Source: Candidatus Neomarinimicrobiota bacterium (GTDB taxonomy: Bacteria; Fidelibacterota; Fidelibacteria; Fidelibacterales; Fidelibacteraceae). Taken from it: a DNA stretch of 39,360 nucleotides. A model generated the notes under the pieces. That model did not search any database. It was not told the DNA's origin and saw only the letters and a list, made by a program, of their open reading frames with translations. Made by a program: the position numbers and the translations under genes. The stretch lies in assembly GCA_021157965.1 (NCBI GenBank), contig JAGGVO010000049.1, positions 1 to 39,360 of the forward strand. Reading direction: 5' to 3'. Below, one piece after another: positions 1 to 39,360 of this stretch. Position 1 is the stretch's first letter. Each line of letters opens with the position of its first letter.

Positions 1-86
1 GGAGGGAAGAGGATGAAGATGAAAACAGGTGATCCCGACAATCGGATCCCAACAACCCATGAACCCAAACCGGAAAGGAGATAGAG

Positions 87-1118
87 ATGGCCTACATGCG
101 AAAAGTCAAGAACAGATATTATGGATATTATAAAGGGTATGATAACAAGTATCACTCCGTGCCTTTACAAACATCCTCACAATCACTGGCAAAACAGCGT
201 TTGAAAAATGTTGAGCAATTGGAATATGAGATCAAGATTGGAATTACAGAAGATCCCTCAAGTGATAAGTTACTTTACAAGGTACTCACACTTGAAAAGA
301 CCGTCTCCATGTTTTTGACTGATCAGAAAAACAAGATCCGGAAAACAACCTGGCAACGCTACAAAGAATCACTGGACGAACTCATACGAGTCTTTGGTCC
401 TGGGAAAGATATAAGAACTTTCCGAAAAGCAGATAACGCTATCCTTGTTGATCGTTTTATCAGTGATACAAAATTGGATATGAAGTTTGGCAAAGAGGTG
501 TCACGATTTACACCATCAACAGTCAATATCATGCTGGGTGCAATTCGGCGGTTTTTCAACTGGTCCTATGAACAGGAGCTAATTGACAAACTGCCATTCA
601 AGATTAAGCTTCTAAAAATTGATAAATCCCATCCTAAATTCATGACTGATGAGGAAGTGTCAAAACTATTGGAGCACGCTGATGAAAAACCCCATGTCCG
701 GGATGTCTTCCTAATTCATATGAATACCGGAATGCGTCTGGGAGAACTGAAGAATTCTACACTGCTTCCTGATCGAAAACACCTGAAAATCATCAACACC
801 AAGGGACATCAGGATCGAATTATTCCAATTGATCCTGACCTTGTGGAGGTGTATGAACAGGTAAAGGAAAGGAATTTGTCAAAGTATTATATTACGCATG
901 AGTTTAAACGAATAGTTCGCAAGGCCGGGCTTTCAGAAGAGTTCACATTTCATTCTTTACGTCATACTTTTGCAGTGCGTCACTGGCTCCGGCATTCAGA
1001 TATCTATCTGACAAAACAGATACTGGGGCATTCATCGGTGACAGTGACAGAAATGTATACACGGATTCCCATGAGCTATCTGAAAAATGTGATTAATATA
1101 CGTAATAATAGGTCCTGA
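87..1118 (+). CDS. Tyrosine recombinase / phage-type integrase
   Basis: 343 aa. The C-terminal half has the full catalytic set of a tyrosine recombinase: R217 in TGMRLGEL, K239, H289 and R292 in HSLRH, H315 in LGHSS and the nucleophile Y324 in EMYTRI. The N-terminal half (about residues 1-165) is basic and fits an arm-binding plus SAM-like core-binding domain. The family cuts and joins DNA at att sites for integration and excision. The ATG at 87 follows GGAAAGGAG at good spacing. The gene points at a tRNA cluster whose nearest member has its 3' end facing it, the usual arrangement for an integrase at the end of an integrated element. A chromosomal XerC/XerD role is less likely because of the tRNA context and the AT-rich flank. 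No other mobile-element gene is inside the window; any element would extend to the left. Confidence 0.93.
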   Translation: MAYMRKVKNRYYGYYKGYDNKYHSVPLQTSSQSLAKQRLKNVEQLEYEIKIGITEDPSSDKLLYKVLTLEKTVSMFLTDQKNKIRKTTWQRYKESLDELIRVFGPGKDIRTFRKADNAILVDRFISDTKLDMKFGKEVSRFTPSTVNIMLGAIRRFFNWSYEQELIDKLPFKIKLLKIDKSHPKFMTDEEVSKLLEHADEKPHVRDVFLIHMNTGMRLGELKNSTLLPDRKHLKIINTKGHQDRIIPIDPDLVEVYEQVKERNLSKYYITHEFKRIVRKAGLSEEFTFHSLRHTFAVRHWLRHSDIYLTKQILGHSSVTVTEMYTRIPMSYLKNVINIRNNRS

Positions 1119-1159
1119 TCTTTACTCAAAATGGGTGTTTTTAAGGGCATGATTATAGT

Positions 1160-1182
1160 AAAGTTACCGATATGTTACCGAA
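1160..1182 (+). repeat. Direct repeat copy 1 (GTTACCG pair), putative integrase arm site
   Basis: A 23-bp sequence repeated exactly at 1395-1417. Its core is GTTACCGATATGTTACCG, which is itself two GTTACCG heptamers whose starts are 11 bp apart, about one helical turn. That layout suits a protein binding twice on one face of the DNA. Its position between int and the tRNA suggests a binding site for integrase or an excision factor; this is inference. Confidence 0.75.
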
Positions 1183-1394
1183 TTTCAAATTCCATAACAT
1201 ATTAGTAATACTTATAACACACTGATTATTAGCAAATTATAGATGAATTTTGTGCCTTTAAATTCAGGTGTTGATTTTCGTTATAGAATAATAAATATCA
1301 TTGTATTACAGATCACTTTTAGATAGACAAAATATAAAGCACCTGCTCTAAGTGCCTGTATACTAATAAATTACAATCATCAATAGACTCTAAA

Positions 1395-1417
1395 AAAGTT
1401 ACCGATATGTTACCGAA
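1395..1417 (+). repeat. Direct repeat copy 2 (GTTACCG pair), putative integrase arm site
   Basis: Exact second copy of the 23-bp repeat at 1160-1182, in the same orientation and 235 bp downstream. It lies about 120 bp from the tRNA-Arg 3' end. I saw no third copy in the window. Confidence 0.75.
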
Positions 1418-1535
1418 AATCTTAATGGAAAGGGGGTAAAATTGAGCAAAAACAGGCCTTTTTCAAACGTAAATTACTGTCCCTTTAGAGGGCTTATAGT
1501 GTTGTAAGTGCTTGATTATCAGGCGGTTAACTTTG

Positions 1536-1609
1536 TACCCCGAGCAGGATTCGAACCTGCGACCTACGGTTTAGAAGACCGTTGCTCTATCCAGTTGAGC
1601 TATCGGGGC
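1536..1609 (-). tRNA. tRNA-Arg (anticodon TCT)
   Basis: The reverse complement folds as a cloverleaf. Acceptor GCCCCGA pairs with TCGGGGT (one G-U pair), the discriminator is A, the D-arm begins GCTC, the anticodon stem is ACGGT/ACCGT with loop CTTCTAA (anticodon TCT), and the T-arm is GCAGG-TTCGAAT-CCTGC. CCA is not encoded. Its 3' end points toward the integrase, so it is the likely integration target. Confidence 0.95.
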
Positions 1610-1638
1610 CTGTGTCGGGACAATCTTCATATAAATTG

Positions 1639-1713
1639 TCGGGGCGAGAAGATTTGAACTTCCGACTTCCTGCTCCCAAAGCAGGCGCGCTAACCGGGCT
1701 GCGCTACGCCCCG
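1639..1713 (-). tRNA. tRNA-Pro (anticodon TGG)
   Basis: The reverse complement folds as a cloverleaf. Acceptor CGGGGCG pairs with CGCCCCG, the discriminator is A, the anticodon stem is CCTGC/GCAGG with loop TTTGGGA (anticodon TGG), and the T-arm is GGAAG-TTCAAAT-CTTCT. CCA is not encoded. It is 29 bp from tRNA-Arg, presumably in one transcript with its neighbours. Confidence 0.95.
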
Positions 1714-1716
1714 AAT

Positions 1717-1748
1717 AACTCATGACTCAGAACTCAAATTCATCACTC
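1717..1748. repeat. Degenerate ACTCA-type low-complexity sequence
   Basis: The segment AACTCATGACTCAGAACT (1717-1734) matches 16 of 18 bases of 20819-20836. ATTCATCACTC (1738-1748) recurs exactly at 20847-20857. The two blocks come in the same order in both intergenic spacers, which points to a shared dispersed repeat family. Confidence 0.5.
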
Positions 1749-1750
1749 AG

Positions 1751-1780
1751 ATTCAGAATTTAGAATTTAGAATTCTGAAT
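1751..1780. repeat. AT-rich perfect inverted repeat between tRNA-Pro and tRNA-His
   Basis: ATTCAGAATT (1751-1760) and AATTCTGAAT (1771-1780) are exact reverse complements around a 10-nt loop. AATTCTGAAT recurs twice near 34836-34857. In the tRNA transcript it would form a weak A/U-rich hairpin. It could affect processing, but more simply it belongs to the dispersed low-complexity family. Confidence 0.6.
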
Positions 1781-1788
1781 TCTCTTTG

Positions 1789-1862
1789 GGTGAATGATGG
1801 GATTTGAACCCACGACCACTTGGGCCACAACCAAGCGCTCTGCCAACTGAGCTACATCCACC
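1789..1862 (-). tRNA. tRNA-His (anticodon GTG)
   Basis: The reverse complement folds as a cloverleaf with acceptor GTGGATG/CATTCAC, anticodon stem CTTGG/CCAAG and loop TTGTGGC (anticodon GTG). It has the extra 5' G(-1) opposite discriminator C73 that is diagnostic of bacterial tRNA-His; the coordinates include that G. CCA is not encoded. It is the first gene of the tRNA-His/Pro/Arg minus-strand cluster. Confidence 0.95.
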
Positions 1863-1983
1863 ATGTTCAAAAAGCTAAGTATTTTACACAATCAGTCCTT
1901 TTAAGTCAATATCAATTCATCTGTCATTTCCGTTTCAAAACCCTTCTGAAGACCTTATTTTTATATACTAACCGGGAGTTATC

Positions 1984-3030
1984 ATGCGACGGATTTCCCC
2001 CCTGGTCTTGTCCACAGTCATTCTGCCAGTCCTGCTGACAATTTTTGCTTGCACGCGGGTTGTTTATGATGAAGAACTTTTTGTTATGCCTGACGGCAGG
2101 TATGACAGCGAATTCCCCCATAAAAACGGATCCGATGAATTGGCGGATATCCTCGAATCTGTCAAAATGATTAATTCCATTGCCTATTACGTAGGATATA
2201 ATTTTTCTGAAATATCCGCTGTCAGAGAGATCAGCGAATCCGCCTTATCCAAAGCCAACCATGTTTTTTATTTTAATGAAACATCGGCCGGTACGGCTAC
2301 CATTATCTATAATTACGGAAATCGCCTGGCTCTGTTGACCTGTGAACATATTGTGACTTTTCCTGATACGATTATTACTTATTATGAAGATTCTGACAGA
2401 ATCAGAACCGTTTCTTTTTTAAAGCGGCAGACAAATTATGTGAATGGCATTCCCGACGGTTCGGATTTGAAAGTGATTATCAGCGATAAAAATCATGATC
2501 TGGCCCTGATAGGGAGGGAAAGGGAGTCTAAAGCTTACCTGCCTGTTTTTTCCTATCCCCTGGGCGAGGCAAAGAAACTTGAATGGGGGTCCTTTGTCTA
2601 TCTTTTGGGCTATCCCAAAGGGAATAAAATGATAACGCGGGGTATTGTCAGCAGCCCAAACCGGAATAAAAAAGATTATTCATTTCTGGTGGATGCCCTC
2701 TTCAATAAAGGATTCAGTGGCGGACTCATTCTGGCTTTGAAAGACGGGATTCCAAATTTTGAACTGGTGGGCATTGCCAAATCCGTCTCGGCGGATTATA
2801 ATTTTGTTCTGACACCTGAAAAAAATTATACCCGGAATGAAATGGAAATGGATTTACCCTATACCGGTGATCTTTTTGTGGAAGAGCGCAGCACTATCAG
2901 CTATGGGATTACCAATACCACGTCAATCGAAAGTATCCGGCACTTTCTCACTGCAAACCGATTAAAGCTGGAAGAATTAGGATACGAATTCTCATACTTC
3001 TTTAAATCCGTCATATCCAATCACCAATAA
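1984..3030 (+). CDS. Trypsin-like serine peptidase lipoprotein (HtrA-like fold, no PDZ)
   Basis: 348 aa. An N-terminal hydrophobic segment ends in a lipobox-like IFAC with C23 as candidate lipidated cysteine, suggesting an envelope-anchored protein. A chymotrypsin-fold peptidase follows: GTATIIYN strand, then H122 in LLTCEHIV, D172 in HDLALIG and S245 in GFSGG. These give a complete His-Asp-Ser triad in the order of clan PA (S1/HtrA-type) proteases. No PDZ domain is visible; the last 70 residues are unrecognised. It may act in envelope protein quality control, which is inferred. ATG 1984 has GGGAG upstream. It is transcribed alone, and its stop codon directly abuts the stop of the convergent rhomboid gene with no space between them. 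Confidence 0.75.
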   Translation: MRRISPLVLSTVILPVLLTIFACTRVVYDEELFVMPDGRYDSEFPHKNGSDELADILESVKMINSIAYYVGYNFSEISAVREISESALSKANHVFYFNETSAGTATIIYNYGNRLALLTCEHIVTFPDTIITYYEDSDRIRTVSFLKRQTNYVNGIPDGSDLKVIISDKNHDLALIGRERESKAYLPVFSYPLGEAKKLEWGSFVYLLGYPKGNKMITRGIVSSPNRNKKDYSFLVDALFNKGFSGGLILALKDGIPNFELVGIAKSVSADYNFVLTPEKNYTRNEMEMDLPYTGDLFVEERSTISYGITNTTSIESIRHFLTANRLKLEELGYEFSYFFKSVISNHQ

Positions 3031-3906
3031 TCAATTTTTTCGATGGTCTTTTTTACTTAAACGGCTGCTGGCCTCAAGGAGTGTCTTTTTTTCCTCAGCC
3101 GTTAACCCTTCATATCCTGTTTTGCTTATTTTATCCAGGATTCGGTCCAGTTCTTTACGGTCATCAGATCGGGTATCAGTTCCCTTTTGGCCAGTTCTGT
3201 TATATTTAAACTGATTGATTTTCTGTCGGATTTTATTCAGCGCTTTATCAATATTCTGGTTTTTCAAATCTTTCCGGTAGGATCTGTACCGCCTGAATGT
3301 GCCCATCCTCCTCAGGTAGATATACCCTATCAGCATACCGGAAAGGTGGGTGAAATGGGCAATGCCATCCTGCCAACCAATGGAAATGGTTGAAAAAAAT
3401 TCAATCAGGCCGAAAATTATTACAAAATACTTCATTCTGATGGGGACGGGCAGGGGAAATATAAAAGCCTCTCTGTCCGGAAAACGGAGTCCGTATGCCA
3501 GTAATATACCATAAATCGCTCCGGATGCCCCAATAACCGGGATCGTCGAGTGAAACTGAAACAGGATGGTGACTAAACCGGCGCCGGTGCCGGTGACGAA
3601 ATAGTATTTTAAAAATTGCTTCCGGCCCCAGTTCATCTCCAGCTCAGTCCCGAACATCCACAAGGCAAGCATGTTCAAGGCCAGGTGTGCCAGATTGCCA
3701 TGAAGGAATATATACGTAACAGGCTGCCACAGATGTAATCGGCCCCAGAAATCAGCAGGGACTATCCCGAAGTTGAAAATGAAAAATTGACGGAAAGAAG
3801 GTGAACTGAGTGCCTGAAAGAAAAAGATGGCAACACTGATGAGGATGATTTTTTTTATGCCGCTCGTCATGTGGCGACCGGGACCAAATTGAACGCGTCT
3901 GTACAT
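3031..3906 (-). CDS. Rhomboid-family intramembrane serine protease
   Basis: 291 aa. It has about six hydrophobic segments in residues 15-200 and the rhomboid signatures: H69/H74 with N78 in HGNLAHLALNM, the catalytic serine S128 in GASGA, and H187 in HLSGMLIG. S128 and H187 form the membrane-embedded dyad. Residues 200-291 are a soluble basic tail ending in a short helical module (DRILDKISKTGYEGLTAEEK) like the C-terminal domain often attached to rhomboids in FCB-group bacteria. The substrate is unknown. The start ATG overlaps the stop of the upstream hydrolase as TAATG, so translation is probably coupled. An internal start at residue 13 (MTSGIKK) would also leave the domain intact. Confidence 0.9.
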   Translation of the reverse strand: MYRRVQFGPGRHMTSGIKKIILISVAIFFFQALSSPSFRQFFIFNFGIVPADFWGRLHLWQPVTYIFLHGNLAHLALNMLALWMFGTELEMNWGRKQFLKYYFVTGTGAGLVTILFQFHSTIPVIGASGAIYGILLAYGLRFPDREAFIFPLPVPIRMKYFVIIFGLIEFFSTISIGWQDGIAHFTHLSGMLIGYIYLRRMGTFRRYRSYRKDLKNQNIDKALNKIRQKINQFKYNRTGQKGTDTRSDDRKELDRILDKISKTGYEGLTAEEKKTLLEASSRLSKKDHRKN

Positions 3907-4670
3907 TATATTCCCTGTTTCTCCTGGTTTAGGTTTTGATGTATGAAATGAATGCTTTTTTCAATGATTTTATCCTGATCGGGGCCCGCTACAACCCGAT
4001 GATGACTTTTTTCCAACAGGTGTGTTTCCACGTAATGACTTCCGATATTGTTTTTGAGATAATCCAGATTTTCCGGGGGTGTCAGGGTATCTTTTTGACC
4101 GTGACAGGCCAAGACGGGCGCATGAATGTTTTGAAGTCGTCGCCTGACCCGATGACTCAGACGAAGTACTTCGCAAAATCCCAATGCAGGCCACATTTCG
4201 TAACCCTGAAGACGTTGAGGATCTTCTTTATCAAATATCTCATCCAGCGGAATGAGCGGACGTGTATCCTCTGCAATCATCTGTCGCAAATGTTGCGAAC
4301 GGGTAAATTTCAAGGCGGTGGAAAGAAGAATTATTCCCGAAAGAGTCCGCCCGGATGCCAGCTCAAGAGCCAGGAGTGACCCCAGTGAGTATCCCATGAC
4401 AAATACATGGGTATGTTGCTTTTTGAGGTGTATAAATGTTTTATCTACCGTGTTAATCCATTGCTCCATGGTGGCGGAATTAATTTCTTCAACCGTCCCG
4501 CCGTGTCCCGGAAGGAGGGGAGCTTCAATGGCAATGTCCTCTTTATGAATATGCCGGGCAATCCGCTTCAGAACAATGGGATTTCCCGTAAAACCGTGAA
4601 GAATAAGCAGGGCAGCTTGTTTCCCGGGTAAGGAATAGGTGAGTTCTTCTTTTTTCCAGCTTCGTTGCAT
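3906..4670 (-). CDS. Alpha/beta hydrolase, carboxylesterase / monoacylglycerol-lipase type
   Basis: 254 aa, close to the size of Est30-type carboxylesterases. Oxyanion-loop motif LILHGFTGNP is near residues 22-31, the nucleophile elbow is GYSLG with S95, the acid is D194 in GQKDTLTPP and the histidine is H223 or H224 in KSHHRVV. The family hydrolyses short acyl esters or monoacylglycerols in the cytoplasm, and no signal peptide is seen. The substrate cannot be told from the sequence. It is translationally coupled to the rhomboid gene and starts 40 bp after recO ends. Confidence 0.88.
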   Translation of the reverse strand: MQRSWKKEELTYSLPGKQAALLILHGFTGNPIVLKRIARHIHKEDIAIEAPLLPGHGGTVEEINSATMEQWINTVDKTFIHLKKQHTHVFVMGYSLGSLLALELASGRTLSGIILLSTALKFTRSQHLRQMIAEDTRPLIPLDEIFDKEDPQRLQGYEMWPALGFCEVLRLSHRVRRRLQNIHAPVLACHGQKDTLTPPENLDYLKNNIGSHYVETHLLEKSHHRVVAGPDQDKIIEKSIHFIHQNLNQEKQGI

Positions 4671-4710
4671 GTTCCCCTTTTTCTGTTAGTGCTTAATGTC
4701 CTTGGTAAAG

Positions 4711-5457
4711 TCACAAAAGACTTTCCACGGCTTTTTTTGTATTTAAAAATTCTGTCCTTTCATAGTGCACCGCCAGGAGTTTCCATATCCATCGTGTGAA
4801 AGTAACGGCTCCTTGCCGGTTTATGCGGATGGCACTGCTTTTCTCCGGAGGATTTTCCGCTAAAAAGGTCAGGATTTCCCGAAGTTTTGAATCCAGTGTG
4901 AGTCCGTGTACCTCGGAATGTCCGGCACAGTTTTCGCAATAGAGCCCGCCACTGTCCGGAATGAGTACGGCATTTGTCAGTTTTCCATGGCATCCGGTGC
5001 AATATTCCGGATCAGGCCACACGCCGTGGATTTTTAAGAAATGTACGATAAACCACCAATGAATCTTTTCCCCGGAAATTTCCGGATGATTCATAGCCCT
5101 TAAGCCGATATACAACAACCGCAGGGTGTCGATATCCTCATGAGGTTCAGTTGTTTTATCCACAATCTCCAGAATCATGGAACCGTAAACGATTTTTTCT
5201 GTGTCCTGAGTGATTTCGTGAAAATATTCAATACGGGATACCGATCGGAGAAAGGGGAGATACCGGCTGTAGGCTGTTTCAAAATCCACGACAGAGAAGG
5301 GAGTCAATAAACCGAAAAATGCACTTCCGGGTTTCCGGGCACCCTTGGCGATACAGATTATGCGCCCTGAATCCTTTGCAAAAAGGCGGACTTTCAGACT
5401 GGTTTCTCCGCTTTTTTCGGTTTTGAGGACAATGCCTCTGTCCTTGACGAGTTTCAT
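4711..5457 (-). CDS. recO: DNA repair protein RecO
   Basis: 248 aa, normal for RecO. The N-terminal OB-fold begins RGIVLKTEKSGETSLKVRLF, including the KGARKP basic loop, and is followed by the helical domain. A zinc knuckle is seen as C153-x2-C156 and C174-x2-C177. RecO anneals single strands and, with RecR, loads RecA on SSB-coated DNA in recombinational repair. It lies between a terminator for proS and the hydrolase gene, all on the minus strand. Confidence 0.95.
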   Translation of the reverse strand: MKLVKDRGIVLKTEKSGETSLKVRLFAKDSGRIICIAKGARKPGSAFFGLLTPFSVVDFETAYSRYLPFLRSVSRIEYFHEITQDTEKIVYGSMILEIVDKTTEPHEDIDTLRLLYIGLRAMNHPEISGEKIHWWFIVHFLKIHGVWPDPEYCTGCHGKLTNAVLIPDSGGLYCENCAGHSEVHGLTLDSKLREILTFLAENPPEKSSAIRINRQGAVTFTRWIWKLLAVHYERTEFLNTKKAVESLL

Positions 5458-5483
5458 GACAGAAGTTAGTCGTTTTGCAGGAT

Positions 5484-5515
5484 AAAAAAAACCCCGATGA
5501 AAAAACCAGGGTTTT
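5484..5515 (-). terminator. Rho-independent terminator after proS
   Basis: On the minus strand, AAAACCC (from 5515) pairs with GGGTTTT (to 5488) around a 14-nt loop, followed by a run of T. It lies between the proS stop and the recO start. The stem is 7 bp and A/T-rich at its base, so strength is moderate. Confidence 0.55.
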
Positions 5516-5540
5516 AAGCGTTTTTATTTTTGGGATTGAT

Positions 5541-6971
5541 TTAGTATGATTTCGCGAAAATGACTTGTTCTGTGCTCGGCTTCCCGGTTATAACGCAGGG
5601 ACCGGATTCTCTGGTTTTTTCAAAGAGGATGCAACGGATGGTTGCCTTGGTTTCCTCCTGAATCCGGTTTTCCATTTCGCTGTCTCCGGCCCAGAAGGTC
5701 CGTGCAAACCCACCTTTTTCTATGACCTCTTTCAGTTCATCGTAAGTTGTGACATCCGTCGTGTTTTTTTCGCGGAAAGCTAAACGGCTGTTATAGATGG
5801 ATTGCTGAATATTCTCCAGGGTTTCTCCACAGGAAAGGATAAAAGCATCGATTTTAAGGAAGGTCTTTTCGCCTGTATCCCGGCGGACACGCATCACGCC
5901 GTTTTTGTCGGCATCTTTAGGGCCGATCTCCACCCGGAGTGGGACACCCTTCATTTCCCAGTCGTTGAATTTGAAACCGGGGGAAACAGTCTCCCGGTTG
6001 TCGGTATGATATCGGACACCCTGTTTTTTGAGAGCCTTTTCCAGGGTATTAACCAGTCCCATGACTTTTTCTTTGTCTTCCGGTTTTCTATAGATCGGTA
6101 CGATGACAATTTGATAAGGCGCTATCCGGGGTGGAAGAACCAGTCCCTGATCATCACCATGAGCCATAATGACGGCTCCCACCAGGCGTGTACTTACGCC
6201 CCAGCTTGATGCGTAAACATATTCCATCACATTATCTTCGGATTGAAATTTTACATCAAATGCCTTGGCAAAATTCTGTCCCAGATAATGACTGGTTCCG
6301 GCCTGCAAAGCCCGTTTATCACCCATCATGGCTTCAATGGTATATGTGTTAACAGCTCCGGCAAATTTTTCATTTTCTGTTTTTCGTCCCACGTGGACCG
6401 GCAGGGCAAGGATTTCTTCGCACAATTGACGGTAGACATCGATCATCCGGTGAGCCTCTTCTTCTGCTTCTTCACCTGTGGCATGGGCCGTATGACCTTC
6501 CTGCCAGAGAAATTCTGTGGTTCTCAGGAAAAGCCGTGTGCGCATTTCCCAACGGACTACATTTGCCCACTGGTTGATAAGCAAAGGGAGATCCCGGTAG
6601 CTGTTAATCCATTTCTTATACATGGACCAGATAATGGTTTCCGATGTGGGGCGAATGACCAGAGGTTCTTCCAGTTTCTTTCCACCGCCATGTGTAACCA
6701 CGGCCAGCTCCGGTGCAAAACCTTCTACATGCTCTGCCTCTTTTTTTAAAAAACTCTCAGGAATCAACATGGGAAAATATGCATTTACATGACCTGTCTC
6801 TTTGAATCGCTTATCTAAAAAATCCCGGATTTGTTCCCACAGGGCATATCCATAAGGACGGATGACCATACAACCCTTAACAGGGGAGTAATCGGCTAAT
6901 TCTGCTTTTTGAACGACATCTGTATACCACTTTGCGTAATCTTTTGAACGGGGGGTGACTCCCTTACTCAT
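5541..6971 (-). CDS. proS: Prolyl-tRNA synthetase, archaeal/eukaryotic type
   Basis: 476 aa, the length of the short archaeal/eukaryotic-like ProRS class, which lacks the editing insertion of the longer E. coli type (about 570 aa). Class II core features are visible: motif 2 region [20 protein letters not shown], motif 3 region around [15 protein letters not shown], then the anticodon-binding domain and a C-terminal zinc-type domain ending in the conserved tyrosine (AKSY). It charges tRNA-Pro with proline; a tRNA-Pro gene lies 4 kb away. Its start overlaps the stop of the phoU-like gene by 4 bp (ATGA), so the two are probably co-translated. Confidence 0.96.
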
Positions 6972-7678
6972 AATATCTTATCCTTGTCCTTATAATTGTA
7001 TCCGATTTTTTTAAAAGGGTTTACCATCAGACTGGCAACATTCCGCTGGTTTGCATCAATCCGTTTCAGGTAACGGAGGTACAGGGCCGCTGAAACCATA
7101 TTCTGTGGCGGTAATTCGGAATAATTGCCCTTTAAAATGTTGATCACTGTTTCATTAATCCGGAATGATACGTCTTCCTTGTACTCGCTCATGATCCGTT
7201 TGCTGATTTCCAGGTTATCATTTTTAACGGCTTCAAGCAGTTCGTCAAAATGACGGAAAACAATGTTTTCAAGTGTCGTAACGGTTTCTTCCAGATTTCC
7301 ATAATTCACGGTGCCGCTGGCAGCCATGGCCAGATCGGCGATATTCTTGCAGTTGTCACCAATCCGTTCAAGGCCGTTGATGACCGTGATTATCCCCAGA
7401 GCCTGGGAAATCTCATATTTGGATATATCCGAAATAATCAGATGGGTTAACACATCCTCCCGGATCTTCTGCTGCATGGCATTGATTTCTTTGTCCACTG
7501 CCAGAAGATTGTTGAATTGTTCATCCTGATATTCAATCCGGAGGAGATGATGGGCATCCCTGAACATGTCCTTATCCGTTTGAATCATATTGATGACAAG
7601 ACTCCATGCGTCTTTCAGCAATCCGGCTTTAAATAACCTTTCACGGAGAATGGACCACAAACTTTCTTTTTTCTCCAT
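6968..7678 (-). CDS. PhoU-domain protein
   Basis: 236 aa, all-helical by composition. A PhoU metal-binding signature is present as [15 protein letters not shown] near residue 105-120, and a weaker second copy appears late as [17 protein letters not shown]. PhoU proteins regulate phosphate uptake through the Pst transporter and the PhoR kinase, but phosphate-pathway neighbours are missing here. The second motif has lost the usual E-R-I-G-D acidic residues, so this may be a divergent family member. It overlaps proS by 4 bp. An AAGGA ribosome site lies 9-10 bases upstream of the ATG. Confidence 0.78.
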
Positions 7679-7710
7679 CTGTCAAATCCTTCTGTTTTTT
7701 ATATCCTGCA

Positions 7711-7739
7711 AAAATATATTTTTTATGGGTCAATATCAA
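7711..7739 (-). promoter_or_regulatory. Candidate sigma-70 promoter for the phoU-like/proS operon
   Basis: On the minus strand TTGATA (7739-7734) is followed by a 17-base spacer and TATTTT (7716-7711), about 35 bases before the ATG at 7678. The -35 matches 5 of 6 and the -10 matches 4 of 6 of the sigma-70 consensus. The region is AT-rich, so chance matches are possible. Confidence 0.35.
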
Positions 7740-7751
7740 ATGAATGCGAAT

Positions 7752-7800
7752 AAAAAAAGCTGTCGCACTTCATTTTCTTCAATGAGAGAGGACAGCTTTT
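7752..7800 (-). terminator. Rho-independent terminator after the ArsR-like gene
   Basis: AAAAGCTGTC (7755-7764) and GACAGCTTTT (7791-7800) form a perfect 10-bp stem. On the minus strand it is followed by a run of seven T, placing it just after the ArsR-like stop codon and before the phoU-like promoter. Confidence 0.75.
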
Positions 7801-7821
7801 GAGAGTATAAAAAGTAAGCTG

Positions 7822-8136
7822 CTATTTCTTTGATTTCAGAACGGCGTTTGTGACATACTTGAGATTCTGAACCGTCGGATCATCAGTCAAAGAATAATAG
7901 TGCCAGCGTCCTTCTTTACGGTATTGAACGATCTGACGTTTGAGCATTTTCCGCAGGTAAATTGAAGTGATAGTCTGTTCTTCGTTAATCTTCTTCTGAA
8001 TTTCAGCAACGGAGTGTTCTCCCTTCTGAAGTGTCAGAAGGATTTTCAGCATAATGGGGTGTCCCAAAGTTTTCAGGACAAGAGCCGCTCGTTCAATACT
8101 GTCTCCCGGAGGGATTAATTCTGCTTTTCGTGCCAT
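7822..8136 (-). CDS. ArsR-like winged-helix transcriptional regulator
   Basis: 104 aa, typical size for the ArsR/SmtB fold. Helix region ALVLKTLGHPIMLKILLTLQ is followed by a recognition helix (about residues 45-75) and a beta-wing GRWHYYSLTDDPT. No cysteine is present, so the usual metal-sensing ligands of ArsR are absent and the inducer is unknown. It is divergent from the Hpt-led signalling operon, and the shared 285-bp spacer makes that operon a possible target; this is inference. It has its own terminator. Confidence 0.85.
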   Translation of the reverse strand: MARKAELIPPGDSIERAALVLKTLGHPIMLKILLTLQKGEHSVAEIQKKINEEQTITSIYLRKMLKRQIVQYRKEGRWHYYSLTDDPTVQNLKYVTNAVLKSKK

Positions 8137-8421
8137 ATTTTTTCCTTTCCTTTTATGTTATCGGTTTTGCAAAATATACTTGCTTTAATTCGTACAATTT
8201 TAAATTATTGTTTATTATCTTAAATATCAACAAAAAAAAAAATATGAATATCTACACATTGCAAACTGTTTTTCCATGTACCTTTATAAGGGATATTTTA
8301 AAATATGTTTCAACCTGTTTTCAGAATACAATATACCGGACGATCATAAAATGTAAAATAGTATCCAAACTTGTTTCTCTGACAGATTTAGCCTACATTT
8401 CCAATATATATGGGAAAGAAA
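8137..8421. other. AT-rich divergent intergenic region (ArsR-like gene / signalling operon)
   Basis: 285 bp of strongly AT-rich DNA that must hold the promoters for both divergent units. A weak plus-strand candidate is TTCAAC, 17 bases, TATACC around 8309-8337, but neither box is strong. I see no clear operator palindrome. A 99-aa open frame running through it looks spurious. Confidence 0.4.
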
Positions 8422-8802
8422 ATGACTGAATCCCATCCCAAAACAGCACCGCTTGTATCACGCCTGAAAGAAAGGGTCGGACTTCAGGAAGAGCGTCTGA
8501 AAATGCTTTATTCACTGGGCGGAGAGGACATTCTGAAAAAGATCCTTCATACAGCGCTGGATAATATGATCCATCGGGGCGACGGCCTGGATAAATCCCT
8601 TGATGAGAAGGACTGGGATACGGTGCATAAGTTGGCTCATTCTATTAAATCTTCTGCAGGCAATATCGGAGCACTGGATGTGATGACATTAGCCCGAATT
8701 GTTGAAGAGACGGACCTCCCTGACCCAAAAAAGGTCCGTGAACTCCGGGATAAAATCCGTATCTTACACAAGCAAATCAAAAAGAGTATGGATATATCAT
8801 GA
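8422..8802 (+). CDS. Stand-alone histidine phosphotransfer (Hpt) protein
   Basis: 126 aa from the ATG at 8422. The Hpt motif HKLAHSIKSSAGNIGA is clear, with H73 as the phospho-accepting histidine in a four-helix bundle. Hpt proteins shuttle phosphate between receiver domains in multi-step relays. I chose ATG 8422 because GGGAAAG sits just upstream; an in-frame ATG at 8410 has no ribosome site. It is first in a run of overlapping signalling genes (4-bp overlap with the next), so it probably works with the receivers and kinase that follow. Confidence 0.88.
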   Translation: MTESHPKTAPLVSRLKERVGLQEERLKMLYSLGGEDILKKILHTALDNMIHRGDGLDKSLDEKDWDTVHKLAHSIKSSAGNIGALDVMTLARIVEETDLPDPKKVRELRDKIRILHKQIKKSMDIS

Positions 8803-9176
8803 ACCGGAAGAAAATTGTTTTGATTGAGGATAATGCCGACAATCGTCTGTTAACCCAGGCTATCCTGGAACCGGAGTTTCAGGTGGAATGTTTTGAGGAT
8901 GGAATGACGGCACTTGACAAGATTGAAATATCCGCACCGGATTTGATCCTGCTGGATATTTCCCTTCCCGGTATGGATGGGATAGAGGTATTAAAAAATA
9001 TCCGAAACATACAAAGCTTAAAAAATACCCCCGTCATTGCCCTGACAGCTCATGCTCTGCCCGGTGATAAGGAAAATTTTCTACGCCAGGGATTCAATGA
9101 TTACATTACCAAACCGATTATTGATGATAACATCCTGTTTGAAACTATCAACAAGTGGATTCCTCCAGGTGAATGA
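8799..9176 (+). CDS. Single-domain response regulator (CheY-like receiver)
   Basis: 125 aa, one receiver domain with no output domain. The acidic pair is in IEDN near residue 9, phospho-acceptor D53 lies in LILLDISLPGMDG, the conserved threonine in ALTAHAL, and the lysine in ITKPI. It resembles the receivers that follow hybrid kinases and pass phosphate to an Hpt. It overlaps both neighbours by 4 bp (ATGA), so translation is probably coupled. Confidence 0.93.
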   Translation: MNRKKIVLIEDNADNRLLTQAILEPEFQVECFEDGMTALDKIEISAPDLILLDISLPGMDGIEVLKNIRNIQSLKNTPVIALTAHALPGDKENFLRQGFNDYITKPIIDDNILFETINKWIPPGE

Positions 9177-11269
9177 ACAATCCAGGGTCACATAGAGGGA
9201 TTTTTTTCAGATACTTGATCCCCATTTTGGTCTTTATTCTGATTTTTTTCCTCCTGGAAAGCCTATTTTGGTTTTTTTCCCGTGTTATGGATCTGGATGA
9301 TATTTTCTGGAGCCGTGCCCTTTACCTGCAAAAATCCGTCCTTGTGCTAAATTTATTTGTAGCACTCATTTTTTCATTTATTACCGGATTCATCATCTAC
9401 CGGATTCAGGTTTTAAAATACAAACTTTCCGAAGCCGGACATGAGCAGGAAGGACTCTTTGATAAAATCCCATTTCAGGTTATGGTTAAAGATGACAAAG
9501 GGATCATTGTACGGGTCAATCAGGCTGTTTTGGATTTTTACGGACTGGATCCGCAGGATATCCTTGGTAAAAAAGAAGAGGAGGCTTTTCCAGGTCTTAA
9601 AGCCTGGTATTTTGAAAATAACGAGTATGTGTATCACAAACAGATCGCAAAGCGTGGCATCCTGGAAACCCGGATTATCCCGGATGGCCATGAGAAAATC
9701 GTCAAGACGGACCGCATCCCCTGTTTTAATAAAAAAGGTGATTTTCAGGGAGTGATGGTGTTTGGTGAAGATGTGACATCGGATGTGGAAACGGCGCATC
9801 AGATCCGGGAAACCAGTTCCCGCCTGGAAAAAATCATCGAAAGCCTGCAGGAAGGGGTGATCCTGAGTACACCGGAGGGACACTTTGAAATCTACAATTC
9901 CCAGATGCGGGATATTACAGGTTATACCCGGGAACAGGCAAACCGGACCCGGAATTTCATCAATTTGCTCTATCCCGATCCCAACCAGCGTCAGATTGTT
10001 ATCGATGCCATAGAGAATATGAAAAAAACGGGCCGCTCCCATGAAACCATTACGGAAATTGTCACCCGGGACCGCCAGCATAAACTTATCCTGGTTTCGT
10101 CGGTGCTGGTGACCTTTAATGATAAAATCCGTTTTTTAAGCACTTACCGGGATGTGACCGATGTTTTTCATACCCAGGAACAGGTCAACCTGTTCAGCCG
10201 GGCCGTGGAACAGGGTGCCAGCTCGGTGTTGATTGCAGACAGAAATGGGTATATCCAGTATTCAAACTCCAAATTCAGTGAAATCTCGGGATTTGACAGG
10301 GATGATATTGTAGGACAGAGTATCGGTTTTCATTTTATCCGGTCTTCTCCAAATGGCATGTATGATGATATGGTGCAACACATGAACGATGGAGAGGAAT
10401 GGCAGGGAGAATTTAAATGTCAGAGAAAAAACGGGGATGTGTACTGGAATGATATCAATATATCCCCCATCGTTGATTCATCCGGTGAAATCACCCATTT
10501 CATCATCATTGAAAATGATATCACCGAACGGCGGCGGATGATTGAAATGTTGAAAAATGCCCGGGATATTTCTGAATCGGCAAATCGTGCGAAAACCGAA
10601 TTTCTGGCCAATATGAGTCATGAACTCCGGACGCCTCTCAATTCTATCATCGGCTTCACGAATATCCTCCTGAAAAATGAAAAAAAGCATTTTGACGAAC
10701 GGGATGTGATGTTTTTGGATCGCATTCGTCAAAACGGCATTCAACTGCTCAATATCCTCTCGGATATTCTGCAAATCAGTATGGTGGAATCAGGGAAAAT
10801 CACGACCCGGTTTGTGCAGACAGATTTGCAGGAGTTATTCAAAGAGATTCTAAGCACTTATGGTGAAAATGCCCGTAAAAAGGGGCTGGATTTCAATGTT
10901 TTCATGCCTGAGCAAATTCAGCCATTTAAGTCCGATCCGGAAAAGCTCAAATCCATCGTGGACAATTTGTTATCCAATGCCGTGAAATTCACGGAAAAGG
11001 GGAGTGTTTCCATCACCATTAATGTAAATCCGAATACAGGTGAACCGGCTGAACTCATCATCGCCGATACGGGTCCCGGCATTCCCCAGGAAAGGCATGA
11101 ATCTATTTTTAAGGCCTTTGAACAGGTGGATTATTCCAAATCCCGGAAATACGGAGGGACGGGACTTGGTCTTGCCCTTGCCAATTCTTATGCCGAACTG
11201 ATGAACTACCGGTTGCTGATGGACAGCCGGGTTGATGAAGGGACCGCCTTTACGATCCGCTTTTATTAA
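9173..11269 (+). CDS. Membrane sensor histidine kinase with PAS domains
   Basis: 698 aa. Two transmembrane helices are seen (about residues 14-36 and 50-73) with almost no periplasmic loop, so sensing is probably in the membrane or cytoplasm. Three PAS-type domains follow (about 95-205, 217-330 and 338-455; the last has the GDVYWNDINISPI core and the ITERR linker). HisKA has H483 in NMSHELRTP. The HATPase domain has the N-box around DNLLSNAVKF, the G1 box DTGPGIP and the G2 box GGTGLGLALA. It has no receiver of its own, so its phosphate must go to a partner such as the product of the preceding or following genes. Confidence 0.93.
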   Translation: MNNPGSHRGIFFRYLIPILVFILIFFLLESLFWFFSRVMDLDDIFWSRALYLQKSVLVLNLFVALIFSFITGFIIYRIQVLKYKLSEAGHEQEGLFDKIPFQVMVKDDKGIIVRVNQAVLDFYGLDPQDILGKKEEEAFPGLKAWYFENNEYVYHKQIAKRGILETRIIPDGHEKIVKTDRIPCFNKKGDFQGVMVFGEDVTSDVETAHQIRETSSRLEKIIESLQEGVILSTPEGHFEIYNSQMRDITGYTREQANRTRNFINLLYPDPNQRQIVIDAIENMKKTGRSHETITEIVTRDRQHKLILVSSVLVTFNDKIRFLSTYRDVTDVFHTQEQVNLFSRAVEQGASSVLIADRNGYIQYSNSKFSEISGFDRDDIVGQSIGFHFIRSSPNGMYDDMVQHMNDGEEWQGEFKCQRKNGDVYWNDINISPIVDSSGEITHFIIIENDITERRRMIEMLKNARDISESANRAKTEFLANMSHELRTPLNSIIGFTNILLKNEKKHFDERDVMFLDRIRQNGIQLLNILSDILQISMVESGKITTRFVQTDLQELFKEILSTYGENARKKGLDFNVFMPEQIQPFKSDPEKLKSIVDNLLSNAVKFTEKGSVSITINVNPNTGEPAELIIADTGPGIPQERHESIFKAFEQVDYSKSRKYGGTGLGLALANSYAELMNYRLLMDSRVDEGTAFTIRFY

Positions 11270-11280
11270 TTAGGGTTTAT

Positions 11281-12798
11281 ATGGAAAATTTGAAAAAAAT
11301 ATACATCCGTAACCTGCCTTCCCGGATTGATTCTTTGAAAACACAGGTGAATGGCTTGGAAAAAGGCAGCGAAGGAGCTGGCGAATCCATCCGCAGACTG
11401 GCCCATTCCCTTTACGGTTCCGGAGCAACATACGGATTCCCCCGGGTTTCCGAAGTTGCCCGGAATGTAGAAGTGTGTCCGGATGGGGAACTTCTAAAAA
11501 AAAGCCGTGAACTGATTCATGTCCTGGAAGATTTGGTGCTTGACTACGAAAAAACACCTCAGACACTCCTGATTATTGATGATGACCCCGATATCGTGTT
11601 GATTCTTAAAATGACCCTGGCAAGGATATTTGATAAAATTGACGAGGCGGAAACCTTTGAAAAGGCCCAATTGCTTTTGCAGCAGCAGGATTATTCCCTG
11701 ATTCTTCTGGATCTGGTTTTGCCGGACAGGGATGGACGGGAAATTCTGGTGAATATGAGGAAAAGTCCGTACATGAAAAGGGTCCCGATTCTGGTGATGT
11801 CTGCCCTGACGGATTTCAAGCATAAACAGGAATGCTATGCCCTGGGTGCCGATGGATTTATTCAAAAACCTTTTATGCCGGAAGATGTGATACTGACGGT
11901 TCAGACAATCCTCAATCAGTATGAATCATCCAGTGATGCACCCCTTTCGGACAAGACAAAAGCCCTCCATGAAAGGGAGTTGCAGTCCTTTTACCAGAAA
12001 ACACATGCCCTTATGCAAATGACCCGGAGCCATGCCACGCTGGTAAAAATTGCCATAGATGATCTTCAGACATATCGGCTCCATTTCGGCCGGGACATAG
12101 AAGAAAAAATTGTAACCAAAGCCCGGGATATTATCAATGATCATCTGAGAGATTCGGATTATCTTTTCCGGCATGGTGACGGCTCTTTTTCTATAATCCT
12201 CCCGAATACGAGCCTGGACGATGCATCCCTGATTGTAGAACGGATGCTCTTTTATATACGGGAAATCGGGAAAAAAGATATCCAGTTTTTCATGTCCGCC
12301 GGTCTTGTCGATCTTGGGGATGTAAAAAGTTATGAAGAAGCCACAACGACCGTGAATGCCCTTTTGGCCCGGGCGCAAAATGAAGGAGGGAACCGAATGG
12401 TTCTCCAATTCAAATCCGAATCCCTCAAAAATAAAATCATGCTGGCTGAAGATGACCGATTGATGGCAAACATCATTATTCACAATCTGAAAAAAGCCGG
12501 ACTTGAGGTGGATTATTTCAGTGATGGTGCCCTGGCGCTGGAAGGGGCAGAAAACCATGATTACGCATTAATTATCACAGATATCAAAATGCCGGTTATA
12601 GACGGATTCGAATTATTGCGTCGTGTCAGAATGCTGCCCGGGAAAACCCATACGCCGGTACTGATTTTGACATCCATGGGGAACGAAGATGATATTGTGC
12701 GTGCTTTTGATTTGGGAGCCGATGATTATCTTCTGAAGCCTTTTTCACCTAAAGAATTGATTGCCCGGGTTAACCGGATGCTTCGTGGGCTCTTATGA
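11281..12798 (+). CDS. Hpt-REC-degenerate GGDEF-REC signalling hub
   Basis: 505 aa with four modules. (1) Hpt, residues 1-90, with H42 in RLAHSLYGSGATYGFP. (2) Receiver, about 96-215, D144 in LLDLVLPDRDG. (3) GGDEF-fold domain, about 235-385, in which the signature is GDGSF at 299-303 in place of GGDEF; the RxxD motif RDSD (290-293) sits just upstream where the c-di-GMP inhibitory site lies in active cyclases. (4) Receiver, about 390-505, D434 in ITDIKMPVIDG. The broken active site argues against c-di-GMP synthesis; binding through the RxxD is possible but unproven. It lies 11 bp after the kinase and overlaps the next receiver gene by 4 bp. Confidence 0.88.
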   Translation: MENLKKIYIRNLPSRIDSLKTQVNGLEKGSEGAGESIRRLAHSLYGSGATYGFPRVSEVARNVEVCPDGELLKKSRELIHVLEDLVLDYEKTPQTLLIIDDDPDIVLILKMTLARIFDKIDEAETFEKAQLLLQQQDYSLILLDLVLPDRDGREILVNMRKSPYMKRVPILVMSALTDFKHKQECYALGADGFIQKPFMPEDVILTVQTILNQYESSSDAPLSDKTKALHERELQSFYQKTHALMQMTRSHATLVKIAIDDLQTYRLHFGRDIEEKIVTKARDIINDHLRDSDYLFRHGDGSFSIILPNTSLDDASLIVERMLFYIREIGKKDIQFFMSAGLVDLGDVKSYEEATTTVNALLARAQNEGGNRMVLQFKSESLKNKIMLAEDDRLMANIIIHNLKKAGLEVDYFSDGALALEGAENHDYALIITDIKMPVIDGFELLRRVRMLPGKTHTPVLILTSMGNEDDIVRAFDLGADDYLLKPFSPKELIARVNRMLRGLL

Positions 12799-13139
12799 GA
12801 ATTTTTGTCTGTGAGGATGATCCGGATATGCAGTTTCTTCTCTCATATATCCTGAAGAAAGCAGGCCATTTGCCCGTCATTATCCCCGACAAAAAAAGCC
12901 TTTTTAACCGGTCTTCACCGGAAACAGACCTGATACTCATGGATCTCCGGTTCGGGGATGATTATGGCCTTGATGTCCTCAAGTCCTGGACGTATGAATG
13001 TCCGGTTATTTTGATAACAGGAGTGCAAAATCCCGATCTTCAAGGACAGGGAAACGCATTAGGAATCATTGATATCATCAGGAAGCCTTTTAATCCTGTT
13101 GAATTAATCACTTATTTTAAATCCTTGAGCCTGAAATGA
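12795..13139 (+). CDS. Single-domain response regulator (divergent receiver)
   Basis: 114 aa. The receiver fold has the acidic pocket CEDDPD, phospho-acceptor D50 in LILMDLRFGDDYG, T in LITGV and K in IRKPF. The loop after D50 departs from the usual LPxxDG, so it is a divergent receiver. It overlaps the hub gene by 4 bp and ends 1 bp before the HEAT-protein gene, bridging the signalling and biosynthesis halves of the operon. It may deliver the output to the HEAT or glycosyltransferase proteins (inference). Confidence 0.88.
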   Translation: MRIFVCEDDPDMQFLLSYILKKAGHLPVIIPDKKSLFNRSSPETDLILMDLRFGDDYGLDVLKSWTYECPVILITGVQNPDLQGQGNALGIIDIIRKPFNPVELITYFKSLSLK

Positions 13140-13140
13140 T

Positions 13141-14214
13141 ATGATTCGATATTACTGGCACATATTCATAACCATGTCCCGTCAGGACCAGATTCTGTTT
13201 GTCCTGACTCTTTCCATTCTGTTGCTTCTCATTTTCGTCATTTTTCTGGCTTTTTCCACTTTTTATCTTCGGGCGAAGAACAATCGGAAATCCAGAAAAT
13301 ATTACCGGCTTGAGCGTATTTGGGAACCTCTTTTATTGGAGATTCTCAGTGAAGAGAGGGCCCCTGAATCGATTAAGTCTTATGTGCATCCGGATGATAT
13401 CTGGCAATTTCTGACATATCTGAGCCGTTATATTGCCCGGGTGGATGGTGAAGCCAGACAACGGCTTATTGAAGCCGGGCAGCCTTATGTGAAGAGAATT
13501 TTAAACAAACTGCATAGCTGGAGAGTTGAAAAAAGGGCGGAAGTCATCAGTTTGCTTCAGCGTATGGACCCGGATCAGTACGATCCGGCATTTAAAAAAG
13601 CGTTGAAAGACAGATCTTTTTTAGTCAACATGGTCGCTGCCCGTGCTCTGGCCCGAAAGGGACAAGTAGAGAACGGCGAGGCTATTTTAAAGCATTTGAA
13701 TCGCTTTGAGATATGGTCTGTGAATTTACTTTCTTCGTTCATTGCACAGGTGGGGAACGGACTTAGTCCGGCCTTGCGGGCGCTGATGACAGACCGGAAC
13801 AAACCTGCCTGGCAAAGAACCGTGGCAATTGAAACGCTTCACAAACTGTACGATTTTAAGGCAGGGGATTATGCCAATGTGATTTGTACTCCTGACGAAA
13901 ACAGGGAAGTTGTAGCAGCGTATTTGAGATTGTTACGGGTCATCGGTGAGGAAAAACACATCCCCTATATAAAACAGGTCTGTGAACGGAATGATCCCGT
14001 CTTATTGGCCAATGGCATCCGGATTCTGGTCAACCTGGAAAAAGAAAAATTCCCGACCTGCCTTTATAAAGCCATGGACCACCCTTCCATCTGGGTTGTA
14101 ATCAATGCAGCCTGGGGATTGAAAGAATCAGGCAAACTGGATGTCCTCAGGCATTATGCCTATTCAGACCACCCACGGGCTGAACTGGCCAGACAGGTTT
14201 TGATGGAGGCCTAA
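13141..14214 (+). CDS. Membrane-anchored HEAT-repeat protein
   Basis: 357 aa. One transmembrane helix (about residues 18-44) is followed by a soluble, all-helical domain. Repeated helix pairs such as RSFLVNMVAARALARKG and HPSIWVVINAAWGLKESG have the HEAT/PBS-lyase-like spacing, giving roughly five or six repeats. Such solenoids are protein-binding scaffolds. Its position between the receivers and the glycosyltransferase, with 1-bp and 0-bp gaps, suggests it connects signalling to the synthase at the inner membrane. The orientation of the soluble domain is not certain. Confidence 0.75.
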   Translation: MIRYYWHIFITMSRQDQILFVLTLSILLLLIFVIFLAFSTFYLRAKNNRKSRKYYRLERIWEPLLLEILSEERAPESIKSYVHPDDIWQFLTYLSRYIARVDGEARQRLIEAGQPYVKRILNKLHSWRVEKRAEVISLLQRMDPDQYDPAFKKALKDRSFLVNMVAARALARKGQVENGEAILKHLNRFEIWSVNLLSSFIAQVGNGLSPALRALMTDRNKPAWQRTVAIETLHKLYDFKAGDYANVICTPDENREVVAAYLRLLRVIGEEKHIPYIKQVCERNDPVLLANGIRILVNLEKEKFPTCLYKAMDHPSIWVVINAAWGLKESGKLDVLRHYAYSDHPRAELARQVLMEA

Positions 14215-15648
14215 ATGATTGATATACCCCGTCTGTTTCTGGATTTTTTCAACCATGTGGTTCTTGCTTACTTTTTTATTTTGAATACGGTATATCTTAT
14301 TTTAAACAGTATTTCTTTTATATCCCTTCGCAGATATGCCCGGAGTATGCGGGTTTTACAGGTGGATGAATTGATCAACATTGCCGGGGCTCTGCCTATT
14401 ACCCTTATTGCTCCGGCATATAATGAAGGTTCAACCATTGTTGAATCCACACGATCCCTGCTGGCTCTGAAATATCCGGACTTTGAAATTATTACTGTTA
14501 ATGACGGGTCTAAGGATGATACCTTAAAACATGTCATCGAGAATTTCGACATGATCCAGGTTTCCAGAGCTCCTATTGCTTCCCTGAAAACCGCCGAAGT
14601 CAAAGCGGTTTACAGAAGCCGGAAACATTATAATCTTTGGCTGATTGACAAGGAAAACGGCGGGAAGGCCGATGCCCTCAATTGTGGCTTGAATTATGCC
14701 AGAACACCCCTCTTTTGTGCTATAGATTCGGACAGTCTGCTTGAACGGGATTCCCTGACACGTATCGTACGGCCCTTTTTGGAAAATAAAGAAACCATTG
14801 CTGCCGGAGGAATTATCCGGATTGCCAATGGCTGTGATGTACGGGGAGGCGAAGTAAAAAATATCAAACTCCCGAAAAATCAACTGGCTCGTTTTCAGGT
14901 GATGGAATATTTAAGAGCTTTTCTGGCGGGACGCATGGGGTGGGATACTATTAAACTAACTTTTATTATATCCGGTGCCTTCGGGATTTTCAAACGGGGC
15001 ATTGCCATTGCTGCCGGGGGATATCACACTCAAACTGTCGGTGAAGATATGGAACTGGTAGTTCGTCTTCATCGCTATTGTATTGAAAATAGCATTCCCT
15101 ATCACATTACCTTTATTCCCGATCCTGTCGCCTGGACCGAGTGTCCTGAATCTATGAAAATATTGGGACGGCAGAGAGATCGCTGGCAACGGGGATTGAT
15201 AGAAGTCCTGTTCCGCCACAAAAAAATGTTGATGAATCCCCGATACGGCCGGATCGGAATGCTGGCTTATCCCTATTTCTTTTTTCTGGAAATGTGCGGT
15301 CCCCTGGTTGAAGTCCCGGGGTATCTCCTCTTCCTCATCTCATGGGCAACGGGAAATTTGTCCACCATGTATGTCTCCGCTTTTTTCATTCTGGCCTTTA
15401 TTTTTGGAGTAAATCTGAGCATTTTTGCCGTGGGACTCGAAGAGCTTACATTCAAACGCTACGGGCGATTCAGGGATCTGCTGAATTTGTTTTGGCTGGC
15501 TGTTATTGAGAATTTTGGATATCGCCAGCTTACCACCTATTGGCGTGCCCGGGGAACCTGGTCTTTTTTCCGTAAAGTCAAATCGTGGGGAGCCATGGAA
15601 CGAAAAGGATTCCAAACCATCGAAGCAGACAGGAATAAAAAGTCATGA
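14215..15648 (+). CDS. Processive family 2 glycosyltransferase (polysaccharide synthase)
   Basis: 477 aa. An N-terminal membrane helix is followed by a GT2 domain with the motifs of processive beta-glycan synthases: D97 in VNDGSKDD, D171-S-D173, E277-D278 in VGEDMEL and Q320-x-x-R323-W324 (QRDRW). C-terminal transmembrane segments lie at about 345-378 and 385-410. It resembles PgaC/IcaA and BcsA-type enzymes that polymerise a UDP-sugar and extrude the chain through the inner membrane. Which sugar is used cannot be told. A GGAGG site lies 5 bp before the ATG, which directly follows the HEAT gene stop. It overlaps the YaiO gene by 4 bp. Confidence 0.92.
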   Translation: MIDIPRLFLDFFNHVVLAYFFILNTVYLILNSISFISLRRYARSMRVLQVDELINIAGALPITLIAPAYNEGSTIVESTRSLLALKYPDFEIITVNDGSKDDTLKHVIENFDMIQVSRAPIASLKTAEVKAVYRSRKHYNLWLIDKENGGKADALNCGLNYARTPLFCAIDSDSLLERDSLTRIVRPFLENKETIAAGGIIRIANGCDVRGGEVKNIKLPKNQLARFQVMEYLRAFLAGRMGWDTIKLTFIISGAFGIFKRGIAIAAGGYHTQTVGEDMELVVRLHRYCIENSIPYHITFIPDPVAWTECPESMKILGRQRDRWQRGLIEVLFRHKKMLMNPRYGRIGMLAYPYFFFLEMCGPLVEVPGYLLFLISWATGNLSTMYVSAFFILAFIFGVNLSIFAVGLEELTFKRYGRFRDLLNLFWLAVIENFGYRQLTTYWRARGTWSFFRKVKSWGAMERKGFQTIEADRNKKS

Positions 15649-16964
15649 AAAATCATCTTATGTATAAATTGAACTCACTACTTATCACTTTCCCGAAATC
15701 CATTCCCAATGATCTTAAACCCTCAATCTCAACCTTAACCTTAACCTTAACCTTATTCTTAATCCCAACCTTTTCCCTCGCCCAGGATTTTCCTCCCGAA
15801 AGTCGTGAATTAAAGGGATTGGTTTATCAGGAGCTTTTTAGCAATGCCCGGGAAGCCATCCGGAATGACAGTCTGCCACAAGCGGAAAAGATTCTCAATT
15901 TTCTTCTGGAAAATTTCCCCGGAGATGCAGATGGCCAACTTATGCGGGGACGGGTTTTGGCGTGGCAGGGGAAATACATAGATGCCGAGAAGGATCTTCT
16001 GGAGGTGACCCGGAATACACCGGAATATACAGATGCCTGGTATGCCCTAACGGATCTCTATTTTTGGACGGACAGGCTGGATAAAGCTAAAAAAAGTTGC
16101 GAAATGTGCCTGAAACAAGAACCGGATACACCGGGATTTTATATCAAATATGCACGGATTTTAATCGGACTTCGGCTGTATCCCAAAGCAAGACAGGCTT
16201 TGTTAAAAGGACTGGAACTGGGAGCTGATCCCCTGGATGTAAATCCGTTCCTGGATGAAATCAACCGGATTCAGAATCCGTTGACCTGGGAAGGCGGTGT
16301 TGCCCTGGACTACCAAACATTCTCAACTGAAAAATCAGACTGGTTTGGAATGATTCAGAATGTTAAACGGGATTTTAAAAATCAAACACTGATGGTTGAA
16401 GCCGGACAATATTGGCGCTATGACAGGACAGATCAGCAGCTAAGTGGCGAAATCTATGCAGATGTCTGGCAGAATGCTTTCTGGAACGTCCGGTTTTCTG
16501 CTGCTTTTCAACAAGTTTTCCTTCCGGATTTCGATATCTACAGTGAACTGTACCAGGGATTTGCCGGGAAATGGGAGGGTGCTGTAGCATACAGGATGAT
16601 GAATTTTCCAGATGATGATATTCATATTCCTGCTCTGGCTGTGGCACTTTATCAGGGATCTTATTATTTTAGATATAAATTTAACTATATTATTGATAAT
16701 CCCAACAACAAAGTATTTCACTATTTTTCAGCCCGGTATTACTATGGGAGTGTCGATGATTATGTTGAATTCTCCTATGGATATGGACGGGATCTGGATC
16801 AGATATCTCAGGAAATTCCGGTAGACGATTCTCATGTTTTAACGTTGAAAGGCCAACATTTGCTTCATCGCCAATGGATTTTCCAATGGATGATCAACCA
16901 CCAGTATAATCCCAACGAAGAAAATCAGAGAGGAGGACGGATTGGACTCTTCTTTAGGTGGTAA
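15645..16964 (+). CDS. TPR plus YaiO-type outer-membrane beta-barrel protein
   Basis: 439 aa. A signal peptide (through about residue 46, FSLA-QDF) carries an unusual TLTLTLTL run. Residues 50-205 are TPR-like helical repeats (for example QLMRGRVLAWQGKYIDAEKDL). From about residue 214 to the end is a tyrosine- and tryptophan-rich alternating beta pattern ending in an aromatic residue (FFRW), as in outer-membrane barrels of the YaiO family. In E. coli, yaiO lies beside the GT2 gene yaiP, and here it directly follows a GT2 gene, so an export-pore role for the polysaccharide is likely. It overlaps the GT2 gene by 4 bp and the next gene by 23 bp. Confidence 0.85.
   Translation: MKNHLMYKLNSLLITFPKSIPNDLKPSISTLTLTLTLFLIPTFSLAQDFPPESRELKGLVYQELFSNAREAIRNDSLPQAEKILNFLLENFPGDADGQLMRGRVLAWQGKYIDAEKDLLEVTRNTPEYTDAWYALTDLYFWTDRLDKAKKSCEMCLKQEPDTPGFYIKYARILIGLRLYPKARQALLKGLELGADPLDVNPFLDEINRIQNPLTWEGGVALDYQTFSTEKSDWFGMIQNVKRDFKNQTLMVEAGQYWRYDRTDQQLSGEIYADVWQNAFWNVRFSAAFQQVFLPDFDIYSELYQGFAGKWEGAVAYRMMNFPDDDIHIPALAVALYQGSYYFRYKFNYIIDNPNNKVFHYFSARYYYGSVDDYVEFSYGYGRDLDQISQEIPVDDSHVLTLKGQHLLHRQWIFQWMINHQYNPNEENQRGGRIGLFFRW
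15731..15754 (+). repeat. Hexanucleotide tandem repeat (AACCTT)4 inside the YaiO signal peptide
   Basis: Four perfect AACCTT units, encoding alternating Thr-Leu in the hydrophobic core of the signal peptide. Because the unit is 6 bp, gain or loss of copies would keep the frame and only lengthen or shorten the core. It may be related to the low-complexity sequences found elsewhere in the window. Confidence 0.85.
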
Positions 16965-18165
16965 GATAAAAAAAGAATCGGATGACGGGGATCATACCCG
17001 TTTATCCACCCGGGAGAAAAAGGGGCATCAAAAGCGAAGTGTTGGACTCATTTTATTTTTTCTCTTGCCATTCTGGATGTTTCTTCTGTGGTTCTTTTCA
17101 CCTTGTGTGGAGAAGTCTGTCTTTATCATGGATAAAACTGTTCCCAATCAGAATTTTCAGGAACACAAAGCTTTCTTCTGGGTTTTAAGGTATTTAAAAT
17201 GGGTCAAACCGGATGATTCTTTTTACAACCCGTCTGATGATTATTATGGTTTTTTCCCCGTTGAGCCGGGATTGTCCTATTTTGTAGATGATCTGGAACA
17301 TGTGAATTCTCAGGACCTTGAACTGCTGGCTGATTCTGTGGATATGGCGGTTTTTCTGGATGGATACGGTGTGTACCGTCAGGATTGGTGGGGAAGAAGA
17401 GACGGGGATGAGATTTCCAGGTTATATGGAGGTATCAGCCTTCAGGATATCCGCTTTTTAGAACTCTTACAGTCCCAAGGGAAACCTGCCATGGCAGAAT
17501 TCAGTTTTTTGGGATCACCGACACCTTACGATGTCCGCCGGCGTATAGAAAAGAGTTTCAACTTAAAATCCACGGGATGGACCGGCCGGTATTTTGATGA
17601 CCTGGACATTCTCAATACGGATATTCCCCGGTGGATTTTTGAAACATATCAGGAACAATATGATACCATTTGGGAGTTGAAAGGCCCCGGGACGATCCTG
17701 GTGCATGAAAACGGTACCATCCTTATCTTGCAGGCTGAAAAACATTTACGCACTTATTGGCCGGTGGTAAGTACAGATAAGGCATGGCAAAAAAAGCTCC
17801 GTGTGCCGGATGAAATCCGTTATCCTTTTTGGTTTGAGATTATTGCCGCCGGACCTGAATACACCATGATTTCTGAATTTTATCTGGATGTTACCGAGGC
17901 CGGAGATTCCCTTTTATCATTACACAATGTGCCGAATGCGTTTCCTGCCACACTTATCCGCCGTGAACCTTCGCCCTTTCTTTATTATGCCGGCGATTTT
18001 TCCGATACCAGAGTCAATCTGAGAACCGCCCATCTTTGGGGTATCCAATATTTCAGATCTCTTTTTTATAATGAAGGTGAGCCTTTGGACAGGGATAAAT
18101 TCTTTTGGGATTATTATATTAATGTGACGAAAGGGTTTTTAAGAGGGGATGTTTGGGGCAGATGA
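16942..18165 (+). CDS. Unrecognised membrane-anchored protein of the polysaccharide operon
   Basis: 407 aa, family not recognised. A basic, hydrophilic N-terminus (1-32) precedes one transmembrane helix (about 33-56); the rest is probably periplasmic. The soluble part is rich in aromatic and acidic residues, with stretches such as AVFLDGYGVYRQDWWG, WTGRYFDDLD and PFLYYAGDFSD that look like active-site loops of a globular enzyme. The start is TTG at 16942, supported by AGGAGG five bases upstream, and overlaps the YaiO gene by 23 bp. Position argues for a role in making, modifying or exporting the polysaccharide. In E. coli the yaiO/yaiP cluster carries a deacetylase (YaiS), but I see no deacetylase motif here. 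Confidence 0.7.
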   Translation: MDSSLGGKIKKESDDGDHTRLSTREKKGHQKRSVGLILFFLLPFWMFLLWFFSPCVEKSVFIMDKTVPNQNFQEHKAFFWVLRYLKWVKPDDSFYNPSDDYYGFFPVEPGLSYFVDDLEHVNSQDLELLADSVDMAVFLDGYGVYRQDWWGRRDGDEISRLYGGISLQDIRFLELLQSQGKPAMAEFSFLGSPTPYDVRRRIEKSFNLKSTGWTGRYFDDLDILNTDIPRWIFETYQEQYDTIWELKGPGTILVHENGTILILQAEKHLRTYWPVVSTDKAWQKKLRVPDEIRYPFWFEIIAAGPEYTMISEFYLDVTEAGDSLLSLHNVPNAFPATLIRREPSPFLYYAGDFSDTRVNLRTAHLWGIQYFRSLFYNEGEPLDRDKFFWDYYINVTKGFLRGDVWGR

Positions 18166-18198
18166 TAGGAAGGAGGGTTATGAAAGAAGGAGATTTCC

Positions 18199-19164
18199 AT
18201 GTCAGATGAATGCAGGCCCCGGATTTTACTGAGTCGATGTATTGAATATGAGCACTGCCGGTTTAACGGGGGGATTGTCTCAAGCCGGGAAATTAAAAAT
18301 TTGAAACCTTTTGTCAAGTTTATTACGGTATGTCCTGAAGAGGCGGTTGGTCTCAGTGTACCCCGGGAAGCCATCCGGATGATCAGAAAAAAAGGGGAAA
18401 GACATCTGATCTGGAGTCTCTCCGGAAAAGATATTACACAGGATATGAAGGATTACACGGAACGATATTTGAAAGATTTGGAGGATATTGACGGAGCCGT
18501 GTTGAAAAGCCGTTCTCCCACATGTGGAATTAAGGATGTAAAAGTCTATCCTTCTGCGGGGAAAGTGGCTGCATTGGGAGAAAAAACAACGGGTTTGTTC
18601 GGCGGGGCCGTAGCAGGATTTTTTCAGGATATTCCTGTTGAAGATGAGGTACGACTGACCAATCTCAGGATTCGTGAACACTTTTATACCCGAATTTTTA
18701 CCCATAAGCGCTTTGCTGATCTGAAAAAAACCCCAACCATGGCCAAATTGGTCGATTTTCACACACGACATAGATACTTATTTATGATATACAGTCAAAA
18801 GGAGTGGCGGAATGCCGACAGGGTTGTTGCCCGTCACAGTAATAAAACATTGGGAACTGCCCTTGAGGCCTATAAAGCTGTGCTTAACAAAATTTTCCTG
18901 AAACCTCCCAGACGATCCTCTGTGATCAATGTCATCATGCATATCATGGGTTATTTTTCAAATCAACTCTCTTCGGAAGAGAAAGCATTTTTCTTTGATC
19001 AGCTTGAAATCTACCGTGAGGGAAAAATACCGATGAGCAACCTTATTTTGATTCTCCGTTCCTGGATTGTCCGTTTCAATAATGATTATCTGAAAAAGCA
19101 GATTTTTTTTGAACCCTATCCCCGGGACCTGATTTCTATATCAGATTCTGGAAAAACAGAGTAA
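18199..19164 (+). CDS. TudS-like (DUF523) plus DUF1722 protein
   Basis: 321 aa in two parts. Residues 1-150 are DUF523, with C14 and C20 in LSRCIEYEHCRFNGG, C45 in TVCPE and C109 in SPTCG. This family includes TudS, a [4Fe-4S] thiouracil desulfidase. Residues 155-310 are a DUF1722 (YbgA-like) helical domain, from HKRFADLKKTPTMAKLV to FFEPYPRDL. The two-domain form is widespread but its substrate is not established; sulfur removal from a thiolated nucleobase is the best guess. AAGGAG lies upstream of ATG 18199. It is 33 bp after the polysaccharide operon and 16 bp before the exchanger gene. Confidence 0.88.
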   Translation: MSDECRPRILLSRCIEYEHCRFNGGIVSSREIKNLKPFVKFITVCPEEAVGLSVPREAIRMIRKKGERHLIWSLSGKDITQDMKDYTERYLKDLEDIDGAVLKSRSPTCGIKDVKVYPSAGKVAALGEKTTGLFGGAVAGFFQDIPVEDEVRLTNLRIREHFYTRIFTHKRFADLKKTPTMAKLVDFHTRHRYLFMIYSQKEWRNADRVVARHSNKTLGTALEAYKAVLNKIFLKPPRRSSVINVIMHIMGYFSNQLSSEEKAFFFDQLEIYREGKIPMSNLILILRSWIVRFNNDYLKKQIFFEPYPRDLISISDSGKTE

Positions 19165-19180
19165 ATCAAAGGAGTAACCC

Positions 19181-20767
19181 GTGCTGGAAAATCCTGTTTT
19201 TCTCCTATTTGTTATTATTACCCTTGGATATTTTCTGGGCATGATCCGATTCGGTTCTTTTAGTCTGGAGGCATCCGGGATTGTCATTGTTGCCATGATA
19301 TTTGGTCATTTTGGATACATGGTGCCCGATGCTTTTCGAACCATGGGACTTACGCTATTTTTATACACGATTGGACTCCAGGCCGGTCCGGGATTTATTG
19401 AATCCTTTAAAAAAAGTGGTCGGCAGTTCACAACACTGGCACTGATCACCGTTGGATCAGCCGGAATATTAACCCTGATTCTGGGGCACATTTTTAGAAT
19501 AAGTCCTGAGCTGTCTATTGGCCTGTTTGCCGGAGCTCTCACATCCACGCCCGGACTGGCTGCCGCAACGGAAGCATCCGGAAGTCCTATGGCTTCCCTT
19601 GGATACGGTGTGGCATATCCTGTGGGGGTCATCGGTACGATTCTGACCCTGCGCATGATGCCCCGTCTTTTCAGAATATCAATCGCTGACGCCGAAAAGG
19701 CAGTTAATCTTGATAAGGTGGATATTCACCGGCAGATGGAATGGCGCATCCTCAGGGTGACAAATGAGAATGTCCGGAAGATGACCATCAAGGACTTAAA
19801 TCTGGATAAGCATTATGGTGTCACGATCTCCCGGATTTTACGGGATGGAGAATCGTTGGTACCGGCACAGGATATACAACTGGAAATAGATGATAAAGTC
19901 CGCCTTGTGGGTCCACGGGAAGGACTGGATAAGGCGGTTCTTCTTCTGGGTGAAGAGGTACATGATGTTGAAATTCCCCTGCCTGCAAACCGGACGGTCC
20001 TCCGGGTTCTGGTCAATAATCCGGAATACGTGGGAAAACAGCTGGGAGATCATCATCTGGAGGAAAGGTTCAATGTGATCGTCACCCGGGTCCGCCGGAG
20101 TGGCATCGATTTACCGCCAACACCTGAACGCAGACTCCAGATGGGAGATATCCTCCAATTGGTAGGGGATGCCCAAACTCTGGAAATGCTGTCGGAACGG
20201 ATGGGCGCCAACCTGAAGAATATGCTGAAGTATGAAATTGTTCCCGTCTCTTTGGGGATTGTTCTGGGTATACTTGTGGGAAGCCTTCATATCGGCCCGG
20301 AAAACGGGCTCACGATTTCGCCGGGATTGAGCGGCGGAATTATTCTCACCTCTCTTTTTCTTGGTTATAAGGGCGTTACCGGCCCGGTAACCTGGGTTGT
20401 GACCGGCCATACAAATCGGCTTTTGAGAGATTTTGGATTGGTCTTTTTTCTGTCGTCAGTGGGCACAGAAGCAGGAGCCGGACTGGTGAATACGATACAG
20501 GATCAGGGGGTTATCCTCCTATTAATGGCCTTATTTATCACGATTCTCCCCATGCTGATTACGGCATTGGCCGGACTCAAACTCTTTAAACTTAACCTGT
20601 TGACCGTCCTGGGAACTATCACCGGTGGTATGACCAATACACCGGGGCTGGGTGTGGTGAATAAAATGAGCGATTCAGACGCCGTAAATGCTTCATACGC
20701 CGCCGTTTATCCCTTTGCCCTGGTATTAATGATTGTGTTTGCACACCTGCTGATTAAAATTTGGTAA
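19181..20767 (+). CDS. AAE/YidE-family membrane transporter with RCK_C domains
   Basis: 528 aa. Two membrane halves (residues 1-165 and 350-528, about five helices each) are internal duplicates: GALTSTPGLAAATEASGS in the first half parallels GGMTNTPGLGVVNKMSDS in the second. Between them are two TrkA-C/RCK_C ligand-binding domains (about 190-270 and 275-350). This is the layout of the aspartate-alanine exchanger family (TC 2.A.81) and YidE/YbjL. The transported solute is unknown. The start codon is GTG at 19181, with AAAGGAG upstream. It probably shares a transcript with the TudS-like gene. Confidence 0.9.
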   Translation: MLENPVFLLFVIITLGYFLGMIRFGSFSLEASGIVIVAMIFGHFGYMVPDAFRTMGLTLFLYTIGLQAGPGFIESFKKSGRQFTTLALITVGSAGILTLILGHIFRISPELSIGLFAGALTSTPGLAAATEASGSPMASLGYGVAYPVGVIGTILTLRMMPRLFRISIADAEKAVNLDKVDIHRQMEWRILRVTNENVRKMTIKDLNLDKHYGVTISRILRDGESLVPAQDIQLEIDDKVRLVGPREGLDKAVLLLGEEVHDVEIPLPANRTVLRVLVNNPEYVGKQLGDHHLEERFNVIVTRVRRSGIDLPPTPERRLQMGDILQLVGDAQTLEMLSERMGANLKNMLKYEIVPVSLGIVLGILVGSLHIGPENGLTISPGLSGGIILTSLFLGYKGVTGPVTWVVTGHTNRLLRDFGLVFFLSSVGTEAGAGLVNTIQDQGVILLLMALFITILPMLITALAGLKLFKLNLLTVLGTITGGMTNTPGLGVVNKMSDSDAVNASYAAVYPFALVLMIVFAHLLIKIW

Positions 20768-20818
20768 TGATTTTGAGTGTAGAGTGGAGTGTTGTAAAGG
20801 CGGGTTTCAGCCTGCTAT

Positions 20819-20857
20819 AACTCATTACTCAAAACTACAGTTCAATATTCATCACTC
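20819..20857. repeat. Degenerate ACTCA-type low-complexity sequence, second copy
   Basis: 20819-20836 matches 1717-1734 at 16 of 18 bases, and 20847-20857 is identical to 1738-1748, in the same order. It lies in the 100-bp spacer between convergent genes. Confidence 0.5.
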
Positions 20858-20867
20858 TCAACTTTTC

Positions 20868-21875
20868 TTAATATCCGTCAGGATTTTTCATCTGCCACCG
20901 CCAGGTATCCGCGGTCATATCCTCCAGTGTTTTTTCCGCTTTCCACCCAAGTTCTTTCAGCGCAAGAGAGGGGTCTGCATAGCAACGGACGATATCACCG
21001 GGGCGGCGTTTGGTGATACGGTAAGGAATAGACTTTCCGCTGGCTTTTTCAAAGGCTTTAATCATTTCAAGTACACTGTATCCCCGGCCTGTACCCAGAT
21101 TGTATGTAAAAACTCCCGGATCCTGGCGGATTTTTTTTAATGCCTGAAGGTGTCCCTTTGCCAGATCCACCACGTGAATATAATCCCGGACGCCGGTTCC
21201 GTCCGGTGTAGGGTAGTCGTTGCCGAAAACCCGGAGTTCTTTCAGTTTTCCTACAGCGACCTGGGCAATATAGGGCATCAGGTTGTTTGGAATTCCTTTC
21301 GGATCTTCACCGATGAGTCCGCTGGGATGAGCACCGACGGGATTAAAGTACCGAAGCAGGGCAATTCTCCAGGCAGGATCGGAAATTTGCAGATCCCGGA
21401 GTATTTCTTCAATCATCAGTTTGGTCCGCCCGTACGGATTGGTTGCATGCAAAGGGAAATCCTCCCGGATCGGCACACTTGCCGGATCGCCATAGACTGT
21501 GGCCGAAGAGCTGAAGACAATAGATTTAACGCCGTGTTCAATCATGACCCGGCATAAGGTGAGAGTTCCGTTGATGTTATTTTCATAATAGAGGAGGGGC
21601 TTTTCCACTGATTCCCCCACAGCCTTGAGACCGGCAAAATGGATAACACTTCCGATGGCATGCTTTTGGAAGACTCTTGACAAAGACACATTATCCCGTA
21701 AATCAACAGGGTAAAAGACAAGTTTTTTCCCGGTTATTTTTTCCACCCGGGCAAGGGATTCCTGTTTGCTGTTTGAGAGGTTATCCACGACGATAACGTC
21801 ATAGTTTTTGTCGAGGAGTTCAACACAGGTGTGGCTTCCGATATATCCGGCCCCGCCGGTGACGAGTACTTGCAT
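20868..21875 (-). CDS. galE: UDP-glucose 4-epimerase
   Basis: 335 aa, normal length. The NAD-binding Rossmann motif GGAGYIGSH is at residues 7-15, S123/S124 lie in FSSSATVYG and the catalytic pair is Y148-x3-K152 (YGRTK). Typical GalE features continue with [18 protein letters not shown] and [14 protein letters not shown]. It interconverts UDP-glucose and UDP-galactose (some members also UDP-GlcNAc/GalNAc) and could supply precursor to the nearby glycosyltransferase, although it is on the opposite strand and in a separate unit. The subtilase gene lies 9 bp upstream on the same strand. Confidence 0.96.
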
Positions 21876-21884
21876 GGATCGATC

Positions 21885-23411
21885 CTACAGTTTGATGAAT
21901 TTTACGGTTTGTCCCCCGGTCCGGCCGAAATAAATGCCTGAAGGCCATCGATTCAGGGGAATATAAAATGTCAGGCTGTCCTGAAAAGAATGAAGGGTTG
22001 TCTCCCAGATTTCCCGGCCTGTCAGGTCAAAGACGGTCAGTGACTGGGAAGGAGAAGTCCTGGGTGACAGAATGGTGATGCTGAGGGAGGCAGGATTGGG
22101 ATATGCCTTCAAGGTAAAAGGTTCCAGTGATCCCTGATATAAATCGTTCACAATTTTTCCAAAATCAGGGATTCCCCAGCCTGTATTGTTGTTTTTAGAT
22201 TGTGCAGCATATTTCTGAAGCACATACAGCATATCCTGGATATCCCAGTCCGGCCGGAGTTGTTTGATCAGGACAATTCCGCTGGTGATGAGGGGCGTGG
22301 CAAAAGATGTTCCGCTACCATAGGAAATCTCTCCGGAAGGCAGGATCCTGTACACGTCTTCTGCCAGAGCCGCCACGTCCGGTTTGATCCGGCCGTCTGC
22401 TGTTGGCCCCCTGCCGCTGAATGACGACACCTGACCCTGTATATCCACACCGCCAACCGTAATCACCAGTGGTGAATCTCCGGGACTCCAGAGGGTTGTA
22501 GGACCAGGTCCTTCATTGCCGGCGGCAGTGACTACAACCATCCCCCGGGATGCTGCCCAGTTACATACCCGGGCGACCACCGTTGTTTTTCCATCCAGTG
22601 CCGACAGGGGATAACCAGGATAGGGATCATCAAACTCCAGATAAGCCAGGGATGAGGTGGCAATATCCACATTCAGGGAATCAAACCACTCAATCGCTGC
22701 GGCAAAATAATCTTCCTCGACAGGCGTTTCGGTCGGGATGACCTCGGTTTTTGCCAACACAAATTCCGCATCGAAAGCTCCCCCCACAAGTTCACCGGGA
22801 GCATAAGCCCCGATTACGGACCAGACACCGGTTCCGTGTGTTTGAATCATCCCCGATTCGCCATCCTCTTCTTCATCTTCCGTACTCTTATCCTGATGGA
22901 TGAAATCCCGCTCGGCAATCAATCTCCCCTCGTCCCGGATTTTTTCAAAAATGGACAGTGAAGATTTGAAACCGGTATCAAGAATGCCAATCCGTACCCC
23001 GTCACCGGTGATTCCCAAATTGTGGGCGTGGGTGATACCCAGACTTGTTAACTGATCAAATGCATATCCGTAAAATGGATCCACGTTCACATTTTTTTTG
23101 GAAAGCGTCTGTGTGGTTGTTTTAACCGGTGCTGAATAGTGAAGATACCGTAACGGTTCCATGTGATGGAATCCGGGAAGTTTTCTGAGATTATCAGGCA
23201 GGAGTCCCTCTTTCAACTCAAGACTGATGGCATGGAGTGCTCTGGATTGATATCGGATTTTCCCATATTTACTGAGCTGTACCGCGGCGTCTTCCAGGAT
23301 GTAATTCTTTTTATAAAAAACCCATAAGTGCAGGGGAGACTCACCGGCTGTCAAAGCGGAGAGATTGAAAATCAGAATAATGAAACTTCCCAGTAAAATC
23401 CTTTTGAACAT
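21885..23411 (-). CDS. Secreted subtilisin-like serine protease with T9SS sorting domain
   Basis: 508 aa. A signal peptide covers about residues 1-22 and a pro-region runs to about 110. The peptidase S8 domain has D145 in GILDTGF, H192 in THGTGV, oxyanion N299 in AAGNEG and S369 in GTSFATP. The last 75 residues are a Por-type C-terminal sorting domain: AYPNP near residue 436, a LTVFDLTGREIW strand, and the ending SGIYFGRTGGQTVKFIKL. That domain sends proteins through the type IX secretion system in FCB-group bacteria and implies such a system elsewhere in the genome. It lies 9 bp upstream of galE, which it may be transcribed with. Confidence 0.93.
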   Translation of the reverse strand: MFKRILLGSFIILIFNLSALTAGESPLHLWVFYKKNYILEDAAVQLSKYGKIRYQSRALHAISLELKEGLLPDNLRKLPGFHHMEPLRYLHYSAPVKTTTQTLSKKNVNVDPFYGYAFDQLTSLGITHAHNLGITGDGVRIGILDTGFKSSLSIFEKIRDEGRLIAERDFIHQDKSTEDEEEDGESGMIQTHGTGVWSVIGAYAPGELVGGAFDAEFVLAKTEVIPTETPVEEDYFAAAIEWFDSLNVDIATSSLAYLEFDDPYPGYPLSALDGKTTVVARVCNWAASRGMVVVTAAGNEGPGPTTLWSPGDSPLVITVGGVDIQGQVSSFSGRGPTADGRIKPDVAALAEDVYRILPSGEISYGSGTSFATPLITSGIVLIKQLRPDWDIQDMLYVLQKYAAQSKNNNTGWGIPDFGKIVNDLYQGSLEPFTLKAYPNPASLSITILSPRTSPSQSLTVFDLTGREIWETTLHSFQDSLTFYIPLNRWPSGIYFGRTGGQTVKFIKL

Positions 23412-23532
23412 GCAAAAGTTTACTTACTTATGGACATGGAATCCATGAAATTTTACTGACAGGGTTTCTTGTTAAGAATCCTGCATAAAAAAAGGGGAGA
23501 AAAGGACTAATCTATTTTTCTATTGGTATTTC

Positions 23533-23562
23533 TTGCCTAAAATATTTATATGTTGTTATAAT
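23533..23562 (+). promoter_or_regulatory. Candidate sigma-70 promoter for the pilus operon
   Basis: TTGCCT (23533-23538), an 18-base spacer, and a perfect TATAAT (23557-23562). It lies 69 bp before the first pilus-cluster gene and within the 220-bp spacer from the divergent subtilase gene. The -35 matches 4 of 6. Confidence 0.5.
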
Positions 23563-23631
23563 ATATTGGGAAATAAATGGTGCAGATTGTAAATTATATA
23601 TTGAATGATAGAGTAAATTATTGCTGGTGAT

Positions 23632-24480
23632 ATGGAATATTTTGAGATCGTAAATCTGAAAAAAGAACCATTCTCCATAACACCGGATCCCTATTATTTT
23701 TACGAATCCGAAATTCATAAAGAGTGTCTTAATCTGTTGGAAATTGCGGTTCGTACACGGCGTGGTCTTAGTGTGGTCATCGGAGGAATCGGGACGGGTA
23801 AGACAACCCTGAGCCGGATTCTGCTCCGCCGATTCTATAAATACGACCCCCGTTTCGAATTTTATCTGATTTTGGACCCTTCCTGGAATTCGGAACTGGA
23901 TTTTTTGAAATATTTGATTGATCTCTTTGATATCCCCGAGAGGGGAGATTCTATTGTTGTCTGTAAAGACATTATCGAAAACTACCTCTATGAAAAAGGT
24001 GTTGAAGAAAAAAAAGTTCTTGTTTTGGTGATTGATGAAGGACAAAAAATTTCATCGGAGAATCTGGAACTCATCAGAACTCTTTTAAATTATGAAACCA
24101 ATCAATATAAGTTGATTCAGGTAATCTTTTTTGCCCAGCCTGAATTTCGAAATATACTTAAGAAACATCCGAATTTTGCAGACCGGGTTTCCATGGGATA
24201 TACACTGAAGCCCCTAAGCCGGGAAGATGCCATTGCCATGATTGAACACCGCCTGAAAATTGCAGGTGCCCCCGGGGGTATAAAATTTTTCACAGACGGC
24301 GCACTGGAACTGATTTACCTGAATTCACAGGGTTATCCACGTAAAATGATTACGCTTTGCCATGACTGCCTGATTGAAATGATTCGTCAGGAGAAACAGA
24401 TGGTCGATGCGGATATTGTAATCAGCCTTTTAAAAGGAAATAGGTTTTTCCATGTCGGAGCACCACCAGAAAGATTATAA
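23632..24480 (+). CDS. ExeA/MshM-like AAA ATPase of the pilus cluster
   Basis: 282 aa. The opening FGxxxxPFSITPDPYYFYES-type block is characteristic of ExeA/GspA-like ATPases (here FEIVNLKKEPFSITPDP). Walker A GGIGTGKT is at residues 51-58 and Walker B VLVIDE near 131-136. It ends with the helical lid domain of the family. Members help secretins or pilus proteins assemble across the cell wall; this one lacks the C-terminal peptidoglycan-binding region of full ExeA. It is first in the pilus operon. Its stop overlaps the start of the 66-aa gene by 29 bp. Confidence 0.88.
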   Translation: MEYFEIVNLKKEPFSITPDPYYFYESEIHKECLNLLEIAVRTRRGLSVVIGGIGTGKTTLSRILLRRFYKYDPRFEFYLILDPSWNSELDFLKYLIDLFDIPERGDSIVVCKDIIENYLYEKGVEEKKVLVLVIDEGQKISSENLELIRTLLNYETNQYKLIQVIFFAQPEFRNILKKHPNFADRVSMGYTLKPLSREDAIAMIEHRLKIAGAPGGIKFFTDGALELIYLNSQGYPRKMITLCHDCLIEMIRQEKQMVDADIVISLLKGNRFFHVGAPPERL

Positions 24481-24652
24481 CAGAGCAACAACAAAGCTCC
24501 TCGAAATACTCCGAAAAGAAGTATATAAAGACAATAAGCCGGAGAGTGATAGTGAAATTGATCCCGGTGTTGCAAAAAAGAAGAAGGAGGTAAAATCTCA
24601 ACAACTGAGCCTTTTCCCGTTTTTGGAAACAGATTCTGAACCGGAGAAGTAA
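24452..24652 (+). CDS. Small protein sharing an N-terminal helix motif with the PilM-PilN fusion
   Basis: 66 aa, highly charged, no known domain. Residues 8-24 read DYNRATTKLLEILRKE, closely matching DINRDNATNKLLNILRAE at the start of the PilM-PilN fusion two positions downstream in the cluster. The rest is a lysine/glutamate linker and a hydrophobic patch LSLFPFLE near the C-terminus. The match argues that the frame is translated even though it overlaps the ATPase gene by 29 bp and its ribosome site (AAGGA, about 12 bases upstream) is weakly placed. Function is unknown; binding a shared pilus partner is a reasonable guess. Confidence 0.6.
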   Translation: MSEHHQKDYNRATTKLLEILRKEVYKDNKPESDSEIDPGVAKKKKEVKSQQLSLFPFLETDSEPEK

Positions 24653-24991
24653 ACACCGGGAATTCGGACAGATTCGATATTCATTCTGCCATACCTGTTG
24701 AATGATTTCAGCAGAAGGAAAGGAGAACGATTGATACACCAGGATGATCACATTATTTCAAACAGTCTTCAATTCAAAGGAAGATTGTTGAATTATAAAA
24801 TAAATAAGTATAAGTTAATCCGTAGTTTTTCTTTACTCAGAACGAGTTCAAAGAACTGGAACAGAAAACCTTTTTTTTCGATGGATTTCTCTTACATTCT
24901 ACTGTTTTTCAGGTATTCTGTAAATTATGGACAGAAGTGGGCCTGAAAATTTTACAGGACGCATGCATAAATAAGGAGCCCCGCATTATTC
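24653..24991 (+). other. 339-bp gap within the pilus cluster
   Basis: AT-rich spacer before the PilM-PilN gene. A possible promoter is TTGTTG (24785-24790), 18 bases, TATAAG (24809-24814), which could start a second transcript. An open frame of 82 codons at 24698-24946 has low-complexity composition and no recognisable motif, so I do not call it. No terminator hairpin was found. Confidence 0.4.
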
Positions 24992-27778
24992 ATGCCGGAC
25001 CGAGACGATATAAATCGTGACAATGCAACCAACAAACTCCTGAATATCCTTCGGGCAGAATCATCTGAGACCGGGAAAGGAAAAAAGGCGCATCATCCAT
25101 CGGAAAAAATACCCGATGAAGACAGCCTTGACTCAAAAAAACTGACAGCATTATTTGACAAGACCACAGCACAAAAAAAAGGAAAACCGGCAAAAAAAGC
25201 TTTTAAAGAGAGTGATCGGGATCAAAAACAGGAGAAAGAAAAGCCTGAATTAAAGAGTGCTCCGGAAGATTTAAGCCAGTCTATTGATGAAGAGGATCAT
25301 ACGCCGGAAAAACCCAAAAAGGAAACAAAAAAAGATTCCTCTGACGAATTAAGTGAAAGCAAACAAATTCGGGATCAGGAAGAATCTCCAAAAATCAGCT
25401 TGAAACTCGAGAAAAAAGAGACAAAAAAGCCGGAACCGGAAGAAAAAGAGACGGAAAAAGCTGAAGGAGAAAAGGACACTGTAACACCTGAGTCGTTAAT
25501 CTCTAAAACCGGGGAAAAATCCAGCCGTGTGGGTCCTTTTGTGGAGTTTAAAAAGCGTTTTGAGGAACAGAAGGCTGATGATCTGGAAGAAGGGGGAGAG
25601 GCTGAATTTTTTGAAGAAGGGAAACAGATTTCAGATAAAGGCAAATCCCTGTTGACATTTTTGGATCAAAAAACTGAACAAACTTCTGAAGAACAAGCGA
25701 AGTCTGCTGAAGGCATCAGGTTTGAAAATGAAGAGCCTTCCCGTGAGGGGAAATCCATTTTTGACATTCTGGACGAATACATTGCTACTAAAAATGACGA
25801 TATGGTTCTTCCTATCAAAGAGACGGAAGAACTTTCTCTCGAAACCCCGTCACCTGTTCCGCCATCAGAACCTGCAGTCAATGAAAAGACAAAAGTAGAA
25901 AAAACGGCCGTTTCCGAAACACCTGTGAATAAAGCATTTATCACGGAAGAAGAAGAGAAACAGCCCAAATCCGCCACTCAGAAAATCCTTTACGAGGATT
26001 TTGAAAATGAAAAGCGGAGTTTTGATGACTTATTAGATGAAGATGAAAATGAAGACCGGGTATTTGATGAGAAATTTAATTCGGTAGCACCGGCAGTCAA
26101 ATTGAAGATTTCGGAGATTTCCGATTGGCTGAACAATAAACGGAATATTGTGGTTGTCGAGACGGATGAGTCTTCTGCCCGTTACCTGCAGGCCCGGCCG
26201 GAAGTTAATAAAATCAAGATTACCAACTGGGGCGTTTTAAATTATTGGAATTTTACGGAAGATGCTACTGATGAGGATAAACATAAATTCGCCTTGAGAT
26301 CAATTTCCCGGCAGATAAAACACAAGAATAGTTTTCTGACCTTTTTTACCCACTCCCGGAGCTATGTCTCCAGGGTCCAGAATTTTCAGAAACTGAACAA
26401 AAAAGAGACCCGGGAAGCCCTGAAATGGGCTGTAACCAAAAATTTACCTTTTCCTGATAAGGCTATTGAATATGATGTGAAACAGGTCTCGTCGGACAGC
26501 GTTGATGAAAAGAATTTTTTAACCCTGATTGCCCCGCACAATCTGGTAGCTCAACAGGAAAAATATTTTCACGATGTGGGCATGAATCTCTGCCAGATTA
26601 CAACGGTATCGTATCTGGCAGCCAAGGCTTTTCGTCTGAATTACCCCGATTATTTTAAAGAGACGGCGATAATCTTTTATATGGGAGAGACCTACAGCAA
26701 TCTTATTTTCATCAAGAATCATGAATTTCATTATGAGCGGGAATTCAGCATCGGCCGGAAGGATCTGCTTGGAGCTCTGAATCAGGAAGTGAACACCCTG
26801 AACGGTCCACGGAAACTTTCCCCTTCCGATGCCCTTCTGCTTCTGGACAATTACGGATTCCAACGTAAAAAAGGGAGCACAATTAAAAGCCTTGGCATTG
26901 ACCATTCCCGTTACTCCATCATGATTCGTCCTATCGCTGAACGTATCATTATGGAAATCAGCCGTTCCATTGATTACTACCGGAAAACCTTTTCCCTTCT
27001 TGCCGACGGGGATGTCTTCCTTGTTGGACCGGGAGCTGCAATCCCGGGTATTGCCCGCTTTATTGAAGACCATCTGGGCCGGCGGACCAGCATCCTGAAT
27101 CCCATGCGGGCGGATATTTTTGAATACAAATCGAAGGAAGCTAAAATTCCGGAAAAATTATTGCCTTGTTATGCCCTGCATCTGGCAGCAGCCTATCCGG
27201 ACAAAGATCCCAATGTCATCACGAAAGCCACCCGCAACCGGGAGATCTTTATAGCCGGTACAAAGCTATCCTATTTGATTTTAGCCGGATTCCTGATTTT
27301 TGCAGGTATTCGAACTTATGATATGATGGATAAACGGGATCAGGTGAAGGTGAAATACCAGCGGACCCAAACCCGTTGGCGAAATATCTCGGGTGTCTCG
27401 TCCACATTCATGTCCATGAGTAAGAAAGAACAAACACTCACGCAGATCCTGAATCAAGTTCGGACGGATCAGTATTCCACCGACAGGACACTTACTTTCC
27501 TTAAAATGATTTCCAACCTGACACCGACCGGTATCCATCTGATCGATTTTCAGGTAAATAAACCGGCAGGAGATTCAGGCAAGGGCAACTCAGATTTTAT
27601 TTTGAAGGGATATATCACCCGGAATGCTTCGGTTGCCGATATTTATTTGAACAACTACCTGGCAAAGTTTCGGGATACAGGATTTTTTGAATCGATTGAA
27701 TTGTCCACCGGTGATGAAAAAACAGAAACAGGCACACGCCGGACCTTTATGATTAAAGGGGTTTTAAAGAAATTATGA
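24992..27778 (+). CDS. pilM: PilM-PilN fusion with long disordered N-terminus
   Basis: 928 aa in three parts. Residues 1-365 are low-complexity, rich in Lys/Glu/Ser/Pro and certainly disordered, beginning with the DINRDNATNKLLNILRAE motif and holding several short hydrophobic motifs. Residues about 370-745 match PilM, the actin-like ATPase of type IV pilus assembly (ALKWAVTKNLPFP, an IIFYMGETYSNLIFI strand, and VFLVGPGAAIPGIARFIEDHLG near the end). Residues 750-928 match PilN: a short cytoplasmic lead, a transmembrane helix at about 759-780, coiled coil, then a periplasmic ferredoxin-like domain (LTFLKMISNLTPTGIHLIDFQV). PilM and PilN are normally separate proteins that bind each other. Overlaps pilO by 4 bp. 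Confidence 0.88.
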   Translation: MPDRDDINRDNATNKLLNILRAESSETGKGKKAHHPSEKIPDEDSLDSKKLTALFDKTTAQKKGKPAKKAFKESDRDQKQEKEKPELKSAPEDLSQSIDEEDHTPEKPKKETKKDSSDELSESKQIRDQEESPKISLKLEKKETKKPEPEEKETEKAEGEKDTVTPESLISKTGEKSSRVGPFVEFKKRFEEQKADDLEEGGEAEFFEEGKQISDKGKSLLTFLDQKTEQTSEEQAKSAEGIRFENEEPSREGKSIFDILDEYIATKNDDMVLPIKETEELSLETPSPVPPSEPAVNEKTKVEKTAVSETPVNKAFITEEEEKQPKSATQKILYEDFENEKRSFDDLLDEDENEDRVFDEKFNSVAPAVKLKISEISDWLNNKRNIVVVETDESSARYLQARPEVNKIKITNWGVLNYWNFTEDATDEDKHKFALRSISRQIKHKNSFLTFFTHSRSYVSRVQNFQKLNKKETREALKWAVTKNLPFPDKAIEYDVKQVSSDSVDEKNFLTLIAPHNLVAQQEKYFHDVGMNLCQITTVSYLAAKAFRLNYPDYFKETAIIFYMGETYSNLIFIKNHEFHYEREFSIGRKDLLGALNQEVNTLNGPRKLSPSDALLLLDNYGFQRKKGSTIKSLGIDHSRYSIMIRPIAERIIMEISRSIDYYRKTFSLLADGDVFLVGPGAAIPGIARFIEDHLGRRTSILNPMRADIFEYKSKEAKIPEKLLPCYALHLAAAYPDKDPNVITKATRNREIFIAGTKLSYLILAGFLIFAGIRTYDMMDKRDQVKVKYQRTQTRWRNISGVSSTFMSMSKKEQTLTQILNQVRTDQYSTDRTLTFLKMISNLTPTGIHLIDFQVNKPAGDSGKGNSDFILKGYITRNASVADIYLNNYLAKFRDTGFFESIELSTGDEKTETGTRRTFMIKGVLKKL

Positions 27779-28341
27779 ATCAGCAACGCATAGGACTGAT
27801 CAATATCGGGATTCTGTTTGTCGCCGTTTTGGGATGGCTTTTCTTCTTATATCTTCCGGTACATCAGGAAATTCAGACCATGAATCAGGAGCTGATATCA
27901 ATGGAACAGCACATTGTTCAGGTAGGTTCCATTGAACGGAACAGGGCACAGATCGAAGAGCGTGTTAAAAACCTGGAAAAGGATTTGATACAGCTTTTTG
28001 AATCTGTGAACAGCGATAAAGGCATTGAAAATACGATAGATATGATTGATCAGCTGGCAGAGCACTACAATCTGGAACTGGAATATGTGAATCCGTCGCC
28101 TATTGATCAGTTTTCCGTCCCGGGAACAGAACAAAGAAAATATTTTGAGAAATCACTCCATTCATATCCCATTGATGTCTTTTTGAATGGTAAATTCATT
28201 CCCACAGGCAAATTTCTTGAGGAATTATCCGCCCATACAGAACTGGTCCATATTCAGTCCATTCACCTGTTGACGGATACGCAGCTTCCTGATAAATTGC
28301 ATATTGAGATAAAGTTGCTGGCTTATACGGCGAAAGAATAA
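27775..28341 (+). CDS. pilO: Type IV pilus inner-membrane protein PilO
   Basis: 188 aa. One transmembrane helix (about residues 8-27), a periplasmic coiled coil (about 30-78, QTMNQELISMEQHIVQVGSI) and a ferredoxin-like domain (about 88-188). This is the PilO layout. It partners PilN in the alignment complex that links the inner-membrane motor to the secretin. The start overlaps the PilM-PilN stop (ATGA), and the PilP-like gene begins 1 bp after its stop. Confidence 0.88.
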   Translation: MNQQRIGLINIGILFVAVLGWLFFLYLPVHQEIQTMNQELISMEQHIVQVGSIERNRAQIEERVKNLEKDLIQLFESVNSDKGIENTIDMIDQLAEHYNLELEYVNPSPIDQFSVPGTEQRKYFEKSLHSYPIDVFLNGKFIPTGKFLEELSAHTELVHIQSIHLLTDTQLPDKLHIEIKLLAYTAKE

Positions 28342-28342
28342 T

Positions 28343-28873
28343 ATGGCATTGCAGAAACGGGAAAAAATCCTTTTGGCACTGGCCGGCATAGCCGTCCTGA
28401 TCTTTGCTGCCACAAAGGTTATTCCCATGCTATCCCGTGGGAAACCGGCTACTTCGACTGCATCTGTAACCGTAGCGCAACAGGTTACGACTCCCCTATC
28501 AGCTCAGGCAGCTAAAAAACCTGTAAAGCAGGTTATCCTGAAATCCTATACCACAAGGTCAGCATGGAATCTTGAGTGGAAAAGTGATCCTTTCGTCTAT
28601 TCTGAAAAGCCTGAACCTGAAGAAGAACAGCAAAAAGCTATTGAAGAAGTACCGGAAGAAACCACCCGTCATTTTGAATTGAATGGTATTTCGTGGCTGA
28701 ATAACAAGCCGACCGTACTCATAAACGATCAAATCCTGAAACCGGGAGACACTATTGAGGGTTACACTCTTTCTATCGTAAAACCGGAATATGTTATACT
28801 CATAAAAAACGGGGAAAAAATTCGCCTGACCTTTTCCGAAGGCGCTTTTGTCCCCGGCGGGATTTTTCGCTGA
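28343..28873 (+). CDS. pilP: PilP/GspC-like periplasmic linker of the pilus alignment complex
   Basis: 176 aa. N-terminal transmembrane helix (about residues 9-30), a Pro/Ala/Thr-rich linker, an SDPF motif near residue 80, then a beta-rich domain: FELNGISWLNNKPTVLINDQ, GDTIEGYTL, EYVILIKNGEKIRLTF. That order (SDPF, then 'ING' or 'LNGI' repeat strands) is typical of PilP and GspC homology regions that dock to the secretin N-domain. Unlike classical PilP it is anchored by a membrane helix rather than a lipid. It sits between pilO and pilQ, as expected. Confidence 0.78.
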   Translation: MALQKREKILLALAGIAVLIFAATKVIPMLSRGKPATSTASVTVAQQVTTPLSAQAAKKPVKQVILKSYTTRSAWNLEWKSDPFVYSEKPEPEEEQQKAIEEVPEETTRHFELNGISWLNNKPTVLINDQILKPGDTIEGYTLSIVKPEYVILIKNGEKIRLTFSEGAFVPGGIFR

Positions 28874-28943
28874 AGAATGAACACGGGAACCAATCCTCTG
28901 TGGATTATTAATAAAAGATACAAAGACAAAAACGGAGATCCGG

Positions 28944-30701
28944 ATGCTTCGTAGACATATTATTTTCTTATGCCTCCTTATCATGCCTGTTGGCAATATG
29001 CTTTTTGCCGATAATACCATCAAAGATATTATCTATCACAGATATGAAAGCCAGGCTGAAATTGAAATGGTTTTTAAGGATGATAAAATAGAATACGATG
29101 TATACGGGACTTATTCACCACCTCAGATCACCATTGATATACGGAATTGTGAAAACATTTTTCAGGGAAAAAAGGAGTATGTGAATTATTCTCCACTTTA
29201 TCTCTATCGGATTATCAATCGTTATAAAATGAATGATCAGTTTAAAATCATTTTCGATTTTTCTTATTTGCCCAAATATTCCGTCTATCAAAACGGGAGT
29301 TCCCTGTTTTTGACCTGGGAATTGGACGATGACGGCCAGGCGAAGCCGGTGGAGAATGAATATTATTCACCTTATGAAGCCGGATTAGACAATCGTGTGT
29401 CTTTGCAGTTTTCCAATGCCCCCCTCTCGAAAGTCCTCAGACTTTTTGCCATTCAGAACAACCTGAATCTGGTGAGTTCAAATGATGTGGAAGGGATTGT
29501 CACTCTGACTTTGACGGATGTAAAGGTGCATAATGCCCTGGATGCCATACTCCGGGTAAACGGTTACAACTGGTTCCAAAACGATGATGTCATCATCATT
29601 AAAGAAAAAGACGAAGAGATGACGGGAGAAACCATCACCCAGGTTTATCGCCTGATCTATGTAGATGGTCAGTCCGTGGCCAATGCCCTTGAAAATGTCC
29701 TGACCGAGAAGGGTGAAGTCGCGGTTTTTTCACCTTCGATCAAGGGTGCACAGGCTATGGGGCAAGGAGGCACAGGTACAGGAACCGGCACGACCGGTGG
29801 AGCAGCTGGAGGATTCGGATCCACCGGTTTTATGGGAAGTTCCATGGGGATGACCGGCGGAACGGGCATGACAGGTGCTTCCGGTGCCATGGGTGGTATG
29901 GGTATGATGGGCATGATGAGCCTGATGCCTGGCTATGATATGATCCTGGTGACGGATGTCAGTGCCAATTTTGAAACGATCGATAAAATTATCCGCCAGC
30001 TCGACGTGAAGATCCCCCAGATTAATATTTCGGTCAAATTTGTTGAAACTAAGCTGGATGTCTCTGAGAATATGGGCATTAACTGGACGGCCCGTGCCAG
30101 CCTGCAGGGCGGTCCCGGAAGTTCGGCTCAGGGTTTTACACTGGGAAACTGGCAGGATTTGGCCATTGCAACACTGACTGCTGCCCAGTTTTCTGCTGTT
30201 TTTAATTTACTGAAATCTTCCACTTCTTCAAAAATAACCCAGCAACCACAGACCACTACCTTTGACAACCAGATGGCAACAATCAATGTAGGAACAACTT
30301 ATCCTATAACCGTCACCCAGCCGGCTACACAATTCGGTCCGGCAACTACGACATATGAAGAGCAGGAAGTCAATATTACTCTCATGGTAACGCCTCGCAT
30401 TAATGAAAATGATTACATTTCAATGGCGGTAAATGCCCAGGTGGAAGCGGTAACCGGTTTTGGAGGACCCGATTCTGATCGGCCTATTGTATCCAAGCGG
30501 ACTGCCAATACCAATGTCCGTGTAAAAAATAAAGAGACGCTTCTCATGGGTGGTCTCATACTGGAACAGGATATTGAAACCATTAAGAAAGTTCCCTTCT
30601 TAAGTAAAATTCCTTTAATTAAACATCTTTTCATTCATAAAAGTGTTGAACCGCAACGTAGTGAACTCATGATATTTATCACTCCCTCCATTATTAAATA
30701 A
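28944..30701 (+). CDS. pilQ: Type IV pilus secretin PilQ
   Basis: 585 aa. Signal peptide (1-22, NMLFA-DN), an AMIN-like beta domain (about 30-130), an STN/N0 domain at about 151-215 (VSLQFSNAPLSKVLRLFAIQ), an N1-type domain from about 220 interrupted by a Gly/Met/Thr-rich insert at about 272-331, and the secretin barrel from about 360 to 585 (VKFVETKLDVSENMGINW; ending KKVPFLSKIPLIKHLF and SELMIFITPSII). It forms the outer-membrane ring through which the pilus passes. GGAG lies six bases before the ATG. The 70-bp gap after pilP is the largest before pilT. Confidence 0.95.
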   Translation: MLRRHIIFLCLLIMPVGNMLFADNTIKDIIYHRYESQAEIEMVFKDDKIEYDVYGTYSPPQITIDIRNCENIFQGKKEYVNYSPLYLYRIINRYKMNDQFKIIFDFSYLPKYSVYQNGSSLFLTWELDDDGQAKPVENEYYSPYEAGLDNRVSLQFSNAPLSKVLRLFAIQNNLNLVSSNDVEGIVTLTLTDVKVHNALDAILRVNGYNWFQNDDVIIIKEKDEEMTGETITQVYRLIYVDGQSVANALENVLTEKGEVAVFSPSIKGAQAMGQGGTGTGTGTTGGAAGGFGSTGFMGSSMGMTGGTGMTGASGAMGGMGMMGMMSLMPGYDMILVTDVSANFETIDKIIRQLDVKIPQINISVKFVETKLDVSENMGINWTARASLQGGPGSSAQGFTLGNWQDLAIATLTAAQFSAVFNLLKSSTSSKITQQPQTTTFDNQMATINVGTTYPITVTQPATQFGPATTTYEEQEVNITLMVTPRINENDYISMAVNAQVEAVTGFGGPDSDRPIVSKRTANTNVRVKNKETLLMGGLILEQDIETIKKVPFLSKIPLIKHLFIHKSVEPQRSELMIFITPSIIK

Positions 30702-30718
30702 TCTTCAGGAGATGATTG

Positions 30719-31783
30719 ATGGCGACAGAAATCTATACACTTTTAAAATTTGCAGTCGATAACGGAGCGTCGGACCTTCATCTCTGTGTGGGATCCCCGC
30801 CCATTGTCCGGGTGGATGGCGATATGCTCCGGACCAATCTGGATCCTATGGACAGTACCATGATTCATTCCCTCATCTATGATGTGATGAGTGATGAACA
30901 ACGAAAACTCTTTGAAACCAACTGGGAAATCGATTTCTCCCGGGAATTCAAGGGCATTGGACGGTTCAGAGTGAATGTCTACAAGGATATCAACGGTGAA
31001 GCGGCCGTTTTTCGTATGATTCCCACAAAAGTTTTCAGCTTTAAAGAACTTGGACTTCCGGATGTTCTTGTCAATATTGCATCGCAGGATAAAGGACTTG
31101 TTTTGGTGACCGGTCCCACAGGCAGCGGAAAATCTACAACTCTGGCGACAATTATAGACTATATCAACAAGAAATTTAAAAAACACATTATCACGATAGA
31201 GGATCCGGTTGAATTTGTCCATGTCTCCAATGAATCTCTTGTGAATCAGCGGGAAGTGGGTTTTAATACAAAATCTTTTGCTGCGGCTCTCCGGAGTGCC
31301 TTGCGGGAAGATCCCGATGTAATTCTGGTGGGTGAAATGCGGGATCTTGAAACGACCAGTCTGGCCATCACGGCAGCAGAGACGGGCCATCTTGTCTTTG
31401 GAACGCTTCATACCAATAATGCGGCAAAGACCATCGACCGGATAATTGACCAGTATCCGGCAACCCAGCAGGCACAAATCCGCTCCATGCTTTCCGAATC
31501 CCTCCTGGCGGTGGTATCCCAGGTTTTGCTGAAACATGCTTCCGGCAAGGGGCGGGTGGCAGCCTTTGAGATTATGATCGGTACCAGCGGTATCCGGAAT
31601 CTGATCCGTGAAAGCAAGGTGTTTCAGATTCCTTCAGCCATTCAAACCGGCTCTAATGTGGGGATGGTGTCTCTGGACCAGTCCCTGGTCCGTCTGGCTA
31701 AAGCCGGTAAAATCAGCACGAATATCGCCATCCAAAGTGCCACCAATCCCGGTTACGTAAAGAAAAATCTGGATTTAGACTAA
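30719..31783 (+). CDS. pilT: Type IV pilus retraction ATPase PilT
   Basis: 354 aa from ATG 30719, which has AGGAG seven bases upstream; a TTG one codon earlier is less likely. Walker A GPTGSGKST with K138, Asp box TIEDPVEF, Walker B around DVILVGEMRD, His box GTLHTNNA, and the C-terminal IRNLIRES motif in the place of PilT's AIRNLIRE signature. PilT depolymerises the pilus and drives twitching. It begins shortly after pilQ and is followed 1 bp later by pilU. Confidence 0.95.
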   Translation: MATEIYTLLKFAVDNGASDLHLCVGSPPIVRVDGDMLRTNLDPMDSTMIHSLIYDVMSDEQRKLFETNWEIDFSREFKGIGRFRVNVYKDINGEAAVFRMIPTKVFSFKELGLPDVLVNIASQDKGLVLVTGPTGSGKSTTLATIIDYINKKFKKHIITIEDPVEFVHVSNESLVNQREVGFNTKSFAAALRSALREDPDVILVGEMRDLETTSLAITAAETGHLVFGTLHTNNAAKTIDRIIDQYPATQQAQIRSMLSESLLAVVSQVLLKHASGKGRVAAFEIMIGTSGIRNLIRESKVFQIPSAIQTGSNVGMVSLDQSLVRLAKAGKISTNIAIQSATNPGYVKKNLDLD

Positions 31784-31784
31784 G

Positions 31785-32888
31785 ATGTATACCATTGAAG
31801 ATTTTCTGAATGTCATGATCAAGGCGAAAGCTTCGGATCTCTACCTGACGATCGGTACCTATCCTATGTTGCGCATTGAAGGGAAATTAATCCCCCTGGA
31901 AGTAGAAAAACTCAATATGGATGCCATGGAAGCCCTGATGAAAGAAATGTTATCTGAAAAGGATATACAGAAAGTTCAAAACCAGAAAGAACTGGATTTT
32001 ATTGTCAGTAAGCCGGGCATGGGCCGCTTCAGGGGGAACGCGTTCTATCAGCGGAATTCCATCGGCTTCGTCCTCAGGCGGATTTTAACCCGGATTCCCA
32101 CTCTGGATGAACTGAGGATGCCTCCCGTGCTGAAAGACCTGATCATGCGGAAACAAGGACTTATTCTTGTGGTGGGAGCTACTGGCTCAGGGAAAAGCAC
32201 AACCATGGCTGCCATGATCGACCACCGGAACAGTCATACAACCGGACACATCCTTACGGTGGAAGATCCCATTGAATTCATCCACAATCATAAAAAAAGT
32301 ATCGTCAATCAGCGGGAGGTGGGCATTGATACACCTGATTTCAGATCCGCTTTAAAATATGCCCTCCGCCAGGCTCCGGATCTGATTCTCATTGGTGAGA
32401 TCAGGGACAGTGAGACCATGAGCGCTGCACTGAATTTTTCTGAAACCGGTCACTTAGTGCTGGGAACCCTCCATGCCAATAACGCTTACCAGACACTTGA
32501 ACGGATTATGAGCTTTTATCCCCCAGAATACCACACAATGATTCGCATGCAAATGAGTTTGAACCTTCAAGCCATTATAGGCCAACGGTTGGTTCCCACC
32601 GTGAAAGGAGCAAGGACGGTTGTCCTTGAACTGCTCCTGGATTCGGCACGGATCCGGGATCTGATCCATAACGGTGAAATCGAAATGATTCGAACCACCA
32701 TCGAAGCCAGTACCCATGAAGGGATGATGACCTTTGACCAAAGTTTGTATCAGAAACACATGGATGGAATCATTTCCATGGAGGATGCAATTCGTTTTGC
32801 AGACCGGCCTAATGATCTAAGGCTGAGAATCAGGCTTAACAGTCAAACGGCCGACACAGAAGAAAAGAAAATTGGAATAACTAAATAG
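31785..32888 (+). CDS. pilU: PilU-type retraction ATPase
   Basis: 367 aa. A PilT paralogue with Walker A GATGSGKST (K137), Asp box TVEDPIEF, Walker B around DLILIGEIRD and GTLHANNA His box. Features that lean to PilU rather than a second PilT are the changed C-terminal motif (RIRDLIHNGEI) and the extended C-terminus (FADRPNDLRLRIRL). PilU assists PilT-driven retraction. It directly follows pilT by 1 bp. Confidence 0.9.
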   Translation: MYTIEDFLNVMIKAKASDLYLTIGTYPMLRIEGKLIPLEVEKLNMDAMEALMKEMLSEKDIQKVQNQKELDFIVSKPGMGRFRGNAFYQRNSIGFVLRRILTRIPTLDELRMPPVLKDLIMRKQGLILVVGATGSGKSTTMAAMIDHRNSHTTGHILTVEDPIEFIHNHKKSIVNQREVGIDTPDFRSALKYALRQAPDLILIGEIRDSETMSAALNFSETGHLVLGTLHANNAYQTLERIMSFYPPEYHTMIRMQMSLNLQAIIGQRLVPTVKGARTVVLELLLDSARIRDLIHNGEIEMIRTTIEASTHEGMMTFDQSLYQKHMDGIISMEDAIRFADRPNDLRLRIRLNSQTADTEEKKIGITK

Positions 32889-32912
32889 TTAAATGGATTG
32901 TACGGTTAAATC

Positions 32913-34859
32913 ATGGTTTCCGGAGTTTCAATAAAAAATGTTCTTTTCCTCACTGACGGTGATATGAAATATAGTGCCCTCGCCGATGTGTTCCGTAAAG
33001 AAAACATCACAGTAAAAACCCTGAATGATGCGCCGACAGAATCCGCTTTTATTGAACTAAAACCGGATCTTGTTCTTTTCGACCTTTCCCATGAAAGATC
33101 CGTTTTAAATCATTGGGAAATACATCCTGCCTGTTTTATTCCGATCACCCATAACCCGGAAGACATGGATGCATTTCAAAGCACCTGGCCCTTTTATATC
33201 ATCTGGTCCGTAGACGGGGATCATCCGGATATCCTGATGCACCGCCTGCTGAGCTTTACCCGCCTGTCCCGGGGAATCCTGCCCCGTTCAGATGATTTGA
33301 CAGACGGGAATACAGCCCTGATCAAACTGAATATTCTGAATGATCTGCTTCTTTCCCTCGATGACCATCTGCGCCTGTCTGATGCCCTCTCCGCTGCGGC
33401 GAAATACTTCGACCGGATGATCCATTATGATCTGCTCTTTTTTTATTCCCTGTGGAGCGACAATATTGTTCTGCTTTCCGGTGAGAGCGTGTCTCCCCGA
33501 TTGAAGGATGCCATTCATATCCTCTCCAAAGCCTTTCTGGAAGAAAAAAATCCCGAAATGTCCCGAATGATCCCTGATTTCCGGTACAGTGACTCGGAAA
33601 ACCCGGTCCGGGATGAACGAATCCGTGATTCTCTCTTGTTTCCCTTTCCTTCGACAGGTCGGTTTTCCGGGATTATAGGTTTTCTGAGTTATAAAAATAA
33701 TGTCTATCAGGATAACGACCGGACTTTTTTTGAGGATCTGACCCGTCAGATTGAAACCATTCTCGGTCACCTTGAAAATATTGTACGTAAAAAGCAGGAA
33801 CAGCAGATACTGACGGTTTTTGACCAGATTAATGATGCCATGGCAATCATCGATTTACAGAAAGAATTGGCCTATGTGAACCACTATTTTCAGGATCTGA
33901 TGGGGAAATACCAGAAAATCATTCCGTATGAAGAATTAAAGAATTTATTCTCCCAGGACTGGGACAAAGTTCAGGAAACATGTCTTAAGGATAAGAAAGT
34001 CTACCGCCATAAAGTTTTTCTCGGTGAGAACAAGGCGGATCGCCTGGTTTTTGACACGGTGACGGACCGCTTTCGGAATCTGCCTTTTATTGAGAATGGG
34101 TTGATCCTGGTTGCCCGGAATATTACAGACAATCAACGGGTTGAAGATATGAAAGCCGACCTGATTTCCAATGTATCCCATGAGTTGAAAACACCGGTTG
34201 CTATTGTTAAAGAGTATGTATCTCTCATGGCAGACGGTATTGGCGGGACCCTTTCAAAGGATCATCAGGAATTTAACTCCATTATTGCCAAAAACCTGGA
34301 ACGCCTGGAAAGACTCATTAACAATGTCTTTGATGTGATGAAAACCGAGAGAACCCGTAGGAAACAGAAGATTACCGATGTGGATATCCCCGATCTGATT
34401 CAGGAAGTGGTGGATTTATTCAAAGTACGTTATGCTTCCAAGAATATGACACTGACAACCCGGGTCAAGGATGATTTACCACCTATCCCTGCAGATCGGG
34501 ACGTTTTAATGCAAATTCTCATAAATTTCGTGGAAAATGCCTATAAATACTCCGATGAAAATTCAGAAGTGATTATATTTGCAGATATCCGAAAGGATGG
34601 GAATCTGTACATGTATGTAAAGGATCATGGCCGGGGTATTGCAAAGAAAGATCAGGACAAAATCTTTCAACGCTTTTTCCGTACCGGTCTGGATCTGGAA
34701 CGCCTTCCCGGTGTCGGTCTGGGACTCAGCATCACCAAGGATATCGTGGAACAAATGGGCGGCGAAATCTGGTTTGAAAGCGAATTGAATAAAGGGACGA
34801 CATTCTATGTTTCTATACCGCCAATGGGAAAACTGAATTCTGAATTTAATTCTGAATGA
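32913..34859 (+). CDS. Cytoplasmic sensor histidine kinase in the pilus cluster
   Basis: 648 aa with no transmembrane segment. Residues 1-120 look like a receiver fold (VLFLTDGD, then LVLFDLS) lacking the usual acidic pocket, so probably a pseudo-receiver. A GAF-like domain (about 130-290) and a PAS domain (about 297-405) follow. HisKA has H423 in NVSHELKTP; HATPase has the N-box NFVENAYKYS, a G1 motif DHGRGI and a GVGLGLSI G2 box. It is flanked by pilU and a receiver gene, 31 bp before the latter, so they probably form a pair. The C-terminal KLNSEFNSE comes from a low-complexity repeat. The ribosome site is weak. Confidence 0.9.
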   Translation: MVSGVSIKNVLFLTDGDMKYSALADVFRKENITVKTLNDAPTESAFIELKPDLVLFDLSHERSVLNHWEIHPACFIPITHNPEDMDAFQSTWPFYIIWSVDGDHPDILMHRLLSFTRLSRGILPRSDDLTDGNTALIKLNILNDLLLSLDDHLRLSDALSAAAKYFDRMIHYDLLFFYSLWSDNIVLLSGESVSPRLKDAIHILSKAFLEEKNPEMSRMIPDFRYSDSENPVRDERIRDSLLFPFPSTGRFSGIIGFLSYKNNVYQDNDRTFFEDLTRQIETILGHLENIVRKKQEQQILTVFDQINDAMAIIDLQKELAYVNHYFQDLMGKYQKIIPYEELKNLFSQDWDKVQETCLKDKKVYRHKVFLGENKADRLVFDTVTDRFRNLPFIENGLILVARNITDNQRVEDMKADLISNVSHELKTPVAIVKEYVSLMADGIGGTLSKDHQEFNSIIAKNLERLERLINNVFDVMKTERTRRKQKITDVDIPDLIQEVVDLFKVRYASKNMTLTTRVKDDLPPIPADRDVLMQILINFVENAYKYSDENSEVIIFADIRKDGNLYMYVKDHGRGIAKKDQDKIFQRFFRTGLDLERLPGVGLGLSITKDIVEQMGGEIWFESELNKGTTFYVSIPPMGKLNSEFNSE

Positions 34860-34870
34860 TGAATGAAGGT
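34834..34870. repeat. AATTCTGAAT low-complexity repeat at the kinase 3' end
   Basis: AATTCTGAAT occurs twice here (34836-34845 and 34848-34857) and also at 1771-1780, with its reverse complement at 1751-1760. It crosses the kinase stop codon and encodes the last nine residues. Confidence 0.65.
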
Positions 34871-34890
34871 TAAAGAAAAGGGTAAAAATC

Positions 34891-35262
34891 ATGACAGAAT
34901 ACACAATACTCATCATAGAAGACGAGCCGGACATGCTCCGGGCGATCAAGCTCAGGCTGGAGTCCATCGGATTTAAGGTGGAAACGGCTTCAGACGGACT
35001 GGAAGGTTTACAAAAGGTTAAATCCATCGTTCCGGATCTGGTCCTTTTGGATATTATGCTGCCCAAGATGGATGGATTCAAGGTTTGTAATATGATCAAA
35101 TTTGACAAGAAATATAAAAATATTCCCGTGATTATTCTGTCTGCCAAGAGCGCTCAGAAAGATTTTCATACGGCCAAAACAGTGGGTGCCGATGCCTATC
35201 TTACGAAACCTTTTACAACGGCGGATATGCTGAAAAAAATCAAGGAGCTGTTGCCGAAATGA
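34891..35262 (+). CDS. Single-domain response regulator, PilH-like
   Basis: 123 aa, one receiver domain: acidic pocket IEDEPD, phospho-acceptor D54 in LLDIMLPKMDG, S in ILSAKS, K in LTKPFT. No output domain is present, so it must act by protein-protein contact, as PilG/PilH do on pilus motors. It is probably paired with the preceding kinase. It overlaps pilD by 4 bp, tying signalling to the pilus genes. Confidence 0.93.
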   Translation: MTEYTILIIEDEPDMLRAIKLRLESIGFKVETASDGLEGLQKVKSIVPDLVLLDIMLPKMDGFKVCNMIKFDKKYKNIPVIILSAKSAQKDFHTAKTVGADAYLTKPFTTADMLKKIKELLPK

Positions 35263-36038
35263 ATATTACCTGGATGGGACTCATGATATCCGCCCTGGCC
35301 GGCCTGGCTCTGGGGAGTTTTGCCAATGTAGTGATTTACCGCGTTCCACGGGAGAAATCCATTGTCAAACCCCGATCCACCTGCGTATCCTGCGGTCAGC
35401 AAATACCCTGGTACGACAATATCCCCATCCTGAGCTATCTGATTCTTGGCGGGAAATGCCGCTTCTGCAAATCAACCATCAGTTCGCGCTATCCCCTGGT
35501 GGAATTCCTCACTACCTTTCTTTTTATGGCCGTCTACTGGAAATTCGGTCTGTCTATTGAAGCCGTCTGGTATATGTCCCTCATGTTTGTCTTGATTATT
35601 ACTGCCTTTGTAGATCTGGATTATCTTATCATTCCCCAGCCTTTTATTACAGCCGGTGTGATCATGGCCATTTCCGGACTGGTCGCTTTCCGGGATAGCC
35701 GGTGGATATCGGCCCTTATCGGAGCCGCAATCATCTCAGGCTTTCTGTTTTTGGCGGGTCTATTTGGGAAAGCCCTTTTTAAAAAAGACAGCATGGGATC
35801 CGGTGATGTGCTGCTGGGTATTGTAATCGGACTTTTTCTGGGATGGGAACTATCTCTTATGATGCTATTTTTGACTTTTTTCTCCGCCGCCGTGATTCTG
35901 CTGATTCTCATGGCCATGAAACGGGTCCGGGCCGGGGTGCAGGTGCCTTTTGGTCCCTTTATGGCCATCGGTGCCGTTCTGTCCCTCTTTTTTGGTCATT
36001 TTTTAATTGATATGTATATGACCTATGTTTGGATTTAA
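35259..36038 (+). CDS. pilD: Prepilin peptidase / methylase PilD
   Basis: 259 aa. The cytoplasmic zinc loop has two CxxC pairs (CVSC and CRFC) around PWYDNIPILSYL, followed by several membrane helices. The catalytic aspartates lie in FVDLDYLIIP and GSGDVLLG. It cleaves the prepilin leader before F1 and N-methylates the new N-terminus, and so should process the pilin encoded at 37712. Overlaps the receiver gene by 4 bp. Confidence 0.95.
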   Translation: MNITWMGLMISALAGLALGSFANVVIYRVPREKSIVKPRSTCVSCGQQIPWYDNIPILSYLILGGKCRFCKSTISSRYPLVEFLTTFLFMAVYWKFGLSIEAVWYMSLMFVLIITAFVDLDYLIIPQPFITAGVIMAISGLVAFRDSRWISALIGAAIISGFLFLAGLFGKALFKKDSMGSGDVLLGIVIGLFLGWELSLMMLFLTFFSAAVILLILMAMKRVRAGVQVPFGPFMAIGAVLSLFFGHFLIDMYMTYVWI

Positions 36039-36051
36039 TCAGGAGTAGAAC

Positions 36052-37746
36052 ATGCCAGCCATCAAAATGAAAAAACCCTTGGGACAACTCTTGCTTGACA
36101 GCAGGAAGATTACCCAGGAACAGTTAAATGAAGCCTTGAGATATCAGAGCGAAAATGGAGTATACTTTGGAAAAGCCCTCATCGAACTGGGGTATATCAG
36201 CGATCAGGACCTGACGCAGTTTCTGGCGGAGCAGATGGATATCCCCTTTGTCAAACTGGATGATTTAACCATTGATAAAGAGATTATCCGCCTGGTCCCG
36301 GAAGAAATGGCCAGGAAATATCAGATTGTTCCCCTCTTTAAGATCGGGGGCCAGCTCAGTGTGGCTACTGCCGACCCCCTGAATGTGGAAAGCATTGATA
36401 CTGTCAGCAAATACACAGGTATGGATCTGGACCTGGTTTTAGCGACAGAAGCAGATATTGAATATGCGGTGGAAGTCTATTACGGAAAGTCTAAAAAAAT
36501 GGAAGGACTCTCCGAAGACAATATTGAATTTGAAATTGAAGAGATCGAGCGCCAGCGGGAGGAAGCCAAGGATGAGGAAAATATTGGTAATTCCAAGGTG
36601 ATCGAGGCGGTGAATACCATGCTAACCCAGGCCATTGATATGGGGGTGAGTGATATTCACTTTGAACCCCGGGAAAAGGATGTACGTATCCGTTTTCGTG
36701 TAGACGGGACCCTCTTTGAGAATTACACCCTTCCCAAGACCTTCCAGGCTTCGGTGGCATCCCGCCTGAAGGTTATGTGCAATATGGACATTTCGGAAAA
36801 CAGGAAACCCCAGGACGGCCGAATCCGCTTTAAAAAGGATAATAAACGGGTCAGTCTTCGTGTATCCACCTATCCTACCTATTTCGGTGAAAAAATCGTG
36901 ATGCGACTTTTGGACAAAGAGAAGAATCAGATTGATCTGAAAGATATGGGATTCAGCCGGGAAGTGCTTCAGCAGTGGCTCGACCTCATCCGCATGCCCA
37001 ACGGGATTATCCTGGTGACCGGCCCCACGGGGAGTGGTAAAACAACTACCCTGTATTCCACTCTGAGCACCCTGAATACGGTTTCAAAAAATATTATTAC
37101 GGTGGAAGATCCCATTGAATACGAACTGGACGACATCAATCAGGGACAGGTGAATCCTAAAATCGGGGTCACCTTTTCATCCGCCCTGAGAGCCATCCTG
37201 CGCCAGGACCCGGATATTATCATGATTGGTGAGCTTCGGGATCAGGAAACAGTGGAACTGGCGGTCCGCTCCGCCCTCACGGGACACCTTGTATTAAGCA
37301 CTCTCCATACCAATGATGCACCCTCAGCTGTGACCCGTTTGACCGACATGGGGGTGGAGCCTTATCTGATTGCTTCCACTGTCCGTGCGGTTTTGGCCCA
37401 GCGACTCATTCGGAAATTGTGTCCCCACTGCAAAGAACCCTTTGTTCCACCGAAGCATCTTTTAAAGCGTCTGAACCTGGATCAGGACAAAGAGTATAAT
37501 TTCTACCGGCCTGTGGGATGTATTCAGTGCCGGAATACGGGCTATCTGGGGCGTTTGGGTCTCTTTGAATTGTTAACCAACGACGAAAAACTTTCGGAAA
37601 TGATTGTCAGCGAGGCCCCTCTGGATCAATTGCGGAATTATGCCGTTAAAAAGGGGATGGTGCGTTTGATGCATCAGGGTATTAAATTGGCAACGGAAGG
37701 AATTGTATCTCTTGAAGAAGTCCTTGAAATTACATCCATGGTCTGA
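36052..37746 (+). CDS. pilB: Type IV pilus assembly ATPase PilB
   Basis: 564 aa. N-terminal GspE-type domain (about residues 10-150), then the motor domain with Walker A GPTGSGKTT (K330), Asp box VEDPIEYEL, Walker B around DIIMIGELRD and His box STLHTND. A C4 zinc site is formed by C457/C460 (CPHC) and C490/C493 (CIQC). It powers pilus extension. The ATG has AGGAG upstream. Its 3' end overlaps the pilin gene. Confidence 0.96.
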   Translation: MPAIKMKKPLGQLLLDSRKITQEQLNEALRYQSENGVYFGKALIELGYISDQDLTQFLAEQMDIPFVKLDDLTIDKEIIRLVPEEMARKYQIVPLFKIGGQLSVATADPLNVESIDTVSKYTGMDLDLVLATEADIEYAVEVYYGKSKKMEGLSEDNIEFEIEEIERQREEAKDEENIGNSKVIEAVNTMLTQAIDMGVSDIHFEPREKDVRIRFRVDGTLFENYTLPKTFQASVASRLKVMCNMDISENRKPQDGRIRFKKDNKRVSLRVSTYPTYFGEKIVMRLLDKEKNQIDLKDMGFSREVLQQWLDLIRMPNGIILVTGPTGSGKTTTLYSTLSTLNTVSKNIITVEDPIEYELDDINQGQVNPKIGVTFSSALRAILRQDPDIIMIGELRDQETVELAVRSALTGHLVLSTLHTNDAPSAVTRLTDMGVEPYLIASTVRAVLAQRLIRKLCPHCKEPFVPPKHLLKRLNLDQDKEYNFYRPVGCIQCRNTGYLGRLGLFELLTNDEKLSEMIVSEAPLDQLRNYAVKKGMVRLMHQGIKLATEGIVSLEEVLEITSMV

Positions 37747-38116
37747 TCAACGGGGATTTACCCTCCTGGAGATTGTCCTGGTAATTATTCTCATGGGGAT
37801 TCTGGTCGCTGTGGCCGTCCCCCGTTTTTTTAATACCGCAAATACAGGCAGGCAGGAAGCAGAAGAAACCATTGTGGCTCTTGTAAGGGCAGGAATAGAC
37901 AGCCATTACAACCGGGCTGTTACCCGGGGCACCACGCCCCTTTATCCGGCCTCACTGGACGGAGCCTCAGACGGTGCGGCATCCCCATCCAATCCCTTTT
38001 TTACCAATGTCCTCAACCAGCCCGTGACAGACAACTGGACCAAGAGCGGCAACACCTATACGGGGCCTGCCGGGAATGTCTATACTTATAATTCAGGCAC
38101 GGGGACTTTTCAATAA
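37712..38116 (+). CDS. Type IV prepilin-like protein
   Basis: 134 aa from the TTG at 37712. The prepilin signature is clear: a basic leader, then RG-FTLLEIVLVIILMGILVA with cleavage before F and E5 conserved, followed by a short globular domain ending GNVYTYNSGTGTFQ. No ATG is in frame; TTG at 37703, 37712 and 37724 are possible. I favour 37712, which has AAGGA ten bases upstream. The gene overlaps pilB by 35 bp. The size and C-terminus resemble minor or GspG-type pseudopilins, so it may be the major pilin or a minor one. Confidence 0.85.
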   Translation: MKKSLKLHPWSDQRGFTLLEIVLVIILMGILVAVAVPRFFNTANTGRQEAEETIVALVRAGIDSHYNRAVTRGTTPLYPASLDGASDGAASPSNPFFTNVLNQPVTDNWTKSGNTYTGPAGNVYTYNSGTGTFQ

Positions 38117-39321
38117 TGCCAACATTTGAATACAAAATACTGGGGAAAAACGGAGTTCCCCGGACCGAAACCGGGGAGGGACCGGGAAAGAAAGAGATGC
38201 TTTCCATGTTGGAAAGCCAGGGATACATGGTTCTTTCCATCAAGGAAGTCAAAGGCGGGGGCGGTAAAGGCGGTACAAAATTCGGTGAAAAAATCAAGCC
38301 GGAGGATATTAGTCTTTTTACCGACCAGTTGGCTACCATGCTTAAGGCCGGTGTTCCCCTGGTCACCAGCCTGGAAGCCATTCATTCCCAGGTCTCCAAT
38401 GAAAAATTCAAAGGTATTTTATATGAAATCATCGGGGATGTGAATTCGGGGTACTCTCTCTCCGTAGCCATGCAGAAACATCCCAGGGTTTTTGACAATC
38501 TCTATGTAAACATGATTCATGCCGGGGAAGAAGCGGGGGTCATGGATACTGTATTGAACCGGCTAAGCAGCCTCATTGAATCCGATATCAAGGTCAAGCA
38601 GGAAGTCAAATCGGCCATGCGTTATCCCATCATTGTGCTTGTCGTGCTTATCCTGGCTTTTGTGGGCGCTATGGTTTTTATTATTCCGGCCTTTATGGGA
38701 ATGTTCAATCAGATGGGCGCCGAATTGCCGTTACCCACTAGGATTATGATTGCCACGTCGGATTTCATGCGGAACTACTGGTGGTTATTGGGGGCCATCG
38801 TGGCAGGAATCATCTTTGGGTTTAAAAAATACATCAATACAGAAAGCGGCCGTTTATGGTGGGATGGGTTTAAAATGAAAGCGCCGGTTTTCGGGAATTT
38901 GATCTCCAAATCCGCCTTATCCCGTTTTGCCCACATGATGCGGACCCTGAGCCAGAGCGGAATTCAGATTGTGGATGCTTTGAAGGTCGTGGCGGAAACC
39001 ACGGGAAATGCAGCCCTCACGCGGGACATCCTGGAAGCCCGGAAAGATGTGATCCGGGGAAATGCCATCGCCGAATCCTTAAGAAAAAGTAAGTATTTTT
39101 CCAAGCTGGTCATACAGATGATAGACATCGGCGAACAGAGCGGAAGCCTGGAAGAAATGATGGGCAGCATTGCCAAGCAGTACGACCGGGATGTGGACTA
39201 TTCCATCAAGAAACTTTCCAGTCTGATCGAACCCATCATGGTCATGATCATCTCGGGATTTCTGCTCATCTTTGCCCTGGGTATCTTTTTACCCATGTGG
39301 AACATGTCCTCAATTATGTAA
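38116..39321 (+). CDS. pilC: Type IV pilus inner-membrane platform protein PilC
   Basis: 401 aa, the usual PilC/GspF length. Two repeated T2SSF domains are visible (about residues 67-190 and 270-392), each with a membrane helix at its end; conserved blocks include LFTDQLATMLKAGVPLVTSLE and FAHMMRTLSQSGIQIVDALK. It anchors the PilB/PilT motor at the inner membrane. The start overlaps the pilin stop (TAATG). It is the last complete gene of the window. Confidence 0.96.
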   Translation: MPTFEYKILGKNGVPRTETGEGPGKKEMLSMLESQGYMVLSIKEVKGGGGKGGTKFGEKIKPEDISLFTDQLATMLKAGVPLVTSLEAIHSQVSNEKFKGILYEIIGDVNSGYSLSVAMQKHPRVFDNLYVNMIHAGEEAGVMDTVLNRLSSLIESDIKVKQEVKSAMRYPIIVLVVLILAFVGAMVFIIPAFMGMFNQMGAELPLPTRIMIATSDFMRNYWWLLGAIVAGIIFGFKKYINTESGRLWWDGFKMKAPVFGNLISKSALSRFAHMMRTLSQSGIQIVDALKVVAETTGNAALTRDILEARKDVIRGNAIAESLRKSKYFSKLVIQMIDIGEQSGSLEEMMGSIAKQYDRDVDYSIKKLSSLIEPIMVMIISGFLLIFALGIFLPMWNMSSIM

Positions 39322-39329
39322 GAACATTT

Positions 39330-39345
39330 TGTGATTTATATCACA
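39330..39345. promoter_or_regulatory. CRP/FNR-family operator-like palindrome
   Basis: TGTGATTTATATCACA is a perfect TGTGA-N6-TCACA, the core consensus of CRP sites, flanked by the T-rich and TTT bases typical of the longer site. It is nine bases past the pilC stop, so it probably controls the next gene beyond the window rather than pilC. No CRP gene is in the window. Confidence 0.6.
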
Positions 39346-39360
39346 TTTGGACAATATGAA

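Follow-up and report, generated by a model that had tools for sequence, protein, structure and literature searches.

A Conserved Operon Joining Phosphorelay Genes to a Synthase-Dependent Exopolysaccharide System, with a HEAT Protein as Putative Adaptor

Introduction

The window, a stretch of 39,360 nucleotides from a Candidatus Neomarinimicrobiota bacterium (phylum Candidatus Marinimicrobia), encodes nine tightly packed genes in which phosphorelay parts stand directly before those of a synthase-dependent exopolysaccharide system. On balance, we favor a reading in which a phosphorylated receiver acts post-translationally on a PgaC-like synthase via a membrane-anchored HEAT adaptor. The relay probably switches the synthase directly and not via gene expression. 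The observations behind this reading are domains, gene order, conservation, catalytic residue loss, and purifying selection.

Known post-translational control of synthase-dependent polysaccharides rests largely on c-di-GMP. No description of a relay–HEAT–GT2 system was found in the literature, in keeping with the original prediction, which named the combination as one not known from a described system. More tentatively, the operon may belong to an undescribed control class spanning several phyla, in which a processive GT2 is gated, with no need for c-di-GMP, by a stand-alone receiver that is phosphorylated and acts via a membrane-anchored HEAT adaptor, and in which cyclase domains were wired in and then inactivated several times. 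Should the favored reading hold, direct phosphorelay would steer a biofilm-type polymer in a sizeable fraction of Bacteroidota, Gemmatimonadota, and Marinimicrobia, and this would help explain polymer regulation in bacteria without c-di-GMP proteins.

The Nine-Gene Locus

The ORF listing places nine ORFs on the same strand, extending from 8410 or 8422 to 18165 (Table 1), a tight run as originally predicted. Successive genes are separated by −4, −4, 11, −4, 1, 0, −4, and −23 bases (negative values are overlaps); the predicted limit of 12 bases holds for the first seven junctions but not for genes 8 and 9. The TTG start of gene 9 is preceded by AGGAGG, falls within the last bases of gene 8, and is the only start found in 16942–17050. 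Two further same-strand genes begin at 18199 and 19181 after gaps of 33 and 16 bases, so the transcript may extend beyond 18165. Within 7600–19300, neither promoter-like sites (26 against a shuffle mean of 23.4) nor terminator-like sites (14 against 12.6) are in excess.

Table 1. Genes of the locus, with coordinates in the window.
Gene	Product	Coordinates	Strand	Evidence
1	Hpt phosphotransfer protein	8410..8802	+	PF01627 E=1.6e-8; second ATG at 8422
2	Stand-alone receiver (REC)	8799..9176	+	PF00072 E=1.3e-25; key residues E, D, D, T, K present
3	PAS histidine kinase, HisKA + HATPase_c, without own receiver	9173..11269	+	Domain search
4	Hpt-REC-GGDEF-REC	11281..12798	+	PF01627, PF00072 (two), PF00990 over cut-off; GGDEF site degenerate, I-site RDSD kept
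5	Stand-alone receiver directly 5′ of HEAT	12795..13139	+	PF00072 E=2e-12; key residues present
6	HEAT-repeat protein, long hydrophobic N-terminal helix	13141..14214	+	HEAT_2 E=6.3e-11; membrane anchor judged by eye
7	PgaC-like GT2 synthase, without PilZ domain	14215..15648	+	PF00535 E=9.5e-22
8	TPR + YaiO outer-membrane beta-barrel	15645..16964	+	TIGR04390, 108.6 bits vs cut-off 32
9	Membrane-anchored protein, TTG start	16942..18165	+	No Pfam family over cut-off

Domain searches agree with the predicted makeup of the last four genes (HEAT, GT2, TPR/YaiO, and an anchored protein without a family). They also return the one kinase, two Hpt domains (genes 1 and 4), and four receivers (gene 2, two in gene 4, and gene 5) that had been listed, but the GGDEF domain of gene 4 had been missed. 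By sequence, the locus has the parts of a multistep phosphorelay, namely a HisKA/HATPase kinase, Hpt domains, and receivers with a phospho-acceptor aspartate. All nine genes are under purifying selection, with dN/dS of 0.035–0.218 against the nearest relative, G004. In G003, of the window's genus, a single 8.9-kb deletion takes out genes 1–8 and the start of gene 9.

Conservation across Phyla

The core of receiver, HEAT, and GT2 genes is also found in other Marinimicrobia, in Gemmatimonadota and Bacteroidota, and in a single Rhodothermales genome. Of the loci counted, all 79 have HEAT immediately 5′ of GT2, or 79 of 80 when the decayed locus of G219 (L134) is included, a real exception with a short HEAT and no GT2. 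The count is made up of 33 of 33 loci from 31 Marinimicrobia genomes, chosen by HEAT; 21 of 21 from Gemmatimonadota and 24 of 24 from Bacteroidota, chosen by GT2; and one from Rhodothermales. Four of the GT2-chosen loci seeded the HEATB model. Adjacency was counted at the domain level; long spurious ORFs mask HEAT in an ORF-level count (14/21 in Gemmatimonadota, 23/24 in Bacteroidota), and ten Gemmatimonadota loci of the domain-level count have HEAT scores of only 35–64 bits. Left out were duplicates between collections (L065, L068–L072, L076), truncated or masked loci (L022, L033, L046/L047, L049, L050, L129, L133, L134, L137, L138, L140, L146), and loci with gene 9 only (L048, L054); HEAT followed by GT2 is also seen in L022, L137, L138, L140, and L146. 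The count covers 31 of the 43 genomes with a HEAT match, G231 and G232 (E ~1e-4) being among those left out.

The HEAT protein occurs in 43 of 245 sampled genomes and GT2 in 94 of 395 and 60 of 249, with the receiver checked in fetched loci only. In the Bacteroidota sample, the HEAT alignment matched 88 of 395 genomes, some by generic HEAT only.

A receiver gene is found near HEAT–GT2 in 78 of the 79 loci, the exception being L127. In another ten Bacteroidota loci, selected because their HEAT frames are long, a receiver always stands immediately 5′ of HEAT, and HK–REC–Hpt comes just before REC–HEAT in five of them. Of the 24 Bacteroidota loci, only 12 have a kinase in the vicinity and 9 an Hpt, and six are without a same-strand receiver upstream. 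The original prediction was staked on gene order being conserved outside this genome. The order recurs in relatives and in other phyla, relay and synthase belonging together in a conserved unit, and this conservation over several phyla excludes chance adjacency. A conserved neighborhood is a sign of shared function, not proof of physical contact.

The GGDEF Domain of Gene 4

Gene 4 contains a GGDEF domain (PF00990, E=1.3e-9) that scores 38.5 bits, over a cut-off of 23.8. Its catalytic motif is HGDGSF in place of the GG[DE]EF of an active diguanylate cyclase, and the column of the first metal aspartate holds alanine. Gene 4 is not a decaying pseudogene, as its GGDEF part is under purifying selection (dN/dS of 0.060 against G004).

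The site is intact in 24 of 40 gene 4 homologues (motif table), and a diguanylate cyclase would be under the relay's control in most of the Marinimicrobia relatives, with c-di-GMP as the apparent output. On the GT2 tree, a quick build with one kind of support, the distribution of intact versus degenerate-or-absent GGDEF needs six changes, at least four of them forced by well-supported branches. The "none" labels of L137 and L138 on this tree reflect locus truncation, and some Gemmatimonadota labels depend on ORF calling, the intact label being safer. G036 is a clean case of such a change within a clade of intact sites, and its gene 4 has no I-site. Four Bacteroidota genomes carrying the REC–HEAT–GT2 core gave no GGDEF match at all. 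The best reading of this pattern is that c-di-GMP output is optional and repeatedly lost in this gene context. HD_5 matches are present in the window's genome, and 23 of 31 genomes have one.

In the window's genus, the I-site RxxD is kept in all three operon-bearing members even though the catalytic motif is lost. Gene 4 could be a c-di-GMP receptor there, the dead GGDEF domain binding through its I-site and switching HEAT/GT2 while the relay only sets receptor conformation. The purifying selection on the domain and two other GGDEF proteins with intact GGEEF in the genome speak for such a role, as does B. subtilis YdaK, a protein of an EPS operon that works via the I-site of a degenerate GGDEF (PMC7064775). 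Against it, RxxD is also gone in 10 of 15 degenerate homologues and, as a widespread GGDEF motif present in 22 of 24 intact domains, may be a relic; the four Bacteroidota genomes do without any GGDEF protein. We consider a receptor of this kind rather unlikely to be the switch, although it can be compatible with direct control by the relay, the alternatives not being fully exclusive.

Receivers and the Output of the Relay

The original prediction had concluded from the lack of a DNA-binding domain that the relay acts directly on the synthase. Domain searches indeed find no DNA-binding family among the nine proteins, but the conclusion does not follow from this alone, and the GGDEF domain had been overlooked. 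Direct action is better argued because, on the tree, the cyclase site switches between states four times or more while REC–HEAT–GT2 stays, and further because the four Bacteroidota genomes without GGDEF matches keep the receiver next to HEAT–GT2.

The phospho-acceptor aspartate is present in 134 of 140 aligned receiver domains (duplicates included), in a residue table that spans loci up to L127; the Prevotella receiver of L077 is without the acid pair. No fusion of a receiver to HEAT or GT2 was seen, which counts against direct contact. Ten long HEAT frames were considered as Rosetta-stone fusions and rejected; their extensions are N-terminal or C-terminal acidic (by eye), and none matches a receiver.

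The two halves of the operon might share no more than a transcript. The relay would then really address a DNA-binding regulator encoded elsewhere, or the global pool of c-di-GMP, with the polysaccharide genes as one among several targets. The gene 3 kinase could phosphorylate regulators elsewhere too, which counts against direct control, and the genome has 21 receiver-domain matches. The many homologues with an intact cyclase site fit this alternative, as does the Rhodothermales locus L067, where a receiver protein carries a helix-turn-helix and the absence of DNA-binding is thus not universal. We nevertheless find it unlikely, since a receiver remains right in front of HEAT across phyla, including where no kinase is nearby or the cyclase is gone, and the nine window proteins offer no DNA-binding output.

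The HEAT Protein, the Synthase, and Export

The AlphaFold2 model of gene 6 (pLDDT 90.5) has a helix at residues 14–69 followed by helical repeats, and its fold matches are mostly designed armadillo or alpha-repeat proteins and PP2A scaffolds. HEAT scaffolds commonly bind partners, a property that would also suit a function in assembly or localization, in which receivers decide where in the cell the synthase sits, for instance beside type IV pili, instead of controlling its catalysis. The window does contain a pilus cluster that includes a kinase and a stand-alone receiver of its own, and two Bacteroidota HEAT proteins have weak, below-cut-off SPOR- or LysM-like N-termini. We regard such placement, which is partly a variant of control through the HEAT adaptor, as quite unlikely.

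The best NCBIfam model for gene 7 is PgaC_IcaA (E=2.2e-38), although 132.3 bits fall below the equivalog threshold of 422.3; against PDB sequences, the match covers only ~50 residues. In Pfam and NCBIfam searches of the nine proteins, neither a PgaB/IcaB-type polysaccharide deacetylase nor PgaD was matched, and gene 9 is without a family. PGA_TPR_OMP scores 19.3 bits against 366.65, and YaiO takes the place of the PgaA porin. A canonical PNAG system is rejected on the PgaC_IcaA, deacetylase, and PgaA results. A PilZ-controlled synthase of the BcsA or Alg44 type is rejected as well, with no PilZ in the nine window proteins or in any of 31 genomes, while the control gave matches in 5 of 14.

For gene 9, the model is of low confidence (pLDDT 60.5, from a 4-row alignment). 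Its best fold match is weak (Z 9.3, rmsd 4.1 over 182 residues, 7% identity), class I glutamine amidotransferase-like chains reach a TM (query) of 0.24–0.31, and its alignment gave nothing better than E 0.2 against solved-structure sequences. A glutamine-amidotransferase-like fold is possible on this model.

Proposed Mechanism

We infer the direction of phosphotransfer, the receiver–HEAT and HEAT–synthase contacts, the sign of control, the protein topology, and the identity of the polymer. The gene 3 PAS kinase would autophosphorylate and pass phosphate along the receivers and Hpt domains encoded by genes 2, 1, and 4. The end point would be the receiver nearest HEAT, either that of gene 5 or the C-terminal one of gene 4, or both; once phosphorylated, this receiver would bind the cytoplasmic HEAT superhelix of the inner-membrane gene 6 protein, which is proposed to sit on the gene 7 GT2 synthase and alter its activity. 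Polymer would leave across the outer membrane through the gene 8 TPR/YaiO barrel, aided by the anchored gene 9 protein. The gene 4 GGDEF would be an inherited c-di-GMP output whose catalytic site was lost in the window's genus, and its kept I-site may still let c-di-GMP tune the switch.

Within one gene context, GGDEF forms a natural series (intact, dead with an I-site, dead without one, and absent) that makes the origin of pseudo-enzyme receptors testable. If cyclase domains were indeed wired in and inactivated several times, living relatives preserve the stages by which an enzyme became a pseudo-enzyme receptor or scaffold. The Bacteroidota members should be open to genetics.

Comparison with Known Systems

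As a published precedent, the phosphorylated single-domain receiver EpsW of Myxococcus xanthus stimulates the EPS enzyme EpsZ; the evidence is for activation at the post-translational level, probably by direct contact (PMC12802240). Genes 2 and 5 are similarly stand-alone phosphorylatable receivers tied to polysaccharide genes without a DNA-binding output. EpsW acts on a monotopic phosphoglycosyl transferase that belongs to a Wzx/Wzy pathway, whereas a GT2 reached via HEAT is proposed here; no phosphoglycosyl transferase was matched among the nine window proteins.

The B. subtilis yda operon is, to our knowledge, without a phosphorelay, HEAT, or YaiO barrel, and YdaK without Hpt or REC. The ydaJKLMN genes form an EPS operon with a degenerate, I-site-keeping GGDEF protein (YdaK) and a putative synthase, YdaM/YdaN; unlike gene 4, YdaK sits in the membrane through four transmembrane helices (PMC7064775). 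The likeness to yda is closer than originally claimed in that the window operon encodes a degenerate GGDEF with an I-site motif alongside GT2, but Pfam and NCBIfam searches matched no YdaJ, YdaL, or YdaN family among the nine proteins.

The PNAG systems pgaABCD and icaADBC are approached by gene 7, nearest to PgaC/IcaA among NCBIfam models, and by the combination of TPR and outer-membrane barrel. They differ in that gene 7 does not reach the PgaC cut-off, neither a PgaB-type deacetylase nor PgaD is matched, and YaiO replaces the PgaA barrel. E. coli yaiP/yaiO pairs a GT2 with a YaiO barrel, as genes 7 and 8 do, and we know of no HEAT, receiver, or kinase in it. Response-regulator diguanylate cyclases of the PleD/WspR type combine a receiver with GGDEF, as does gene 4, whose site is intact in most Marinimicrobia homologues. 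Gene 4 is set apart by its order, Hpt-REC-GGDEF-REC, by its fixed place before HEAT–GT2, and by the repeated loss of its catalytic site.

Organization of the operon

Contig C49 of a draft genome (2.3 Mb, 96% complete) makes up the window, whose nine-gene operon lies on one strand (Table). The original prediction listed Hpt, REC, kinase, HEAT, GT2, and YaiO domains, all of which are found with Pfam and NCBIfam, and omitted the GGDEF domain of gene 4, which exceeds the Pfam cut-off. For the GT2 of gene 7, the nearest model is PgaC/IcaA, with a score under that model's cut-off. The two genes downstream of the operon are also found downstream, with their order kept and additional DNA between, in G004, the nearest relative of the window genome.

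Table. Location and makeup of the features discussed (window positions unless a locus is named)
Feature	Position	Details
Genes 1–9	8410/8422–18165	Hpt; REC; PAS-HisKA-HATPase kinase; Hpt-REC-GGDEF-REC; REC; HEAT; GT2; TPR-YaiO; unknown. Spacing in order: −4, −4, 11, −4, 1, 0, −4, −23 bases
Gene 9	16942–18165	Forms, with its homologues, a family that no Pfam model matches above cut-off
Segment absent from G003	8345–17236	8.9-kb deletion
G003 junction	L048 18400–19404	Single, contiguous
Downstream genes	18199–20767	Same strand; 2-thiouracil desulfurase/DUF1722 gene, then Asp-Al_Ex-type permease; gaps 33 and 16 bases
Phage-type integrase	87–1118	Close to contig start
Type IV pilus cluster	24992–39321	PilM-, secretin-, two T2SSE ATPase-, PilD-type peptidase, and T2SSF-type genes
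Pilus-cluster histidine kinase	32913–34859	
Pilus-cluster stand-alone receiver	34891–35262	
HEAT, Bacteroidota	L195 4876–6789	N-terminal extension
HEAT, Bacteroidota	L196 5673–7118	N-terminal extension

Conservation of the receiver and the HEAT–GT2 pair

The HEAT protein occurs in 43 of 245 genomes of Candidatus Marinimicrobia, the phylum of the window genome. All 33 usable loci, from 31 genomes, have HEAT followed by GT2 and a receiver nearby, with the receiver gene immediately 5′ of HEAT in 29. A kinase is present in 20/33 and an Hpt in 21/33, many of these loci being short. The most complete layout (Hpt, REC, kinase, Hpt-REC-GGDEF-REC, REC, HEAT, GT2, YaiO, gene 9) is present in several families, and gene 9 is found in 11 of 61 relatives, a figure that counts the window genome itself. 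Genome G219 has a short HEAT without GT2. Within the window's genus, searches of G002 and G005 for HEAT and gene 9 found neither, and G003 has lost genes 1–8 and the start of gene 9, whose remnant lies in two frames; the G003 junction is a natural operon-loss allele.

Beyond this phylum, the GT2 scan named relatives in Longimicrobiales, Rhodothermales, Sphingobacteriaceae, another Bacteroidetes, and Prevotella. A close GT2 was found in 94 of 395 Bacteroidota-sample genomes (E ≤ 1e-60) and in 60 of 249 genomes of the Longimicrobiales phylum, Gemmatimonadota (E ≤ 1e-100). From these, 24 Bacteroidota loci (20 from 20 of the 94 genomes, picked for spread, and four from the GT2 scan) and 21 Gemmatimonadota loci (20 from 19 of the 60 genomes, and L066) were compared. 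At the domain level, HEAT lies 24–244 bases 5′ of GT2 in 24/24 and 21/21 loci, respectively, four of the Bacteroidota loci matching by construction as seeds of the HEAT model used there (HEATB). A same-strand receiver lies upstream within 6 kb in 18/24 and 21/21; five other Bacteroidota loci have one on the opposite strand or downstream, and none was found near L127. Neighbor counts, in which overlapping ORFs may mask genes, are 12/24 and 9/21 for kinase, 9/24 and 12/21 for Hpt, 16/24 and 3/21 for YaiO, and 6/24 and 0/21 for gene 9. In ten extra Bacteroidota loci, picked for a long HEAT frame, REC is directly 5′ of HEAT in every case. The expectation that the gene order would recur in other genomes is thus borne out for the HEAT–GT2 pair and a receiver in all three groups.

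Gene 9 shares 33–40% identity with relatives outside the genus (34–35% for two from Bacteroidota) and has many invariant aromatic residues. In some Bacteroidota loci, a sulfatase/alkaline-phosphatase-superfamily domain is fused to GT2 or lies in a protein after it (L109 and L114 in GT2 frames; L110 and L190 in TPR frames), which suggests decoration of the polymer.

Variation of the GGDEF domain

Among 40 gene-4 homologues (38 Marinimicrobia rows, one from Gemmatimonadota, and one from the Bacteroidota sample), 24 carry GG[DE]EF and the metal aspartate and 15 are degenerate, G213 being kept apart since its GGEEF is present and the upstream bases are masked. RxxD is found in 22/24 intact versus 5/15 degenerate homologues. 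Gemmatimonadota have intact (L174, L175, L179) as well as degenerate forms. Degeneration of a GGDEF domain is in itself a loss. On a quick, unrooted maximum-likelihood GT2 tree of 82 loci, of which 25 have an intact GGDEF, 25 a degenerate one, and 32 none, intact versus the rest takes 6 changes, and starred branches force at least 4 of them, in a count that lumps degeneration with absence; G036 is degenerate within a starred clade that is otherwise intact.

In the window and two genus mates the motif is HGDGSF, HHDGSF, and HNNGSF, with RDSD or RESD retained. Decay of the gene 4 GGDEF is ruled out: against G004 its dN/dS is 0.060 (dN 0.061, dS 1.02), similar to 0.059 for the whole protein, so the domain is constrained. 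A reading of gene 4 as a YdaK-like c-di-GMP receptor in the window's genus is a serious rival to control through the receiver and HEAT, and the two could hold together. The window genome has two further GGDEF proteins with intact GGEEF motifs, so c-di-GMP may be present in the cell. No PilZ match was found among the 31 genomes tested, nor any GGDEF match in four Bacteroidota draft genomes (G247–G250).

The pilus cluster has its own histidine kinase and stand-alone receiver. Its second ATPase bears an MshEN domain, of a kind known to bind c-di-GMP; the genome itself gave no PilZ match.

Proposed route to the synthase

The phospho-acceptor aspartate is kept in 134 of 140 receiver domains, duplicates counted; the exceptions are L126 and the first receivers of the f1/g2 group (family f1, genus g2) with their duplicates. 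In this group's gene-4 relatives (L064, L069–L072; L136 is the same locus as L069, and L130–L132 the same as L070–L072), the first receiver and GGDEF both lack key residues and the last receiver retains its aspartate and lysine. The invariant part of the system is a phosphorylatable receiver beside the HEAT–GT2 pair, and GGDEF is the variable part.

In the predicted HEAT structure (pLDDT 90.5), a long N-terminal helix leads into a domain of helical repeats. In L195 and L196, the N-terminal extensions give weak SPOR/LysM-like matches under cut-off, suggesting periplasmic contact with the cell wall; because the N-termini carry these matches, the HEAT repeats would be cytoplasmic, as the receivers are. 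The constant receiver and HEAT–GT2 pair, the variable GGDEF, and this placement of HEAT lead us to favor, with moderate confidence, a route in which the phosphorelay would act post-translationally through the receiver and HEAT on the GT2 synthase.

Relation to known systems

The polysaccharide operon is real, widely conserved, and apparently undescribed. No published report of a REC-HEAT-GT2-YaiO unit was found in a search that covered few subscription papers and so does not prove absence; this is in line with the original prediction, which knew of no described system with this combination. The operon holds an unusual record of change from cyclase to pseudo-enzyme. YdaK shows that control of an EPS operon is possible through a degenerate GGDEF that has an I-site (PMC7064775), and EpsW, a single-domain response regulator, is a reported stimulator of a phosphoglycosyl transferase, a type of control its authors propose to be more broadly used (PMC12802240). 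The operon adds a variant to such response-regulator control of polysaccharide enzymes.
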